DNA from: Candidatus Dormiibacterota bacterium
GTDB taxonomy: Bacteria; Chloroflexota; Dormibacteria; Dormibacterales; Dormibacteraceae
DNA: 64,000 nucleotides
Assembly: GCA_024280995.1 (NCBI GenBank)
Contig: JAMXLM010000043.1
Location: forward strand, 1-64,000
Reading direction: 5' to 3'
The notes below the pieces were generated by a model that had not been told where the DNA came from, did no database searches, and worked only from the letters and a program-made list of their open reading frames with translations. Every line of letters begins with the position of its first letter. Position 1 is the first letter of the stretch. Positions 1-64,000 of this stretch are shown here, piece after piece. A program made the position numbers and the translations under genes.

Positions 1-75
1 ACGCTGCCGGAGTTCCTTCGGATAACGCTTCTGGTTCGCTGCTCCTGGCTGAGACGTTGGCTGCTGCGTTGACAT
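1..75 (-). CDS. Transposase N-terminus (IS3 OrfA-like), partial
   Basis: Twenty-five codons are visible, running off the left edge. The peptide ends in a basic stretch, KRYPKELRQR, which is the usual opening of the helix-turn-helix domain of IS3-family OrfA and related transposases. The ATG at 73-75 is preferred because GGGAGG lies about nine bases upstream on the minus strand. A second ATG sits nine bases earlier. It is the only recognisable transposase in the window and lies just past the end of the SUF operon. The family assignment rests on one short motif. Confidence 0.6.
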   Translation of the reverse strand, partial: MSTQQPTSQPGAANQKRYPKELRQR

Positions 76-126
76 CGGCTCCATCCTCCCAAGGAATGGA
101 GTCTCCAGCAAACCCAGGGCGGTTCA
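1..126 (-). mobile_element. End of an insertion sequence, cut by the window edge
   Basis: The first 75 bases on the minus strand encode the start of a transposase. The 50 bases before its start codon end at about position 126 with the outward sequence TGAACCGCCCTGGGTTTGCT, which resembles the terminal inverted repeats of IS3-type elements. The rest of the element lies outside the window, so the other end, the family and any target duplication cannot be checked. The boundary at 126 is an inference from the repeat-like sequence. Confidence 0.6.
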
Positions 127-181
127 TCAGCGGGATCCGAAAGGGCCGTTTGTATCCAATTGGCCCCTTGACGCTGCCGGG

Positions 182-526
182 TTAGACCATCCCCAGTTCC
201 CAGCGCGCCTCTTCGGTCATGCGCTCGGGGGTCCAGACCGGCTCGTAGACGATGTCCACCCCGGCGTCGTTGATGCCGGGCAGGGTCATCAGGTGGTCGC
301 GCACGTCTGACATCACATCCGCCGCCATCGGACATCCGAGCGCGGTGAGCGTCATCTTCACGTCCACGCGCTCCGGCTTGATGGCGATGTCGTAGACGAG
401 GCCCAGGTCGACGATGTTGACCGGGATCTCGGGGTCAAAGCACTGCCTGAGAACCTCGATCACGTCCTCTGGGCGAACGGTCGCGTCGGGCGCGACCTCC
501 GTGGTGACCTGCGGGGATTCGCTCAA
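182..526 (-). CDS. sufT: SufT-like DUF59 (MIP18) iron-sulfur maturation protein
   Basis: This 114-residue protein is almost entirely a DUF59/MIP18 domain, with the typical 'DPEIPVNIVDLGLVYDI' segment and a later 'LGCPMA' with the conserved cysteine. SufT proteins help load iron-sulfur clusters onto client proteins in the cytoplasm. The start is taken as TTG at 524-526, which overlaps the TGA stop of the rhodanese gene in a TTGA junction, suggesting translational coupling. It is the last gene of the SUF operon, a common place for sufT in Gram-positive and Chloroflexota-type operons. A longer upstream reading frame exists but would run through the rhodanese gene. Confidence 0.85.
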   Translation of the reverse strand: MSESPQVTTEVAPDATVRPEDVIEVLRQCFDPEIPVNIVDLGLVYDIAIKPERVDVKMTLTALGCPMAADVMSDVRDHLMTLPGINDAGVDIVYEPVWTPERMTEEARWELGMV

Positions 527-891
527 GGCTTGTCTGCCGGCTTGTCTGCCGGCTTGTCTGCCGGCTTGTCTAACGGCAGCCCGGCCTTTCGCCAGGCGTC
601 GGTGCCACCGCGGAAGTTGATGACGTCTTTGGCGCCTAGCGCGACCGCCATCTCGGCCGCGATCGCCGATCGGTTGCCGACCGCGCAAACGAACACCGTG
701 TGGTCGCCGAACTTGTGGCCCTGGGGGTCCTTCAGGATCTCGTCGAGGAAAACGTGGCGTGCCTGCGGGATGTGGCCGCGGTCCCACTCCCAGTAGTCGC
801 GCACGTCGACGACGTCGTAGCCGCCGCCGTCCAGCAGCTTCTTGAAGCCCTCGAGATCCACCTCTTTGAACGGAGCCGCCTGCTCTGTCAT
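523..891 (-). CDS. Rhodanese-domain sulfurtransferase in the SUF operon
   Basis: The 122-residue protein is a single rhodanese domain. The active-site loop CAVGNRS (residues 69-75) has the catalytic cysteine at 69, and 'VVDVRDYWEWDRGHIPQA' is the typical N-terminal signature. Rhodaneses carry sulfane sulfur as a cysteine persulfide, so a role in passing sulfur from SufS or trimming it is plausible here but inferred. The protein ends in a repeated acidic-basic tail (DKPA repeated about three times) encoded by a perfect 12-bp tandem repeat. The gene lies between sufU and sufT and overlaps sufT by four bases. Confidence 0.85.
   Translation of the reverse strand: MTEQAAPFKEVDLEGFKKLLDGGGYDVVDVRDYWEWDRGHIPQARHVFLDEILKDPQGHKFGDHTVFVCAVGNRSAIAAEMAVALGAKDVINFRGGTDAWRKAGLPLDKPADKPADKPADKP
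529..571 (-). repeat. 12-bp tandem repeat, about 3.5 copies, inside the rhodanese gene
   Basis: The unit CTTGTCTGCCGG (plus strand) occurs three times without change at 529-564 and then begins a fourth, diverged copy. It encodes a DKPA repeat at the end of the rhodanese. Perfect repeats of this kind can change copy number by slippage, altering tail length without breaking the frame. Confidence 0.9.
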
Positions 892-900
892 ACCTCTTTA

Positions 901-1314
901 TTACTCCTCGTCCGCGTCGGCCAATCCATACGCGCCGACCTTCAGCACCTTGAGTGAAAGCAGCGCGCACTTGATGCGAGCCGGCGAGATCTCGATTCCA
1001 AGCTCGCCCAGCACATCCTCCTTGTCGATCTTCTTGGCGTCGTCCAGGGACATTCCCTTCAGCCGCTCTGTCATGAGCGATGCTGAGGCCTGCGAGATCG
1101 CGCAACCCCGGCCGTGAAAGCGGATGTCCTCGATCACGCCGTCGCGCACCTGGAAGTCCATCCCGACCACGTCGCCGCACAGCGGGTTGTTCTCCTCGTG
1201 CGTGATGTCGGGATGATCGAGGCGCCCGTAGTTCCGCGGGTTCTTGTAGTGGTCGATGATGTACTCGCGGTAGAACTGGTCCTCGGCGCTCGCGGGGGTG
1301 CTCAACTCAGGCAA
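901..1314 (-). CDS. sufU: SufU, zinc-dependent sulfur acceptor / scaffold-like protein
   Basis: The 137-residue protein is a full-length SufU. The three conserved cysteines are present at 46 (NPLCGD), 71 (GRGCAIS) and 116 (RIKCALL), with Asp48 as the fourth zinc ligand. In the SufS-SufU system SufU accepts persulfide sulfur from SufS by zinc-ligand swapping and passes it to SufBCD. The start is a TTG at 1312-1314, eight bases inside the end of sufS. An ATG is not available nearby. The rhodanese gene follows nine bases downstream. Confidence 0.92.
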   Translation of the reverse strand: MPELSTPASAEDQFYREYIIDHYKNPRNYGRLDHPDITHEENNPLCGDVVGMDFQVRDGVIEDIRFHGRGCAISQASASLMTERLKGMSLDDAKKIDKEDVLGELGIEISPARIKCALLSLKVLKVGAYGLADADEE

Positions 1315-2524
1315 AGATCCTCTGCGCGTCCTTGATCGAGCTTACGAGCCGGTCGACCTCGTCCTTCTGCGTGTAGACGTAGAAGGAAGCACGCGCGGTC
1401 GCGGCCACGCCGAGGCGCGTCATCAGGGGCATCGCGCAGTGGTGACCGGCGCGCAGGCAGACCTGGTCGCGGTCGGCGATGGTCGCGAGGTCGTGCGGGT
1501 GGATGCCGTCGACGGCGAACGAGATGACGCCCGCGCGTCTTGACGGAGGCGGTCCGTACAGCGTCAGGCCGTCGACGTCGCTCAGAGCCTCATACGCGTA
1601 CTCGGTGATGTCGAGCTCGTGCGCGCGCACGGCGTCCATGCCCAGGCCGTTCAGATAGTCGACCGCCGCGCCAAGGCCGATGACCTCGGCGATGGCCTGT
1701 GTGCCGGCCTCGAACTTCCAGGGCAGGTCGTGATAGGTCGTGCCTTCGACGCTGACGGTTCGGATCATGTCGCCGCCGCCCATGAAGGGGTCCATCGCCT
1801 CGAGCAGCTCGCGGCGGCCGTACAGGATGCCCGCGCCGGTCGGGCCGAGCATCTTGTGGCCGCTGAAAGCGTAGAAATCGCAGCCCAGCGCTCTGACGTC
1901 GACCGGCTGGTGCGGCGTCGACTGCGCGCCGTCGAGCAGAACCGTCGCGCCGGCCTTCCTGGCCGCGGCGATCATCTCCCGCCCCGGGTTGATGGTGCCG
2001 AGGGCGTTGCTGACCAGGTTGAAGGCGACGAGCTTCGGGCCCCGCTCGAGCAATTCCGCGAACTGGTCCTGGCGCAGCTCGCCCTTCTCGTCGATGTCGA
2101 CGTACTCGATCCGAGCTCCCTTCTCGGCCGCCAGGATCTGCCAGGGGACGATGTTGGAGTGGTGGTCGAGCAGGGTGAGCACGATCAGGTCGCCGGCCTT
2201 GACGTTCTTCCGGCCCCACGCGTACGCGACCAGGTTGATTGCCTCTGTCGTGCCGCGCACGTAGACGATCTCCTTGGTCGACGCGGCGTTGATGAAGGCG
2301 CGAACCTTCTCGCGCGTCCCTTCGTAGCGCTCGGTCGCCTCCTCGGCGATCTTGTACGCCGCGCGGTGGATGTTCGAGTTGTACCTCTCGAAGTAGTCGA
2401 GCATCGCGCCGGTCACCTGGCGCGGCCGCTGCGACGTGTTGGCGGAGTCGAGGTAAGCGATTCCCGTCTCGAAGATCGGGAAGTCCTTGCGGACGGCGGC
2501 TACGTCATACGTCAACGTAGACAT
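1307..2524 (-). CDS. sufS: SufS cysteine desulfurase
   Basis: SufS is a PLP-dependent enzyme that takes sulfur from L-cysteine and holds it as a persulfide. The 405-residue protein has the PLP lysine in 'SGHKMLGPTG' (about residue 224), the PLP-phosphate histidine pair 'DHHSN', and the catalytic cysteine in 'GHHCAMPL' (about residue 363), a group II desulfurase pattern. I chose the ATG at 2522-2524 because GGAGG lies six bases upstream. A GTG directly before it is the alternative. The start lies inside the end of the Rieske gene, and sufU overlaps its 3' end, so the three are probably translated together. Confidence 0.93.
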   Translation of the reverse strand: MSTLTYDVAAVRKDFPIFETGIAYLDSANTSQRPRQVTGAMLDYFERYNSNIHRAAYKIAEEATERYEGTREKVRAFINAASTKEIVYVRGTTEAINLVAYAWGRKNVKAGDLIVLTLLDHHSNIVPWQILAAEKGARIEYVDIDEKGELRQDQFAELLERGPKLVAFNLVSNALGTINPGREMIAAARKAGATVLLDGAQSTPHQPVDVRALGCDFYAFSGHKMLGPTGAGILYGRRELLEAMDPFMGGGDMIRTVSVEGTTYHDLPWKFEAGTQAIAEVIGLGAAVDYLNGLGMDAVRAHELDITEYAYEALSDVDGLTLYGPPPSRRAGVISFAVDGIHPHDLATIADRDQVCLRAGHHCAMPLMTRLGVAATARASFYVYTQKDEVDRLVSSIKDAQRIFA

Positions 2525-2813
2525 CACCGTCCTCCACCGTCACGGGATAGGTCGTCGCGGGGATGACCGCCGGCAACCCCGTGACCTTGCCGGTCTGCAG
2601 GTTGAACCGCGATCCGTGCTGCGGGCACTCGACGTCCATGCCCCACAGCTCCCCATCGCTGAGCGAGAACTCCTCGTGCGTGCACACGTCGTTGAGGGCG
2701 TAGAAGCTCCCGTCCTCGGCGTGGGCGAGGCATACCGGCGTCGAGCCCGCGTCGACTCGCTTCATCGACTCGGTCGCGAGCTCGTCGACCCCCGCCACCC
2801 TGTACCTAGCCAA
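2505..2813 (-). CDS. Rieske-type ferredoxin in the SUF operon
   Basis: This 102-residue protein is a small soluble Rieske [2Fe-2S] protein, like the ferredoxin subunits of aromatic-ring dioxygenases. Its ligands are Cys44-Thr-His46 and Cys63-Pro-Gln-His66. It probably carries electrons for cluster assembly, since a Rieske gene at this spot between sufD and sufS is frequent in Actinobacteria and Chloroflexota. The electron partner is unknown. The start is read as TTG at 2811-2813, overlapping the sufD stop by eight bases. A GTG nearby would shorten it by five residues. Confidence 0.85.
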   Translation of the reverse strand: MARYRVAGVDELATESMKRVDAGSTPVCLAHAEDGSFYALNDVCTHEEFSLSDGELWGMDVECPQHGSRFNLQTGKVTGLPAVIPATTYPVTVEDGDVYVDV

Positions 2814-3999
2814 TGCGCGACTCCAGCTCGGCCTCGACCAGCCGGCGCGCGTGCTCGAACGGGATGCGGTCGAGCACGTCACCGAAGAAGCCCTGGATGA
2901 GCATCCGCTTGGCTGTGGGCTCGGGGATTCCACGCGACCGCAGATAGAAGAGATGCTCGGGGTCGACCGGGCCGACGGTCGCGCCGTGCGTGCAGCGCAC
3001 GTCGTTGTTGTCGATCTCGAGCATCGGGACCGAGGTCGCCTTCGCGTGGTCCGACAGCACCAGGTTCCGGTTCGCCTGGTAGGCGTCCGAGCGCGCGGCA
3101 TGCTTCTCGATCCGGATCAGACCGGCGTAGACGGTGCGCGCGGCGTCGGACAGCGCGCCCTTGAACAGCAGGTCGGAGCGCGTGTTGCCCACGCGGTGGT
3201 CCTGCAGCGTGTGGAAGTCGAAGAACTGCTCGCCCGAGGCGAAGTAGATCGCCTTCAGCTCGGCGTCGGCGCCAGGGCCGGCCAGGCTCGCCTCGACGCG
3301 GGTCTTGGAGAACTTACCGCCGAGCGTGACGTTGAAGAGGTGCAAGGACGAGTCCTTCAGCAGCTCTGCGCGCTGGTCGGAGAAGTGCCAGACGTTCCGG
3401 CCCCACTTCTGGACCGCGACGTACCCGACCTGCGCGCCCTCGTCGAGGAAGATCTCCGTCGAGCCGCTGCGGTAGCCGTCCTCGCCGTCGTTCTCGGCGA
3501 TGTACTCGTCGAGGTAGTCGAACTTCGAGCCCTTGCCCGCCACGATCAATGTGTGCGGCAGGACGCTCGTGCCCGCCTCGTGCGAGAAGTGCTGGCCGAT
3601 GATCGGCTTGTCCACGACCACGCCGTCGGGGACGTACAGGAAGGTGCCCCCTGTGAAGAGCGCGGCGTGGAGTGCGGTGAAACGGTCGCGGTCTGCGTGG
3701 ACGAGCGAGAACAGCCGCGGCTCGACCAGGTCGCGATGCTTCTCGGCAGCCACCCGGAGCGGCTCGAGGATCACACCCTCGGGCAGCGCCTCGGGCAGCA
3801 CGAGCTCATGTCCGTCGAGGTGCTCGAGCTTCGAGAACCGGCTCGGGTCGAGCCGGCTGACGTCGGTGCGCCGCCACTCCTCGTCGGTCCTGCTCGGCGC
3901 CGGCAGCCGCTCAAAGGTCGCGAGCGCGCTTTCGCGGCGTTCGCGCAGCCAGCCCGGTTCGCCCTGGAGCTGGTCCAGGGTCTCGCTCGTGATCGCCAT
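2806..3999 (-). CDS. sufD: SufD, subunit of the SufBCD cluster scaffold
   Basis: The 397-residue protein has the beta-helix core of the SufB/SufD family and the C-terminal 'RCTHGATVGPVDPEHLFYLRSRGIPEPTAKRMLIQGF' type region (split here as a description of residues about 325-365). It pairs with SufB and the ATPase SufC to build [4Fe-4S] clusters. It resembles SufB at the C terminus but has its own N-terminal region with the RxxTD motif seen in SufD proteins. It starts with ATG at 3997-3999, 183 bases after sufB. Confidence 0.92.
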   Translation of the reverse strand: MAITSETLDQLQGEPGWLRERRESALATFERLPAPSRTDEEWRRTDVSRLDPSRFSKLEHLDGHELVLPEALPEGVILEPLRVAAEKHRDLVEPRLFSLVHADRDRFTALHAALFTGGTFLYVPDGVVVDKPIIGQHFSHEAGTSVLPHTLIVAGKGSKFDYLDEYIAENDGEDGYRSGSTEIFLDEGAQVGYVAVQKWGRNVWHFSDQRAELLKDSSLHLFNVTLGGKFSKTRVEASLAGPGADAELKAIYFASGEQFFDFHTLQDHRVGNTRSDLLFKGALSDAARTVYAGLIRIEKHAARSDAYQANRNLVLSDHAKATSVPMLEIDNNDVRCTHGATVGPVDPEHLFYLRSRGIPEPTAKRMLIQGFFGDVLDRIPFEHARRLVEAELESRIG

Positions 4000-4182
4000 C
4001 TCAGCAGTCCCGCGCGAGCCGATGCAACGGATCTTCGGCGTCCATGCAGGCCATCTGCGTTGTTGCCGCCTGCGCTACTCGCTCACGCATCAACGGATGC
4101 GCTCGCTCCGTTGCTCGGCGGCGCCTAGCATCTGGCCCGCCTGGGCCGCCGAATCTGTCGTTGATCGCTCGCGCGTGACTGC
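4000..4182. other. 183-bp gap between sufB and sufD with short hairpins
   Basis: This is the only sizeable gap inside the SUF operon. It holds short inverted repeats, including CGCATC-AACG-GATGCG near 4086-4101 and GGCCC-GCCT-GGGCC near 4134-4147. No good ribosome site or credible small gene is seen. It could be an RNA processing or stability site that sets different levels of SufCB and SufD, or a decayed repeat insertion. Both ideas are inference. Confidence 0.45.
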
Positions 4183-5592
4183 TCAGCCTACCGAGCCCTC
4201 CATCTCGAGCTGGATCAAGCGGTTGAGCTCGACGGCGTACTCGAGGGGAAGCTCCTTGGTGAACGGCTCGATGAAGCCGTTGACGATCATCGTCTCGGCC
4301 TCGGCGCGCGGGATGCCGCGGCTCATCAGGTAGAAGAGCTGCTCGTCGCTGACCTTCGAGACGGTCGCCTCGTGGCCCAGGGTCACGTTCTCGGCGTCGA
4401 CGTCGTTGTACGGGTAAGTGTCCGACCGCGACTCGTCGTCGAGCAGCAGCGCGTCGCACTTGACGAACGACTTGCAGTTGTTCGCGCCGGGGTAGATCTT
4501 CACGTGGCCGCGGTACGACGTTCTGCCGCCGGCCTTGCTGATCGACTTCGACGTGATGGTCGACGTGGTGTTCGGCGCGACGTGGATCATCTTGCCGCCC
4601 GCGTCCTGGTGCTGGCCCTTGCCGGCGAACGCGATCGAGAGCACGTCGCCCTTGGCGCCCGGCTCCATCAGGTAGACGCTCGGGTACTTCATCGTGATCT
4701 GCGACCCGAGGTTGCCGTCGACCCACTCCATCGTCGCGTCCGCGTACGCCATCGCGCGCTTGGTCACGAGGTTGAAGACGTTGGTCGACCAGTTCTGGAT
4801 CGTCGTGTAGCGGCAGCGCGCGTTCTTCTTGACGATGATCTCGACCACCGCGCTGTGCAGCGAGTCGGTCGTGTAGATCGGCGCGGTGCAGCCCTCGATG
4901 TAGTGCACGTACGAGTCTTCGTCGCAGATGATCAGCGTCCGCTCGAACTGGCCCATGTTCTCGGCGTTGATGCGGAAGTAAGCCTGGAGCGGGATCTCCA
5001 CCTTGACGCCCTTCGGCACGTAGATGAAGGAGCCGCCCGACCACACCGCGCTGTTCAGCGCGGAGAACTTGTTGTCCGCGGGCGGGATGACGGTCCCGAA
5101 GTATTCCTTGAACAGGTCCGGGTGCTCGCGTAGAGCCGAGTCGGTGTCCAGGAAGATGACGCCCTGCTTGGTCAGCTTCTCCTGGAGCGAGTGGTAGACC
5201 ACCTCCGACTCGTACTGCGCCGACACGCCGGCGAGGAACTTCCGCTCCGCCTCGGGCACGCCCAGCCTGTCGTATGTCGCCTTGATGTCGGCCGGCAGCT
5301 CGTCCCACGACTTCGACTGCTTCTCCGCCGGACGGAGGTAATAGAAGATGTTCTCGAAGTCGATCACCGACAGGTCCGCGCCCCAGGTGGGCATGGGCTT
5401 CTTGCGGAAGATCTCGAGCGAGCGCAGGCGGAACTTCGTCATCCACTCGGGCTCGCCCTTCATGTGGGAGATCTCCTTGACGATCTCCTCGTTCAGGCCG
5501 CGCTTCGCCTTAAAGACGTAGTCCTCGGGGAAGAAGAATCCGTACTTGTCCTTGTAGTCGACGCCAACGTCGAGCTTTGGTGCTGTGGCCAT
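4183..5592 (-). CDS. sufB: SufB, cluster-assembly scaffold of the SUF system
   Basis: At 469 residues this is a normal-length SufB, the scaffold on which clusters are built with SufC and SufD. The N-terminal '[26 protein letters not shown]'-type region, the '[17 protein letters not shown]' segment and the C-terminal '[21 protein letters not shown]' type segment are all characteristic. The start ATG at 5590-5592 has AGGAGG seven bases upstream and overlaps the sufC stop by one base (TGATG). An in-frame upstream methionine exists but would lie deep in sufC. Confidence 0.95.
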
Positions 5593-6377
5593 CAGGCGAC
5601 CTCCTGCGGTGTCGTCTCTTCGGCGTGACCCCACTCCGAATAGCCGGTCTTCTCGAGTCGCTCCGCGACCTCCGAGCCGCCAGACAGCACGAACTTGCCG
5701 TCGACGAGCACGTGCACGAAGTCGGGCTGGATGAACTCGAGGATGCGCGTGTAGTGCGTGATGATCAGAACGCCGAGGTTGGGCCCGCGCATCCGGTTCA
5801 CAGCCTCGGCGACGAACTTGATCGAGTCGATGTCCAGGCCGGAATCGGTCTCGTCGAGAATCGCGATCTCGGGCTTGAGCACCGCCATCTGCAGGATCTC
5901 GGCGCGCTTCTTCTCGCCGCCTGAGAACCCGTCGTTGATGTAGCGCGACAGGAAGGAGTCATCCATGTGGAGGACCTTCAGCTTGTCCTTCAAGAGGCCG
6001 CGGAATTCCTTTGGCGACACCGCCTTGGACTTGTCCTTGCCGTCGTACCCGCGGTGAGAGTTCAGGGCTGTGCGGAGGAAGTTGGCCATCGAGATCCCCG
6101 GCACCACCACCGGGTACTGAAGCGCGAGGAACATGCCCAGCCGCGCACGCTCGTCAGGCTCCAGGTCGAGGATGTTCTGACCTTTGAACATCACCGAGCC
6201 CCCGTCAACGGAATAGCCGGGGTGGCCCATCAGAGTGTGCGACAGAGTGGACTTGCCAGATCCGTTCGGGCCCATGACCGCATGGACCTCGCCCTTGTTG
6301 ATGTCGAGCGAGACGCCCTTGAGGATCTGACGTCCTTCGACGCTCGCGCGCAGATCTTTGATCTCGAAATCAGCCAA
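5592..6377 (-). CDS. sufC: SufC, ABC-type ATPase of the SUF system
   Basis: SufC is the soluble ATPase that drives conformational change in SufBCD. The 261-residue protein has Walker A (GPNGSGKST), the ABC signature '[11 protein letters not shown]', Walker B '[14 protein letters not shown]' and the switch histidine in 'IITHY'. Conserved SufC features such as '[14 protein letters not shown]' are present. The start is TTG at 6375-6377, directly after the sufR stop with GAAAGGA upstream. The open frame extends further back through sufR in another frame, which is not credible as coding. Confidence 0.94.
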
Positions 6378-6379
6378 CT

Positions 6380-6991
6380 TTAGTTTCCTTTCTCCTTCAT
6401 CACGTACGTGCAGTCGTCGGCGGCGTCGGCCATCCAGGTGGTTCGTGCCACCGGTGTTCCCAGCAGCCGTTCGTACATCTGCTGCTCGTTGGCGCACGGC
6501 AGCCCCGTGCGGGAAGCGACGTCCTGGATGGGGCAGTTGCAGTGGCGGATCGCGAGCCCGCCGTCACCGGCTTCGACCACCTCGGCCATGTGGCCGTGCT
6601 CGGTGGCGAGCCGTGCCAACTCCCGGACGCGCGACTCAAAGTCTAGGCCCGCAAGTCGCGGGGCATACTCCGCCTCCAGCCGCGCGGCGCGGGCCTCGAA
6701 GAAACGCTCGAGCTGCGACTGGGTCATGAAGTCGACGAGCTCTCCGGTCAGGGCGCGGTGGCCGTCGGGGAAGTGCTCGCCGGCGGCGGGCGTCAGACGG
6801 TAGACGCTCTCCGGCCTGCCCGGCCCGTGCGCCTCGGCCGCCGCCGCGGTCGCCAGGCCCTCGGCCTCGAGCGCCTCCAGGTGCCGGAGGGCGCCCTGCT
6901 TCGATACCTCGAGATGGATCGCGATCTCGCCTAGAGTTGCGTGGCCGCGGGTTTTCAGGAACGCGAGGATCGCTTCTCGCCTGGACTCCAC
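6380..6991 (-). CDS. sufR: SufR, iron-sulfur-sensing repressor of the SUF operon
   Basis: The 203-residue protein has an N-terminal winged helix-turn-helix (about residues 1-70, 'HLEVSKQGALRHLEALEAEGL') and a C-terminal cysteine cluster: Cys151 and Cys153 (HCNCPI), Cys166 (LPCANEQ) and Cys194 (DDC). SufR repressors bind a [4Fe-4S] cluster through such cysteines and switch off suf genes when clusters are plentiful. It starts with GTG at 6989-6991, seven bases after a TAGAAT -10 box, so its mRNA may be leaderless. It heads the operon and is followed closely by sufC. The operator at 7011-7030 lies just upstream. Confidence 0.9.
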   Translation of the reverse strand: MESRREAILAFLKTRGHATLGEIAIHLEVSKQGALRHLEALEAEGLATAAAAEAHGPGRPESVYRLTPAAGEHFPDGHRALTGELVDFMTQSQLERFFEARAARLEAEYAPRLAGLDFESRVRELARLATEHGHMAEVVEAGDGGLAIRHCNCPIQDVASRTGLPCANEQQMYERLLGTPVARTTWMADAADDCTYVMKEKGN

Positions 6992-6998
6992 GACTTCG

Positions 6999-7004
6999 AT
7001 TCTA
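6999..7004 (-). promoter_or_regulatory. -10 box of the sufR-suf operon promoter
   Basis: TAGAAT reads on the minus strand and ends seven bases before the sufR GTG, so transcription would start at or next to the start codon. The -35 region would fall inside the SufR-type palindrome. Confidence 0.6.
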
Positions 7005-7010
7005 GGAGTT

Positions 7011-7030
7011 TTTCAACACCCATGTTGAAA
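7011..7030. promoter_or_regulatory. SufR operator, perfect palindrome with CAAC-N6-GTTG core
   Basis: TTTCAACACCCATGTTGAAA has two perfect 8-bp arms around four bases and contains CAAC-N6-GTTG, the binding pattern described for cyanobacterial SufR. It covers the presumed -35 region of sufR and the start codon of the divergent MFS gene. SufR bound here would be expected to block the suf operon and probably the transporter too. Binding itself is inferred. Confidence 0.8.
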
Positions 7031-8176
7031 TACAGGGACCGAGCGCTTCTGCTCTCCGCACGGGGTCTCCGCGCGTTCGCTTTCGGGTTCTCGGCGGTGC
7101 TGATCGGCCTGCACCTGGAGCGTGCGGGACTTTCGCCGGCCGAGATCGGGGTGGCGCTGGGCGTGGGACTGGCGGCGGCATCGCTGACGGGGCTCGGCTC
7201 CGCCGCCCTGGCCGCTCGGATCGGCCGCCGCCGGACGCTTGCGATCGTGGGCGCGCTGATGGCGGTGACCGGGCTCGACCTCGCGCTCATCACGGCGCCA
7301 GTGCTCCTCGTCCTTGCGGGCGTCACCGGGATGCTCGGCGCGGCCAGCGTCGACTATGGACCGTTCGCCTCGGTCGAGCAGGCGGTGCTGACCGAGACCG
7401 TTCCCGCCGCAAGACGCAATCGCGCCTTCGGGCGCTACTCACTCACAGGCGGCCTGTTCAACGCCGCGGGCGGGCTGGCGGCCTCGGCGCCGGCCGCAAC
7501 GCGCACGTTCTTCCTCCTATACGCCGCCGTTGGGATCGTCACCGCGATTCTGGCGCTGTCCATGACCGGCGCCGTCGAGGGCGAGCCTTCGCAACCGGCG
7601 TTCGGGTCTTTCAAGCCGCTGGCAGGGCTGGCAGCCCTCTTTGCGCTCGACTCACTCGGAGGCGGTTTCGTCGCCAACGCGGTCATCGCCTTCTGGCTGC
7701 ACGTGCGTTTCGGAGCAGGGCCGGCGTTGCTGGGCCCGATCTTTGCGGCGGTGGCCGTCTTCCAGTCGCTTTCGTACGAGGTGTCCGCGCGGCTTGCGGA
7801 TCGTGTCGGGCTCATCAACACGATGGTCTTCACCCACCTGCCGAGCAACCTCCTGCTTCTGCTGGTGCCGTTCAGCCCGAATCTTGCAGCCGCGGTGGCT
7901 CTGCTGCTGGCGCGCTTCGCGCTGTCGCAGATGGACGTGCCGGCGCGCCAGGCATACATCGTCTCGATCGTCCCACCAGGCGAGCGAGCCGGCGCAGTCG
8001 CCATGACCGGCGCGGTGCGTGGCGTGGCGATGTCGTTCGGCCCGGCGCTGGCGGGTGTTGCGATCGGCGCGGCCTCGTTCGGGGTGCCCTTCTTCGCGGG
8101 TGGCGGGTTGAAGGCGGTGTACGACCTGGCGCTCTACGCGGGGTACCGCAACCGCCGCGCCAGTCACGAAACTTAG
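7022..8176 (+). CDS. Major facilitator superfamily transporter, possibly SufR-controlled
   Basis: The protein is about 384 residues with roughly 10-12 hydrophobic segments. It also has the short basic loop of MFS carriers after helix 2 ('AARIGRRRTLAIVG'). It therefore sits in the cytoplasmic membrane and moves a small solute, whose identity cannot be read from the sequence. The start is taken as ATG 7022, which lies inside the SufR operator. TTG at 7025 or an upstream in-frame codon at 6941 are alternatives, and the upstream one would overlap sufR. Sharing an operator with the suf operon suggests a link to iron, sulfur or oxidative stress, which is inference. Confidence 0.75.
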   Translation: MLKYRDRALLLSARGLRAFAFGFSAVLIGLHLERAGLSPAEIGVALGVGLAAASLTGLGSAALAARIGRRRTLAIVGALMAVTGLDLALITAPVLLVLAGVTGMLGAASVDYGPFASVEQAVLTETVPAARRNRAFGRYSLTGGLFNAAGGLAASAPAATRTFFLLYAAVGIVTAILALSMTGAVEGEPSQPAFGSFKPLAGLAALFALDSLGGGFVANAVIAFWLHVRFGAGPALLGPIFAAVAVFQSLSYEVSARLADRVGLINTMVFTHLPSNLLLLLVPFSPNLAAAVALLLARFALSQMDVPARQAYIVSIVPPGERAGAVAMTGAVRGVAMSFGPALAGVAIGAASFGVPFFAGGGLKAVYDLALYAGYRNRRASHET

Positions 8177-8181
8177 AGCGG

Positions 8182-8679
8182 ATGGAGGAGCTCGACGTCG
8201 CCGAGATCGAGCGCCGCGTGTCCGCGATCCGGGAGCGCATGCGACCGCTGGAAGAGGACGTCGCCAAGCTCCGCGCGGAGCGCGACGTCCTGCTCACGGA
8301 GCTGCGCCGCCGCCGCCGGCTGAACGAACGCACGACTCGCGCCGACCTGAAGTCCGCGATGCGCGAAGGCAAGTTCCCCACGGTCGCGGAGCTGGTCGCG
8401 GCGACCGACTCAGGCTCGCTCGACGACTACGTCTACAACCTCAAGACGGGCGGCGAGGTGCGCCTCGGCTTTCCAGGCGCGCGCACCCAGGGCCTCACCT
8501 TCACCGACGGCGCGCAGGTCGCGCAGGCGGCGGACCTGGCTCGCGCGGCGAAGCTCTATGCCGCCGGTTGGGAGCTCGGCAGCCCAGGCCGGCCAGGCGT
8601 CCGTGTCCACTTTGCCGGAACACGCCAGGAGAGACTGGTCGCCGCCGACGACGTCTACGCCCGTCCTGCCGCTAGCTGA
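8182..8679 (+). CDS. Hypothetical protein with N-terminal coiled coil
   Basis: I do not recognise this 165-residue protein. Residues 1-50 are strongly charged and fit a coiled coil ('IRERMRPLEEDVAKLRAERDVLL'). The rest is soluble, without membrane segments or a cysteine pair. It starts five bases after the MFS gene and is probably cotranscribed with it. Its end overlaps the convergent C39-like gene by eight bases. Codon usage and GC pattern match the neighbours, so it looks like a real gene. Confidence 0.65.
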   Translation: MEELDVAEIERRVSAIRERMRPLEEDVAKLRAERDVLLTELRRRRRLNERTTRADLKSAMREGKFPTVAELVAATDSGSLDDYVYNLKTGGEVRLGFPGARTQGLTFTDGAQVAQAADLARAAKLYAAGWELGSPGRPGVRVHFAGTRQERLVAADDVYARPAAS

Positions 8680-9469
8680 CCGTGCTCGCGGGCGCCAGCA
8701 CCAGGAACACGCGGCCGGCGTTGAGGTTCGGGTAGGCCTGGTCGAGGTCGTCGATCGCGTGCATCAGCTGGTCGTACGTGATGTGGTAGCCGTGGCCTCG
8801 CGTGATGCCCGGGTCGTTGAGGATGAAGTCGTCCGACGTGCCGTAGCCGGTGACGACGAGATAGTGCGAGACCGACCAACCGGCCTGCTCGTGATGGGTG
8901 TAGTAGCCGGGGTAGTTCGGGTTGCCGAGACCGTGGGTGCGCACTCCGATGATGAGCGGCAGGCCGAGGGCCAGCTCCTGCCGCATGTGCGGCCGGTCGG
9001 CCGGGAGGATCTGGTACGTCCATCCCATGTGCTTCTGCGCGACCTGTCCGACCTGCGCGGGGGTCAGGTCGACCGCGGGCTTCCAGGCCGTGATCCGATT
9101 GATGCCGGCGTCCGCGGTGCGCGGATCGATCGGGGCTCCCGAATGGTTGCCGCCCAGGTAGAGGTCGACCATGAGCAGGCTCGCCTCCTCGCAGGTGTGC
9201 TGGCGCTGCGCCCAGTTGCCCAGCGGCGCCTGCGAGGTGTAGGGGACAGGCAGGCTCACGTGGGCCGGCAGCTCGGCCGGCGGCCTGTACGCGCCCCTGG
9301 AGGTGAGGTCGAGGCTGATCGGGACGAGGTCAGGGGTGACGTACGTGACCGGCCGGCTGGTGGAGAAGACGGCTACGTATATCGCGGCGCCGGCCGCGAT
9401 TGCGGCAAGCAGTCCCGCACCGACCTCCCAGCGGAATCGGCCCCTCATCTGTCGAGTGAAACTGAGCAC
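8672..9469 (-). CDS. Membrane-anchored C39-like (papain-fold) peptidase
   Basis: The 265-residue protein has one N-terminal membrane segment (about residues 17-36) followed by an extracytoplasmic domain. That domain matches the C39-like family, with Cys93 in 'HTCEEASL', His202 in 'VSHYLVVTGYG' and Asn218/Asp219 in 'LNDPG' as the likely catalytic set. Such proteins are secreted cysteine peptidases or inactive relatives, and the substrate is unknown. The start is GTG at 9467-9469, with ATG at 9446-9448 as an alternative. It is transcribed away from the penicillin-binding protein gene. Confidence 0.75.
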   Translation of the reverse strand: MLSFTRQMRGRFRWEVGAGLLAAIAAGAAIYVAVFSTSRPVTYVTPDLVPISLDLTSRGAYRPPAELPAHVSLPVPYTSQAPLGNWAQRQHTCEEASLLMVDLYLGGNHSGAPIDPRTADAGINRITAWKPAVDLTPAQVGQVAQKHMGWTYQILPADRPHMRQELALGLPLIIGVRTHGLGNPNYPGYYTHHEQAGWSVSHYLVVTGYGTSDDFILNDPGITRGHGYHITYDQLMHAIDDLDQAYPNLNAGRVFLVLAPASTVS

Positions 9470-9657
9470 GGAAGGTAAAGGTTGCGCGTGAGCGCGTAAC
9501 CCCCCGCCGAACCCTTCCGTTGGAGGGGGTGGGAAAGCGTAAGATCCTTGCGCGCCCCAACCATATGGGTCGAAACGTTCCTGAGCGCGTACGAACTAAG
9601 GGGGGCCACAATCCTCGAGCGCGGATTCATGCCGCGTGGTCGCCGATCGGCCAGAAG
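9470..9657. other. Divergent intergenic region between C39-like peptidase and PBP genes
   Basis: This 188-bp region should hold both promoters. It contains a hairpin CCCTTCC-GTT-GGAGGGG near 9509-9525 (one G-U pair) and two similar blocks, TGAGCGCGTAAC near 9489 and TGAGCGCGTACGAAC near 9582. No clear -10/-35 pair or known riboswitch fold was recognised. In-frame start codons for the PBP extend back into this region, so part of it may be coding. Confidence 0.4.
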
Positions 9658-11769
9658 ATGCGCCGCACGACGCTGCTACGCGGACTTGGGGTCCTGGTCG
9701 CGCTCGCGCTTGTCGTCGGCCTTGCCGCCGACGCGTACGCGCAGTCGTTCTTCGACAGCCTTCCTTCGATCCAGGGACTCGACTCCGCGGCGTTCGCAGG
9801 CGACACCCTGATCACGGACAGCACCGGCAAGACGGTGCTCGCCGACGTCGGCAACCACGGCGACCACCGCCTCGCGGTCAAGCTCAAGGACGTCGCGCCG
9901 GTCGTCATCCAGGCGACGGTGGCGATCGAGGACAGGGGCTTCTACTCCAACCCAGGCTTTGACCTGGCCGGCATCCTCCGCGCCGCGTACGACAACTTCC
10001 GGTCGGGCCACGTGGTCGGCGGTGGAAGCACCATCACCCAGCAGCTCGCCAAGCAGCAGTTCCTAACGCCGGACCAGACCTACAGCCGCAAGATCAAGGA
10101 GCTCGCGCTCGCTTACGAGCTGAGCCAGACGTACAGCAAGGACCAAATCATGGAGCTCTACCTCAACAAGAGCTTCTACGGGTCACAGTCCTACGGCATC
10201 GAGGCGGCCGCGGAAAGCTACTTCCAGGTCGATGCCTCCAAGCTCGACCTCGCCCAGGCCGCGATGCTCGCCGGGCTGCCCCAGGCGCCGACCGAGTGGA
10301 ACCCGGTCTTGCATCCGGACCAGGCCAAGATCCGGCAGACAGAGGTCCTTCAGGCGATGGTCAGCACCAACTTCATCACCCAGGACGAAATGGACAAGGC
10401 GCTGGCCGAGAAGCTGAACTTCTACGCCCCGGTCAACAGCTTCAAGGCGCCGCACTTCGTCGACTACGTGCTCGCGGAGCTGCGCCAGCTGGGCTTCCAG
10501 CCAGGCTTGCAGCAGCTGAACGTCACGACGACCCTCGACTGGAACATGCAGCAGATCGGCCAGACCGTCGTCACCAGCAACCTGGCGAAGAACCTGTACC
10601 GCGACCGCAACGGGGCGCTCTCGTCGGGCCTGGTCGCGATCCAGCCGAACACCGGGGACATCCTGACGATGATCGGCTCTCCGACCTACAACTCGCCCGG
10701 CGGCCAGTACAACTACACGACCATCCCGCGCAACATGGGCTCGTCGATGAAGCCGTACACGTACGCGGCCGTCTTCAACGCTCGGGCGGCCACGGTCGAC
10801 ACTCCGGTGTACGACGGACCCAGCCCACTGATCTACAAGGACGCGTACAGCACGACCAAGATCTACAACTACGACGGCAGGTCGCACGGCGTGCTGCCGC
10901 TCAAGAAGGCGATGGGCAACTCGCTGAACATCGCGGCGGTCAAGGTCGAGCTGTCGATCGGTGTGCCCGCGGTCCTGTCATGGATGCGGAACCTTGGCGT
11001 CGACCCGAGGTACATCAACCCGGACGGCAGCTACAACGCCAACGCGCCGGCCGACGAGTACGGCCCGTCGCTCACCCTCGGTGGATACCCGATCACCCTG
11101 CTCGAGCACGTCGAGGGGATCGCGACGTACGCCGACTACGGCGTCTACCACTCGCCGCAGGCGGTTCTCAAGGTCACCGACTCGCACGGCCAGGTCCTGT
11201 ACCAGGACCACCCGGAGCAGCGCGCGCGCCTGGCGATCGACCCTGCGGTCGCCTACATCATGGCCCAGATCATGTCGGACGACCAGAATCGCTGCCTCAT
11301 CTTCGGCTGCAACAGCCCGCTGCACTGGGCCGACCGGACCGTCGCCGCCAAGACCGGTACGACCGACAACTTCAAGGACGCGGCGACCATCGCCTTCACA
11401 CCCGACCTCGCCGTCGGGCTGTGGGTCGGCGACATCCTGGACAACAACCACTACATGATTCCTGGCTCCGACGGTGTCTTCGTCGCCTCGCCCGGAGTGC
11501 ACTCGTTCGTCTCTTACGCCCTCGCCGGCATTCCCGGCAACCGGTGGTTCACGCAGCCGGCGGGTGTGGTGAAGGGACCGAACAACAGCTGGTACCTCCC
11601 GGACGCGACCAAGATCACAAAGCTTCCGGGCGACAACCCACCGACTCCGAGCCCGACCGGCCCCACCTACGTCATCCCGCCGGACCCAGGCGGCGGGCCC
11701 GTGGTGGCGAGCCCACCGGCGTCGCCGTGTCCGTCACCTGCCCCGGTCCCGCCGCCGCCCGGCTGCTGA
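9658..11769 (+). CDS. Class A penicillin-binding protein (bifunctional transglycosylase/transpeptidase)
   Basis: This 703-residue protein polymerises and cross-links peptidoglycan at the outer face of the membrane. It has an N-terminal anchor (residues about 5-28). The GT51 glycosyltransferase domain has the catalytic Glu91 in 'EDRGFYSNPG' and 'GGGSTITQQLAKQ'. The transpeptidase domain has Ser362-Ser-Met-Lys365 as SxxK and Lys565-Thr-Gly. A proline-rich tail (about residues 655-703) ends it. ATG 9658 is chosen because the anchor follows directly. ATG 9565 or GTG 9520 would add 31-46 residues. Confidence 0.93.
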   Translation: MRRTTLLRGLGVLVALALVVGLAADAYAQSFFDSLPSIQGLDSAAFAGDTLITDSTGKTVLADVGNHGDHRLAVKLKDVAPVVIQATVAIEDRGFYSNPGFDLAGILRAAYDNFRSGHVVGGGSTITQQLAKQQFLTPDQTYSRKIKELALAYELSQTYSKDQIMELYLNKSFYGSQSYGIEAAAESYFQVDASKLDLAQAAMLAGLPQAPTEWNPVLHPDQAKIRQTEVLQAMVSTNFITQDEMDKALAEKLNFYAPVNSFKAPHFVDYVLAELRQLGFQPGLQQLNVTTTLDWNMQQIGQTVVTSNLAKNLYRDRNGALSSGLVAIQPNTGDILTMIGSPTYNSPGGQYNYTTIPRNMGSSMKPYTYAAVFNARAATVDTPVYDGPSPLIYKDAYSTTKIYNYDGRSHGVLPLKKAMGNSLNIAAVKVELSIGVPAVLSWMRNLGVDPRYINPDGSYNANAPADEYGPSLTLGGYPITLLEHVEGIATYADYGVYHSPQAVLKVTDSHGQVLYQDHPEQRARLAIDPAVAYIMAQIMSDDQNRCLIFGCNSPLHWADRTVAAKTGTTDNFKDAATIAFTPDLAVGLWVGDILDNNHYMIPGSDGVFVASPGVHSFVSYALAGIPGNRWFTQPAGVVKGPNNSWYLPDATKITKLPGDNPPTPSPTGPTYVIPPDPGGGPVVASPPASPCPSPAPVPPPPGC

Positions 11770-11788
11770 TCTGATCTCGGCGCGCCCG

Positions 11789-11794
11789 TAAACT
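11789..11794 (+). promoter_or_regulatory. -10 box of tig, leaderless type
   Basis: TAAACT ends six bases before the GTG of tig, a spacing that puts the transcription start at the start codon. It lies in the 31-bp gap after the PBP gene, so tig probably has its own promoter. Confidence 0.5.
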
Positions 11795-11800
11795 TCGGCA

Positions 11801-13102
11801 GTGGCCGCCGAGCTGTCAGTCGTGACCGAACGCCTGCCCAAGAGCCAGGTGGGCATGGACATCGAAGTCCCGGCCGAGGTCGTCGACGCGACCTACAACC
11901 GAGTCCTTAGCCGCCTCGCTTCACGTGCCAAGATCGAGGGCTTCCGCCCGGGCAAGGCGCCCCGCGAGCTCGTCGAGGCGCGACTCGGTCCCGTCGCCCT
12001 GCGCGAAGAGGTCGTCGAGACGATGGTCCCCGAGATCGTCCAGCAGGCCCTGGTCAAGGAATCGATCGAGCCCATCGACAACCCGGACGTGCAGATCCTG
12101 GAGCTCGAGCGCGGCCGGCCCGCGAAGCTGAAGGCGACGATCAGCGTCATGCCGGAGGTCACGCTGGCCGATGCGACGAAGCTCGAGGTCGAGCCGCCGC
12201 ACGCTCACGAGGTCAACGACGAGCTACTCGAGCGCCGGCTGGCCGACCTGCGCGAGCCGATGGCGGAGATCACGCCGGTGGAACGCGAGGTTCGCGAAGG
12301 CGACATCGCCGTCATCGACATCGAGGTCGAGACAGAGGGCAGGATCGTCGAGTCGGAGACGCGCAAGGCCACCGAGGCCGAGGTGCGCGAGGGGGTGCTG
12401 CTGCCAGAGCTGGTGGCGGTCTTGCCAGGAACATTCGTGGACGAGACGCGCGAGGCGAAGGTCAACTTTCCCGCGGACTACAGCGATCCCCAGCTCGCGG
12501 GCAAGGAGGCGACGATCCGCGTCACTGTGCGCGGAGTTAAGGAGAAGATGCTGCCGCCGCTCGACGACGAGCTCGCGAAGAGCATGACCAACGGCAAGCA
12601 GGAGACCGCCGAAGCCTATCGCCAGGCCGTACGCGAAGAGCTCGAAGAGTCGACGAAGGCGTTGCTGAAGATGGAGCGGGAGCAGGCGGTCGTCAAAGCG
12701 CTTGTCGAGGCATCCTCAGTGGACGTGCCCGACTCGCTGATCGACCGCGAGCTGGCGAGCGAGCTCGAGTCCCTCGAGCGCAACGTGAACCGCCAGGGCT
12801 TGAAGCTCGAGCGCTACCTCGAGTACATCGGGAAGTCGATCGACGGCTGGATGGCCGGCCAGCGCGCGGAGGCTGAGGAGCGATTGAAGATCGACCTCGT
12901 GCTCGCGGAGTTCGCGCGCCGCGAGGGCCTCGAACCGACGGACGAAGAGGTGCTCCAGTTCCTCGAGGCGCAGGCTTCCGAGGACGAGGAGCTCAAGGGC
13001 CAGCTCGCGGACCTCAAGAAGAGCCCGACCGCCCGGCGCTACTTCGCGTCGCGGCTGCGCCGCAGGCGAGTCCTGGACCGCCTGCTCGAAGTCGTCGGGT
13101 AG
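11801..13102 (+). CDS. tig: Trigger factor, ribosome-bound chaperone
   Basis: Trigger factor binds nascent chains at the ribosome exit. The 433-residue protein has the N-terminal ribosome-binding signature 'KIEGFRPGKAPRELVEAR' (about residues 44-61), a middle FKBP-like domain and a long helical C-terminal substrate domain. It starts with GTG directly downstream of a -10 box. Its position before clpP and clpX is the classic tig-clpP-clpX order, linking folding and degradation. Confidence 0.95.
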   Translation: MAAELSVVTERLPKSQVGMDIEVPAEVVDATYNRVLSRLASRAKIEGFRPGKAPRELVEARLGPVALREEVVETMVPEIVQQALVKESIEPIDNPDVQILELERGRPAKLKATISVMPEVTLADATKLEVEPPHAHEVNDELLERRLADLREPMAEITPVEREVREGDIAVIDIEVETEGRIVESETRKATEAEVREGVLLPELVAVLPGTFVDETREAKVNFPADYSDPQLAGKEATIRVTVRGVKEKMLPPLDDELAKSMTNGKQETAEAYRQAVREELEESTKALLKMEREQAVVKALVEASSVDVPDSLIDRELASELESLERNVNRQGLKLERYLEYIGKSIDGWMAGQRAEAEERLKIDLVLAEFARREGLEPTDEEVLQFLEAQASEDEELKGQLADLKKSPTARRYFASRLRRRRVLDRLLEVVG

Positions 13103-13143
13103 GCCCCCTGCTCAGACTTGACTGAAGCCGGGCGACCCGTGTC

Positions 13144-13149
13144 TAGAAT
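13144..13149 (+). promoter_or_regulatory. -10 box of clpP, leaderless type
   Basis: TAGAAT ends six bases before the clpP ATG at 13156. A TTGACT at 13118-13123 could be the -35 box, but the 20-bp spacer is longer than usual. Confidence 0.55.
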
Positions 13150-13155
13150 GACGAG

Positions 13156-13839
13156 ATGATGACCCGAACGAACCGGATCCAGCCACCGTCCAGCTATCTC
13201 GTCCCGATGGTCGTCGAGAACACTGGCCGCGGTGAGCGCGCATTCGACATCTACTCCAGGCTGCTGAAGGAGCGCATCGTCTTCATCGGCACGCCCATCG
13301 ACGACCAGGTCGCGAACCTCGTCGTCGCCCAGCTCCTGTTCCTCCAGTCGGAAGACCCGGAGAAAGAGATTGCGCTGTACATCAACAGCCCGGGCGGACA
13401 GGTGACCGCGGGGCTGGCGATCTACGACACGATGCAGTACATCCGACCGCCGGTGTCGACGATCTGCATCGGCATGGCCTACTCGATGGCCGCGGTGCTG
13501 CTGGCGGGCGGGGCGCACGGGCAGCGCTACGCGCTGCCGCACGCGAACATCCTGATCCACCAGCCGTGGGGTGGCATGCAGGGCCAGGCCACGGACATCC
13601 AGATCCACGCCAAGGAGATCCTCCGCACGCGCGAGCAGCTGAACCAGATCCTCGCGCGGCACACCGGTCAGAAGATCGAGAAGGTCACACTGGACACCGA
13701 GCGGGATTACTTCCTGACCGGGGAGGCCGCGAAGGAGTACGGGCTGATCGACGACATCATCCTCACGCCGACCAAGCCCGGCGTGGTGGAAAAGGCCAGG
13801 GACGAAGACAAGGTCAAGGAGAAGGTCGCGGCAGGATGA
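13156..13839 (+). CDS. clpP: ClpP, ATP-dependent protease proteolytic subunit
   Basis: The 227-residue protein is a complete ClpP with the serine-protease triad Ser110 (GMAYSMAA), His135 (ILIHQPWGG) and Asp184 (TERDYFLTG). It forms the two-ring chamber that degrades proteins fed by ClpX. The C terminus is extended by about 20 charged residues compared with typical ClpP. Two ATG codons stand in tandem at 13156 and 13159. The stop codon overlaps the start of the following zinc-finger mini-gene (ATGA). Confidence 0.96.
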
Positions 13840-14030
13840 TCTTCCGACGCAGGACCAGGCGCGACGAGGTCACCAGGCATCGTCCCAAGTGCTCGTTCTG
13901 CGGCAAGCAGCAAGGCGAGAGGGGCATCAAGCTGGTCGCCGGTCCGGGAGTGTTCATCTGCAGCGAGTGCATAAGCCTTGCCAATGAGATGCTGTGGGGC
14001 CATAATCCCCCGGCGCCGGCATCGCCGTAA
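13836..14030 (+). CDS. Stand-alone ClpX-type zinc-binding domain protein
   Basis: This 64-residue protein is a C4 zinc finger of the ClpX type without any ATPase. It has CSFCGK (two cysteines), the linker '[11 protein letters not shown]' and SECI (two cysteines), nearly the same as residues 13-40 of the full ClpX encoded 22 bases downstream. The ATG overlaps the clpP stop. In ClpX this domain dimerises and binds adaptors and some substrates, so a free copy could compete for or bridge adaptors. That role is inference. A basic N terminus (FRRRTRRDE) precedes the finger. Confidence 0.8.
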
Positions 14031-14051
14031 GGTCGTAGACACAGGGAACCT

Positions 14052-15329
<1,278 letters not shown>

Positions 15330-15346
15330 GCAGCGTCGCCTTCGGC

Positions 15347-15419
15347 GATTCCGCACGAGGCGGCGGGAAAGTGCGAAATCCCAACGATTCCGCATCTACC
15401 GGCGGAAAAGCGCGGAATC
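15347..15419. repeat. Two tandem imperfect palindromes upstream of valS
   Basis: The second unit has perfect 8-bp arms, GATTCCGC (15386-15393) and GCGGAATC (15412-15419). The first has GATTCCGCA (15347-15355) and TGCGAAATC (15372-15380) with one mismatch. The two units are similar along their length and are spaced 39 bases apart. They lie after clpX and before the -10 box of the valS leader, so they may be operators or a clpX terminator without a T-run. Confidence 0.6.
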
Positions 15420-15429
15420 GGATAAGCGG

Positions 15430-15435
15430 TAAGAT
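15430..15435 (+). promoter_or_regulatory. -10 box of the valS leader transcript
   Basis: TAAGAT lies ten bases before the ATG of the putative leader peptide. No clear -35 was found. The second palindrome ends eleven bases upstream. Confidence 0.4.
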
Positions 15436-15445
15436 TCTCCGCACC

Positions 15446-15496
15446 ATGAGCCGCGTAGGGAACGTATCCGTATCCTCGCCGGCTCCGTCGCGCTAA
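15446..15496 (+). CDS. Putative valine-rich leader peptide of valS
   Basis: A 16-codon frame, MSRVGNVSVSSPAPSR, precedes valS by 36 bases. Three of its first nine codons are valine and all three are GTA (15455, 15464, 15470), a codon that is rarely seen in the neighbouring GC-rich genes. The stop codon sits in the loop region of a perfect 6-bp hairpin (GTCGCG 15487-15492 with CGCGAC 15498-15503). A second hairpin (GCGAC 15499-15503 with GTCGC 15507-15511) uses the same bases, so the two exclude each other. This is the layout of a ribosome-mediated attenuator sensing charged tRNA-Val. Translation is not proven. Confidence 0.5.
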   Translation: MSRVGNVSVSSPAPSR

Positions 15497-15511
15497 CCGC
15501 GACCAGGTCGC
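15487..15511 (+). promoter_or_regulatory. Mutually exclusive hairpins between valS leader and valS
   Basis: Stem 1 pairs 15487-15492 with 15498-15503 and encloses the leader stop codon. Stem 2 pairs 15499-15503 with 15507-15511. They share 15499-15503, so only one can form. No U-run follows, so control would more likely act on translation or through Rho. Confidence 0.45.
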
Positions 15512-15532
15512 CGGCGCATTCGAGCCAAAGCC

Positions 15533-18109
15533 ATGGATGAAACACGCATGACGACGGAACCCGAGATGCCGAAGGCCTTCGATCCGCAGGCGATCGAGGC
15601 CGGCTGGTACGCGCGCTGGGAGGCGGATGGGCTCTTCGTCGCCGACGCCGGCAGCGACAAGCCGAAGTTCGCGATGTGCTTTCCGCCTCCCAACATCACG
15701 GGCGAGCTGCACCTCGGACACGCGCTGCAGTCCGCGATCTACGACCTGCTCGCGCGCTACAAGCGAATGGCCGGCTTCGAGGTGCTGTTCCTCCCGGGTT
15801 ACGACCATGCCGCGATCGCGACCCAGAACGTGATCGAAAAGCAGCTCGCTCGCGAGGGCAAGACGAAAGAAGACCTAGGCCGCGAGAAGTTCGACGAGCG
15901 CGTCAACGAGTGGTACGCCCAGGTGGGCGCGACGATCATCAACCAGCTGCGTTTGCTTGGCGCATCGATGGACTGGACGCGCCTGCGCTTCACGATGGAC
16001 TCGCGCTACTACCGCTCGGTGATGACCGCTTTCGTCGCCTTTTACGACGAGGGATGGATCTACCGCGCTCCGCGAATCGTCAACTGGTGCCCGCACGACC
16101 GCTCCGCCATCTCGGACCTCGAGATCGAATGGCAAGAGCACCGGGACACGCTGTACTTCATCAAGTATCCCGTGGAAGGCGGAGGCGAGGTCACGATCGC
16201 CACCGTGCGTCCGGAGACGATGCTCGCGGACACGGGGGTGGCCGTCAACCCGGCCGACGCCCGGTTCAAAGCCCTGATCGGCAAGACGGCCGTGCTGCCG
16301 CTGGTCGGTCGCAAGCTGCCCATCGTCGGCGACGACTCGGTCGAGATGGACTTCGGCACCGGCGCGCTCAAGGTCACGCCGGGTCACGACCCGCTCGACT
16401 ACGAGATCGGCATGCGTCACGGCCTCGACATCGTCAACGGCATGCACCCCGACGGGTCGATGAACGTGCCGGACCTGCCCTACGACGGCATGACCGCGCT
16501 CGAGGCGCGAGAGCGCATCGTCGCCGACCTGAAGGAGCTGGGGCTGCTGGTCAAGGAAGAGCCATACGTGCACGAGGTCGGTCACTGCGACCGCTGCCAT
16601 GCGGTGATCGAGCCGCTGATCAGCGAGCAGTGGTGGTTGCGGATGCGCGAGATGCGCGATGACGCTCTTGCAGCGTCCGCCGCCGGCGACGTGCGCTGGC
16701 ACCCGGAGCGATATGAGCGCACTTACCTCGACTGGATGCGCGGCCTCCACGACTGGAACATCGGCCGGCAGCTGTGGCTCGGCCATCGCGTCCCGGTCTA
16801 CTACTGCGCCAACGGCCACACGGTTGTATCGGTCGACGCCCCGACGGAATGTCCCGAATGCGACAGCACCGAGTTCAAGCAGGACCCAGACGTCCTCGAC
16901 ACCTGGTTCTCGTCCGCGCTGTGGCCGTTCGCGACGCTCGGGTGGCCCGACGACACCGACGACCTGCGCGCTTTCTATCCCACCGACGTCAACTGCACGG
17001 GGCGGGACATCATCAACCTCTGGATCAGCCGAATGATCATGACAGGCCTCCACTTCATGGGCGAGGTGCCCTTTCGCGATGAGGTCATCCACGCCGTGGT
17101 CCAGGCGGCCGACGGAAGGCGCATGTCGAAATCGCTCGGGACCGGCGTCGACCCTCGCGACCTGCTCAGCAAGTACGGCGCCGACGCGTTTCGCGCCTGG
17201 GCGACCTCCGTCGCGATGTCGACGCAGGACGTCCGGTTCGACGAGACCCGCGTCGAGGGCTACCGGCGCTTCGCGAACAAGCTCTGGAACGCCACACGCC
17301 TGGTCCTTCGTACGCCCGGCCTGCCTCCCTCCGACACCCCGGGCACGCTGGAGGCGCGCGAGCACCTCGAGGACCGCTGGATCCTGTCCCGGCTCTCGGC
17401 CGCGAACCGTGACATCACCGAGGGGATCGAGAACTTCAAGTTCCAGGAATCGATCAATGCGGCGTATGGCTTCGCCTGGAACGAGCTTTGCGACTGGTAC
17501 CTCGAGGCGGTGAAGGAGCGGCTGCGCGAGGGTGATTCCGCCGCCCAGGACGTCGCCTACTTCTGCCTCGACAACCTGTTCCGCATGCTGCATCCCTTCA
17601 TGCCGTTCGTCACCGAGGAGCTGTGGTCGCGGCTGCCCGGAGGTCGCGACTACGTGATGCGCGCCGCGTGGCCGAACCTCCACGACCGCTACGTCGACCC
17701 AGAGTCGGAGCAGGAGTTCGGGACGGTGATCGCGATCGTGGAGGAGGTGCGCGGCCACCGGCAGGCGGCCGGCGCTCCACCGCGCGGCGGTCAGCTGCAG
17801 CTCGAGGGCGTCAGCGACAAGATCGCAAGGCTTGTGGCGCGGCTTGCGGTGGTCGAGCTGGTCGACGACCTGCAGAAGGGAACGCCTCTGGCGGCGGCCG
17901 CGGGTCGCGTGACGTTTCCCGCCGGCGCGGGCGACGCGCGTCGCGACAGGGAAAGGAAGAAGCTCGAGGACGACCTCGCAAAGGTCGAGGCGAAGCTCGA
18001 CAACTCCGAGTTCCGAGACAAGGCGCCGGCCGAGGTGGTCGCGGGCCTCGAAGATCGGGCCGCTGCCATCCGTGAGTCACTCGACCGTCTGAAAGGGCAA
18101 GACTCCTAG
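15533..18109 (+). CDS. valS: Valyl-tRNA synthetase
   Basis: ValS charges tRNA-Val in the cytoplasm. The 858-residue protein has the HIGH motif as 'HLGHALQ' after '[14 protein letters not shown]', the KMSKS loop as '[10 protein letters not shown]', an editing domain, the anticodon-binding domain and a C-terminal coiled-coil arm (about residues 805-855). Two cysteine pairs (CDRCHA and CPECD) look like inserted zinc knuckles. The ATG at 15533 is used, and a second in-frame ATG lies 15 bases on. Upstream regulation may involve the leader peptide at 15446. Confidence 0.96.
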
Positions 18110-18112
18110 AAA

Positions 18113-18118
18113 TACAGT
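18113..18118 (+). promoter_or_regulatory. -10 box for the membrane-protein operon
   Basis: TACAGT ends seven bases before the GTG at 18126, again a leaderless layout. Confidence 0.45.
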
Positions 18119-18125
18119 TAGGCCC

Positions 18126-19781
18126 GTGCCGTCAGTCGCCGTCCTCGGCCCGATCGTCCTTCCTCTTGTGGCCGCCGCGGTCATCGCGCTGTTCGGCTTC
18201 GCGGGGCTTGACCTCGGGCGGGTGGCTTCCGGCCTCGGAGCTTTCAGCTCGCTGGTCGCGCTGGTCGCCGTCTGGCTGCCGATCCGGTCGTCCGTCGAGC
18301 TGACCCTCGGCCAGCTCGGTTTCGGTTCGGCGTTCGACATGCGGATCGACGCCGTCACCTTCGCCTTCGGGCTCATGATCGCGGCCCCCGCCGCGGTGCT
18401 GCTCGCCCTCCAACCACGGGTGTGGCCGCAGGCCGTCGTGTCGCTGCTCGCGCTGGCCGCCTCGATGGCGGCCGTCGAATCAGGAGGCGTGGTGCTCACG
18501 GCGATCGCCGGCGGGGCGGCCGCGACGCTCGCGGTGGTGCTGCTCGACACCGAGGACCCGCGGGCGCCGCGCCCCAGCTGGGCGATGCTGCTCGCCGGCT
18601 GGCTCGCGCTCAGCTGGTTCGGCGTCCTCCTCCAGGTCCGCGGCGGAACCGCGGTCTTCTCGGCGGTCCCCGTGGCGACGGTCACCGGACCCCTCTTCGT
18701 TCTGCTCGCCGCCTCCGCGATCCTGGTCTCGTGCCTCTTCCCGTGGAGGACGTGGCCGGCCGACCTGTGGGCGCGGCCGTCGCTGCGGGCCGCGGGCGTC
18801 ACGATCGCGACCCTTTACCCACTTGGTTTCTACTTGCTGATCCGAGCGTACGAGATGGGCAACGGGCGCTATCCGCACGAGCTCTTCAACGTCGCCCTCG
18901 CGGCGATCGGCCTTCTGTGCGCCTTCGCGGCGGCGGCGCGAGCGCAGGCCGCGCCGACCCGGCGGCGCTTTCTCGGCGAGGTGATTCCGGGCTTCGGTGG
19001 GGTGGCGCTGACGGCGATCTCGCTGGGCACGCCGCTCGGCCTTGCCGCCGGCCTGGTGCTCCTCGCGACCGCCTCGGCGATGATCGCCTGCCTCGCGCTC
19101 CTGCCGGACCAGGCCGGGATCGGATCGCTCGTGACCATCGCGGCCGCGGTCGGCCTGCCACCCGGACTGGCCTTCGGCGGACGGGTCGTGGGCATCGTGG
19201 CCAGCTTCGAGGCCGGCGACTTCATCGGCCTGATCGGCCTGGGTGCGGCAGTCACCTGGGCGACCTGGATGGTGGCCGGATCGCGAGCGATCGGGCTGCC
19301 CGGCGGCCGCGGCCACCCCCTCGTCGAGACCTTCCCGAAGATCTCGCTTGCGATCGCCCTGCTCACCCTTGTCGCCGGACCGGCGCTTGCGCTCTTCCAG
19401 GCCGGATTCGCCAACCCTGTGGCTGCAGAGGTGATGCCGGGTTCGGCCTCGCTGTCGGGCGGCTTCGCCAGCATCGTCACGGTTTCGAGCTCGCTGCCGG
19501 TCGTGACGCTGCTCGTGCCGCTCTTGATCTTCGGCGCGATCGCGTACGCGGTGGCCGGGGTCTCCGCCATCAAGGCGCAAGCCCACCCTCCGCTGTTCAA
19601 GGTCCCGGCCGCGGCGTCCATCGAGAGCATGCGCGCCGCCTTTCGCTCGCTCCGCGTCCCTGAGCAGTACCGCTCGATCCTCAACATCAAGGAGCTGGAG
19701 CTCGCCGCGAGCGGCGCGAACCCGGTGCTGTGGCTCGGCGCGCTCGTCGCAATCGGGTTCGCCGTGACGTGGAAGCCGTGA
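18126..19781 (+). CDS. Complex I antiporter-like (NuoL/M/N family) membrane protein
   Basis: The 551-residue protein has about 14 membrane segments. Two regions resemble proton-translocating subunits of complex I, group 4 hydrogenases and Mrp antiporters. These are 'FDMRIDAVTFAFGLMI' near residue 75 and 'AVGLPPGLAFGGRVVGIVASFEAG' near residue 345, the counterpart of the GLPPLAGFxGK helix. The usual conserved membrane lysines and the glutamate are not evident, so it may be a diverged or non-pumping relative. It heads a run of four membrane protein genes. Start is GTG at 18126. Confidence 0.6.
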   Translation: MPSVAVLGPIVLPLVAAAVIALFGFAGLDLGRVASGLGAFSSLVALVAVWLPIRSSVELTLGQLGFGSAFDMRIDAVTFAFGLMIAAPAAVLLALQPRVWPQAVVSLLALAASMAAVESGGVVLTAIAGGAAATLAVVLLDTEDPRAPRPSWAMLLAGWLALSWFGVLLQVRGGTAVFSAVPVATVTGPLFVLLAASAILVSCLFPWRTWPADLWARPSLRAAGVTIATLYPLGFYLLIRAYEMGNGRYPHELFNVALAAIGLLCAFAAAARAQAAPTRRRFLGEVIPGFGGVALTAISLGTPLGLAAGLVLLATASAMIACLALLPDQAGIGSLVTIAAAVGLPPGLAFGGRVVGIVASFEAGDFIGLIGLGAAVTWATWMVAGSRAIGLPGGRGHPLVETFPKISLAIALLTLVAGPALALFQAGFANPVAAEVMPGSASLSGGFASIVTVSSSLPVVTLLVPLLIFGAIAYAVAGVSAIKAQAHPPLFKVPAAASIESMRAAFRSLRVPEQYRSILNIKELELAASGANPVLWLGALVAIGFAVTWKP

Positions 19782-19788
19782 GGTCGAG

Positions 19789-20388
19789 GTGGTAGAGGGG
19801 GCGGGCGGTTTCCTCGCCTGGCTCGGCGCGTCGCTCGTCGTGCTTTCCGACGGGAGGCGCGGGCTGGCTCTCGGCGTGCTTCTCGCCGGAGCAGGGATCG
19901 CGCTGGTGTCGCTCTCGACCGCGGGCCTGGTAGGCGCCCTGGCGCTCGCGCTCGGCGGGGTTGTCGCCGCCGCCGGGCGGCTCGTGTCGGGGCCTCCGGG
20001 ATGGGCGATCATGCCGGCGGGGTCCACGCCTCGGCTGGTCCTGTGCCTGGCCAGTGGCATCGCGGCGCTGTGGGTCGGCCTCGGAGTGACGAACGGCGAC
20101 GGCGCCTCTCTGCGCTTCGCGGTCCTGGCGACGGTCGGCCTCGCGGGGGCACGCGCGCTGGGGAGCGCCGACACCGCGACGGTGTTGACGGCCGCGGCGG
20201 TGCTTGCGCTTGCGGTCGGTGGCGCGGCCGGTCTCGGCGGCCAGAGCCCCTACGCGGCGCCCTATCTGCTCGGGGCCGCGATCGCGGCGGCGTCGAGCTG
20301 GATCCCGATCAGGACGCCGCAAATCCCCACGAAATCTGAGGACCCGCGACCCGGGCCGCGTAGCGGGTCGGTGAGCGGCTCGCCGTGA
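19789..20388 (+). CDS. Small polytopic membrane protein in the complex I-like cluster
   Basis: I do not recognise this 199-residue protein. It has five or six hydrophobic segments rich in Ala, Gly, Val and Leu, then a soluble tail of about 30 residues with prolines and arginines. It starts with GTG seven bases after the NuoL/M/N-like gene and is followed closely by a second one, so it may be an accessory subunit of the same membrane complex. The DNA for its tail contains a hairpin (GACCCGC...GCGGGTC near 20339-20367). Confidence 0.5.
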   Translation: MVEGAGGFLAWLGASLVVLSDGRRGLALGVLLAGAGIALVSLSTAGLVGALALALGGVVAAAGRLVSGPPGWAIMPAGSTPRLVLCLASGIAALWVGLGVTNGDGASLRFAVLATVGLAGARALGSADTATVLTAAAVLALAVGGAAGLGGQSPYAAPYLLGAAIAAASSWIPIRTPQIPTKSEDPRPGPRSGSVSGSP

Positions 20389-20413
20389 TTTCGCGGGGGC
20401 CCCTCTGATATCC

Positions 20414-21457
20414 GTGCAGCCTGAGGCTGTCGAGCTCGTCGTCTTCGCGGCGGTCGCGCTGGTGGTTGCGCTCATGGTTGCCCAGCCGGCCGCTTCCCGC
20501 CGCGCCCTCCTCGTAAGGGGCGGCGTCGGGCTTGCGGGCACCGGCGCGATCGTCGCGGTGCCGACCTTCGACCTTGCGCTGCTCGTCCTACTCGTCCTCG
20601 CCCTGCTGCACTCGGTGGTCGACGCCAAACGCAGCTTTGCCGCGCGCCTCCGCCTTCCCGCGATGGGCGTCGGATTGCTCGCCCTCGCGATCGTCTTCGC
20701 CCGCGCCCTCGGCCCCGACGTGCTCGACCGGTTCGCGGCCGTCGGCCTGGCGGCGGGGCTGGCCGCAGTGGTCGGGGTGCTGCCCTATGTGCACTCGTTC
20801 GACGCGGAAGAGCCGGCTTCCTCGTCGCCGATCGCCTGGCTGGCGTACGTCGGACCGGCCGTCGCGGTCGTGGTCGTCGCCGACGCGCAGGGCCTCCTTG
20901 GGGCGGATGCCGGGGCGGCATTCAGCGCCTGCCTGCTGGGGCTCGGGCTCATCAACATGGTGTGGGGGAGCGTCGCCTCGTGGTTGACCGAGACCACTTC
21001 TGCGGCGTGGCGATATTCGTTCATGGCCGACTGGGGACTCGCCCTGTGCGGCTTCGGGATCACGCTGGTCGACGGACGGCGGGCGGCGCTGATCGTGCTG
21101 TTCTCGATCGTGCTTGGACGGCTGCCGCTCTATCTCGCGTCGCGTGAGGCGGTGCGCGAAAGGGTTGTCACCGAACGGCCGATCAACCTTCTCGTCGCCG
21201 CCGCGCTCGCGGGGTCGGCGCCGTTCGCGGGCTTCTCGGCGCGCGTGCTCCTGCTGCGCGGCGCGACGCAGCTCTACTGGCCGCTGGCGTTGGTCCTCGC
21301 GCTCGGCATGCTGCTGTGGCTGCCGGCCTCCCTTCGGCTCGGGCGCAGCCTCGGGGTGCCGCGCGGTCGCCACGCCCTGGGTGTGGCGGCGGTGCTGGCC
21401 CTCAACGTCGCCGTCGGGCTCTACCCGCTGCCTCTGCTGGCGGCGGCACGCCTGTGA
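20414..21457 (+). CDS. Second NuoN/M-like membrane protein
   Basis: The 347-residue protein has about ten membrane segments. 'GSAPFAGFSARVLLLRGA' near residue 262 matches the 'PPLAGFxGKxLLF' helix of NuoL/M/N-type antiporter subunits, followed by two helices of the same layout. It is shorter than a full NuoN (about 480 residues) and lacks obvious conserved lysines. It begins with GTG. Its stop overlaps the next gene's GTG. Function as a subunit of an ion-translocating or structural membrane complex is inferred. Confidence 0.55.
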   Translation: MQPEAVELVVFAAVALVVALMVAQPAASRRALLVRGGVGLAGTGAIVAVPTFDLALLVLLVLALLHSVVDAKRSFAARLRLPAMGVGLLALAIVFARALGPDVLDRFAAVGLAAGLAAVVGVLPYVHSFDAEEPASSSPIAWLAYVGPAVAVVVVADAQGLLGADAGAAFSACLLGLGLINMVWGSVASWLTETTSAAWRYSFMADWGLALCGFGITLVDGRRAALIVLFSIVLGRLPLYLASREAVRERVVTERPINLLVAAALAGSAPFAGFSARVLLLRGATQLYWPLALVLALGMLLWLPASLRLGRSLGVPRGRHALGVAAVLALNVAVGLYPLPLLAAARL

Positions 21458-22266
21458 TCCAGCTCCTGCTCTCCACCCTGACCCACGCCGTCGCGCTTTT
21501 CCTCTATCCCGGGCTGGCGCTGATGATCGCGTTCGGCGTCGTCGTCGAGCTCGCGTGGACGCGGCTGTCCACGCGCGCCTGGGAGTGGCCCGAGCTCCCG
21601 CGCCGGCGACCGGGTCCGGTCGTCGCGACCGTGGCGCTGAGCGGGGTCGTCGCGGCGGTGCAGACGTCGGCCCCGCTCAACCCCGTGCCCGGAGATGAGC
21701 GCAGCGTCGTGCTCGCGGCGGTCACGCTCGCCGTCGTCGTCTGGGCGCAGCTGGCGCTCACCGTCGAGTTTGTCGCCGAGCCGGGATTGCTCCTGGTCGT
21801 CCAGGTCTGCTGGCTGCTGGCGGTCCTCGGGCCGGCCATCCAGCCGGAGAGCCTTCGGCCGCAGGTGCTCGGCAACGTCCTGGTGCCGGGTCTGCTGCCG
21901 GCCAAGATCGCGTGCGCGATCCTCTACCTGCTCTGCCTGCCCGCGCTCCTTCGCCTCTGGCCTATCCCGCCGGCGACCGCCGACAAGCGCGTCCACCAGC
22001 GGCTGGAGGCGGCGCGGGTGCTCACCTGGTTCCCCTACTGCGGCCTGTTCACTACCGTCTTCCTTCCGCCGCCGAGCGACGACCTCGGCGGCCTGGTGCG
22101 ATTCTTCGCCGTCACCTTCGGCGTCGCCGGCGCGGTCGTGGTGCTGGCGCTCTTGATGCGCCTGCGGGGCGTGGCGGCCGCGCGTGGTCTCTACACCCGC
22201 GCGATCGCACCCTACGCCGTGCTGGTGCTGGCCCTGGTGGTGGCGACATCGGTCCTGATGAGGTGA
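21454..22266 (+). CDS. NuoH/HyfC-like membrane protein
   Basis: The 270-residue protein has about eight membrane helices. Its position after two NuoL/M/N-like genes and parts of its sequence suggest a distant relative of NuoH or the hydrogenase membrane subunit HyfC. The relevant parts are a long first helix and, near residues 160-185, 'CLPALLRLWPIPPATADKR' followed by a helix pair. The match is weak. GTG 21454 overlaps the preceding stop as GTGA, indicating coupling. Confidence 0.4.
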   Translation: MIQLLLSTLTHAVALFLYPGLALMIAFGVVVELAWTRLSTRAWEWPELPRRRPGPVVATVALSGVVAAVQTSAPLNPVPGDERSVVLAAVTLAVVVWAQLALTVEFVAEPGLLLVVQVCWLLAVLGPAIQPESLRPQVLGNVLVPGLLPAKIACAILYLLCLPALLRLWPIPPATADKRVHQRLEAARVLTWFPYCGLFTTVFLPPPSDDLGGLVRFFAVTFGVAGAVVVLALLMRLRGVAAARGLYTRAIAPYAVLVLALVVATSVLMR

Positions 22267-22327
22267 GATCCCCCCGGCCCGAGCGCCCGCCGGGGCCACC
22301 TCCCCATGGATGGGCAGGAGGGCTTGG

Positions 22328-22333
22328 TACAAT
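22328..22333 (+). promoter_or_regulatory. -10 box of rplU, leaderless type
   Basis: TACAAT ends eight bases before the GTG of rplU at 22342. This supports GTG 22342 over the upstream ATG 22306, which would lie before the promoter. Confidence 0.6.
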
Positions 22334-22341
22334 CTCTCGCC

Positions 22342-22896
22342 GTGCCCAAGCCAGATAGCGCGGCGTCTGCCGTGATCGTGAGCGGCGGCAAGCAGTATCG
22401 AGTTGCCCCCGGAGATCGGATCCTGGTCGACCGCCTGGCGGCGGAGCCAGGGGCGGCGATCAAGATCGCCCGCGTGCTCTTCTTCACGAATGGCGACGAG
22501 ATCAAGGTCGGGAACCCGGCGGTGGACGGGCTGGACGTCGACGCGAAGGTCATCGCGCACAGGCGCGGGCCCCGGACCGAGAGCTTCCGCTACAAGTCGA
22601 AGAAGCGCGTGCGGGTGCACCGCGGCGGCCGGTCGGACCTGACGGCGCTAGAGATCATCGCCGTCGGCGGCGTCGGGCTCGAGACCGAGGAAGAGGACAG
22701 GGAAGAGACCAGGCCCGCGGCCAAGCGCGGTCGTGCAAAAGCCGCGCCCAAGAAGAAGCCCGCGGCTAAGTCCGCGGCTAAGTCCGAGGCTAAGTCCGAG
22801 GCGAAGGCCGAGAAGGCCGACGAGGTCGAGGGCGGCGAGGAAGCGACCCCGAAGAAGCCGGCGCGCAAGCGCGCGGCGAAGAAGGAGTCCGAGTAG
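22342..22896 (+). CDS. rplU: Ribosomal protein L21 with long Lys/Ala-rich tail
   Basis: Residues about 10-112 are a normal bL21 ('AVIVSGGKQYRVAPGDRILVD', 'SFRYKSKKRVRVHRG'). They are followed by a low-complexity tail of some 70 residues rich in Lys, Ala and Glu with repeats such as KSEAKSEAK. Bacterial L21 is usually about 103 residues, so the tail is an extension, probably disordered and RNA-binding. The start GTG 22342 is chosen from the -10 box. rpmA begins directly after the stop. Confidence 0.93.
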   Translation: MPKPDSAASAVIVSGGKQYRVAPGDRILVDRLAAEPGAAIKIARVLFFTNGDEIKVGNPAVDGLDVDAKVIAHRRGPRTESFRYKSKKRVRVHRGGRSDLTALEIIAVGGVGLETEEEDREETRPAAKRGRAKAAPKKKPAAKSAAKSEAKSEAKAEKADEVEGGEEATPKKPARKRAAKKESE

Positions 22897-23160
22897 ATGG
22901 CACACAAGAAGGGCGGCGGCTCCTCACGCAACGGCCGCGACTCGAACCCGCAGATGCTCGGCGTCAAGATCTACGGCGGGCAGCTGGTCAACGCCGGCAC
23001 GATCATCGTCCGCCAGCGTGGCACCAAGATCAAGCCGGGCGAAGGCGTCGGCGTAGGTCGCGATGACACGCTGTTCGCGCTGGTCGACGGCCACGTGAAG
23101 TACGAACGTGTCGGCAAGGAAGGCCGGCGCGTCGTCGTCAATCAGAATTCCCAGGACTGA
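22897..23160 (+). CDS. rpmA: Ribosomal protein L27
   Basis: The 87-residue bL27 has its usual N terminus '[16 protein letters not shown]', which reaches into the peptidyl transferase centre, and the '[23 protein letters not shown]' type core. There is no Firmicute-type cleavable N-terminal extension. It abuts rplU, and the obg frame begins before its end. Confidence 0.97.
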
Positions 23161-24409
23161 GAGCCGGCCTCGATTCGTCGACTCCGCGCGCATCGTCGTG
23201 CGTGGCGGCCAGGGTGGGAAAGGTTCGGCGTCGTTTCGTCGCGAGCCGTACACCCCGCGTGGTGGTCCAGACGGTGGCGACGGCGGGCGCGGCGGCGCTG
23301 TGATCATCGAGGCGTCGAACGACGTGGCCGACCTTGCGCTGTACAAGACGCGGACCAACTGGGCTGCCGAGCCGGGCGGGGACGGTGCGGGCGGGCGGAA
23401 GACGGGGCGTCGGGGTCACGACATCACGCTGAAGGTCCCGTCCGGCACGGTCGCGCTCGACGCGGACGGTGCTCTGCTTGCGGACCTGGACCGACCCGGA
23501 GCACGCGCGGTGCTCGCCAAGGGCGGCGGCGGGGGCCGCGGCAACGTCCACTTCAAGAGCTCGACGCGCAGGGCACCGGACTACGCGGAGCCGGGGATCA
23601 AAGGAGAGGCGCGCGACGTGCTTCTCGACCTCAGGCTCATCGCCGACGTGGGTCTTGTCGGGCCGCCGAACGCGGGCAAGTCGTCGCTCCTGCGCGCCAT
23701 GACCGCCGCGCGCCCAAAGGTCGCCGACTACCCGTTCACGACGCTCGACCCTGAGCTGGGTGTGGCCGAGGTCGAGGACGTGCGGTTCGTGCTCGCGGAC
23801 ATCCCGGGCCTGATCGAGGGCGCTGCTCGAGGCGCAGGTTTGGGCCAGCGTTTCCTGCGCCACGTCGAGCGCACGAAGGCTCTCGCGTACGTGCTCGACG
23901 GCTCGGCGCCTGACGTCTGGAAGCAGCTCGAGACAGTTCGCCGGGAGGTGTCGGAGTTCTCCCCGGCCCTGGCGGACCGCCCTCACATCGCCGTGGTCAA
24001 CAAGGTCGACCTGCCGGAGGTTCGAAGGCTCCGCTCGCGGTCCCGGCGTGGGGGCGTCCACTTCGTCTCCGCGTTGACCGGCGAGGGGATGCCGGACCTG
24101 ACCAGAGCCATCGCCGCGCTCGTGGCCTCGGCTCCGCGGCCGGTGTTACCCGAGGCGATCGCGGTGACGAAGCTGCCTGTGCGCGCCAAAGACGACCTCG
24201 TGGTGGAGCGCGTGCCGCTCGGATTCGCCGTTCATGGAGAGCGCCTCGAACGCCTCCTCGAGCGCACTGACCTCGACTCCGAGGGTGCGCTCGCGCGATT
24301 CCAGTCCGAGCTCGACCGACTGGGTGTGAACCGCGCGCTCGAGGCCGCAGGGGTCAAACCCGGCGACACCGTCACGGTCTCGGGCATCGAGTTCGAGTAC
24401 CAGCCGTGA
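23108..24409 (+). CDS. obg: ObgE/CgtA ribosome-assembly GTPase
   Basis: Obg is an essential GTPase in 50S assembly and stress control. The protein has the glycine-rich Obg fold at the N terminus ([18 protein letters not shown]). The G domain has 'GPPNAGKSS', 'DIPGLIEGA' and 'NKVD', and a C-terminal OCT domain follows. The exact start is unclear. The only canonical codon before the conserved N terminus is GTG 23108, 53 bases inside rpmA, giving 433 residues with an odd 23-residue lead. An ATT at 23144 would give a more typical length. Confidence 0.93.
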
Positions 24410-24987
24410 GGACCGGGATCCTGGGCGGCACGTTCGACCCGATCCATCTCGGTCACCTGGCCGCCGCCCACGCGGCCATGGACTGCGCCGGCCTCGACCG
24501 CGTCCTTTTCGTGCCCACGGGCGTGCCCCCGCACCGGCCGCCCGCGACGGCCCGCGCAGAGGACCGGCTCGAGATGTGCCGGCTCGCGATTGCCGGAGAG
24601 ACCCGATTCGAGGTCTCGGACATCGAGCTTCAGCGCGAGGGCCGGTCCTACACGGTGGACACGCTGCGCGAGCTCCACCGGTTGTTTCCGGGCGACGAGC
24701 TGTTCGTGATCCTCGGCTGGGACGCGGCGAGGCTGATCGGGACGTGGCACGAGCCGGACGAGGTCCGCCGCCTCGCCAAGATCGTCATCGTCACGCGTCC
24801 GGGAAGCGGCACGCCTGACGGCGCGGCGGGAATGCTTTGCGAAAGGCCGACTCCGAACATCTCGGGTAGCGAGCTGCGGCGCGCGATCGCGCGAGGGGAC
24901 GACGTGTCGGACCGCCTGCCCGCGGCGGTTGCGACCTACATCGCCGATCGCGGCCTCTACGGGGATAATCGTCAAGTTGGCTCCTGA
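24406..24987 (+). CDS. nadD: Nicotinate-nucleotide adenylyltransferase
   Basis: NadD makes deamido-NAD from nicotinate mononucleotide and ATP. The 193-residue protein has the nucleotidyltransferase motif 'GGTFDPIHLGH' (residues 7-17) and 'ISGSELRRAI' near the C terminus. GTG 24406 overlaps the obg stop as GTGA. The order obg-nadD-rsfS is widespread. Its end overlaps rsfS by eleven bases. Confidence 0.95.
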   Translation: MRTGILGGTFDPIHLGHLAAAHAAMDCAGLDRVLFVPTGVPPHRPPATARAEDRLEMCRLAIAGETRFEVSDIELQREGRSYTVDTLRELHRLFPGDELFVILGWDAARLIGTWHEPDEVRRLAKIVIVTRPGSGTPDGAAGMLCERPTPNISGSELRRAIARGDDVSDRLPAAVATYIADRGLYGDNRQVGS

Positions 24988-25354
24988 ACGGACAAGGCGA
25001 CTGACGCCGCTGCAACTCGCCCGCCTGCTCAAGAGCGCCGCAGCCGAGAAGAAGGCCTGGGACCCGGTCGTGATCGACGTCCGCGAGCAGACGTCCGTGG
25101 CCGACTACTTCGTCATCTGCGAAGGCGAGACCGATCGCCAGGTCCGCGCCATCGCGGACGCGATGGTGGAGGCTGCGAAGGCGCGGGAGCGGCGGCCGCT
25201 GGCCGTCGACGGCTACGAGGACGCCGGGTGGATACTGCTCGACTTCGACTCGGTGCTCGCGCACGTGTTTCTTCCGGGCGAGCGGTCTTACTACGACCTG
25301 GAGAGCCTGTGGGCGCCCGCGGCGAAGAGACGGCGACGAGCGGCGAGTGCCTGA
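24977..25354 (+). CDS. rsfS: Ribosomal silencing factor RsfS
   Basis: The 125-residue protein is a RsfS/Iojap protein, which binds L14 and blocks joining of ribosomal subunits. Typical segments are 'KKAWDPVVIDVREQTSVADYFVI' and 'GWILLDFDSVLAHVF'. TTG at 24977 is the likely start because it gives a normal N terminus. A longer frame reaches back into nadD. The C terminus has a basic run. Confidence 0.92.
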   Translation: MAPERTRRLTPLQLARLLKSAAAEKKAWDPVVIDVREQTSVADYFVICEGETDRQVRAIADAMVEAAKARERRPLAVDGYEDAGWILLDFDSVLAHVFLPGERSYYDLESLWAPAAKRRRRAASA

Positions 25355-25355
25355 A

Positions 25356-25402
25356 TAAGCCCCTCACCCTTCATCCCTCACCCCGGAGGGGAGAGGGTCG
25401 AT
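25356..25402. terminator. Hairpin repeat between convergent rsfS and the MerR-like gene
   Basis: The segment contains CCTCACCCC-GGA-GGGGAGAGG, a hairpin with one mismatch, in a longer block that recurs at 39646-39691. It lies between convergent genes, so it probably ends transcription from both sides. It belongs to a dispersed CCCTCNCCCC/GGGGAGAGGG repeat type. Confidence 0.6.
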
Positions 25403-25405
25403 CCA

Positions 25406-25762
25406 CTAGACCAGCGACGCGTACCGGTCGAAGATCTCGCGCAGCTCGCCTGGCGGCTCGACGCGGTGCTTCTTCATCACGTCGAACAGGCTCAGGATGT
25501 GCCGCACGCCCGCGAGCGTCACACCCTTCTCGCGCGTCAGGTGCTGGATGACCTGCACCTTGCTGATGTCCCTCTGCGAATAGCGCCGGCGGTTGGTCGA
25601 CGTTCGGTGCGGCGCGATGAGGTGCGCGTCCTCGTACAGCATCAGCGTCCGCGGATGGGTCTCGAGGATCTCCGCCGCGACGCTGATCGTGTACAGCGGC
25701 TTGTCGAGATCGCTGAAAGTCTGGTGCTGCGGTCGGCCGCTCCTGGGTTCCATCAACTTCAT
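25406..25762 (-). CDS. MerR/HspR-like DNA-binding regulator
   Basis: The 118-residue protein has a MerR-type winged helix: 'TISVAAEILETHPRTLMLYEDAHLIAPHR', then 'NRRRYSQRDISKVQVIQHLTREKGVTLAGVRHIL'. It is closest in flavour to HspR, the repressor of heat-shock operons, but there are no chaperone genes beside it. It follows tadC with an ATGA overlap (ATG 25760-25762) and is the last gene of the tadB-tadC transcript. It has no effector-binding domain or sensing cysteines. Confidence 0.8.
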   Translation of the reverse strand: MKLMEPRSGRPQHQTFSDLDKPLYTISVAAEILETHPRTLMLYEDAHLIAPHRTSTNRRRYSQRDISKVQVIQHLTREKGVTLAGVRHILSLFDVMKKHRVEPPGELREIFDRYASLV

Positions 25763-26631
25763 TGCAGCGACTTCAACACCTGGATGATGGCCGGCCCGAG
25801 CAGCACGATCCACAACACGGGAAAGATGCAGCCGACCATCGGAAACACCATTCGGGACGATGCCTGGGCCGCGCGCTCCTGCGCGCCCTGCCGCTGCCTG
25901 CGCCGCATCTCCGTCGCCTGCACGCGCAGCAGTCGGGCGATGGGCACGCCCATCTGATCCGACTGGACGATCGATTCCACGAGGTGGTGCAGGTCGGGCA
26001 CGCCGGCCGTGTCCGCCATGTGCTCGAGGGCCGACATTCGCGGCCGGCCGAGCCGGATCTCGCGCAGGACCTTGCCGATCTCGTCGCCGAGTGCGTTGTG
26101 GAACCGCTCGGTGATGCTGAGCAACCCTTCGTCAAGACTCATGCCGGACTCGACCACCAGGGTGAGCAGGTCGGTCGCCTCGGCAAGCGAGCGCTGGATC
26201 TGCCGCCGGCGCCGGCTGATCAGCTGGTTGAGCCAGAGCGTCGGTGTGATGAATCCCAGGACGGCCATCGACGCGCCGGCAAGCGGCGCCTCGAAGAGGA
26301 TCGGCATGTTCAGCGGCAGCAGAAGCCCGAGGCCGAGGCCGACGATCGCGAAAAGTGCGGCCACGCTGTAGCGCACCGCCTGGAAGCCCGCGGGCGTCAG
26401 GTTGCCGGGGTTGCCGGCCTGGCTCAGTCGCAGCCGGAGCTGGATCGCGGTCGCGGCGGGCAGGTGGGACACCGGGCGCAGCATCGTCTCGAGCTGCTTG
26501 ACGAACGGCCTGGGCGGGGTGACGACCTGCCCGCCGTTCGCCGTCGCCGCGCGGTACTGGTCCAGCGCGATGAAGTAGGCGACGACGATCGCCCCGCAGA
26601 CCAGCCCTGCCACCAGCGCGAAGGGATTCAT
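25759..26631 (-). CDS. tadC: TadC, inner-membrane platform protein of the Tad pilus
   Basis: The 290-residue protein has the type II secretion F domain (about residues 150-280, 'SLAEATDLLTLVVESGMSLDEGL') flanked by membrane helices near 5-22, 88-135 and 265-287. TadB and TadC form the membrane platform on which the CpaF motor acts to assemble Flp-type pili. It follows tadB by four bases and overlaps the MerR-like gene. Confidence 0.88.
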   Translation of the reverse strand: MNPFALVAGLVCGAIVVAYFIALDQYRAATANGGQVVTPPRPFVKQLETMLRPVSHLPAATAIQLRLRLSQAGNPGNLTPAGFQAVRYSVAALFAIVGLGLGLLLPLNMPILFEAPLAGASMAVLGFITPTLWLNQLISRRRRQIQRSLAEATDLLTLVVESGMSLDEGLLSITERFHNALGDEIGKVLREIRLGRPRMSALEHMADTAGVPDLHHLVESIVQSDQMGVPIARLLRVQATEMRRRQRQGAQERAAQASSRMVFPMVGCIFPVLWIVLLGPAIIQVLKSLQ

Positions 26632-26635
26632 CGCC

Positions 26636-27580
26636 TCACGTCTCCAGCGCCGTCATGCGGCGGATCAGAAGGTTGCCGATCAGGATCATGAAGCCGGCGA
26701 AGACGAGCATCACGGCGCCGATGAAGCTGCTCGTCATCGGCGCGTAGTAGCCGGGGACGAAGACGTACAGCCCCAGCCCGAGAAGGATCGGCAGGCCGGT
26801 GATGATGCTGGCGGATGCGCGGGACTGGGCGGTGAGCACGCTCATGTCGCGCTTGGTCTGCAGTCGGTCGCGCAGCGTGTCGGAGATGTTGTCGAGCACC
26901 TCGGCGAGGTTTCCGCCCACGCGCGTGTGCAGGAGGATCGCGGTGACTATGAACTCGAGGTCCGGGCTGTTGATCCTCAGAAGCAGCGCGCTCAACGCAT
27001 CCTCGACCGACGTGCCGAGGGTGATCTCGGTCGCCACGCGCTCGAACTCGGTCGACACGGGCGGCTGCGACTTGGCGGCCACCGTCTCGAGCGCCCGGTC
27101 GATCGCGTAGCCGGTCTTCAGCGAGTTGGAGAGCAGCTGCAGCATGCTCCCGAGCTGATCGTTGAACTGCTGCTGGCGGCGTCGCTGCAGATAGGCGACG
27201 ACCAGCGGGGGTACCAGGAACCCGATCACGCCGAGGATCACCGGGCCGAGCGAGAACCCGAACCGGAACACGCCGATCAGCGCCCCGAGCGCCACGGCGC
27301 TGATCCGGATCAAGAGGTACTCCGGCGCCGAGACGTTCAGGCCGGCCCGCGCGAGGTCTTCGCTGAGCGTCGGCTTGCCCGCGACCTTTCGCCGCTGGCT
27401 CAAGTTCTCGACCGCCGGCCGCAGCAGACGCTCGACCAGCTCGAGTGGAGTGGCGCGTGGACCCATCGGGTCCGCCGGCCCGCCGACGCGCTCCCTGGCG
27501 ATCTTGTCGATCGACCAGAAGAAGACGATGATCGCGGCCGCCATCGGGATGGCGACGATGGTTGCGGCAGGCAGGTTCAC
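26636..27580 (-). CDS. tadB: TadB, inner-membrane platform protein of the Tad pilus
   Basis: The 314-residue protein has an N-terminal helix, two central helices (about residues 95-135), the type II secretion F domain ('QLGSMLQLLSNSLKTGYAIDRALE', 'RVGGNLAEVLDNISDTLRDR') and two C-terminal helices. This is the TadB layout. GTG 27580 is the start. It sits between cpaB and tadC, all on the minus strand. Confidence 0.88.
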   Translation of the reverse strand: MNLPAATIVAIPMAAAIIVFFWSIDKIARERVGGPADPMGPRATPLELVERLLRPAVENLSQRRKVAGKPTLSEDLARAGLNVSAPEYLLIRISAVALGALIGVFRFGFSLGPVILGVIGFLVPPLVVAYLQRRRQQQFNDQLGSMLQLLSNSLKTGYAIDRALETVAAKSQPPVSTEFERVATEITLGTSVEDALSALLLRINSPDLEFIVTAILLHTRVGGNLAEVLDNISDTLRDRLQTKRDMSVLTAQSRASASIITGLPILLGLGLYVFVPGYYAPMTSSFIGAVMLVFAGFMILIGNLLIRRMTALET

Positions 27581-27593
27581 TGGCCCGGCGCTC

Positions 27594-28352
27594 CTAGAAG
27601 AGGCCGGGAAAGCTTGACTTGATGAACTGAAGAGTGACGCCGTGCGCGTCGTCCACGCTCTGACAGTTCGGGTCCGGCGCCTGGCTGCCGGGGGCGTAGT
27701 CGTGATAGGACTCGAGCGTGTACTTGAGCGACGCGTTGGCCTGGAACCAGGTGATGATCTCGGCCTGGCACTGGGTGACCACGACAGTGAGGCTCGAGGC
27801 GCTGCCGCCGGTCGCGGTCTGCGTACCGACCTTGATGATGTGCAGCTGGGTGAAGATCGTCTTGGTCGCGACGTGACCTGAGGTGGAAACGGTCGCGATC
27901 ACCGAGATGTAGTCCCCCGGTTGGATGTAATCGGCGACCCCGACCTGCTCGCTCGTGGGGATCGTCATCGCGACGTAGCCGTGCGGGATGGGCAGGAACC
28001 CGGACTCCGAGCCCAGCGCCTCGGTCGCTTTGACGACGTCGTTCGAGGTCACCGCCTGGCCTGAGCTGATTGTGACCAGGGGGATCATGCCCTCCACCTC
28101 GGCCACGTTCGTGAAGTAGACCTTCGGGTAGCCCGACGGAACCTGGATGGTCTTGGTCGACAGCGATCCGGCCGGCACCGGGATGCGGGGTTTCAGGTCG
28201 GTGGTCGCGAACACGACCGACTCCTGCGGGCTGTTGCCGGACGCGCTCGCGTTGAGCGCGACGAGCACGAAGGCGACGATCACCAGGAGTGCCAGCAGGA
28301 ACCCCAGGAGCGTGAACGGACGGCGGGAGGTAATTGCGCTAAACGTCCGCAA
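27594..28352 (-). CDS. cpaB: CpaB/RcpC-like Tad pilus assembly protein
   Basis: The 252-residue protein has one N-terminal membrane helix (about residues 13-35) and an SAF-like domain ('TTDLKPRIPVPAGSLSTKTIQV'), then the RcpC-type region 'ADYIQPGDYISVIATV'. CpaB is a periplasmic or cell-surface part of the Tad machine. The start is TTG at 28350-28352, since no ATG is near. It is divergent from the tadE genes, with the promoter region between them. Confidence 0.8.
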   Translation of the reverse strand: MRTFSAITSRRPFTLLGFLLALLVIVAFVLVALNASASGNSPQESVVFATTDLKPRIPVPAGSLSTKTIQVPSGYPKVYFTNVAEVEGMIPLVTISSGQAVTSNDVVKATEALGSESGFLPIPHGYVAMTIPTSEQVGVADYIQPGDYISVIATVSTSGHVATKTIFTQLHIIKVGTQTATGGSASSLTVVVTQCQAEIITWFQANASLKYTLESYHDYAPGSQAPDPNCQSVDDAHGVTLQFIKSSFPGLF

Positions 28353-28420
28353 GGCCGACCAATCATAGGCAAGATATGCCGGTGCCGAGCCCCCCTAAAT
28401 TGATACTCAAAAAGGGACAT
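28353..28420. promoter_or_regulatory. Divergent promoter region cpaB / tadE
   Basis: The region contains an unusually AT-rich stretch for this genome (28396-28415, TAAATTGATACTCAAAAAGG). It offers an extended -10-like TGATACT and is followed by AAGGGA five bases before the TTG of tadE. This is why I place the tadE start at 28421 and not at ATG 28376. Confidence 0.5.
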
Positions 28421-28960
28421 TTGTCACAGCGCGGGCAGTCCCTGGTCGAGTTCGCGGTGTCCTCCGTCGTGCTGCTTTTGCTGGTTGGGGGACTGGTCGA
28501 CATCGGCCGCTCGGTCTACGTCTCCCAGGCCCTTTCCAGCGCCGCCCGCGAGGGGGCGAGGCACGGGGCCTGGTACGACGCGCCGACCCTGTCCCACCCC
28601 TACCTCGACGACACCGAGATCAAGTCCACCGTCGATTCCGAGCTGGCGGCCATAGGCTTGCCCGCGTCGGTGCTGAAGAACCCCGGCACGACCTGTCCCA
28701 CCCCGACTGACGGCAACGCGTTCCACAACCCGCCGTTCGCGTCGACGGCATACCCGACCGGCGCCAACCAGGTCTGGCTGTACGTCTGCTACGACAACAC
28801 CAACGGTCTGGACTTCACGAGCCCCGCCACCAACCAGGGACAGCTCGACCTGAACGTGATCGTGCTCTACACCTACGGGCCGATCACGCCCCTGGTCAAG
28901 TCGCAGTTCGGCATCTTCCAGGTGGCCGCCAACCAGCACATCACGGTGCAGGGGAGTTGA
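28421..28960 (+). CDS. TadE-like minor pilin
   Basis: This 179-residue protein opens with 'RGQSLVEFAVSSVVLLLLVGGLVDIGRSVYVSQALSSAAREGAR', which is the TadE motif (described as residues about 4-47). It has a single hydrophobic helix with a glutamate near its start, and is probably processed by a prepilin peptidase. The rest is exported and has two cysteine pairs. The next gene starts in a TTGA overlap. Role: minor pilin or pseudopilin of the Tad system. Confidence 0.8.
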   Translation: MSQRGQSLVEFAVSSVVLLLLVGGLVDIGRSVYVSQALSSAAREGARHGAWYDAPTLSHPYLDDTEIKSTVDSELAAIGLPASVLKNPGTTCPTPTDGNAFHNPPFASTAYPTGANQVWLYVCYDNTNGLDFTSPATNQGQLDLNVIVLYTYGPITPLVKSQFGIFQVAANQHITVQGS

Positions 28961-29499
28961 GAGACCCGAATCGAAGCCAGCGGTCTCAAGCCCTGGTCGA
29001 ATTCTCGCTGGTGGCCCCCGTCCTCCTTCTCCTTCTGTTCGGCGTGATCGACCTCGGGCGCGCGATCTTCTACTACGACACGGTCAGTCACGCGGTCACG
29101 GCGGGTGCGCGCACGGCGATTCGCGCGTCGACGCCGCTTCCGACGAACGCCGACGTCCTGAGCGCCGTCAACACGCAGATGGCCGGGGCGCCGGTGACCG
29201 AGCCGTGCTCTCAAGGCCCGATCAGCGAGGCGACGCCGCCCGCCAACGCCGGGTGGCTGTACGTCACCGAGCCGAGCCCGCCGGCTGCCGTCGAGACATC
29301 GCCGCCGCCGAACGCGCCTGGGGGTGAGTTCGCGGCGATAGCGACCGGCTCTTGCAGCGCCGTCAACCCTGCCACCGGCAACGACCAGCTGCAGGTCACG
29401 ATCCGGTTCAACCTGGTGCTGATAACGCCGATCGTCGCTCAGGCGACCGCCAACCACATCGTCATCTCCGCCAGCGCGGTCTTCCGCACCGAGTATTGA
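28957..29499 (+). CDS. Second TadE-like minor pilin
   Basis: The 180-residue protein has the same layout as its neighbour: 'SQALVEFSLVAPVLLLLLFGVIDLGRAIFYY' at residues 10-40 and a small exported domain with proline-rich loops. TTG 28957 overlaps the upstream stop, and the tadG-like ATG overlaps its own stop (TGATG). Tandem TadE paralogues before a TadG are common in Tad clusters. Confidence 0.8.
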   Translation: MRDPNRSQRSQALVEFSLVAPVLLLLLFGVIDLGRAIFYYDTVSHAVTAGARTAIRASTPLPTNADVLSAVNTQMAGAPVTEPCSQGPISEATPPANAGWLYVTEPSPPAAVETSPPPNAPGGEFAAIATGSCSAVNPATGNDQLQVTIRFNLVLITPIVAQATANHIVISASAVFRTEY

Positions 29500-31448
29500 T
29501 GGCGAAAGAACGCCAGGGCGGGCAGGCGATCGTGATCATCGCGTTGATGCTCACCGTGCTCATCGGCATGGTCGCGATCGCGATCGACGGCTCGCGCGCG
29601 TATGCCATGCAGCTCGACCTGCAGGACGCCAGCGACGCGGCCGCGCTGGCGGCCGGCGACAGCTATCAGCAGGCAGGCAGCTACGTCACCGCGGAGCAAG
29701 CCGCGACAACCAGCTTCGGCATGAACATGCGGATCTACGCGTCGCCGTCGTGCTCGGGCTACGGCACGCCCGGAGCGAGCCCCTGGACTGCAACCTGCAC
29801 CTACCCGGACGGCACCGTCCTCACCGACGTCTCGCGAAACCTCGGCGCGCAGGGAGCCCGGTTCACGATCACCGCGACCCGGGGTCTGCAGCTGCAGTTC
29901 TCTCGGGTGCTGACAAACGGAACCGTGCCCAACCTGGGAGCGACGTCCAACGGCAACGTCGACAACCTTCTCTACAGTCCCGCAGTCGCCGCGCTCAGGC
30001 AGTCCGGGTGCGGGGGCACGGCCGGGTCCGCGCTAAGCGTCAACGGCATCGGGACGCTTCGCGTCGTCGGCGACGTCGTCGCCAACGGCTCGGTGTCGGT
30101 GGTGGCGGGCTCGCTGCGCGTGGGAGGTGACACCTACGCGCGCTGCCAGCCCGCGGTCGCCGGCGGAGTCAACGGTTGCTACCCGAGCGGAGCGTCGACC
30201 CCGTGTTCCTTCCCCGATGTGGCGGGCGCGACGCGCTCAGGCGTCAGGCTGCCCGATCCCCGCTACCCTGCGCCGGCCGCCGGCGGGTCGGTGAGCTTCG
30301 CGACCAACGACGTGATCGTCCAACCCGGCATCTACACGGCGCCCGTCTCCATCGGAGGAAGGCACTGCTGGTTTCTCAGTGGGGGCGTCTACGAGTTCCT
30401 CGGCGGGACCGTCAACAACGGGGACTTCGTCAGCAACGAGCTGAAGCCTCCGGATGAGCCGAACCCGAGCAACAACACCCTGCGCTCGACGGCGCAGTTC
30501 TGGGACTCGGACGGCGTGTCCTGCTCCGGCCAGGCCGAGGTGGCGACCAACGCCGGACCGCGCGGCGTCCCTCAGGGCCACTGGTCGTTCGTGCTGACCT
30601 CGACCCGCACCGATACATACGCCGGCGTTTCCTACACGCGCGAGAGCGCTCCGTCGATGTGCTACCAGACCGACGTGAACAGCAACGGCCAGAACGTCCT
30701 CGTCGCGGTGAGCAACGTGCCGGGGGCCACCGCGTACAACATCTACGCGTCGCAGCTGGGCGGAACCTGCACCGGGCCGTTCGGGCTGCTGACGTCGCTT
30801 GCGGTCACGTTTCCGGTCCAGAACACGAGCACGACTCCCTGTCCGTCACCGATAGGCGGAGGGTGCTCGCTGAACAACGAGAGCGTCAGGCTCGACGCCA
30901 CGGTGCTCACGACCACGTTCACGCCCAGCTCGAGCGCGGCTCCGGGGACGTCCGGAGCGTATCCGCCCGCCGGTGAGCGCGCCGCCCTCGCGGTCGGTCT
31001 TCCCAATCAGAATCCACCGCGCGGCCCCGCGGCCACCGGAGACCGCGCGAACGAGAACGACTGCAAGAGCGTGGAGAATGCGTACGCCGCCTGCCCGGCC
31101 GCCATCACCCCGGGCGCCGTCGAGCTCTACTTCCCGGCCGGGAGCTGCTTCACCAACAGCACCGGGGACAATTACCTCTTCAGCGGCTACCAGTACAACT
31201 GGATCGCGGTGCATCAGCCCTCCTCGAACACGTGCACCGACGCCATCGGCGCGAGCTCGAACTCGGCCTACGTCGGTCTCTTCTACGCGCCGGGCGCGAC
31301 CCTGAGCATCACCTCACCCAACGTGTTCGACTCGGCGGGGACGGGCGGCGTGATGGCCGGGGCGGTGACGTTCACCGGGACGCTTCCGTCGATCAACCAG
31401 GACCCCGGATATTCGCCCGTGCCGCCGGCGGCGCGATTGGTCAGCTAG
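29499..31448 (+). CDS. Large TadG-like exported pilus-associated protein
   Basis: The 649-residue protein begins with a TadG/Flp-like helix ('GGQAIVIIALMLTVLIGMVAIAIDGSRAYA' at residues 7-36). A long cysteine-containing exported part follows. A segment near residues 400-440 ('VAVSNVPGATAYNIYAS') resembles a fibronectin type III strand pattern. The rest has Gly/Ser/Asn-rich repeats as in surface proteins. It is larger than most TadG proteins (about 400-500) and could be a pilus-tip adhesin. That is inference. It ends 10 bases from the convergent CpaF fusion gene. Confidence 0.75.
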   Translation: MAKERQGGQAIVIIALMLTVLIGMVAIAIDGSRAYAMQLDLQDASDAAALAAGDSYQQAGSYVTAEQAATTSFGMNMRIYASPSCSGYGTPGASPWTATCTYPDGTVLTDVSRNLGAQGARFTITATRGLQLQFSRVLTNGTVPNLGATSNGNVDNLLYSPAVAALRQSGCGGTAGSALSVNGIGTLRVVGDVVANGSVSVVAGSLRVGGDTYARCQPAVAGGVNGCYPSGASTPCSFPDVAGATRSGVRLPDPRYPAPAAGGSVSFATNDVIVQPGIYTAPVSIGGRHCWFLSGGVYEFLGGTVNNGDFVSNELKPPDEPNPSNNTLRSTAQFWDSDGVSCSGQAEVATNAGPRGVPQGHWSFVLTSTRTDTYAGVSYTRESAPSMCYQTDVNSNGQNVLVAVSNVPGATAYNIYASQLGGTCTGPFGLLTSLAVTFPVQNTSTTPCPSPIGGGCSLNNESVRLDATVLTTTFTPSSSAAPGTSGAYPPAGERAALAVGLPNQNPPRGPAATGDRANENDCKSVENAYAACPAAITPGAVELYFPAGSCFTNSTGDNYLFSGYQYNWIAVHQPSSNTCTDAIGASSNSAYVGLFYAPGATLSITSPNVFDSAGTGGVMAGAVTFTGTLPSINQDPGYSPVPPAARLVS

Positions 31449-31463
31449 CCGCCCGGGGCTAGC
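31444..31463. terminator. Palindrome carrying both stop codons of convergent genes
   Basis: GCTAGCC (31444-31450) and GGCTAGC (31457-31463) form a perfect 7-bp stem with a 6-base loop. The TAG stop of the tadG-like gene and the TAG stop of the CpaF fusion gene lie in opposite arms. It is a likely bidirectional terminator. Confidence 0.65.
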
Positions 31464-34400
31464 CCGGGACTTCGACCTCGGCCGTCGCCACGGCCTCCGC
31501 GGGGGCGGCGCCGTTCGCCTCGTGACCCTGGGCGTGGCTCTCGATGTGCGCGATTCGGCGCTGCAGCATCGCCGCCGCCTTGTCATCGCCGAGCTCCTCG
31601 TAGCGCTGGACCGCTCCTTGCCATGCCGCCCTGGCGTCCTCGTGCCGGCCGAGACCCCACAGCGCGCCGCCCCGGTTGGAAAGCGCCTCCGCCCGCTCGC
31701 GCGTGTGGTCGGCGGGCAGCAGCTGGAGGGTCGAGTCGACAAGCCGCAGCACCTCCTCGAAAGCACCGATCGCGAGCGCGTTGTTCGCCGCCCGGCCAAG
31801 GAAACCCGCCGTCCGGGCGGCGTCCGCGGCCGTTCCCGCCTGGTAGAGGTGGTAGCCGATCTCTCCGGCGTGGTCGCCGGCGGCCCTGCCGTAGACCCGT
31901 TCGAGCGTCTCGGCCACGGCCAGGTGGTACGCCTGCAGGCGCGGAAGCGGCAGCGAACCCAGCACTCGCCGGCGGACGAGGCCGTGGGCGAAGCGATACG
32001 TGTCCTTGCCGGCAGCCGCGATGAAGTGCCCGCGCACCGACTCGTCGAGCGCGTCGCGCAGCTCATGGCCGGACAGCTCACCGAAAGCCTCAAGGAGCGG
32101 TACGTCGAAGTCGCGGCCGATCACAGCGGCCGCGACCAACATCCTCTGGGCGGGCTCGCTCAAACGCTGGATGCGGCGGCCGATCAGCCCACGCACGCTC
32201 TGCGCCAGCTCGAGGTCCTCCTCCGTGTAGCTCGACTGCGCGTGCGCTCCGCCGCCGAGGATGCTCTCGGACTCGGCCATGTAGAGCAGCGAGTGCTCCA
32301 CGAACAGCGGGTTGCCCTCGGTCGCGGCCTGGATGCCGATCAGCTGAACCGGCGTCAGCTGAGCCTGGGCCTGGGCGGCCACCAGTCGCTCGACCTCCTG
32401 GTCGCTGAGCCGGCCGAGCGCGATGCGGCTCGCGCGCCGGCGCTTCAGGAGTCGCGACAGTGCGTTTCCGAACGGCAGCCCGGAGTCCACCTCGGTGTCC
32501 CAGTAGGTCCCGAGCATGACCATGCGGCTGCCGTTGATCCGCTGGGCCAGGTCGCGCAGCAGCGCGACGGTCGCGTCGTCGGCCCAGTGCAGGTCGTCGA
32601 GGAGGACCAGCAGCGGCCTGGCGCCCTGGATCCCGGAAAGGAACTCATAGACCGCCTTGAACAGCTGCTCGCGGATCCTGTCCGGGGGCACCTCCGGCGC
32701 GGCATTCATGCCCCGAACCTTCTGCCTCAGGCTGGGGGCGAGCGCGGCGAGCAGGGGCCCATGGTGCCCCGCGGCCTCCTGCAACGCCCTGGCCGTGTGC
32801 GCCGCCACCGCGCCGGCAAGGACGTCGCGGATCGGACCGAACGGCTCGTCCTCCCTCTCCATGCAGCGCCCGCTCAGCACGAGCCATCCATCAGCCGCCG
32901 CCGCGTCCGCCACCTCTTTGGCGAGCCTTGTCGCGCCGATGCCGGGCGCACCGCTGAGGAACACGAACGACCCGTTGCCGCTCGCCGCCCTATCCATCGC
33001 CAGGTGGATGTCGAGCCGCTCCTGCTCGCGGTCGACGAAGCCGTCGGCCGAGGAGATGACACGCGGTGCCTCCTTCACCTCGCCTGGGAAGACTTCGTGG
33101 AGCCGCCAGCGGTCGGGGAAGCCCTTGAGCTTGTAGCGACCACGCAGAGCGAACTTCACCTCGGTGATCGGTCCCACCAGGTCGCGCACGATCTCCGACG
33201 TCAGGATCTCGCCGCCCTTCGCCTTACCTGCGACACGGGCGGCGACGTTGACCGCCGCGCCGAAGATGTCGCCGCCTTCCTCGACGACCTCCCCCGTGTT
33301 GAGGCCGATGCGGATGCGCATCTTCCTCTCGGGGTTTTGCAGGCTGTACTCGTTGATCGCCTGCTGGATGTCCAGCGCGCACTCGACGCCGTGCCGAGCG
33401 GAGCCGAAGCTGATCATGAAACCGTCGCCGAGACCCTTGATCCTTCGGCCTGCGTGCAGGCTGACCTTGTCCTCGATGATCGTCTCGTACGCCTTCATGA
33501 TCTCGTGCGCCTCGGTGAAGCCGCGGGCCGAGAGAAGGCGCGTCGACTCCTCGACGTCGGTGAACATGATCGTCACGGTTCCCTCGGTCTGGCCGACCGC
33601 CAGGCTGCCGATGATCGTCTCCGCGGTCAATGGCGCGGCGGCGTTGATCGGCTGGCCGAGGCCCTCGGCGATCTCGCGCAGCAGGCCCTGCGACGCGCGG
33701 AAGCCGGCCTCGCCCTGCGGGTAGCGGACGGTCTGCAAAAGGCCGGCCTCGGTCGCGAGCCTCAGCTCTCGGCCTGCCGAATCCTTGCTGATCTTGTTTT
33801 CCTTCGCGTAGTCGCTGGCCTTGAGCTCCGTGCCATCGAAGGCCTCGGTCAGGGCGGGGGCGAGGCGAAGGCTGAGACCTCGGCGTGTAATCACGCTCTC
33901 GATCACGGCCTGGATGCGCCGCGACGCGCCGGCGGGACCGGCGCCGCCTTCCTTCGCGGTCACGGTCGGCAGCAGGCCGCTGAACCCGGACGATGCCGCG
34001 GCCAGCTGACCCAGGGCGGTCGTCGCTCGCGCCATCGCGGTCGCGGCCTCGAGCGCGGCGTGGCCGCCGTCGCCGATCGGCTGGGCGTACTGCGGAGGCG
34101 GCGCAGGCGCCGACGCGATGGGCTGGATGGGCTGCGGCGGCTGGCCCTGCGGGTACACCACCGGGGTGGGAGGCGGAAGCTGCGCGGGTGGCGCGCTCGG
34201 CACCTCGTATGGCGCCGCGGGGGCCGGCGGCGGGCTCGCCGCCTGTAGGTCGGCGACGGCCGCGCGTGCGGCGTCGATGAGCTTGCGCATCTCGTCCTGC
34301 ATCTCCGGGGTCTGCGCGGGAGGCGGCGCCGCGAGATTCGGGGCCGGCGGCGCTGCGGCCGCAGGCCGGTCGGAGCTGAACGGCACGACCACGACCTGGC

Positions 34401-36267
34401 GGACGACGTTCTCGGTCTTGCTCGGCCCGGTGATGAGCGGGTCTTTGACGACCGGCATCATGCTGTCCGAACCGGCCGGGACGTACCGCGACTTCTGCGG
34501 GTCGAACAGGTCCTGGTTGACCTGCACGCCATAGAACGCGGCCTTGTCGAGCGCGGTCGGCACGTAGCCGGTGGCGTTGTACTCGAGGCGCAGGTCGGGA
34601 CCCATGCCCAGCAGGAAGATGTCGCGCAGGATCGGACCGTTGGAGTCGTAGCCGACGACCTCGGCGATCTGAGCCACCTTGCGCCGGCCGTCCGGCATGC
34701 GGGCCTGGTGGACGATGAGGTTCACCGCGGATGCGATCTGCGCGCGCACGGCCTCGAAGGGGATGTCGATCGAGGCCATCATCACCATCGTCTCCAGGCG
34801 GGACAGCGCGTCGCGCGCGGAGTTCGAGTGGATGGTCGACATCGAGCCGTCGTGACCTGTGTTCATCGCCTGGAGCATGTCGAGCGCCTCGGAGCCGCGC
34901 ACCTCGCCGACCAGGATCCGGTCGGGGCGCATGCGGAGGCTGTTGCGAAGCAGCTGCCGGATGGTCAGCTCGCCTTTGCCCTCGACGTTGGGCGGGCGGT
35001 GCTCGAGGGCGATGACGTGCGGGTGGTCGATCTGCAGCTCGGCCGCGTCCTCGATGGTGATCACGCGCTGGTTGTGCGGGATGAATCGCGCGATCACGTT
35101 CAAGGTCGTCGTCTTGCCCGAGCCCGTGCCGCCTGAGACCAGTATGTTCATGCGCCCGAGCACCGCCGCCTGCAGGAACTCCGCCATCGCGGGACTGAGG
35201 CTGCCCTCGTGTTTCAGGTCCTCCATCGCGAGGACCGCGTCCTTGAACTTGCGGATAGTCAGCGCCGGACCGTGGATCGCGGCCGGCCGGATGATCGCGT
35301 TTACGCGGCTTCCGTCCGGAAGGCGGGCGTCGACCATCGGGTTTAGTCCGTCGATGTGGCGGCCGGTCGTCGCGACCATGCGCCTGATCGTCTCGAGCAG
35401 CTGGTTCTCGTCCTCGAAACGGACCTCGGCCTTGGTCAGCACGCCGCGCCGCTCGATGAAGATCTGGTCGGGACCGTTGACCATGATCTCGCTCACCGAG
35501 CGGTCGTGCAGCAGGCTGTCCAGCGGCCCGTAACCGACGGCCGCGCGCAGGATGATGTCGGCGAGCGCCGACTTCTCCTGCGTGTTGAGGACGATGTTGT
35601 CCTCGAGGAGGAAGCGGTCGAGGTGCGTGCGCACCGCACGCGAGAAGGCGATCGTGTCGCCGGTGGTGAGGCCGACGTCGCGGATCAGCGCGAGCCGGTC
35701 GCGGAAGTCGTTCGCGAGCTTGTTCAGGTCGCGCCCCTGGCGGGCCGCGGCCTCGAGGATGTCGCTGCGGCGCCGCCGAGGGGTTCCGCCCGCGGGCAGG
35801 GCCGCGACCGCGGTCGTCACCGTCCACGTGTCGACGAACTGCGTGTCGAGCAAGGAGCCCGCGACCGCGACGGCCGGGATGACCTTGCCAACCTCGGGCA
35901 GCCGGATCTTGATCGTGATCCCGTCGCTGTAAGGCTGGACCGCGGGGTCGATGTAGGCGGCGATCCACTCGCCGTCCTTGAATCGGAGGATTGCTTTTCG
36001 GGTGGCGCTCTGGTCGCCCGGGTCGGGCTCGAGCGAAGGATCGTCGACCGAGCCGAAGACGATGTACTTGATGTCGCGGATGGGGACCAGGCGCGGCCGG
36101 GTCGGGTCGTGGGCGGAGTAGACGGGAAATCCCTCGGCCGTGACCGAGCGCGCGTCGGACTCGCCGTCCTCCAGGCCACCGTCGAGCCGGTGGACGACGA
36201 CCTTGATCCGTGGCGAAGGCGCTTCGCCGGACAGTTGTGAGGGAGTCTCGAGGGTGATGTCGGCCAT
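31459..36267 (-). CDS. CpaF/TadA pilus ATPase fused to adenylate cyclase, STAND-like ATPase and helical repeats
   Basis: This 1602-residue protein joins domains usually found apart. Residues 1-165 are an unrecognised N-terminal domain. Residues about 225-580 are a CpaF/TadA motor ATPase with 'YGPLDSLL', Walker A GGTGSGKT (379-386), Walker B 'ILVGEVRGSEALDML' and 'GHDGSMSTIHSNS'. Residues 635-735 are a proline-rich linker and 785-850 a winged-helix-like segment. Residues 893-1060 are a class III cyclase with metal ligands Asp904 and Asp948, Lys944, adenine-specifying Asp1000, Asn1007 and Arg1011, so cAMP production is expected. Residues 1075-1380 are an AAA/STAND ATPase whose P-loop reads GAPGIGATR, with Ala1112 in place of lysine. 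A helical repeat tail follows. It is last in the operon with the STAS and GGDEF genes. Confidence 0.88.
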   Translation of the reverse strand: MADITLETPSQLSGEAPSPRIKVVVHRLDGGLEDGESDARSVTAEGFPVYSAHDPTRPRLVPIRDIKYIVFGSVDDPSLEPDPGDQSATRKAILRFKDGEWIAAYIDPAVQPYSDGITIKIRLPEVGKVIPAVAVAGSLLDTQFVDTWTVTTAVAALPAGGTPRRRRSDILEAAARQGRDLNKLANDFRDRLALIRDVGLTTGDTIAFSRAVRTHLDRFLLEDNIVLNTQEKSALADIILRAAVGYGPLDSLLHDRSVSEIMVNGPDQIFIERRGVLTKAEVRFEDENQLLETIRRMVATTGRHIDGLNPMVDARLPDGSRVNAIIRPAAIHGPALTIRKFKDAVLAMEDLKHEGSLSPAMAEFLQAAVLGRMNILVSGGTGSGKTTTLNVIARFIPHNQRVITIEDAAELQIDHPHVIALEHRPPNVEGKGELTIRQLLRNSLRMRPDRILVGEVRGSEALDMLQAMNTGHDGSMSTIHSNSARDALSRLETMVMMASIDIPFEAVRAQIASAVNLIVHQARMPDGRRKVAQIAEVVGYDSNGPILRDIFLLGMGPDLRLEYNATGYVPTALDKAAFYGVQVNQDLFDPQKSRYVPAGSDSMMPVVKDPLITGPSKTENVVRQVVVVPFSSDRPAAAAPPAPNLAAPPPAQTPEMQDEMRKLIDAARAAVADLQAASPPPAPAAPYEVPSAPPAQLPPPTPVVYPQGQPPQPIQPIASAPAPPPQYAQPIGDGGHAALEAATAMARATTALGQLAAASSGFSGLLPTVTAKEGGAGPAGASRRIQAVIESVITRRGLSLRLAPALTEAFDGTELKASDYAKENKISKDSAGRELRLATEAGLLQTVRYPQGEAGFRASQGLLREIAEGLGQPINAAAPLTAETIIGSLAVGQTEGTVTIMFTDVEESTRLLSARGFTEAHEIMKAYETIIEDKVSLHAGRRIKGLGDGFMISFGSARHGVECALDIQQAINEYSLQNPERKMRIRIGLNTGEVVEEGGDIFGAAVNVAARVAGKAKGGEILTSEIVRDLVGPITEVKFALRGRYKLKGFPDRWRLHEVFPGEVKEAPRVISSADGFVDREQERLDIHLAMDRAASGNGSFVFLSGAPGIGATRLAKEVADAAAADGWLVLSGRCMEREDEPFGPIRDVLAGAVAAHTARALQEAAGHHGPLLAALAPSLRQKVRGMNAAPEVPPDRIREQLFKAVYEFLSGIQGARPLLVLLDDLHWADDATVALLRDLAQRINGSRMVMLGTYWDTEVDSGLPFGNALSRLLKRRRASRIALGRLSDQEVERLVAAQAQAQLTPVQLIGIQAATEGNPLFVEHSLLYMAESESILGGGAHAQSSYTEEDLELAQSVRGLIGRRIQRLSEPAQRMLVAAAVIGRDFDVPLLEAFGELSGHELRDALDESVRGHFIAAAGKDTYRFAHGLVRRRVLGSLPLPRLQAYHLAVAETLERVYGRAAGDHAGEIGYHLYQAGTAADAARTAGFLGRAANNALAIGAFEEVLRLVDSTLQLLPADHTRERAEALSNRGGALWGLGRHEDARAAWQGAVQRYEELGDDKAAAMLQRRIAHIESHAQGHEANGAAPAEAVATAEVEVPG

Positions 36268-37262
36268 CAGCTGAATCTCTCGGGCGGGCGACGCCGATCG
36301 AGCACCCATTTTGAGCCCGGCATCCGCTTTGCGACCCCTTTTACCTCGGACGCGCGCGCGGCCACCGCCGCGGGGCTGGCGTAGCTTCCCGGCTCGGCGA
36401 TCACGATGCCGATCGACACCGACACGAGCGGGTTGCGCAGAATGTTGCCGCTGCGCTCTTCGGACTCGATCCAGCCTCGCTCGCGGTCGAGCGGGTCGTA
36501 GAGCGCGGGGATCGCCTGGTCGAACCGGGTCGTGATCTCGCCCGCGACCTTCTCCGCCACCGCGGGCTCGGTGAGGATCACGAAGTCGTCGCCGCCGACG
36601 TGTCCGGCGAAGTGAAGGTTCGACGGAGTCTCCTCGAGGACCTCGAGGATGATCGTGGCCAGCGTCTTGATGACATCGTCGCCGCGCAGGAAGCCGTAGT
36701 GGTCGTTGTAACTCTTGAAGCCGTCGATGTCCGGATAGAGGACCGCGAACCGTTGGTCGACCGCGAGCCGGCGGCTGATCTCACGCAGGATGTCCGCGTT
36801 GCCGCTCATCCCGGTCAGCGGGCTCAGACCGCGGGCGGTGGTCGAGCGTGTCATGACCGCGCGCAGCCTCGCCACCAGCTCTTCCGGGATGAACGGCTTG
36901 GTCACGTAGTCGTCCGCGCCTGACATCAGGTGCTCGACCTTGTCCTTCAGCGAGTCGCGCACCGTGAGGAACACGACTGGGATGAGGCGCGTGCGGAAGT
37001 CCTCGCGCAGCTCGGCCATGATCTGGTCCCCGGTCGTCTCGCCGAGCATGAGGTCGAGCAGGATGATGTCGGGTCTCCACTGGATCGCCGCCTCGTGCGC
37101 CAGCCGGCCGTCGCTCACCGTCACGCACTCGAAGCCGGCGCGTTCGAGGACCCGCTTGACGAGCCGAAGGACCTGCTCGTCGTCGTCGACGACCAGCGCG
37201 ACGTCGCGATGGAGGAATGCCGAATGCGAGCGGTCCGAGGCGGCATCACGAGTCACGGTCAC
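36267..37262 (-). CDS. Response regulator with REC and GGDEF domains
   Basis: The 331-residue protein has a receiver domain (residues 20-140, phosphoacceptor Asp70, Lys122) and a GGDEF domain (about 150-325) whose signature reads GGDDF at 223-227. The 'DIDGFKSYNDHYG' metal and substrate region is intact, so it may make c-di-GMP. No RxxD inhibitory site is seen. GTG 37262 overlaps the preceding stop (GTGA), and its own stop overlaps the CpaF-cyclase ATG (TGATG), which couples it tightly to the pilus motor. Confidence 0.88.
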   Translation of the reverse strand: MTVTRDAASDRSHSAFLHRDVALVVDDDEQVLRLVKRVLERAGFECVTVSDGRLAHEAAIQWRPDIILLDLMLGETTGDQIMAELREDFRTRLIPVVFLTVRDSLKDKVEHLMSGADDYVTKPFIPEELVARLRAVMTRSTTARGLSPLTGMSGNADILREISRRLAVDQRFAVLYPDIDGFKSYNDHYGFLRGDDVIKTLATIILEVLEETPSNLHFAGHVGGDDFVILTEPAVAEKVAGEITTRFDQAIPALYDPLDRERGWIESEERSGNILRNPLVSVSIGIVIAEPGSYASPAAVAARASEVKGVAKRMPGSKWVLDRRRPPERFS

Positions 37263-37474
37263 GACGATTGCTTCGGCGTCCGTGGAATCTTCTCGGTCAA
37301 CGCGACCGCGCGTTCGGCGGCGTCCCGGATCTCTTTGACGTCGGCCTTGACCGCCTCGGCGTCGTCGGTCTCGTCGGGGATCAGCTCGCAGTACTGGACG
37401 ATGACCGCGAGCAGGTTGCGAAGGTCGTGGACCAGGACGCGCATCGGGTCTTCGGCGATCGGTTCGGTCGTCAT
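37259..37474 (-). CDS. Orphan histidine-kinase dimerisation (HisKA-like) mini-protein
   Basis: This 71-residue protein contains only an H-box-like helix, 'VHDLRNLLAVIVQYCELI', and a second helix, 'AVKADVKEIRDAAERAVALTEKI'. That matches the two-helix dimerisation and phosphotransfer domain of histidine kinases. It has no ATPase domain. The gene before it encodes a free HATPase, so the two could act as a split kinase that phosphorylates the REC-GGDEF protein encoded next. ATG 37472-37474 overlaps the upstream stop (ATGA). Function is inference. Confidence 0.65.
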   Translation of the reverse strand: MTTEPIAEDPMRVLVHDLRNLLAVIVQYCELIPDETDDAEAVKADVKEIRDAAERAVALTEKIPRTPKQSS

Positions 37475-37884
37475 AGCTTTTTCACCAGCCTCCAACGGTT
37501 GATGTCGCCGTCGCGTTCGTACCCGAGCTCGTCGAGCAGCGAACGGGCCATCGCCAGGCCGCGGCCGTCCTCGTCGTCGTGTCCGGGCATCTCTCGGGCG
37601 AGCTGCTCGCCGACCGGCGGTCCGAAATCGACGAGTGACGCGACGGCCTTGCCGTCGCGAAGCTCAAGGGAGTACTCGACCGGCCGGCTCGTGTGGCGCG
37701 GACGGCCGTGGGTGAGCACGTTGCCGCCGATCTCCCCGAGCGCGGTCTCGAAAAGGATGAGGGCTCGATCGCCTCCATCGCGACCGAGCTCGCGCCGCAG
37801 CATGTCGACGGATCGGTGAATGACGTCAAGACCGTCGTCAACGCGGGAAAGCGAGGCGCGGAACTCAAAACGACTGCTCCTCAC
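37471..37884 (-). CDS. RsbW-like anti-sigma/serine-kinase ATPase
   Basis: The 137-residue protein is a lone HATPase_c domain of the RsbW/SpoIIAB type: N-box-like 'LFETALGEIGGNVLTHG', 'LVDFGPPV' and 'DEDGRGLAMARSLLDEL'. Such proteins bind and inhibit a sigma factor or another partner and phosphorylate a STAS antagonist. The STAS protein is encoded directly upstream. GTG 37884 is the start. No sigma factor gene is in the window. Confidence 0.8.
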   Translation of the reverse strand: MRSSRFEFRASLSRVDDGLDVIHRSVDMLRRELGRDGGDRALILFETALGEIGGNVLTHGRPRHTSRPVEYSLELRDGKAVASLVDFGPPVGEQLAREMPGHDDEDGRGLAMARSLLDELGYERDGDINRWRLVKKL

Positions 37885-37888
37885 CGGA

Positions 37889-38230
37889 TCAGAGTCCGGT
37901 GAGGGCTTCCTCGACTGTCGCGTAGTAGGGGAAAACCCGATCCAGGGTGGTCAGCTCGAGGACGACGCGCACCTGCTGGTTGGGCGCGGCCAGCCGGAGC
38001 TCGCCCTGGCTGTTGCGAATCTGCTTCAGGGCGGCGATCACAGACCCGAGGCCGGTGGAGTCGACGAAGCTCACGCCCTCCATGTCGATGACGACCTTGG
38101 CGGGGCTGTTCCTGACCGCCTCGCCGATCGCCTCCTTCAAGACGGGCGCGCCGGCCACGTCGAGCCTTCCCGATGGGGAAAGCACGGTGACTCCGTTGTC
38201 GGCGGGGCGGGTCTCGACTTCCAGCGCCAT
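37889..38230 (-). CDS. STAS-domain anti-sigma factor antagonist (RsbV/SpoIIAA-like)
   Basis: The 113-residue protein is a single STAS domain with the phosphorylation site Ser58 in 'FVDSTGLGSVIAAL'. In partner switching, the dephosphorylated form captures the RsbW-like kinase. The divergent REC-PP2C phosphatase at 38509 is its likely activator. It is the first gene of the operon that ends with the CpaF-cyclase fusion. A TATGCT nine bases before its ATG could be a -10 box on the minus strand. Confidence 0.88.
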   Translation of the reverse strand: MALEVETRPADNGVTVLSPSGRLDVAGAPVLKEAIGEAVRNSPAKVVIDMEGVSFVDSTGLGSVIAALKQIRNSQGELRLAAPNQQVRVVLELTTLDRVFPYYATVEEALTGL

Positions 38231-38508
38231 GGCCGGAAGAGCATATGGCAGCGAAGCGCGGATTCAGCCTCACTTTGGTGCCCATCGCCGGGCTCACCTT
38301 GCGTCTGCGCTGGTCTAGGCGGCCGGGCGCCTTCGGCGCTGAAGCCGGCGTCAGGGGGCCCGGCGCTCACCCGCTGCCCCCGCGACCACGACGCGGGGAC
38401 CCCAGCAGGTGTTGCGTTCCTCGTCGCGCCACCCCTTCCTTGGCTCCGGCCGCCGATACCGCGCATACGCTGCGGCGCCCCGGCGCCGGGCACCTAGACT
38501 TCCTGGCC
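38231..38508. other. 278-bp divergent region between the rsbV-like and rsbU-like genes
   Basis: The region should hold the promoters of the two signalling transcripts. TAGACT at 38495-38500 serves the plus strand. TATGCT (minus, about 38240-38245) may serve the minus strand. The middle is GC-rich with short repeats and no convincing gene, although an open plus-strand frame runs through it to the phosphatase. Confidence 0.45.
38495..38500 (+). promoter_or_regulatory. -10 box of the REC-PP2C gene, leaderless type
   Basis: TAGACT ends eight bases before GTG 38509. This fixes the start, because the open frame extends 88 codons further upstream. Confidence 0.55.
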
Positions 38509-39648
38509 GTGAGTGTGGAAGCAGGCTCCGATCGAGTGCTCGTGGTCGACGACGACGAGGCCCTCGCGCGGGTGATGGCGCGCACCCTGCGGGGCCGCGG
38601 ATTCGAGTGCGACGTGGCCCTCAGCGGCGCCGAGGCCCGCAAGCTGCTGGAGGCGCAGGACTACGCGGTCGCTCTCCTGGACGTGCGCCTTCCGGACGAA
38701 TCGGGGTACGGCCTGCTCGAGCATTTGAAGTCGGCTCGGCCGAACGCCGCGGTCGTGATGATCTCGGGCGTCGACGACGCAGAGCTCGGCAAGGCCGCGA
38801 TGGAACACGGGGCCAACGGCTACTTCGTCAAGCCCGTGAGCGCGACCCAGCTCTACCTCCTCGTCATCGGCAACGTTCGGCGCCGCACCAGCGAGCTCGA
38901 GCAGCGGCAGAGCGTCGACAGGCTGCAGGTCATGGTCGATCAGCGGTCGGACCAGGTGCGCCGGGCCGCCGAGCTGCAGTCGGGGATGCTGCCGGTGTCG
39001 CCTTTCAAGGAGGACGGCTTCGAGATCGCCGCGCACTTCACCGCCGCGCGCGAGATCAGTGGCGACTTCTACGACTGGTACCGCTCCGACGACGCGCACG
39101 TCACGCTCTCGCTCGGCGACGTGATGGGCAAGGGCCTGACCGCTTCGCTGCTGATGGCCACCGCCCGCGCCGCGCTTCGCGGTGTGATGGGCCTCTCGCC
39201 GCTCGACAGCGGGGTGAAGCAGGCCGCGAGCGTGATGCTGGACGCGCTGCAGGTCAACCAGGCGTACGTGACTCTGTTCCACTTCACCTACGACCAGCGG
39301 TCGGGCGACGTGGCGTATGTCGACGCGGGGCACGGACACGCGAGAGTGCTGCGTGGCGAGGTGGGGCAGGAGCTGCTCGGGGAGAGAAGCGCGCCGATCG
39401 GCATGTTCCCGGAGACCGACTACGCGACCGGCCAGGTCAACCTCCGCCCGGGCGATGCGATGGTCGTGTTCTCGGACGGACTCCTGGACCTGCGACCCGA
39501 CCTCGCCATCCGCGACGTGCAGCTTCCCTTCGAGGCGCGCCAGGCGCGGTCGGCGCAGGAGATGGTCGACGTTCTGGCTCGCGGCGCGAGGGATCGCGAG
39601 CTCGCGGATGACGTCACGGTGCTTGCATTGAGACGGCTTCCTCTCTAA
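38509..39648 (+). CDS. RsbU-like response regulator with PP2C (SpoIIE) phosphatase
   Basis: The 379-residue protein has an N-terminal receiver domain (Asp58, Lys108), a short coiled linker with 'LQSGMLPVSPF', and a SpoIIE-type PP2C domain ('GDFYDWYRSDD', 'GDVMGKGLTASLLMATAR', 'SDGLLDL', 'DDVTVLALR'). It should dephosphorylate the STAS protein encoded divergently, under control of a histidine kinase, possibly the one downstream. The start GTG is placed from the -10 box. Confidence 0.9.
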   Translation: MSVEAGSDRVLVVDDDEALARVMARTLRGRGFECDVALSGAEARKLLEAQDYAVALLDVRLPDESGYGLLEHLKSARPNAAVVMISGVDDAELGKAAMEHGANGYFVKPVSATQLYLLVIGNVRRRTSELEQRQSVDRLQVMVDQRSDQVRRAAELQSGMLPVSPFKEDGFEIAAHFTAAREISGDFYDWYRSDDAHVTLSLGDVMGKGLTASLLMATARAALRGVMGLSPLDSGVKQAASVMLDALQVNQAYVTLFHFTYDQRSGDVAYVDAGHGHARVLRGEVGQELLGERSAPIGMFPETDYATGQVNLRPGDAMVVFSDGLLDLRPDLAIRDVQLPFEARQARSAQEMVDVLARGARDRELADDVTVLALRRLPL

Positions 39649-39707
39649 GCCCCTGACCCTCGATCCCTCTCCCCGATGGGGAGAGAGAACTTCAAAATCG
39701 AAGTTCT
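39646..39707 (+). terminator. Repeat hairpin plus second hairpin after the phosphatase gene
   Basis: The first part (39646-39691) repeats the element at 25356-25402 and has CCCTCTCCCC-GAT-GGGGAGAGAG. It starts with the TAA stop codon of the phosphatase. The second hairpin is AGAACTTC (39686-39693) with GAAGTTCT (39700-39707). Together they probably end transcription before the kinase gene. Confidence 0.55.
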
Positions 39708-39738
39708 TAAGGGGGGCTGAACCGCGCAGACCCACCCC

Positions 39739-39744
39739 TAGACT
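39739..39744 (+). promoter_or_regulatory. -10 box for the histidine kinase transcript
   Basis: TAGACT lies 43 bases before the TTG start, so this transcript would have a short leader with an AAGGGGGGCGAGG ribosome site. Confidence 0.4.
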
Positions 39745-39787
39745 TTGTGCCCTGCGCACGATCAATCCCGCCAAGGGGGGCGAGGGT

Positions 39788-42049
39788 TTGGGGGCACTGC
39801 AAGGGAGCGAAACGCAGCTTGCCTCGTGGGCCCGTCTTGGGTTGCAACGAGCCATGCCCTTCGCATTCGCCGCCGCCGTTCTCGCCGCGATCATCGGCGT
39901 CCTCGGCGCGGCTGCCACCCAGCCGGAGGTCGCTTTTCCGATCTTCATCGGGGTTGTCGTCTTCGCCGCGGTCCTCACGGGCGTGGCAGTCGCGGCGAGC
40001 GAGCTGTTCCGTCAGTATCGCCAGGTCGCGGCGGGCACACAGACGAAGCTCGACGACATCACCGCCGCCGAGCGCCGGCTGCGCAACGTGGTCGACTCGG
40101 CCGACGTCGGGCTCGGCCTGGCCGACCTGGAAGGCAACCTCACGCAGGTCAGCGATCGACTCGCCGTGATCTTCGGTCGCGGACACGACGAGCTTTTGAA
40201 GGTGTCGATCACCGACCTATTCGCGGGCGAGGAGAGGGCGATGGTGTCCAAGGGCCTGGCTCGATTGCGGGACGGCCAGCTGACCAGGTGGGCGACGGAG
40301 CTGAGCGCTGTCGGGCTTTACATGGTGCGGCTGCCGGCCGACCCGCAGCTGCTGGTCCAGGCGACCGACATCGCCGCCCGCCGCCGGGCCGAGACCCTCA
40401 GTGACTGCCTCGCCTCGGTGCGGGAGATCATCGTTGCGTCGGCCGGGGTGGACCAGGCCCTGCCGCAGGTCCTTCGCCAGATGTGCGAGCACCTCGGCTG
40501 GAGCGCGGGTCAGTACTGGTCGGTTGACTCCGAGACCAGGACGATGCGCGTCCGGCACTCCTGGAACGCGGCCGATGCGCTGCTCGACGGCTTCCTCTTC
40601 GCGAGCCGCGGCATGGCGGTGACCGAGGGCAACGGGCTGGTGGGCCGCGTGTGGCAGGCCGGAATCCTCGCCGTCGAGGGAGACCTGACCAGGGCCACGG
40701 GCTATGAGCCGCTCCGGGCGGCGCAGATCGCCGAGCTCCGCTCGGCGCTGGCGTTCCCGATCGTGCAGGGGAGCGAGGTTACGGGCGTGATCGAGCTCGT
40801 GAGTCGCGAGACCCAGACGCCCGAGGTCGAAGAGGTCACGGTGCTCGCGACCGCGGGCGTGGAGATCGGCCAGTTCATCCGCCGCGCCGGGATCGCCGAC
40901 GCGCTCCGCCGGAGCGAGGCGGACCACCGCGCCATCTTCGAACGCTCTCCGGTAGGCATCGCCAGGATCAGCGACGACGGCGAGCTGGTCGAGGCCAACG
41001 CCTCACTCCTTCATCTGCTCGAGCACGATGCGGACTCGATGAAGGGCACCGCCTGGCCGGACCTGATGCGTGCTTATGACCAGGCCGCGCTGCGCCAGCA
41101 CAAGGCGCCGTTCCTCGCCGGCATCTCCGACGGAGGCAGCCTGCAGGTTCGCGCCGCGACGGGAGGTGGAACCTGGTTGTGGCTGCAGCTGACGGCGACG
41201 TCGATCCCCGATTCGTACGGGGCGCCCGAGCACGTGCTCGTCATGGTCGAGGACGTGACCGCCCTGCGCGAAACTTCGGAGCGGCTCACCGAGGCGCTTC
41301 AGGCGCAGCGCGACGCGAACGCGAACCTCGAGAAGTTCGACCAGACCAAGAGCGAGTTCCTGAGCATCGTCAGCCACGAGTTCCGCACCGCGTTGACCGG
41401 CATCCAGGGATTCAGCGAGCTGATCCGCGACGGCGGCCTGGAGCCGGACGAGGTCCGCGCCTACGGCGGCTACATCTTCAACGACGCCGACCGCGTCAAC
41501 CGCCTGATCGGCGACATGCTCGACCTCGACCGGATGGAGTCGGGGCGGATGACGATGCGCACCGCCGACGTCGATATCAACGACATCGTCATGGAGGCGA
41601 TCTCACGCGCCGCCCCTTCGGCGACGACCGTCGAATTCAAGTCCGACCTCGACCCGCGACTCCCGATCGTCGCCGGCGATCGCGATCGCCTGATCCAGGT
41701 CTTGAGCAACCTGGTCAACAACGCGGTCAAGTACTCGCCCGAGGGCGGGACGGTGACGCTCGCGAGCCGGGTCGACGGACGCTTCGCGCTGGTGAGCATC
41801 TCCGACACCGGCATCGGCATCCCGCAGGACGAGATCGGTCACGTCTTCGAACGCTTCCGTCGCGTCCGCAGCGGCGCGGCGCAGGCGATCCCCGGCACAG
41901 GCCTCGGTCTCACGATCGTCAAGCAGATCGTGGAGATGCACGGAGGCAAGATCTGGGTCGAGAGCGCGGTCGGTCATGGTTCGTCGTTCCACTTCACGAT
42001 CCCGCTCGCGCCTGAGAGCGCGCAGGCCCTGCAGACGAGCAATGGCTGA
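39788..42049 (+). CDS. Membrane histidine kinase with PAS and GAF sensor domains
   Basis: The 753-residue protein has two N-terminal membrane helices (about residues 20-72), a PAS domain (about 90-200), a GAF domain (about 205-370), a second PAS (about 375-500), HisKA with His530 in 'SHEFRT', and an HATPase with 'NLVNNAVKYS', 'DTGIGIP' and 'GTGLGLTIV'. It should phosphorylate a receiver, most likely the one encoded next with an 8-bp overlap. The start is TTG 39788 behind a purine-rich site. The signal is unknown. Confidence 0.88.
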   Translation: MGALQGSETQLASWARLGLQRAMPFAFAAAVLAAIIGVLGAAATQPEVAFPIFIGVVVFAAVLTGVAVAASELFRQYRQVAAGTQTKLDDITAAERRLRNVVDSADVGLGLADLEGNLTQVSDRLAVIFGRGHDELLKVSITDLFAGEERAMVSKGLARLRDGQLTRWATELSAVGLYMVRLPADPQLLVQATDIAARRRAETLSDCLASVREIIVASAGVDQALPQVLRQMCEHLGWSAGQYWSVDSETRTMRVRHSWNAADALLDGFLFASRGMAVTEGNGLVGRVWQAGILAVEGDLTRATGYEPLRAAQIAELRSALAFPIVQGSEVTGVIELVSRETQTPEVEEVTVLATAGVEIGQFIRRAGIADALRRSEADHRAIFERSPVGIARISDDGELVEANASLLHLLEHDADSMKGTAWPDLMRAYDQAALRQHKAPFLAGISDGGSLQVRAATGGGTWLWLQLTATSIPDSYGAPEHVLVMVEDVTALRETSERLTEALQAQRDANANLEKFDQTKSEFLSIVSHEFRTALTGIQGFSELIRDGGLEPDEVRAYGGYIFNDADRVNRLIGDMLDLDRMESGRMTMRTADVDINDIVMEAISRAAPSATTVEFKSDLDPRLPIVAGDRDRLIQVLSNLVNNAVKYSPEGGTVTLASRVDGRFALVSISDTGIGIPQDEIGHVFERFRRVRSGAAQAIPGTGLGLTIVKQIVEMHGGKIWVESAVGHGSSFHFTIPLAPESAQALQTSNG

Positions 42050-42419
42050 CGATTTCGCAGTTCTCGTCGCGGACGACAACGAGGTGGCGCAGCGCCTGTG
42101 CAAGCGCGTGCTGGAGAAGGCGGGTTACCCGGTGCTGATCGCGGCGGACGGGCTGCAGGCAGTGGACATCGCGCTCAACCAGCGCCCGGCGATGATCCTG
42201 ATGGACGTCGCGATGCCGGGCATCGACGGGCTCGAGGCGATGCGCAGGATCAAGGCCGAAGTTCCGTCGATGCCAATCGTGATCGCCAGCGCGCACTCGA
42301 TGTCGAGCGACCGCGACCGTTTCCTGGCCGCCGGGGCCGATGACGTGCTGAGCAAGCCCTTCCGGCTCGCCGACCTGATCGCGGTCGTCGCGGGCTTCGC
42401 CAAGGCCAAGGCGTCGTGA
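42042..42419 (+). CDS. Single-domain response regulator
   Basis: The 125-residue protein is only a receiver domain: Asp11-Asp12, phosphoacceptor Asp55 ('ILMDVAMPG') and Lys105 ('LSKPF'). Without an output domain it acts by protein contact or as a phosphorelay shuttle. It overlaps the histidine kinase by eight bases and the Ser/Thr kinase start by four, so the three are likely one signalling unit. Confidence 0.92.
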   Translation: MADDFAVLVADDNEVAQRLCKRVLEKAGYPVLIAADGLQAVDIALNQRPAMILMDVAMPGIDGLEAMRRIKAEVPSMPIVIASAHSMSSDRDRFLAAGADDVLSKPFRLADLIAVVAGFAKAKAS

Positions 42420-44104
42420 AAGACCTCACCGGCACCAGGCTCGGCAACTACGACATCGTCGAGAGGCTCGGCGGTGGCGGAATGGCCGTCGTCTATCGGG
42501 CCGTGCAGCAGCCACTCGGACGCGAGGTGGCGCTGAAGGCGCTGTCTTCGGAGCTGTTCCAGGACGAAGGCTTCGTCAAGCGCTTCGAAACCGAGGCCAA
42601 GACGCTGGCCAAGCTCGACCACCCCAACATCCTTCCGATCTACGACTTCGAGGTCATCGACGGCAACGCCTTCCTGACCATGCCGCTGATCCGCGGCGGC
42701 ACGCTGCGCGACGTTCTCAATCGCGGGGCCATGGACGCGCTGTCGGCGTGGCGTTACCTGCGCGAGATCGGCGACGGCCTGCAGCACGCGCACGACGCGG
42801 GGATCGTCCACCGCGACCTCAAGCCGACCAACGTGCTGATCCACGCGGACGGCCGCGCGATGCTCGCCGACTTCGGCCTCGCGCGGGGCGCCGGCCAGCC
42901 GACGCACCTCACCACCATCGGCCTCGCCATCGGCACGCCGGGTTACATGGCGCCGGAGCAGGTGATGGGCCACGACGTGGACAAGCGCGCCGACATCTAC
43001 GCGATGGGTGTGCTGTGCTTCGAGATGCTGACCGGCCGGTTGCCCTACGTCGGCTCCAACCGCATGGAGGTCGCTTACGCGACGGTCAACACGCCGATCC
43101 CTTCCGCGGTGAAGATCAATCCGAACCTGCCCGACGAGCTCGACGTCCTGCTTGCAAAAGTGCTGGCCAAGGATCCCGCCGCGCGGCCCCAGTCGGTCAA
43201 GGAGCTGCTCGCGCAGATGGCGCGCCTGCCGCAGAGACGGACTTCGACGGCGGGGGCGTCGTCTTCCGCCGGGGCTCCGGCCGCGGCCGCGGCCTCGGGA
43301 TCGGGAGGAGTGGCCGTGCTCCCGAAGCCGGCAGTGTCTTCGAATGGTCCGGACACAACATCGATGAAGGCGGTCCAGCCGGCCGCGGCGCCACCACCGG
43401 CTTTCCACGGGTCGCCACCGCCGTCGCCGTCCTCCGCCGCAGGCTCGACCATCCGCACCCTCGAGATGATGGGCGTGCGCCCGGCGCGGGCGCGCGGCCG
43501 TTTCATCCTCAACTCGTACTTCGCCAACTACGTGCACGTCGCGCGCGACGTCGCCGGCGACCGCTGGCCCGAGGTCGCGTATGCGTCGGGCCTCGTTCAG
43601 TACATCGAGCAGGACCCGCCCCACGATGACCAGCTCTCGTCACCGGTGGAGTCGTTGTCGCGCCTCAACGAGGCTTTCGAGACGATCTACGGCCCTGAGT
43701 CGGAGGACATGATCCGGGCATGGGGCCGGCGCACGACCGAGCGGTGGCTCGCCGAAGGCCGGCACGGCATGGGGAGCGCGCGCGGCTTCCTCCCCGGCCG
43801 TCAGCGCAGGCTGAGCGGCGTCGTCAAAAACTTCACCGAGGCGATGGACAACGTTCGGGGCGAGCACACGCACGCATGGCTGCAGGTCGACGAGCACCAG
43901 TTCTGGCTCGTGAACTTCTCGAACATGTTCGCCCTGGGCCGTATCAAGACCGTGAAGTCATGCCACGTGTGGATGGCGACGATCGAGACGATCCTGCGGT
44001 GGGCCGGGCTGGCGAACGACTGGTACGTGGAAGAGGTCGAGTGCGGCTCGGTGACGGGCACGTTCGACTGCGCGTTCGCGATCAGGGCATCGGAAACGAA
44101 CTAG
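42416..44104 (+). CDS. Ser/Thr protein kinase with V4R-like C-terminal domain
   Basis: The 562-residue protein has an N-terminal Hanks-type kinase: glycine loop 'GGGGMAVVY', Lys41, catalytic Asp134 in HRDLKPTN and DFG at 152-154. A low-complexity linker (about 280-350) follows. The C-terminal domain of some 190 residues ends in 'VEEVECGSVTGTFDCAFAI', the cysteine pattern of V4R domains, which bind small hydrophobic ligands or metal. There is no membrane helix, so it acts in the cytoplasm. GTG 42416 overlaps the receiver gene. The V4R match is by eye. Confidence 0.82.
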   Translation: MKDLTGTRLGNYDIVERLGGGGMAVVYRAVQQPLGREVALKALSSELFQDEGFVKRFETEAKTLAKLDHPNILPIYDFEVIDGNAFLTMPLIRGGTLRDVLNRGAMDALSAWRYLREIGDGLQHAHDAGIVHRDLKPTNVLIHADGRAMLADFGLARGAGQPTHLTTIGLAIGTPGYMAPEQVMGHDVDKRADIYAMGVLCFEMLTGRLPYVGSNRMEVAYATVNTPIPSAVKINPNLPDELDVLLAKVLAKDPAARPQSVKELLAQMARLPQRRTSTAGASSSAGAPAAAAASGSGGVAVLPKPAVSSNGPDTTSMKAVQPAAAPPPAFHGSPPPSPSSAAGSTIRTLEMMGVRPARARGRFILNSYFANYVHVARDVAGDRWPEVAYASGLVQYIEQDPPHDDQLSSPVESLSRLNEAFETIYGPESEDMIRAWGRRTTERWLAEGRHGMGSARGFLPGRQRRLSGVVKNFTEAMDNVRGEHTHAWLQVDEHQFWLVNFSNMFALGRIKTVKSCHVWMATIETILRWAGLANDWYVEEVECGSVTGTFDCAFAIRASETN

Positions 44105-44113
44105 GTTTTTACT

Positions 44114-44129
44114 CGTTTCGATCGAAACG
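44114..44129. promoter_or_regulatory. Perfect 16-bp palindrome before an unknown gene
   Basis: CGTTTCGATCGAAACG is fully self-complementary, with no spacer, and ends 14 bases before the GTG at 44144. This spot would be the -35 to -15 region of a leaderless promoter, so it is a good operator candidate. A role as a terminator for the kinase gene is less likely without a loop. Confidence 0.6.
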
Positions 44130-44143
44130 CGTCTATTTGTCTT

Positions 44144-44932
44144 GTGAACGGAGAGCTCGCGCAGGTGATCGCCCTCGTTTCTCACGCCAATCTAGCGCTG
44201 AATTCGTCTGCACCGACAGCAAGGCTCGAGTCAACTAACAGCACTTTTCAGTACGTCGAGGCCGTCGGGTACGAGTACACCACCGGCGGGCCGGCGCAGC
44301 GCGTCGCCGACAACGCGGATGACTGGTTTTCATGGTTGAGGTCACGCGACGTTCGCCGAGTCAATTTGCGGACCCTCCGAGGGACCGGACCACTTCCCGG
44401 GCATGTGGCGGTGGCCTTTGCTGGCGCGGGGCCATGGGTTATCACCTACGACTATGGCTCGGGCTCGGAATACTGGCGCGGCATTTGGCAGATCGGCGCG
44501 TCCGGTAGTCGAACTCCATGGCGCGTCACCTACCTGGGGCAGCCGTCGAAGGCGAGATGGACGTTTCGCGAGGTCGCACTCGACAAGGCACGCGATGATC
44601 TGTCGAGCGCCCTCGCCGATTCGCACGAGGTCGCAGTCGCGATCGGCGAGCCTCACTGGGCCGAGTGGTTCGCGCAGGCGACTGAACAGTTGACGGCACC
44701 GAATCCGACGGCGCGGTTTCATGCCGATGCCCTGCCGCCAGGTTATTCGCTGGCTGCCCGACAGCTGTTTGGCGCAGCAGTTGGCTCGTGGGTCTTCGGG
44801 GGCATGGGTTCGTGGAATGACATCTCGGTCAGCGATCCATCGCTCAGGAAGCGCTATGACGACATATCGACCAGGCTGTTTGCGGAGATGTTGCAGGCCT
44901 TCGAATCGGTCCTTGATTCCTGGCAGCCCTGA
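44144..44932 (+). CDS. Hypothetical protein of unknown function
   Basis: I do not recognise this 262-residue protein. It is soluble, rich in tryptophan and aromatic residues ('DDWFSWLRSRDVRR', 'GSGSEYWRGIWQIG') and has no signal peptide or cysteine motif. Its DNA is visibly less GC-rich than its neighbours, especially in the first 150 bases (for example CTAGCGCTGAATTCGTCTG), which suggests transfer. It follows a perfect palindrome, so it may be separately regulated. Confidence 0.65.
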   Translation: MNGELAQVIALVSHANLALNSSAPTARLESTNSTFQYVEAVGYEYTTGGPAQRVADNADDWFSWLRSRDVRRVNLRTLRGTGPLPGHVAVAFAGAGPWVITYDYGSGSEYWRGIWQIGASGSRTPWRVTYLGQPSKARWTFREVALDKARDDLSSALADSHEVAVAIGEPHWAEWFAQATEQLTAPNPTARFHADALPPGYSLAARQLFGAAVGSWVFGGMGSWNDISVSDPSLRKRYDDISTRLFAEMLQAFESVLDSWQP

Positions 44933-44955
44933 GGGTAGGAGCCTCACCAGGTCCT

Positions 44956-45165
44956 TCAGGAAGCGGAGCCGGAGCCGCGACCTACTGAGTGGAGCAGCAC
45001 CCAGCCCAGCACAAGCGCAGCCACCAGCAGGACCGACATTCGCACCGCGGGCCGGGCCTTGGCGTTCGAACTCAAAACGTCGATTCCGCTCAACACGGCC
45101 AATACGACAAGCCCAGCCTCGACGAAGATCAGAAAGAATTCCACCTCGGCCCCTCTCTCGATCAA
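44956..45165 (-). CDS. Small two-helix membrane protein
   Basis: The 69-residue frame has two hydrophobic helices (about residues 9-30 and 41-59) joined by a short polar loop. That is more regular than expected by chance. No family is recognised. A GTG in frame could start it seven residues later. It is convergent with the unknown gene at 44144. Confidence 0.45.
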   Translation of the reverse strand: MIERGAEVEFFLIFVEAGLVVLAVLSGIDVLSSNAKARPAVRMSVLLVAALVLGWVLLHSVGRGSGSAS

Positions 45166-45309
45166 ACGCCGGCGGAAAGGGAAGGCCCTCCACCGGGGGG
45201 CAGAGGACCTTCAGAAAGGAGGGAGGGTTAGGTTGGTCGCAAATTCCATGTTACCCCGGCTCGGCCCGCCGTGGCGACTCCACGTTTGCTCGCCCTTTAC
45301 ATTCAGGGA
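45166..45309. other. Intergenic region before the glycosyltransferase gene
   Basis: The 144 bases hold the -10 box of the glycosyltransferase (45298-45303) and a GGAGGGAGGG-rich stretch near 45220. I see no gene here on the plus strand. Confidence 0.4.
45298..45303 (+). promoter_or_regulatory. -10 box of the glycosyltransferase gene
   Basis: TACATT ends six bases before ATG 45310. The six bases between, CAGGGA, could also act as a ribosome site on a longer transcript. Confidence 0.5.
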
Positions 45310-46419
45310 ATGGCCCGTTTCGCGATCGATGTGACGGCGTGCTGGCGGCCCATGCGCGTCGGCATGCTCACCGTGGCCGTGGAGCTCACCCGCGCGCTGG
45401 TCAACGCGAACTCGGGCGATGAGTTCGTCCTGATCTGCAGCCGCGAGCGACCCGAATCCATGCGTGATCTCGACTGCGAGGCGGTGCTCTCGCCGCACCG
45501 CCACGAGGTGGCGGTCAAGGCGCGATGGATGCCGTCGATCGAACCCCTCCTCGAAGCCGACGCGATCCTCTATCCCTACTGGCCCAGCCCGCCATTTCGC
45601 AGGCAGGGAGCGCCGCCCGCGGTGAATTTCGTCCACGACCTCGCGTTTCGCGTGCGCCCCGCCGAGGTTCCCTGGCAGCAGCGCATCTACTTCGGAGCGG
45701 TCCTGCAGCCGGCGCTCCGTCAGTCCGCCGCGGTCGTGGTCCCGTCCGAGGCGACGCGCGCCGACCTGGAGCGGCTGTATCCGGTGCCCGCTCTCGCGGA
45801 AAAGATCCACGTCATCCCGGAAGGCCTCGCCCCGGGCGCGGCGCCCGGACCGCTCCCGCAGGGAATCGAGCCCGGATTCATCCTCGCCGTCGGCAGCGTC
45901 GAGCCGCGCAAGAACTATCCGCGCCTGCTCGACGCATATCGACGGATGCGCGGCCGTGGCGTGCCGCCCCCGCTGGTGATCGCCGGCCGTTCCGGCTGGG
46001 CTTACGGAGACACGCTCACGAAGATCAAGGCCGAGCGCGGCGTCCACTACCTCGGTCACGTCGACGAACCGACGCTTGCCGCCCTGTACGGATCCGCGTC
46101 GGTCCTTGCGTTCCCGAGCCTGTACGAGGGGTTCGGCCTTCCGCTCCTGGAGGCGATGTCGCACGGGGTGCCCGCCGTGATCGGCTCCGGGGGTTCGCTG
46201 CCCGAGCTCGCCGGGGACGCCGCGATCCTGGTCGACGCCGAGGACCCCGACGCCATCGCAATGGGTCTCGACCGCCTCGTCGACGACGATGAATTGCGCC
46301 GCAGGCTTGGCGCGGAAGGCATCCGCCGCGCCAAAGGTTATACGTGGGCGGGTGCGGCAGAGCGGACGCTCGAGGTGCTGCACCGCGTAGCCCGTAAAAC
46401 GGAGGCAGAAGCCGCATAG
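45310..46419 (+). CDS. GT4-type glycosyltransferase
   Basis: The 369-residue protein has the two Rossmann-like halves of GT-B enzymes and the GT4 retaining motif 'PSLYEGFGLPLLEAM' with its two glutamates. 'GSVEPRKNYPRLLDAYRRM' is the usual donor-side segment. It transfers a sugar from a nucleotide donor, and the acceptor is unknown. ATG 45310 is favoured by the -10 box over the upstream ATG 45271. The oxidoreductase gene follows two bases downstream. Confidence 0.88.
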   Translation: MARFAIDVTACWRPMRVGMLTVAVELTRALVNANSGDEFVLICSRERPESMRDLDCEAVLSPHRHEVAVKARWMPSIEPLLEADAILYPYWPSPPFRRQGAPPAVNFVHDLAFRVRPAEVPWQQRIYFGAVLQPALRQSAAVVVPSEATRADLERLYPVPALAEKIHVIPEGLAPGAAPGPLPQGIEPGFILAVGSVEPRKNYPRLLDAYRRMRGRGVPPPLVIAGRSGWAYGDTLTKIKAERGVHYLGHVDEPTLAALYGSASVLAFPSLYEGFGLPLLEAMSHGVPAVIGSGGSLPELAGDAAILVDAEDPDAIAMGLDRLVDDDELRRRLGAEGIRRAKGYTWAGAAERTLEVLHRVARKTEAEAA

Positions 46420-46421
46420 AC

Positions 46422-47954
46422 ATGGTCAGAGTCCGCGCGATCTCGGATGGCAGAGTCGTCCTCGACCCGCGCCGGTTCGAGATCGTCGAACGGGATCAAG
46501 ACGTGGTCCTCGCAGTGACCGGCAGGCCTCTGGGCGAAAGCGAGGCCGCCGCCCTGCGCGACTTCGTCCGAGGCGGCGGAGGGCTGGTCACCGTCGGCCC
46601 CACCCTCGCGGCGTGGTCGACGTCCGAGCCGATCACGGAGATGGCGGGCTGGGTCCCGGGCGAGCCGGGTCCGGAGACCGAGCTCGTCGTCCGCCCTGAT
46701 GCGAGCCACCCCGTGACGCAGCGCTCAGGCCAGGAATGGAAGATCCGCGGCCGCCTATACCTGTCGGAGGGGATGCCCAACGGCGCGACCGTCCTGCTGC
46801 GCACCAGCTGGCGCTTCACGCAGCAGGTCGTGGCTTACGAGCGGCGCTTCGGCGAGGGGAAGTTCGTCTACATAGGGCTGAGTGACGACGGCAGCGAGAC
46901 CTTCGCCCACCTGCTCGGCCGAGCGCTTCTGCACGCGGCCGGGGTGGCGGTGCCGCCTCCGGTCGGCGTAGGCCTGCTGGGTTACGGCGCCATCGGTCGC
47001 GACCACGCCGCATCGATCGCCGCGACGGGCGGCTTGCGCCTCGCCGCGGTGTGCGACATCAACCCGGAGCGCCGCGAGTCGGCAGCGCGCGAGTGGTCGG
47101 TGCACATGTATCCCGACCAGGACTCCATGCTCGACGATCCGGACGTCGGGCTCGTCGTCGTGGGCACTCCCCCGAGCGCGCACGCCGGTCCGGTCCTGGC
47201 CGCGATCCGGGCCGGCAAGCATGTCGTTTGCGAGAAGCCTTTCGCGATCAGCGTCGCGGAGGCCGACGAGATGATCGACGCGGCCGCGTCACACGGTCGT
47301 GTGCTGACGGTCTTTCAGAGCCGGCGATGGGACCCCGACTACGTTGCCATGCGCGGCGCTGTGCGGTCGGGGCGGATCGGCGAGCCCTTCTACATGGAGT
47401 CGTTCATCGGCGGCTTCGAGCACCCGTGCGATTTCTGGCACAGCCACGAGCCCATCTCGGGCGGCACGATCTACGACTGGGGCTCCCACTACTTCGACTG
47501 GATCCTTCGGCTGTTCGACGACCGCGTCCAGACGGTCGCGGCTCAGGCCCACAAACGCGTCTGGCACGACGTCACCAACGACGACCAGGTGCGCGTGGAC
47601 CTCACCTTCGCCGGGGGCGCGCAGGCGTCGTTCTTGCAGTCGGCGATCGCGATGGCGCGCAAGCCGAAGTGGTATGTGCTCGGCACGGACGGGGCGATCG
47701 TCGCCGACTGGTCGGAGGCATCCGTGCCAGCCGACTTTCCGGCCCGTCTCACCGTCTATCGGTCAAGCGGCGAAGAGAAGCTCACTCTTGGGGCGCGCGA
47801 GGAGCACGGTTTCTACCGCACCCTGGCCGACCACCTCGCGTGGGGTGAGCCGCTCGCGGTGACGGCCGAGGAGGCGCGGCGCAACGTCGCCGTCATGGAG
47901 GCCGCGACGCAGTCGATCAAGCGCGGCGGCGTCCAGGTCCAGGTCGACACATAG
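46422..47954 (+). CDS. ThuA-like domain fused to Gfo/Idh/MocA oxidoreductase
   Basis: The 510-residue protein has an N-terminal amidotransferase-like ThuA domain (about residues 1-170, 'GGGLVTVGPT', 'GEGKFVYIGLSDD'). A full NAD(P)-dependent oxidoreductase follows, starting with 'GLLGYGAIGRDHA' near residue 185 and carrying 'VVCEKPFA'. ThuA proteins act on sugars such as trehalose in some bacteria, so the fusion may oxidise sugars or glycosides. Substrate unknown. It lies between a glycosyltransferase and a second oxidoreductase. Confidence 0.85.
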   Translation: MVRVRAISDGRVVLDPRRFEIVERDQDVVLAVTGRPLGESEAAALRDFVRGGGGLVTVGPTLAAWSTSEPITEMAGWVPGEPGPETELVVRPDASHPVTQRSGQEWKIRGRLYLSEGMPNGATVLLRTSWRFTQQVVAYERRFGEGKFVYIGLSDDGSETFAHLLGRALLHAAGVAVPPPVGVGLLGYGAIGRDHAASIAATGGLRLAAVCDINPERRESAAREWSVHMYPDQDSMLDDPDVGLVVVGTPPSAHAGPVLAAIRAGKHVVCEKPFAISVAEADEMIDAAASHGRVLTVFQSRRWDPDYVAMRGAVRSGRIGEPFYMESFIGGFEHPCDFWHSHEPISGGTIYDWGSHYFDWILRLFDDRVQTVAAQAHKRVWHDVTNDDQVRVDLTFAGGAQASFLQSAIAMARKPKWYVLGTDGAIVADWSEASVPADFPARLTVYRSSGEEKLTLGAREEHGFYRTLADHLAWGEPLAVTAEEARRNVAVMEAATQSIKRGGVQVQVDT

Positions 47955-48853
47955 CCGAGCGCCGCGTCGGTTGGGGCGTTCTCGGCGCCGCGGACATCGC
48001 GCGCAAGGCGGTGCTCCCGGCGATGCATGCGTCATCCAACGGCCGGATCGTCGCGATGGCCAGCCGAGACGCGGCGCGGGCGCGAGAGATGCTCGCTCCA
48101 TATCCTGTGGCGCGAGTCGCCGAATCCTACGAGGCGCTCGTCACGGACGGCGAGGTCGATGCCGTCTACGTCCCGCTGCCGAACAGCCTCCACAGGGAGT
48201 GGACGCTGCGCGCTCTCGATGCCGGAAAGCACGTGCTTTGCGAGAAGCCGCTTGCGCTCGATGCTCGCGAGGCCGAAGAGATGGCCTCCGCCGCGGAGCG
48301 CGCCGGCATGCATTTGATGGAGGCGTTCATGTATCGCTTCCATCCCGCGATGCGCGAGTTCGTGGCGGGCATTGGGGACCCGCAGTACGTCGACACGGCC
48401 TTCGGCTTTCCGCTCCGCGACCCAGGGGACATCCGCATGGATGACGCGCTCGGCGGAGGCGCTCTGCTGGACATCGGGTCCTACTGCGTGAACGTCTCGC
48501 GGTGGATCCTGGGCGAGCCGGTCGGAGTCTCCGCCCGAGCCCGGACTCAGGGTGGCGTCGACCTCACCATCACAGCGTTGCTGACCTTCGAGGGGGGCGC
48601 GACGGCGTCGGTCTGGGCGAGCTTCGAATCACCGGAGGTGCAGTACTTGAATGTCGTCACCCCAGGCGAGGTTCTGCGCCGCGGCAGACCGTTCAGCTCT
48701 TGGCGCGACCCGCACGATCCGTATCAGCTGATGGTCGAATCGTTCGCGCGCGGTGTGCTCGACGGCACGCCGGTCGAGCTTCCGATCAGCGACTCGATCG
48801 CCAACATGCGAGTCCTCGACCAGATCAGGGAGTCGGCCGCGACTAACTCGTGA
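47951..48853 (+). CDS. Gfo/Idh/MocA oxidoreductase with unclear start codon
   Basis: The protein is an NAD(P)-dependent oxidoreductase with 'VLCEKPLAL' and the C-terminal Gfo/Idh fold. The first canonical start in frame is GTG 48011, but the cofactor-binding strand and glycine motif (VGWGVLGAADIARKA) are encoded just before it, in the same frame back to 47951. A functional protein needs that segment, so translation must begin at a non-canonical codon (ATA 47951 or similar) or come from upstream by frameshift. The coordinates assume 47951. The preceding gene ends at 47954. Confidence 0.8.
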   Translation: MAERRVGWGVLGAADIARKAVLPAMHASSNGRIVAMASRDAARAREMLAPYPVARVAESYEALVTDGEVDAVYVPLPNSLHREWTLRALDAGKHVLCEKPLALDAREAEEMASAAERAGMHLMEAFMYRFHPAMREFVAGIGDPQYVDTAFGFPLRDPGDIRMDDALGGGALLDIGSYCVNVSRWILGEPVGVSARARTQGGVDLTITALLTFEGGATASVWASFESPEVQYLNVVTPGEVLRRGRPFSSWRDPHDPYQLMVESFARGVLDGTPVELPISDSIANMRVLDQIRESAATNS

Positions 48854-49409
48854 CCTGATCCGCGAACCGCGGATCGCCGCGCAGGCGGACCAGAACCGCC
48901 TTGACGTATTCGGACGCCGACAACGCCTCCAGGTCCGCGAGACCATCGTCGAGCAGCTTGCGCGCCTGGGACACATCGCCGTTCTCCAGGAGATACTCGA
49001 CGATGTGGCCACGCGAGTGCGAGAAGGTGTTGCGCAGGACGGCTTCGGTCGTGTTGGTGGCGGCGAACCACCGGACGGGCTTGTCAGCGGCATTCTCGAA
49101 CAGGCTGCCGACCTCGGTCAGAAGATGGTCGGCGCGGGCTGACGCGTCACTCAGCGGGGTGCCGATGCCTTGCGCCAGCTCGGTGTCGTTGATCTCGTCT
49201 GCGGTTCCCGAGAGCGCGTACTCGCGGCCATCGATCGCCGCCGCCAGCGCATCCCGCAGTCGCTCGCGCCACATGCCGACGTGGAACAACAGAAGTGCAG
49301 CGGGCCAGCCCTTCGGAGCTTTCTCCTCGCGGCGCGCCCGGTCGGCGAACTCAAGCTCGACCTTGCGCTGGCTCTCCAGCGCCGTGCGGACGGCCGGGAC
49401 GTCAAGCAG
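48843..49409 (-). CDS. DinB/ClbS-like protein, start codon uncertain
   Basis: The 188-residue frame resembles DinB-like four-helix proteins (ClbS/DfsB type): 'PKGWPAALLLFHVGMWRERLRDAL' near residues 35-58 and a later 'FAATNTTEAVLRNTFSHSRGHIVEYLLE' region. The first canonical start, TTG 49289, would remove about 40 residues that fit the family. I place the start at CTG 49407-49409, overlapping the stop of the lipoprotein gene, as an inference. It overlaps the end of the convergent oxidoreductase gene by eleven bases. Confidence 0.6.
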   Translation of the reverse strand: MLDVPAVRTALESQRKVELEFADRARREEKAPKGWPAALLLFHVGMWRERLRDALAAAIDGREYALSGTADEINDTELAQGIGTPLSDASARADHLLTEVGSLFENAADKPVRWFAATNTTEAVLRNTFSHSRGHIVEYLLENGDVSQARKLLDDGLADLEALSASEYVKAVLVRLRGDPRFADQVTS

Positions 49410-50283
49410 GGGTGAGGTCCGTCGTCGAATCGCCCGACGATGAGATCGGCCCCATGACCGGCAGCGGCGTGGGGGAGATTCCGGGGTGCGTCGTCGATGG
49501 GTTCGAAAAATCGACGGTCCCCTGGTCGTGGGAGGTGCCGTGCGACTTCATGATCCGATGCCCGCCGGGATCGATCCAGGTCGTGACATCGGTGGTGAAG
49601 TCGACATTCATGGTGATGTTGCCCGGGGGAGCGCCGGCGGCTTCAGGAGATCCCTTGGCGTCGATGGTGCCCGTGCTCCTGGTCTCGACGACTGCCGCCG
49701 TGACGCCGTTCAAGGTTTCGTCGCGCAGGTAAGTGCTGTCGCTCGTGATGTGGGAGCTTCCACTCATGAAGGTCGACGGCATCGCCTGGTCATAACTCTT
49801 CGACCACGTGTCGCCAGGCTTGACCGGGTGATCCGGCAGCACCGCGCTGATGAAGAAGCCGCCGCCAAAGCCGGAGAAGAGGGCGAGCGGATTGCCTGAC
49901 TGAATCTGGTTTCCGGCGACGCTCGAGATCGTGCCGTCGGCCGCGATCTCGACCTCGGTGGTGTTCGACGGCAGCCCGGTCGTCGTGTTGGTGACGCCCG
50001 CGGCCACCGACTTCACGGTGAAGTCGCTGAACGTGATCGACAGGTCGGCGGTGCCGGAACCGTCCACGGAGTTGACCTTGACGGACTCGTTGGCGGCGAT
50101 ATCGATCTGGGTCGGCAGGCTCTCGCCGCTCATCGTCACAGTCTGCTTCGTCGACGAGTGGAATCTGTACTTGTAGGTGTCGCCGGCCTTGTATGCAAGT
50201 GAAAGCGTGTGTGGCTGGGCCGGCCCCAACGAGCCGCATGCGCCCAGCGCGATGATCGCGCCCAGTAAAGCGATTCGCTTCAC
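49402..50283 (-). CDS. Lipoprotein, paralogue of the next gene
   Basis: The 293-residue protein has a lipobox-type signal ('VKRIALLGAIIALGACGS' with the cysteine at about residue 16) and an exported beta-rich domain. It is clearly related to the neighbour at 50328-51146: both share 'YKAGDTYKYRFH'-type starts, 'LLPDHPVKPGDTWSK' and 'TWIDPGGHR'. The family is unknown to me. GTG 50283 starts it. TAGTCT ten bases upstream may be its own promoter. Confidence 0.75.
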   Translation of the reverse strand: MKRIALLGAIIALGACGSLGPAQPHTLSLAYKAGDTYKYRFHSSTKQTVTMSGESLPTQIDIAANESVKVNSVDGSGTADLSITFSDFTVKSVAAGVTNTTTGLPSNTTEVEIAADGTISSVAGNQIQSGNPLALFSGFGGGFFISAVLPDHPVKPGDTWSKSYDQAMPSTFMSGSSHITSDSTYLRDETLNGVTAAVVETRSTGTIDAKGSPEAAGAPPGNITMNVDFTTDVTTWIDPGGHRIMKSHGTSHDQGTVDFSNPSTTHPGISPTPLPVMGPISSSGDSTTDLTPA

Positions 50284-50293
50284 AGCGTTGTCC

Positions 50294-50299
50294 AGACTA
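50294..50299 (-). promoter_or_regulatory. -10 box of the first lipoprotein gene
   Basis: TAGTCT on the minus strand ends ten bases before GTG 50283. Confidence 0.4.
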
Positions 50300-50327
50300 C
50301 CGTAGGCCGCTGGTTTTGGTGCCTGGA

Positions 50328-51146
50328 TCAAGCAGGGATGAGATCCGTGGTCGAGTCGCCCATCTCGGTAGCCGGGCCCTGCGGCGGGAGGACGATGGTG
50401 AGCGCATCGTGAGTCGTGGAATGCGACTTCACGAGGCGGCGGCCGTTTGGGTCGATCCAGGACGTCACGTCGGTCGTGAACGTGCCACTCGCCGTGCCGG
50501 ACATCGCGTAGGCCGGGTCCGAGTCGCTCAGGGCGATGGAGCCGGTGCTCGCGGTCTCGACGACCGCGGCGCTGACACCGTTGACCGACTCGTCGCGTAC
50601 GTACTTGCTCCAGCTCACGATGCGAATCGCGCCGTCACAGGGCGGGTAGGCCTGGTCATTGGTCTTGGTCCAGGTGTCGCCCACCTTCGCCGCATGATCG
50701 GGCAATAGCGCTGCGACGAAGAATCCGCTTCCGAAGCTGACCAGCGTCGCGAACGGGGTCCCATTGGTGACCGTGTTGCCATTGACGCTGACCACCGTGC
50801 CGTCGGCGCGGACCTGGACGTCCACCGTCTCTGCCCCGGACCCATTCATCGTGTTGGTCAGGCCGCCGGCGGCCCTTTTGAACACGAAGTCGCCGAGCTT
50901 GATCGCCAGGTCGGCCACGCCTGCCGAATCGACCGACTTCACCGTCACGGTCTCCTTGCCGGTCTCGTCGACCATGATGGGCATCGATCTGCCGGCCGTC
51001 GTGGTCGTCTGTTTCGCGGTCGCATGGAACGTGTACATGTAGGCGTCGCCGGCCTTGAAGGCCAGGGACAGGTTTTTCGGCTGCGAGGCGCCCAGCGAGC
51101 CACATCCGGAAGCGATGAATATCGCCGCCAATGCCAGTCGCTTCAT
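50328..51146 (-). CDS. Lipoprotein, paralogue of the preceding gene
   Basis: The 272-residue protein has a short signal and lipobox ('AAIFIASGCGS', cysteine near residue 15). Its exported domain is homologous to the one encoded at 49402-50283, including 'VGDTWTKTNDQAYP' and the conserved C-terminal 'GDSTTDLIPA'. The two probably arose by tandem duplication. ATG 51146 lies seven bases after a TAGGCT -10 box, so its mRNA may be leaderless. Function unknown. Confidence 0.75.
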   Translation of the reverse strand: MKRLALAAIFIASGCGSLGASQPKNLSLAFKAGDAYMYTFHATAKQTTTTAGRSMPIMVDETGKETVTVKSVDSAGVADLAIKLGDFVFKRAAGGLTNTMNGSGAETVDVQVRADGTVVSVNGNTVTNGTPFATLVSFGSGFFVAALLPDHAAKVGDTWTKTNDQAYPPCDGAIRIVSWSKYVRDESVNGVSAAVVETASTGSIALSDSDPAYAMSGTASGTFTTDVTSWIDPNGRRLVKSHSTTHDALTIVLPPQGPATEMGDSTTDLIPA

Positions 51147-51153
51147 GCCGGCG

Positions 51154-51159
51154 AGCCTA
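51154..51159 (-). promoter_or_regulatory. -10 box of the second lipoprotein gene, leaderless type
   Basis: TAGGCT on the minus strand ends seven bases before ATG 51146, inside the 15-bp gap after gltB. Confidence 0.5.
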
Positions 51160-51161
51160 CG

Positions 51162-54100
51162 CTAGCGCGGGGCTTTCTCAGCCTCCGAAGGCTGCTCGAC
51201 GGCAGCCTGGGTAGGCGCGATGACGCCGGCCGGGATGATCTGGCGGAACGCCTTCAGGGCGCTGTTCCATTCCGCCAGCATCGCGGCCGCCCTGGCGCTT
51301 CCGGTTCGACGGTGATGCTCCTCGACGAGGGCGCGCAGCTCCGCGACGTCCTCGGCCGGCACCTCGCGGGCGACCACGAAGTCGAGGTTGAGCTGGCCCC
51401 ATTCACGCAGGTACGCGACGCCGCCGGTCATGCCCGCGCCGGCGTTCCAACCCACCGGTCCAAGCGCCACCGCGACGCCGCCTGTCATGTACTCGCAGAA
51501 ATGATCGCCGGCGCCCTCCACCACCGCGACCGCGCCCGAGTTGCGGACGCAGAATCGCTCGCCCACGCGGCCGGCGATGAACAGCCTCCCGCCGGTCGCG
51601 CCGTAAGCGATCGTGTTGCCCGCGAGGACAGGGTCGGCGCCCTCGTCCTCGGCGAAGGGCCGAATCGCGATGACGCCGCCGCCCATGCCCTTGCCGACGT
51701 AGTCCTGCGCCTGGCCCTCCAGCGTGAGCTCGACGTCCGTGTCGAGGAAGGCTCCGAAGCTCTGGCCGGCGCTGCCACGGTAGGCGCGGGCCTCGCCGGG
51801 TGCGAGCGGTGCGCCGACGGTCCGTCGGGAGTTGTCGATGGGGCCCGACGGGGGCGGCGCCGCGGGCGCGTCACCGTTCCGCTGCCGGCCTCGGCGGCGC
51901 GGCTCGGCCGGGTCGGTCGGGGCCAGCACATAAGAAAGGTCGAGGCGAGCTCCTGGAACCGGGCGCAAAAGCTCGACGCGGCCGACGATCTCTTTCAGCG
52001 ACCTGGCGCCCAGCGCTGCCAGGTGCTCGCGCACCTCGCCGGCAAGAAGGAACAGGTGGTTGAGAACGTGCTCAGGCCGGCCCTCGAACTTTGCGCGCAA
52101 ATCCTCGCGCTGGGTGGCGATCCCCGTCGGGCAGGTGTTGAGGTGGCACTGGCGGGCCATGTCGCAGCCCAGCGCGACCAGCAGTCCGGTGCCAAAGCCG
52201 AATTCTTCCGCCCCGAGAAGCGCGGCGACAACGATGTCGCGGCCGCTGCGCAGCCCTCCGTCGGTGCGGAGGCTGACGCGTTCGCGCAGCCGATTCGCCA
52301 CCAGCACCTGCTGCGTCTCGGCGAGGCCGAGCTCCCACGGTGAGCCGGCGTTCTTGATCGAGGAAAGCGGCGACGCGCCTGTGCCGCCGTCGTGTCCGGA
52401 GATCAGGATGTAGTCCGCGTTTGCCTTGGCCACACCGGCCGCGATCGTTCCCACGCCGGCCTCGGATACGAGCTTCACGCCAACCCGGGCGCGGGGGTTG
52501 ACCGTCTTGAGGTCGTGAATGAGCTGAGCCAGGTCCTCGATCGAGTAGATGTCGTGGTGCGGCGGCGGGGAGATGAGCTGCATGCCGGGCTGGGCGTGTC
52601 GCAGGCGGGCGATCAGGCTTGTGACCTTCGCGCCCGGAAGCTGGCCACCCTCGCCTGGCTTCGAGCCCTGGGCGATCTTGATCTCCAGCTCGTCGGCGCG
52701 TTTCAGGTATCGGGGCGTGACTCCGAACCTCGCGCTGGCCACCTGCTTGACCCGGTTGTCGCGACGGGTTCCGCCATCGTCCGCGTACGTGTCAGGGTCC
52801 TCGCCGCCCTCGCCGGAGTTGGAGCGGGCGCCGGCCTGGTTCATCGCGATGGCCAGCGCCTCGTGCGCCTCGGGGGAGAGGGCGCCGAGCGACATCGCCG
52901 TGCTGACGAAACGCTTGACGATCTCGGACGCGGGTTCCACGTCCTCCAGCGGAACTGGCCGCGGACAGGCGTCGAGCTCCAGCATCTCGCGCAGCGTTTG
53001 CGCCTCGCCCAAGCTCGACAGCCGGCGCCACTCGCGGTAGGCGTCGACGTCTCCGGTCTGCGCCGCCTTCTTCGCCGCGCGCACCGCGAGCGGGTTGTAG
53101 GCGTGGTGCTCACCGGCCTTGCGGAATCGGATGCGGCCGTGGTCGGCCATGGGTTGCGGGCGTGCCCGCGCGGCGCGGTCGAGGTCGTCGAGGTCAGCGC
53201 CGCCGACGCGCGACGGCACCGCCGGGAAGCAGGTCGCCATCACCTCGGCGCCGAGACCGAGTGCCTCCAGCACCTCCGCGCCGCGGTAGCTCGCGACGCA
53301 CGAGATGCCCATCTTGGCCATGACCTTGAGCAGTCCCGCCTCGATCGCCTTGCGGTATCGAAGCGCCGCCTCATCGCCCGCCGTGGCGAGGGCCAGATAG
53401 GGGTGCACCGCGGTCGCGCCGATGGTGATCAGGCATGCGACGTCGTGCACGTCCACCGCGTCGCCTGCGATGGCAATGATGTCGGTGGCCATGCGGCGGC
53501 CGGTCGCGAGGAGGTATGTGTGCACCGCTCCGACCGCAAGCGCCATGGGCACCGGGATGCGGTGCTGCGCCGAGCGGCGATCGCTGAGGGCGATGACGCC
53601 GTCCACCTCGCCGGCCTCCGTGCACAGACGTCGCAGCGCGTCGCGAAGAGTCTCGTCGGGCGAGTAGGTGGCGTCGAGCACGGTCGCGCTCTCGAGGACT
53701 CTTGCCAGCTCGGCGGCGCCGAGCAAAGGCGACTCCAGCTCCAGGAGCTTGGTGTCGCTGGGAATCGCCGGATGGTGGCGCTTGAGGAGCTCGCGGTCGG
53801 CGCCGCCTTCAGGCTCGAGCGTTTGGCGCCGAGCACCGAGGAGCGTGCGCAGCGACATCACCGCTTTCTCGCGCAGCGGATCGATGGCGGGGTTGGTGAC
53901 CTGGGCGAAGCGCTGGCGCAGATATCCATAGACCCGGCGCGGCGTTCGCCCGAGCGGTGCGATGGGGATGTCGTCGCCCATCGAGTAGACCGGCTCCGCG
54001 CCGGTCTCGGCCATCACGTCGACGACGAACTTCACATCCTCGGTGCCCCATCCGTGCACCGCGTGCTGCTGCGCCAGGTCGTCGAGCGGATCCAGCGCGA

Positions 54101-55355
54101 CGTGATGTCTTTCCACCGGCACCAGCACGCGGTCGGCGAGCAGCGCGTAGTCGTGGCGCGCCGCGGCGCGCTCTTTCGCGTCCGCATCGCGGAGCAATGA
54201 GCTGTCGCGCGTGTCGACGAGCAGCATCTGGCCGGGGCCGAGCCGTCCGCGTTCGACGACGTCGCGAGGCTCCATCGAGACGACGCCCGCCTCGGACGCC
54301 GCGGCGACGATGCCCTGGCGTGTTCGCTGCCAGCGCAGCGGCCGCAGGCCGTTTCGATCGAGCGCCGCGCCGACCACGACGCCGTCGCTGAACGCGAGCG
54401 CGGCGGGACCGTCCCACGGCTCGAAGCGGATCGACTGGTAGCGATAGAAATCTCGGACCGGCGCGGAGATGTCGCCGCGCCCTTCCCATGCGTCGGGGAC
54501 CAGGCTCATCAGCGCCTCGCTCACCTCCCAGCCGCGGCGCACGAGCAGCTCGAGCGCGTTGTCCAGCGAGGCGGAGTCGGAACCGTCGGGCCAGATCGCG
54601 CCGCGAAGCTCGGGCTCGATCTCAACCTCACGGGCGCGCATCCAGGAGCGATTCCCGGTGATGGTGTTGATCTCGCCGTTGTGGGCGAGCATGCGGAAAG
54701 GCTGGGCCAGCCGCCAGTCCGGCATCGTGTTGGTCGAATAGCGCTGGTGGAAGACCGCGAGCTTGCTCTCGCACCGCTCGTCGTTGAGGTCGATGTAGAA
54801 ATCGGCCAGGCGCGTGCCCGCCATCAGGCCCTTGTAGACGACGGTGCGGCCGGAGCACGAGGGCACGTACATGCGCACCCCCTCCGCATCGGCGGTCTGT
54901 TCGATGCGCCGTCGCGAGCGGTACAGCTGCTGCTCCCAGGCGTCGCCGTCGAGGCCGGGGTTCTCCAGCAGACCGTGCCAGATCGCGGGCATCGTCTCGA
55001 GCGCCCGCTCGCCGAGGGAATCGACGCCGAGCGGCACCGCGCGCCAATCCGTGACCTTCAGGTGTCTTTCGACCAGCTTCCTCCCGCCCCCGTCCCAATC
55101 GAATACGGCGATCACGCCGGCATCGCCGCCGAGAAGGCGGTGTGGGACCTGGATGAGCATGCCCGCGCCATCGCCACTCTTGCCGTCGGCGTCGAGCCCG
55201 CCGCGATGGGCCAGGCGCGCGAGAGCCTGCACTCCGAGCGCGACCGCCTCGTGTCCGAGCTCGGGCGTGGCGACGAAGCCCATGCCACAGGCCGCGCGGG
55301 ATTCCGGGAGGTCCCCGGCCCACGCAAGGCGTGAAAGAGTCAGAGCGGGGGGCAC
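51162..55355 (-). CDS. gltB: Glutamate synthase large subunit
   Basis: The 1397-residue protein is a full GltB. It has the glutaminase domain with Cys23 in 'ACGMGFV', a central domain, the FMN-binding synthase domain, the [3Fe-4S] cysteines in 'CHLNTCPTGIATQ', and the C-terminal GXGXG beta-helix ('GDHFCEYMTGG'). It makes two glutamates from glutamine and 2-oxoglutarate. The small subunit gene gltD is not in the window. Residues before Cys23 would be a propeptide of 22 residues. GTG 55355 lies nine bases after a TAGCGT box. Confidence 0.94.
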   Translation of the reverse strand: MPPALTLSRLAWAGDLPESRAACGMGFVATPELGHEAVALGVQALARLAHRGGLDADGKSGDGAGMLIQVPHRLLGGDAGVIAVFDWDGGGRKLVERHLKVTDWRAVPLGVDSLGERALETMPAIWHGLLENPGLDGDAWEQQLYRSRRRIEQTADAEGVRMYVPSCSGRTVVYKGLMAGTRLADFYIDLNDERCESKLAVFHQRYSTNTMPDWRLAQPFRMLAHNGEINTITGNRSWMRAREVEIEPELRGAIWPDGSDSASLDNALELLVRRGWEVSEALMSLVPDAWEGRGDISAPVRDFYRYQSIRFEPWDGPAALAFSDGVVVGAALDRNGLRPLRWQRTRQGIVAAASEAGVVSMEPRDVVERGRLGPGQMLLVDTRDSSLLRDADAKERAAARHDYALLADRVLVPVERHHVALDPLDDLAQQHAVHGWGTEDVKFVVDVMAETGAEPVYSMGDDIPIAPLGRTPRRVYGYLRQRFAQVTNPAIDPLREKAVMSLRTLLGARRQTLEPEGGADRELLKRHHPAIPSDTKLLELESPLLGAAELARVLESATVLDATYSPDETLRDALRRLCTEAGEVDGVIALSDRRSAQHRIPVPMALAVGAVHTYLLATGRRMATDIIAIAGDAVDVHDVACLITIGATAVHPYLALATAGDEAALRYRKAIEAGLLKVMAKMGISCVASYRGAEVLEALGLGAEVMATCFPAVPSRVGGADLDDLDRAARARPQPMADHGRIRFRKAGEHHAYNPLAVRAAKKAAQTGDVDAYREWRRLSSLGEAQTLREMLELDACPRPVPLEDVEPASEIVKRFVSTAMSLGALSPEAHEALAIAMNQAGARSNSGEGGEDPDTYADDGGTRRDNRVKQVASARFGVTPRYLKRADELEIKIAQGSKPGEGGQLPGAKVTSLIARLRHAQPGMQLISPPPHHDIYSIEDLAQLIHDLKTVNPRARVGVKLVSEAGVGTIAAGVAKANADYILISGHDGGTGASPLSSIKNAGSPWELGLAETQQVLVANRLRERVSLRTDGGLRSGRDIVVAALLGAEEFGFGTGLLVALGCDMARQCHLNTCPTGIATQREDLRAKFEGRPEHVLNHLFLLAGEVREHLAALGARSLKEIVGRVELLRPVPGARLDLSYVLAPTDPAEPRRRGRQRNGDAPAAPPPSGPIDNSRRTVGAPLAPGEARAYRGSAGQSFGAFLDTDVELTLEGQAQDYVGKGMGGGVIAIRPFAEDEGADPVLAGNTIAYGATGGRLFIAGRVGERFCVRNSGAVAVVEGAGDHFCEYMTGGVAVALGPVGWNAGAGMTGGVAYLREWGQLNLDFVVAREVPAEDVAELRALVEEHHRRTGSARAAAMLAEWNSALKAFRQIIPAGVIAPTQAAVEQPSEAEKAPR

Positions 55356-55364
55356 GCGGGAGGA

Positions 55365-55370
55365 ACGCTA
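55365..55370 (-). promoter_or_regulatory. -10 box of gltB
   Basis: TAGCGT on the minus strand ends nine bases before GTG 55355. Confidence 0.4.
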
Positions 55371-55436
55371 CCGGCCGCGGCCGCAGGCTGCTAGTGGGCG
55401 GCCACCAAAAAAGCGCCGGTCTTTGTTAGTCCGGCC

Positions 55437-57161
55437 CTACATTCCCAGGAGGGCCTGCACCCGCAGCGCCACCGAAAGGTTGAGGCGGGTTTCGGGGTCC
55501 TCGAGGTCGAGGCCGGTGATCTCGCGGATCCGGTCGAGTCGGTAGCGCAGGGTGTTCGGATGTACGCGGAGTCGCAGGGCGGCCTCCTGCTGCTCCCCGG
55601 TCTCGAGATAGGCTCGCAGCGTTCCGACAAGTGCGCCCTTGCGCGCGTTGTCGTGGGCGACAAGTGGGCCGAGGTGCCGGCGGCTGTAGTCGACAAGACG
55701 CTCGTCGCTGACCGCCGCGAGCAGGCCGGTGAGACCCAGCTCGGGGACCGCGACCACCTGGCCCCAGCGCTTGAACCGTGCGAGCGACTCCATCACCGAG
55801 GTCACCTCGCGCAACGCTCCTTCGACGCCGAGCGGGGCCTCGATCGGGGCGCTGAATCCGACGGAGATCGTGAACCCGGGCTTCCACTCGGTGATGGCCT
55901 GCTGGATCTGCAGACCGAGCGCGTGGCTGCGGGCCTGGTGGTCGGCGACCTCCGTGCCCAGGGGCAGCAGCGCGACGACCTGGTCGGAACGGCCCTGCAC
56001 GAGAGCCCGCTGGTAGCCCGCCCTCACCACGCCTGTGACCCGCCTCAGGAATTCGCGTTTGAGCGCCTGGATCGCGTCCTCGGAGATCTGCCTCGCCTTG
56101 ACGAAGCCGCGAAAGTCGTCGATGTCGATGAGGACGACGATGTGGCTGCCGTGCAGCGGGTAGCCGACGTGCCGCGCCCGGCGTTGGGCGGCGGCCTCGT
56201 CCCCATAGCTGCCGTGGAGCAGGTCCTCGAGGAACTCGCCTCGGACCCTGCTCTCGACCTCGGACAGCTCCCGCTCTTTGACTATCGACAGGGCCAGCAC
56301 CAGGGCCGCCTGCTCGATGGCCATGAAGGCGAGCTCTTCGTTCTGTGGCGGGTGGTCCAGGATCGAGATGTAGCCGAGCACCTGGTTGGCGGCGAAGATC
56401 GGAGCGATTAGGCGCTCCCTCGACATGCCGAGGTGTGGAAAGGCCGGCACCTTCACCGGACCGCGCTTGGCCTCGACCTCGCGCAGCATGCGCTGGATCT
56501 GCGGGTCGAACAGCACCCGGTGCGGGGTGCCCTGGCGCTGGATGGTCTCCTTGCGGTGCGGGTCGGCGTTGCCGCCCGCGTGCGCGAGCAGGTGGAAGCT
56601 CGCGTCCTCGACGACGACGGCGCTTTCGAGCAGGTCCGCGAGCGTGCGGCAGATCTCGTTGACGCCCTTGCCGTCGAGGACGAGCTCGGTGAAGCGGCGG
56701 TGGATGTCCATCGACCGCTTGAGCCGCCAGTGCTCGGCGTTGATGATTCGCTCGAGCAGGGGCGTCATGAGGTCGACGAACTGGACGTCGGATGGGATGG
56801 TGAAGAGCGGCACCCTCAGGCGATCGGCCTCGGTGACCATCTCCGGCGGGATCCGCCTCAGGTAGGGAAGCGGCCGCACGACCAGGCCGGCGCCTCCGTT
56901 GTCGGCGATGCGGGCCACGAGGCGGATCTGGGCGTCCGGGTCGTCCTTGATCGGGAAGCCGCTGGTGAACATGAGGTCGCCCGCGCGCGGCTGGATCTCC
57001 GGCGTCTCCATGATCCGGACCCACTCGACCTGGCGGTCGAGCCCATCGGCGCCGGCCACCAGCGTGGCCTGGGCGAGCACCGAGCGCATGGCCTCTCTGA
57101 CCGTCGGCCGCGGTTGGTCGGGCTCGGCGGTGGCGAGCTTGTCGGGTTTCTTGACCGCCAT
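55437..57161 (-). CDS. PucR-family transcriptional regulator
   Basis: The 574-residue protein has the PucR N-terminal domain ('TVREAMRSVLAQATLVAG...VEWVRIMETPE', residues about 18-55), a middle GAF/GGDEF-like part and a C-terminal PucR helix-turn-helix ('QEAALRLRVHPNTLRYRLDRIREITG'). PucR regulators often control purine or amino-acid use. It lies upstream of gltB in the same direction with an 80-bp gap, so control of glutamate metabolism is possible but inferred. ATG 57161 is nine bases after TAAGCT. Confidence 0.88.
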   Translation of the reverse strand: MAVKKPDKLATAEPDQPRPTVREAMRSVLAQATLVAGADGLDRQVEWVRIMETPEIQPRAGDLMFTSGFPIKDDPDAQIRLVARIADNGGAGLVVRPLPYLRRIPPEMVTEADRLRVPLFTIPSDVQFVDLMTPLLERIINAEHWRLKRSMDIHRRFTELVLDGKGVNEICRTLADLLESAVVVEDASFHLLAHAGGNADPHRKETIQRQGTPHRVLFDPQIQRMLREVEAKRGPVKVPAFPHLGMSRERLIAPIFAANQVLGYISILDHPPQNEELAFMAIEQAALVLALSIVKERELSEVESRVRGEFLEDLLHGSYGDEAAAQRRARHVGYPLHGSHIVVLIDIDDFRGFVKARQISEDAIQALKREFLRRVTGVVRAGYQRALVQGRSDQVVALLPLGTEVADHQARSHALGLQIQQAITEWKPGFTISVGFSAPIEAPLGVEGALREVTSVMESLARFKRWGQVVAVPELGLTGLLAAVSDERLVDYSRRHLGPLVAHDNARKGALVGTLRAYLETGEQQEAALRLRVHPNTLRYRLDRIREITGLDLEDPETRLNLSVALRVQALLGM

Positions 57162-57170
57162 TGGAAAGCT

Positions 57171-57176
57171 AGCTTA
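57171..57176 (-). promoter_or_regulatory. -10 box of the PucR-type gene
   Basis: TAAGCT on the minus strand ends nine bases before ATG 57161. Confidence 0.4.
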
Positions 57177-57251
57177 GGGTGTGGTCGGGTTACAAGCAAT
57201 GCGCCAGTAGGCTTGTGACGCAGGCACTAGGAGTGTTTCGACGCAGCGCGT

Positions 57252-57257
57252 TAGAGT
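57252..57257 (+). promoter_or_regulatory. -10 box of the small zinc-ribbon gene, leaderless type
   Basis: TAGAGT ends six bases before ATG 57264. No -35 match was found at the usual distance. Confidence 0.5.
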
Positions 57258-57263
57258 CGGGGC

Positions 57264-57458
57264 ATGACCCTGGATTCGGTTCCGGCCTGCGACCGGCACG
57301 ACGGCGGCGTGTCCATGCAGCTGCGGACGATGCACTCGGACGTGTCCAACCCCGACGTGCTGGTGGGGTTGTTCGAGTGTCCAGAGTGCGGGCACGAGCG
57401 GTGGCTGCCGATCAAGACGACGTACGAGGAAAGCGAAACCTCCGTCCCGGCCGCCTAG
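57264..57458 (+). CDS. Small zinc-ribbon-like protein
   Basis: The 64-residue protein has 'ACDRHDG' at the N terminus and 'FECPECGHERWLP' in the second half, so one CxxC pair plus Cys and His could bind zinc. The family is unknown. The -10 box and the end of the frame in ordinary GC-rich codons support a real gene. It lies between the divergent PucR-type gene and the repeat-bounded DUF559 gene. Confidence 0.6.
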   Translation: MTLDSVPACDRHDGGVSMQLRTMHSDVSNPDVLVGLFECPECGHERWLPIKTTYEESETSVPAA

Positions 57459-57474
57459 GGTTCCGCTACTTTTC

Positions 57475-57538
57475 CCGGATAGTCCGGACTATCCGGTGGT
57501 TTGATCGATAGGCACGTGCCCTTCGTCCGGACTAACCG
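57475..57538. repeat. Left palindromic repeat pair bounding the DUF559 gene
   Basis: It begins with the perfect palindrome CGGATAGTCCGGACTATCCG (57476-57495, 22 bp with flanking C/G). After 25 bases comes CTTCGTCCGGACTAACCG (57521-57538), which covers the stop codon of the DUF559 gene. The same two motifs occur in reverse order and orientation at 58472-58535. Confidence 0.85.
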
Positions 57539-58398
57539 CGTTTGGGGAGTCGTGCCCGAGCCTGGCGAACTTCGGAAACGACCGCTGCTGGAAAGCGAAG
57601 GTCCACGGCCGAGAACCGTAGAAGGTGGTAGCCGGCATTGATGAGGGAGTTCTGTCGACGCAGGTCCGGCACCAAGCGGTCTCGGTGGTTGTCGCCGTCG
57701 AACTCGATGATGAGACCGCGATCCGGGTAGTACAAATCAGCTCGCCCGAGAAAGTCTCCACTTGAGTCGTGGATGTCGATCTGAACGCTCGGGTGAGGCA
57801 GACGAGCTTTGATCAAGTGGAGTCTCAGGCGCGTCTCCATCGGTGACTCTGATCGAGGCTCAACCAGCGCCAGCGCACGCCTCAGTCTCTTGATTCCCTT
57901 TTCGCCAGGATGTTCAGCGACGAAGTCAGCCAGTTCGCAGAGCGTGACGGCGCCCGACCGAATTCCGATCTCATTGGCAACGACCGCTTCGATTTGATCG
58001 CGACCACTGCCGAGGTCGCGAATTGTTCGAAGAGCAGAGGTGACACGAAGGTTTCCGACGGCGATGACCTCCGGCTCCGACAACGCTGCGCGACGAAGTT
58101 TCACACCGGCCCTGGCACGGACCGGTACCGTGCGATCGATCGTCACCTCAATTGGGTCGCAGGGGGTCATGTCGAGACCCAGCAGCCATGCTGCCGTTCG
58201 ACCAGAGAAGGCATAGGTCGGCGGCATTCGACGCGCAACCGCATCCAACGTCAGCTTGACGTCGTGCCGGCGCAGCACCGAAGCGTACTGCCCACGGCTC
58301 ATCCGCCTCCACCGGCTCGTCTGCAGGGCTTCCCAGCTGTATCCGACTTCGCGAGCCTCGTAGACGAAGAATGGTGCTGCAGGCAATGCTGAGCTCAT
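57532..58398 (-). CDS. AbiEi-like antitoxin / DUF559 endonuclease-fold protein
   Basis: The 288-residue protein has an N-terminal part like AbiEi-type antitoxins (winged helix plus 'LTLDAVARRMPPTYAFSGRTAAWLLGLD'). The C-terminal DUF559/VSR-like nuclease-fold part is 'GRADLYYPDRGLIIEFDGDNHRDR', with Asp and Glu-Phe-Asp-Gly placed as in PD-(D/E)xK enzymes. No toxin gene is adjacent. Its DNA is less GC-rich than the flanks, suggesting transfer. ATG 58398 is used, with TTG 58434 as an alternative. It is bounded on both sides by inverted palindromic repeats. Confidence 0.75.
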   Translation of the reverse strand: MSSALPAAPFFVYEAREVGYSWEALQTSRWRRMSRGQYASVLRRHDVKLTLDAVARRMPPTYAFSGRTAAWLLGLDMTPCDPIEVTIDRTVPVRARAGVKLRRAALSEPEVIAVGNLRVTSALRTIRDLGSGRDQIEAVVANEIGIRSGAVTLCELADFVAEHPGEKGIKRLRRALALVEPRSESPMETRLRLHLIKARLPHPSVQIDIHDSSGDFLGRADLYYPDRGLIIEFDGDNHRDRLVPDLRRQNSLINAGYHLLRFSAVDLRFPAAVVSEVRQARARLPKRG

Positions 58399-58471
58399 TG
58401 GGAGAGGATGAGGGGGCGGCCTTGGCGGGTTCAAGCCAGGGTGTTAAGGCAATCCCAGAAACCCAACATCA

Positions 58472-58535
58472 CGGATAGTCCGGACGAAGCGCATGAATGG
58501 CTCGCAAAAAGCACGGACAGTCCGGACTATCCGTG
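58472..58535. repeat. Right palindromic repeat pair bounding the DUF559 gene
   Basis: It contains CGGATAGTCCGGACGAAG (58472-58489), the inverted counterpart of the inner left motif. It also contains the near-palindrome CGGACAGTCCGGACTATCCG (58514-58533), which differs from the outer left motif at one base. The spacing between motifs is 44 bases here and 45 on the left. The gene's promoter must lie in or near this region. Confidence 0.85.
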
Positions 58536-58544
58536 TGGAACGGG

Positions 58545-61226
58545 CTAGTCCTTGGCGATCAACTGGCGCAGGACCAGCGGCAGGATCCCTCCGTTGTGCA
58601 GGTAACCGATCTCCGTCTCGTTGTCGACCCGCGCCCTCGCGCTGAACGTCGTCGACTTCCCGTCGTCCGTGACCGCCTCGACGTCGATCATCTGCCCTGG
58701 TCTCAACGAGTCGAGGCCGCGGATCGTGAACTTCTCCTTGCCCGTCAGCTCGAGCGACCGCACGTTCTCGTTCGGTCCGAACTGAAGGGGCAGGATTCCC
58801 ATCCCCACCAGGTTCGAGCGGTGGATGCGCTCGAAGCTTTCCGCGATCACCGCGCGAACGCCCAGCAGCAGCGGCCCCTTCGCCGCCCAGTCGCGCGACG
58901 AGCCGCTCCCGTACTCCTTGCCCGCCAGCACGATCAAAGGAACTCCTTCCTTCTTGTACTCGTGCGCGGCCTCGAAGATCGTGGTGTCGGTCCCGTCCGG
59001 AAAGTGCTTGGTGAAGTAGCCCTCGCGCGAGGCGAGCGCGTTGTGCAGCCGGATGTTGCCGAACGTCCCGCGCTCCATCACCTGGTCGTTGCCGCGGCGT
59101 GAACCGAAGCTGTTGAAGTCAATCCGGTCGACGCCGTGCTCGATCAGGTACTTACCTGCCGGGCTGTCGACCGGAATCGACCCCGCGGGCGAGATGTGGT
59201 CCGTGGTCACCGAATCGCCCAGCACCGCGAGTGCGCGTGCGCCCTCGATGTCGGTCATCGGCTTCGGATTCGGGGTGAAGCCCTCGAAGTACGGCGGCTC
59301 CTTCACGTAGGTCGACGACGAGTCCCACTCGAAGATCGGTCCGGTCGGCGCGGCCATCGCCTTCCAGTGCTCGTCGCCCTCGAAGATCCGCGAGTACTCG
59401 CGCTTGAACATCTCCTGCTTGAGCGACCCCTGGACGACCGCGTTCACCTCTTCCTGCGTCGGCCACAGCTCGGAAAGCATCACCGGCCGGCCGTCGGGCG
59501 TCTCCGCGAGCGGCTCCTTCGTCAGGTCTATGTGCATCGAGCCCGCCAGCGCGAACGCGACCACCAGCGGCGGCGACGCGAGGTAGCTCGCCTTCACCAA
59601 CGGGTGGATGCGGGCTTCGAAGTTGCGGTTGCCGGAAAGCACCGCGGCCACGGCGAGGTCGTCCTTCGTCACCGCGGCCTCGACCTCCGGGCTCGCGAGC
59701 GGACCTGAGTTGCCGATGCACGTCGTGCAGCCGAACCCGACCAGGAAGAAGCCGAGCTTCTCGAGCGGCTCGAGAAGGCCCGCCGCCTGCAGGTAGTCGG
59801 TGACCACGCGCGATCCCGGCGCGAGGCTCGTCTTCACGTACGGGTTGACGGTCAGCCCCAGCTCGACCGCCTTCTTCGCCAGCAGGCCGGCCGCCACCAT
59901 CACCGACGGGTTCGACGTGTTGGTGCAGCTCGTGATCGCCGCGATGACGACGCACCCATGCTCGACCTGCGCTTTGTGCTTTGTGTGCACCGCGACAGAT
60001 GTGCGCCCGTTGACGGGTCCGCCTTCTTCGGTCAAGCGCGAGATGGCGCCGGGGTCAGGCTTCGGACCCGCCTTGAAAACGGTGTCGAAGCTCTCCCACA
60101 CCTTCGGCAGCGGGACGCGGTCCTGCGGCCGCTTCGGCCCGGCGATGCTCGGTTCGATCTTGCCGAGGTCCAGCTCCAGCAGCTCGCTGAACTTGGGCAG
60201 CGGCGCCCCGTCGACCCGGAAGAGCCCCTGCTCCTTCGTGTAGCGCTCGACCAGCGCGATCTGTTCCGGGTCGCGTCCCGTGACCTCCAGGTAGCGCAGC
60301 GTCTGGTGGTCGACCGGGAAAAGCGCGGACGTCGCACCGTACTCCGGGCACATGTTGCTCAACGTGGCGCGGTCGGGCACGGACAGCGTCGACAGCCCGT
60401 CGCCGCAGAACTCGACGAACTTGTCGACCACGCCGTGCTTGCGCAGCATCTCGGTCAGCGTCAGCACGAGGTCCGTCGCGGTCGAGCCCGCGGGCAGCGC
60501 GCCGTTGAAGCGGACGCCGACCACGATCGGCGGCGGCAGGTAGGCCGGCTGGCCGAGGATCGCGGCCTCGGCCTCGATGCCGCCGGTGCCCCAGCCCAGC
60601 ACGCCCAGGCCGTTGACCATCGTCGTGTGGGAGTCGGTGCCCATGAGCGTGTCGGGGATCGCCACCTTGCGGCCGCCCAGCTCGCGCACCTGCACGACCC
60701 TGGCGAGGTACTCGAGGTTGACCTGGTGGCAGATGCCCATGCCCGGCGGGACGAGCGAGAAGTTGTTGAACGCCTGCTGCGCCCACCGCAGAAGCGCGTA
60801 GCGCTCGTGGTTGCGCTCGATCTCCTTCTGGATGTTGCGGGTGTACGAGTCGCGGAACCCGAAGGAGTCGACCTGGACCGAGTGGTCGATGATCAGGTCC
60901 ACCGGGACGAGCGGGTCGACCTTGCCCGCATCCTTGCCGGCCCGTTTCATCGCCGACCGCATGGCTGCGAGGTCGACGACCGCCGGCACGCCGGTGAAGT
61001 CCTGCATGAGCACGCGCGCGGGCAGGAAAGGAAGCTCTGAGTCGGACGGCGCCGCCGCGGGCCAGCGCGCGAGCACATCGACGTTGGAGGCTTCTGTGAC
61101 GCCGCTTTCGGAGAGCCGAAGCAGGCTCTCGAGAAGGACCTTGATGGTCATCGGTAGGCCTTCGCCAAGGCCGTTCAGGGGGTAGAAATCGAGGTCCGTG
61201 CCTTTGAGTTTCGCGCTGGAAGCCAT
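58545..61226 (-). CDS. acnA: Aconitate hydratase A
   Basis: The 893-residue enzyme interconverts citrate and isocitrate in the TCA cycle. It has the [4Fe-4S] ligands Cys434 ('AITSCTNTSNP'), Cys500 and Cys503 ('GCTTCIGNSG'), and the C-terminal swivel domain ('GKEYGSGSSRDWAAKG'). It is an AcnA/IRP-type protein. ATG 61226 follows a TACGAT -10 box by six bases. Its 3' end lies nine bases from the right repeat. Confidence 0.96.
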   Translation of the reverse strand: MASSAKLKGTDLDFYPLNGLGEGLPMTIKVLLESLLRLSESGVTEASNVDVLARWPAAAPSDSELPFLPARVLMQDFTGVPAVVDLAAMRSAMKRAGKDAGKVDPLVPVDLIIDHSVQVDSFGFRDSYTRNIQKEIERNHERYALLRWAQQAFNNFSLVPPGMGICHQVNLEYLARVVQVRELGGRKVAIPDTLMGTDSHTTMVNGLGVLGWGTGGIEAEAAILGQPAYLPPPIVVGVRFNGALPAGSTATDLVLTLTEMLRKHGVVDKFVEFCGDGLSTLSVPDRATLSNMCPEYGATSALFPVDHQTLRYLEVTGRDPEQIALVERYTKEQGLFRVDGAPLPKFSELLELDLGKIEPSIAGPKRPQDRVPLPKVWESFDTVFKAGPKPDPGAISRLTEEGGPVNGRTSVAVHTKHKAQVEHGCVVIAAITSCTNTSNPSVMVAAGLLAKKAVELGLTVNPYVKTSLAPGSRVVTDYLQAAGLLEPLEKLGFFLVGFGCTTCIGNSGPLASPEVEAAVTKDDLAVAAVLSGNRNFEARIHPLVKASYLASPPLVVAFALAGSMHIDLTKEPLAETPDGRPVMLSELWPTQEEVNAVVQGSLKQEMFKREYSRIFEGDEHWKAMAAPTGPIFEWDSSSTYVKEPPYFEGFTPNPKPMTDIEGARALAVLGDSVTTDHISPAGSIPVDSPAGKYLIEHGVDRIDFNSFGSRRGNDQVMERGTFGNIRLHNALASREGYFTKHFPDGTDTTIFEAAHEYKKEGVPLIVLAGKEYGSGSSRDWAAKGPLLLGVRAVIAESFERIHRSNLVGMGILPLQFGPNENVRSLELTGKEKFTIRGLDSLRPGQMIDVEAVTDDGKSTTFSARARVDNETEIGYLHNGGILPLVLRQLIAKD

Positions 61227-61232
61227 ATTCAG

Positions 61233-61238
61233 ATCGTA
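61233..61238 (-). promoter_or_regulatory. -10 box of acnA, leaderless type
   Basis: TACGAT on the minus strand ends six bases before ATG 61226, in the 12-bp gap after malQ. Confidence 0.5.
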
Positions 61239-62819
61239 CTAGCGCCTTGCGTCCCGCATGGCCTTGGCGATGCGCATCGGGCCATCAGAAGTTTCGATCT
61301 GCTCGATAGGAACCGGCAGCGCAAGCCGCCAGTTCGGAAACTCCTGCGTCGTCCCCGGCACGTTCGGTCGCTCATGCACACCCAGCGCGTCCTCGAGCGA
61401 AGCCAGCACGAGACGCGGCCGCCCACGCGCGAGCTGCGTGTACACCTCGACCGCGACGTCCACCACCGGCGCGTTGTCCGGAAGCTGCGTCATCTCCACC
61501 AACTTCTGGCGCAGGTGGTGCAGCCGGGTTTCCGGCTCGCTCAGCGTCCAGATCCCCGCGACCGTCGGCAGGTCGTGCGTGCCCACGGCCGCGACCGCAT
61601 CGCGAGGCCAGCTCCGCGGATCCGAGCCTTCGAACCAGACGAGTCGGTACGACAGCGATCCCTTCTTCTTCAGCTGCCGGCGCACGACCGGCTCGACGAG
61701 CCCGAGGTCCTCGCCGATGACGAAGGCGTTCGCGCGCCGGCTCTCGCGCGCGAGCAGCGAAAGAAGGACGCGCGAGGGGTACTGGACGTACGCCCCCTGG
61801 CGCGCCTTCATTCCCTCCGGGATCCAGAAAAGGCGGAACAGGCCCATCACGTGGTCGAGCCGGATGCCCGCCGCGTGGCTTCCCGCGCCGCGCATCGCGT
61901 CGATGAAAGGCTCCCACCGTGCCTGGCCGAGCTTCCACGGATTGAGCGGTGGCAGTCCCCAGTCCTGGCCGTCGCGGAAGAACTCGTCGGGCGGCGCTCC
62001 CACGCGCGTGTGCGGCGCCAGGTATTCGCGAAACCTCCAGGCGTCGAACCCGTCGGGCTCGAATCCGACGGGAACGTCGGTGATCAGCCCGATCTCCTTC
62101 GACGCGCGCGCGACCTGCTGGTCGAGGTGAAACTGCAGCCAGGTGTGGAACTCGGGCGGCCGGCCGTCGAGCTGCGCGTTGAACCGGGCAAACTCGCCGA
62201 GCGCCGGGCCTTCGCGCGCGGCGAACGATGCGAGCCCGCGAGGTCGAGGGGACGCGTTGAAGATCTTCCACAACGCCGCCGTTTTCAGCTCGAACACCCG
62301 GTCGTAGTCGATGGTCCGCTGCAGGTTCAGCCGGAGCGCTTCCTCGCGCTCGGTGGCGATGTCCGCGACGCGCGCGCCCTCGACGTCCTCTACCCGCAGG
62401 AAGACCGCGTTGCGAAACCTGCGCGACGAGGCGAAGTACGGAGACGGCTGGTAGGGAAGCGTGGGGCGCTGCGCGCCGAGCGGGTTGAGAAGGATCACCG
62501 AAGCGCCCTGGCTGCGCGACCACCGGCCGAAGCGGCGTACGTCGGCCAGGTCGCCGATGCCCCAGCTCTCGCTGGAACGCAGCGCGTAGAGCTGGACCGA
62601 CCATCCCCAGGCTCGGCGCGGCGGCGGTGCGCACGGGTCCCTGGGAAGCTTCGGCCGGCGCAGGCGGGGCGGGGCGTCGGCGTCCTGCGCCGCGCCCATC
62701 GCGGCGAGGATCGCGTTCTCGACCTCGGGCGAGGTCTCGACGAGGTCGCCCTGCCAGCCGTAGTAGTAGGGCAGGATGCCCCACTGACGCGCGCGTTCGG
62801 AGATGCGGAGGGTGTCCAT
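61239..62819 (-). CDS. malQ: 4-alpha-glucanotransferase (amylomaltase)
   Basis: MalQ transfers glucan segments between maltodextrins. The 526-residue protein is a GH77 enzyme with 'GIRLDHVMGLFRLFWIPEG' (nucleophile Asp), 'VIGEDLGLVEP' (acid/base Glu) and 'GTHDLPT'. The N terminus 'MDTLRISERARQWGI' suggests ATG 62819. ATG 62834 would add five residues and leave only six bases to the divergent aldehyde dehydrogenase gene. An open frame continues further upstream but overlaps that gene. Confidence 0.92.
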   Translation of the reverse strand: MDTLRISERARQWGILPYYYGWQGDLVETSPEVENAILAAMGAAQDADAPPRLRRPKLPRDPCAPPPRRAWGWSVQLYALRSSESWGIGDLADVRRFGRWSRSQGASVILLNPLGAQRPTLPYQPSPYFASSRRFRNAVFLRVEDVEGARVADIATEREEALRLNLQRTIDYDRVFELKTAALWKIFNASPRPRGLASFAAREGPALGEFARFNAQLDGRPPEFHTWLQFHLDQQVARASKEIGLITDVPVGFEPDGFDAWRFREYLAPHTRVGAPPDEFFRDGQDWGLPPLNPWKLGQARWEPFIDAMRGAGSHAAGIRLDHVMGLFRLFWIPEGMKARQGAYVQYPSRVLLSLLARESRRANAFVIGEDLGLVEPVVRRQLKKKGSLSYRLVWFEGSDPRSWPRDAVAAVGTHDLPTVAGIWTLSEPETRLHHLRQKLVEMTQLPDNAPVVDVAVEVYTQLARGRPRLVLASLEDALGVHERPNVPGTTQEFPNWRLALPVPIEQIETSDGPMRIAKAMRDARR

Positions 62820-62828
62820 GCGTGCGCG

Positions 62829-62834
62829 TACCAT
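62829..62834 (+). promoter_or_regulatory. -10 box of the aldehyde dehydrogenase gene, leaderless type
   Basis: TACCAT ends six bases before ATG 62841. It overlaps an alternative start codon of malQ on the other strand. Confidence 0.4.
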
Positions 62835-62840
62835 GCTCGC

Positions 62841-64000
62841 ATGGCGGTTGCCGAAGACCTCGAGGTCGCGCCCTTCCTGAAGGGTCAGCCGAAGAAGCTG
62901 TTCATCGGCGGCCGCTGGGCCGACGCGGCCGACGGCAAGACGTTCGAGACGCGCGATCCGTCGACGGGAGAGGTCCTCGCGCACGTGGCCGAGGCGGGAG
63001 CGGAAGACGTCGACCGGGCCGTCTCGGCGGCCCGCAAGTCCTACGAGCACGGCTCGTGGCGCGAGCTGCCGCCGGCGGAGCGGGCCAAGATCCTCTGGAA
63101 GGTCGGCGACCTGATCGAGGAGCGCGCCAACGAGTTCGCGCAGCTCGACAGCCTGGACAACGGCAAGCCGATCAACGAGATGCTGCTGTTCGACGTGCCG
63201 CTCACCGCGGCCACCTTCCGCTATTACGCCGGCTGGGCCACCAAGCTGGACGGCGCGACGCAGCAAACCTCCTTCCCCGGCAGCTATCTCAGCTACACGC
63301 GGCGCGAGCCAGTGGGCGTCGTGGGCCAGATCATCCCGTGGAACTTCCCGCTGATGATGGCGGCCTGGAAGGTCGCGCCGGCGCTGGCGTGCGGGAACAG
63401 CGTCGTCCTCAAGCCGTCAGAGCTCACACCGCTCAGCGCGCTGCGGCTGGCCGAGGTGCTGCAGGAGGCGGACGTGCCCGATGGCGTAGTGAACGTCCTG
63501 CCGGGCTTCGGCGAAGTGGCGGGTGCTCGCCTGGCCGCCCACCCGGAGGTGGACAAGATCGCATTCACCGGGTCGACCGAGGTCGGAAAGCTCATCGCCA
63601 AGGCCTCGGCCGACAGCAACCTCAAGCGCGTCAGCCTCGAGCTGGGAGGCAAGTCGCCGAACATCGTCTTCGCCGACGCCGACCTCGAGCGTGCCGTCTC
63701 GGGCGCGTTCCTCGGCATCTTCTTCAACCAGGGCCAGGTGTGCTCGGCGGGATCGCGGATGTTCGTCCAGCAGAAGGTGTACGACGAAACCGTCGACGAG
63801 CTGACCAACGCGGTCAAGGACATGCAGCTGGGGCCGGGGCTGGACCCGATGACGCAGATGGGTCCGCTCGTATCGCAGGGGCAGATGGAGCGCGTCCTCG
63901 GCTACATCACGACCGGGACGAGCGAGGGGGCGCGGCTGGTCACGGGTGGCAAGCGCGCGACGGAGCTGGGTGAGGGCTACTTCGTGCGGCCGACGATCTT
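62841..64000 (+). CDS. Aldehyde dehydrogenase, truncated by the window edge
   Basis: About 386 codons are visible. The NAD(P)-binding region contains 'PWNFPLMMAAWKVAPALACGN', 'FTGSTEVGK' and Glu267 in 'LELGGKSPN', and the catalytic Cys301 is in 'GQVCSAGSR'. The spacing of the two catalytic residues matches class 1/2 ALDHs. Substrate cannot be read. It oxidises an aldehyde to the acid in the cytoplasm. The missing C terminus lies outside the window. Divergent malQ is unlikely to be functionally linked. Confidence 0.93.
   Translation, partial: MAVAEDLEVAPFLKGQPKKLFIGGRWADAADGKTFETRDPSTGEVLAHVAEAGAEDVDRAVSAARKSYEHGSWRELPPAERAKILWKVGDLIEERANEFAQLDSLDNGKPINEMLLFDVPLTAATFRYYAGWATKLDGATQQTSFPGSYLSYTRREPVGVVGQIIPWNFPLMMAAWKVAPALACGNSVVLKPSELTPLSALRLAEVLQEADVPDGVVNVLPGFGEVAGARLAAHPEVDKIAFTGSTEVGKLIAKASADSNLKRVSLELGGKSPNIVFADADLERAVSGAFLGIFFNQGQVCSAGSRMFVQQKVYDETVDELTNAVKDMQLGPGLDPMTQMGPLVSQGQMERVLGYITTGTSEGARLVTGGKRATELGEGYFVRPTI

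Follow-up and report, generated by a model that had tools for sequence, protein, structure and literature searches.

A Tad pilus motor ATPase of the CpaF/TadA type and a class III cyclase are joined in one polypeptide encoded in the window, i.e., the whole 64,000-nucleotide stretch of a Candidatus Dormiibacterota contig (JAMXLM010000043.1) that was analysed. Judged from its sequence, the protein is a new, conserved and clade-limited architecture, in which a known motor is combined with a cyclase that looks active. The gene was read on the minus strand as a single open frame of 1602 residues without an internal stop, as an earlier note on this DNA had described it. The open reading frame spans 31459-36309, and its likely start is the ATG at 36267, which overlaps the stop codon of the response regulator–GGDEF gene as TGATG. 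The presence of a CpaF/TadA ATPase, a proline-rich linker and a class III cyclase in one chain, also claimed in that note, was borne out by Pfam matches and conserved alignment rows. Features that the note had not mentioned were tandem beta-barrels at the N-terminus, a winged helix ahead of the cyclase, the missing Walker A lysine of the STAND module, a sister clade whose tad locus is the same but has no cyclase, and a conserved STAS/HATPase/HisKA-only/response regulator–GGDEF set upstream. The fusion gene sits among tad genes, and the gene order is conserved. The features of the locus are collected in Table 1.

Table 1. Features of the fusion gene, its encoded domains and the neighbouring genes (positions in the window).
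Feature	Position	Strand	Residues	Remarks
Motor-cyclase fusion gene	31459..36267	-	1602 aa	CpaF, linker, winged helix, class III cyclase, degenerate STAND, TPR-like
N-terminal tandem small beta-barrels	35824..36210	-	about 20-148	distantly like DUF6982, below cut-off
CpaF/TadA motor core	34498..35619	-	217-590	intact Walker A GGTGSGKTT at 379-387
Pro/Ala-rich linker	33943..34467	-	601-775
Winged-helix domain	33661..33933	-	about 779-869	also in cyclase-less sister CpaF proteins
Class III cyclase domain	33088..33591	-	about 893-1060	D904, K944, D948, D1000, N1007, R1011
AAA_16/STAND-like module	32158..33039	-	about 1077-1370	without Walker A lysine
Tail with weak TPR-like match	31462..32157	-	1371-1602
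Response regulator–GGDEF	36267..37262	-		motif GGDDF; stop overlaps fusion start codon
HisKA-only protein	37259..37495	-	78 aa	conserved H-[DE]-x-R-N box; ATPase domain absent from protein
HATPase_c_2 protein	37471..37884	-		match to anti-sigma family sub-threshold only
STAS domain protein (anti-anti-sigma-like)	37889..38230	-
Response regulator–SpoIIE phosphatase	38245..39648	+		divergent
TadG-like protein	29352..31448	+		convergent with fusion gene
TadE-like pseudopilin	28957..29499	+		Pfam
TadE-like pseudopilin	28376..28960	+		Pfam
RcpC/CpaB	27594..28352	-
T2SSF platform protein	26636..27580	-		called TadB by position
T2SSF platform protein	25759..26631	-		called TadC by position

The motor core was assigned to the CpaF/TadA ATPases of Tad pili on the basis of a T2SSE match over residues 245-521 (4e-68, 230 bits against a cut-off of 24.9; Pfam), the intact Walker A motif and the T2SSF/TadE/TadG/RcpC neighbourhood, while its score for TIGR03819 (TadA family conjugal transfer-associated ATPase; NCBIfam) was 327 bits against a cut-off of 373. 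The nearest solved relatives of the core were CpaF structures (E 2e-101, best of 41 matched PDB sequences). The Walker A lysine K385 was intact in 26/26 rows, and dN/dS in the motor segment was 0.03-0.11; this range and the dN/dS ranges below come from nine pairwise comparisons with the window sequence. The N-terminal tandem barrels were modelled with pLDDT mostly above 90 and gave weak SH3/Sm/Tudor-like fold matches; their similarity to DUF6982 remained under the cut-off (E 0.012, 16.1 vs 24.5 bits). No FHA domain was found among the Pfam matches of the fusion protein, so that it falls outside CpaF class III as described in the available part of PMC12019362. The linker, which measured 167-216 residues across 24 rows, showed in-frame length changes among relatives, had a dN/dS of 0.28-0.44 and contained two conserved helix-like segments near residues 652-676 and 737-768. 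Because of this length, direct mechanical coupling, i.e., the stiff transmission of motor rotation through a long flexible linker, is unlikely, and tethering is favoured. The dN/dS of the winged helix was 0.06-0.28.

The cyclase domain matched Guanylate_cyc over residues 893-1049 (1e-18, 67.9 bits against a cut-off of 21.9; Pfam). All six catalytic residues were kept in 27/27 rows, as the earlier note had stated for the window; we take them to be the two metal Asp residues, the adenine-specifying substrate Lys/Asp pair and the transition-state Asn/Arg. Among solved structures, the adenylyl cyclase Ma1120 was the closest relative (1e-29); the Asn is missing from Ma1120 itself in the alignment used to place the catalytic residues. 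The dN/dS values of 0.08-0.25 placed the cyclase under purifying selection. Structures were predicted for pieces of 320 and 172 residues, and the model covering the cyclase was poor past residue 990. According to these sequence features, the cyclase looks able to make cAMP.

The AAA/STAND-like module proposed for the next segment was recognised by the AAA_16 profile over residues 1077-1245 (7e-28, 98.7 bits against a cut-off of 32.6; Pfam), but position 1112, the site of the Walker A lysine, was A, T, M, V or G in 27/27 rows. The first Asp of Walker B was kept in 25/25 rows, and dN/dS was 0.19-0.31. In a pattern scan of nine cyclase loci of the same genome, a Walker A match was found in four, all with the lysine, and five gave no match. 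Because the lysine is missing in every row, activity as a STAND ATPase is improbable, and the module probably binds rather than hydrolyses. The proposed repeat tail was present but weakly supported because its TPR_12 match (residues 1525-1579; 8e-4, 20 vs 30.1 bits) lay below the cut-off.

The conservation of the junction was evaluated via a genome-contig scan with peptides of the fusion protein as queries. The scan returned 32 loci, all titled as Chloroflexi or Dormibacterota metagenome bins. A near-full-length fusion frame was found in 18 of them, all from other bins (L014, with a masked stretch, is counted), and hence the fusion is not an assembly join. Among the remaining 14, eight were cut by contig ends, two had broken frames (L019, L039), two had no cyclase (L035, L037), one was cut and resembled the latter pair (L036), and one was masked and not scorable for the cyclase (L038). 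The motor P-loop and the cyclase Asp904 stood in one frame in 25 aligned rows, the window included; the covalent link between the Tad motor and the cyclase is thus real and conserved. A stop between residues 640 and 890, which the earlier note named as the sign of two wrongly joined genes, was looked for in 25 rows, and none was found. L040 was left out of the alignment, and the L032 sequence stops short of the cyclase. The residue-count alignment included L014, whereas the structure-prediction alignments omitted L014, L019 and L023.

The distribution was explored in 110 genomes of the class, 42 from the family of the window and 68 others. A match to the winged helix–cyclase piece was obtained in 28/42 family genomes, which represented seven genera in all. 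In the genus of the window the cyclase was read in-frame with the whole motor or a part of it in 15/17 genomes, so the absence from close relatives that would have spoken against the fusion was not observed; the fused match was absent from one genome of this genus (G004), and in G015 the motor was present and the contig ended within the winged helix. The other family genera contributed 13/25 matches, among which one was cut by the contig end in the linker (G098) and one had a broken frame (G095). Thirteen of the 42 family genomes, some of them incomplete, gave no match to the fusion, and one more could not be scored. Outside the family, the piece was found in 0/68 genomes of the class apart from a 3.7-kb contig of G083, whose cyclase piece was 86-88% identical and which was probably misbinned. 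Among 400 genomes of the phylum, 18 matched the piece at 1e-30; 14 were family members, and in the other four (E up to 1e-30) the match covered the cyclase part alone. None of the 5000 best plasmid records covered 80% of the fusion query. In the sampled genomes, the motor-cyclase fusion is limited to one family of uncultured soil bacteria; independent, more diverged fusions may occur in other bacteria. Six contigs considered as further fusions (G030:C56, G040:C287, G026:C8, G038:C185, G009:C352 and G002:C157) each proved to carry an ordinary CpaF, with 486-487 aa between the flanking stops.

The genome of the window itself had eight T2SSE matches and ten cyclase matches, the fusion gene included. 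The nine other cyclase matches overlapped no T2SSE match, and therefore the fusion gene was the only motor-cyclase fusion found in this genome. The earlier note knew of no described system of this kind, and no Tad motor-cyclase fusion was described in the full-text literature searched by titles and abstract openings (subscription papers and bioRxiv outside the scope), and none appears among the three CpaF classes in the available part of PMC12019362.

The signalling genes upstream were conserved together with the cyclase. The response regulator–GGDEF gene lay directly upstream in 25/25 non-redundant loci with upstream DNA (two of which, L032 and L040, are cut before the cyclase), and the HisKA-only protein with its H-[DE]-x-R-N box occurred in the same 25 (28 hits, three being duplicates). 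STAS and HATPase genes were present in 24/25, the exception (L012) being cut by the contig. The GGDEF neighbour carried GGDDF, not GG[DE]EF, in 28/28 loci, three duplicates included. None of these four genes was detected by blastp with the window proteins beside the cyclase-less loci L036 and L037 (10 kb upstream) or L035 (1 kb). In this sample the cyclase and the upstream signalling genes go together, although only two lineages lacking them were covered.

The cyclase-less loci had the same tad genes. In L035/L059 (same genome, G021) and L037, CpaF stopped at the end of the winged helix or ran on for another ~120 residues, and TadG came directly next; in L100 (G107), only the winged-helix end was seen, then TadG. 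Since motors without a cyclase occupy the same locus, the cyclase is dispensable. In a midpoint-rooted motor-core tree of 42 sequences, all fused proteins grouped together, separated from the other sequences by a branch with a support of 0.993, and the cyclase-less group was their sister (support 0.983). L038, masked at its C-terminus, grouped with the cyclase-less proteins, and the truncated L032 with the fused ones. Moreover, L116, from another family, encodes a stand-alone cyclase-AAA-TPR-like protein that is colinear with the C-terminal module of the fusion (36% identity over about 680 residues) and keeps the Walker A lysine (GEPGVGKTS). The simplest history suggested by these sequences would be one gain of a cyclase-AAA-TPR-like cassette by a CpaF with a C-terminal winged helix; loss of the cyclase in the sister group is a possible alternative.

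The reading that we favour, with a probability of about 0.5, is a Tad motor with a tethered cyclase, in which motor assembly concentrates the cyclase domains and local cAMP reports the state of the pilus. CpaF forms a C2-symmetric hexameric ring according to the available parts of PMC11300603 and PMC11656802, and the CpaF part of the fusion would be the usual hexamer beneath the pilus platform. Every subunit would trail the flexible linker, the winged helix and one cyclase domain, so that six cyclase domains would be gathered at the ring. The active form of class III cyclases is a head-to-tail dimer; six tethered domains could pair into three such dimers, and therefore assembly or engagement of the motor would raise the local output of cAMP. 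The degenerate STAND module and the TPR-like tail would probably hold or release the cyclase by partner binding, without ATP hydrolysis. In Caulobacter, CpaE was placed around CpaF by fitting, and its position changes upon piliation (PMC13170226, available part); the surroundings of the ring therefore change with the pilus state and could gate the tails. The adjoining STAS/HATPase/HisKA-only/response regulator–GGDEF set, which is probably co-transcribed, may add c-di-GMP or a gating input, and the cyclic-nucleotide-binding proteins of the genome would read the cAMP. Given the ten cyclase matches of this genome, the cAMP supply need not depend on the fusion protein.

Possible readers were surveyed among the cNMP_binding matches of the genome, of which there were eight, six over the cut-off. 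One of them was fused to a ParA/MinD ATPase and lay between RcpC and HEAT-CpaF genes, which is the TadZ/CpaE position. Proteins of this cNMP-ParA type are encoded at G000:C18:292849-294222 and C45:159789-160997. A match spanning both domains was found in 37/42 family genomes, and among the matches listed outside the family all spanned the ParA part only. No TadZ or CpaE with a cyclic-nucleotide-binding domain was described in the full-text literature (titles and abstract openings). A closed local loop might be imagined, in which CpaF writes cAMP and the TadZ/CpaE-like cNMP-ParA protein reads it, tied to pilus state and localisation and adjoined by a c-di-GMP-type regulator. This proposal is doubtful. 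It is weakened because the Tad-operon copy has QQAS at the site of the expected Arg, which is presumably phosphate-binding, in the genome of the window and in all those orthologs that the pattern search returned (8 of 11), and because the C45 paralog, which keeps RTAS, has no T2SSE match on its contig.

Several other readings were weighed against the tethered cyclase. The signal may flow in reverse, with the cyclase, the STAND-like module and the TPR-like tail forming a sensor that adjusts the motor, for instance through binding of ATP, of a partner or of a cyclic nucleotide, and with cAMP being secondary. STAND-like and TPR modules usually sense. Furthermore, the winged helix ends the cyclase-less CpaF proteins too, so this end may already be a regulatory site, and the fusion gene adjoins a phosphorelay-like set. 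However, six invariant catalytic residues exceed the needs of a pure sensor, and the STAND part has lost its Walker A lysine; reverse flow is considered rather improbable. It is also unlikely, and slightly more so, that the fusion sets only stoichiometry and place, a constitutively active cyclase being anchored near the pilus base. The conserved winged helix, the conserved linker segment near 737-768 and the two-component-like set upstream in all 25 loci suggest regulation, although the long low-complexity linker with its dN/dS of 0.28-0.44 would suit a mere anchor.

The single frame might instead yield two proteins, by proteolysis or an internal start. M745, which precedes the winged helix, was invariant in 28/28 rows, and a Shine-Dalgarno-like match lay upstream of it in 15 of these but was absent in the other 13. 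Moreover, M745 lies within a conserved helix-like segment, which may explain its invariance, M603, M604 and M660 are equally conserved, and two separate proteins would not need the frame to be kept intact. This possibility is thus very unlikely. The chance that an assembly or sequencing artefact joined two genes is negligible: although all named loci are metagenome bins, the same junction recurred across many independent bins of seven genera, with in-frame changes in linker length and purifying selection.

How pili signal surface contact to the cell is an open question. If the cyclase is active, pilus activity would be tied directly to signalling inside the cell, and the fusion could serve as a natural model for designs in which pilus engagement is coupled to cAMP. 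With a built-in cyclase, one purified protein suffices to ask whether the cyclase rate follows motor assembly or nucleotide state. The fusion would also add a further architecture class beside the three published for CpaF.

The fusion protein shares the T2SSE core, the Walker A motif and the tad neighbourhood with CpaF/TadA proteins such as Caulobacter CpaF (PDB 8rkd, 9e24). As far as the available part of PMC12019362 shows, 292 CpaF orthologs were sorted into three classes by the N-terminus alone (none, disordered region or FHA), whereas the fusion has tandem barrels at its N-terminus and is extended C-terminally by about 1000 residues that include a cyclase. It has the same catalytic domain as class III adenylyl cyclases of the Ma1120/Rv1900c type, with the six catalytic residues present, but its cyclase is covalently joined to a pilus motor. 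The stand-alone cyclase-AAA-TPR-like proteins (e.g., G044:C85, locus L116) are colinear with its C-terminal module, and the motor is absent from their frame. The TOMM system kinase/cyclase fusion (TIGR03903) matched residues 874-1526 and represents a similar cassette with another front end; the score was far below the cut-off (156 vs 706 bits), and no kinase was found among the Pfam matches of the fusion protein. The likened function is that of Pil-Chp and CyaB of Pseudomonas, where, according to the available part of PMC11656802, pilus dynamics are linked to cAMP; in that system motor and cyclase are separate and are joined by a chemosensory relay, whereas in the fusion protein they would form one chain.

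The tad locus of the window (25759-31448) was composed of blocks in differing orientation, which encoded RcpC, two T2SSF proteins, two TadE proteins and TadG. A TadZ, a Flp pilin and a peptidase were not recognised among the scanned frames. GC-rich, coding-like ORFs of 551 and 347 aa were observed at 18126-21457 (+) of the window; neither had a match in Pfam, and the stretch that holds them had a strong AT skew.

TadZ/CpaE-like ParA/MinD ATPases fused to a cNMP-binding domain included the three copies given in the table. Both domains were covered by one match in 37 of the 42 genomes searched in the window's family, among the matches listed. The usual Arg motif was replaced by QQAS in the C18 copy and retained as RTAS in the C45 copy, and in the L096 copy the cNMP-binding portion scored under the Pfam cut-off. 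A HEAT-repeat protein (L094:8226-9104) was flanked by the cNMP-ParA gene and CpaF in another Tad operon of the window's genome.

Coordinates of the features
Feature	Location	Strand	Remark
HisKA-only protein	window 37259-37495	-	78 residues; overlaps both the HATPase gene and RR-GGDEF
cNMP-ParA/MinD fusion, C18 copy	L094:6850-8226 = G000:C18:292849-294222		
cNMP-ParA/MinD fusion, C45 copy	G000:C45:159789-160997		
cNMP-ParA/MinD fusion, L096 copy	L096:8117-9727		
Stand-alone relative of the C-terminal cassette of the motor-cyclase fusion	L116, about 3050-6390 (G044:C85)		

The His box of the HisKA-only protein was conserved in the 25 loci having upstream DNA. This protein may serve in phosphotransfer or may make up one half of a split kinase.

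The 3.7-kb contig L101 (G083:C220), which carried a cyclase piece 86-88% identical and TadG, was binned in another family's genome and looks misbinned. Judged by eye, two residues of the canonical set, the substrate-binding Lys and the Asn, seem to be missing from the cyclase of the stand-alone relative L116, and the STAND lysine of L116 was retained. By the same judgement, L116 showed the reverse of the pattern of cyclase-residue and STAND-lysine retention in the motor-cyclase fusion.
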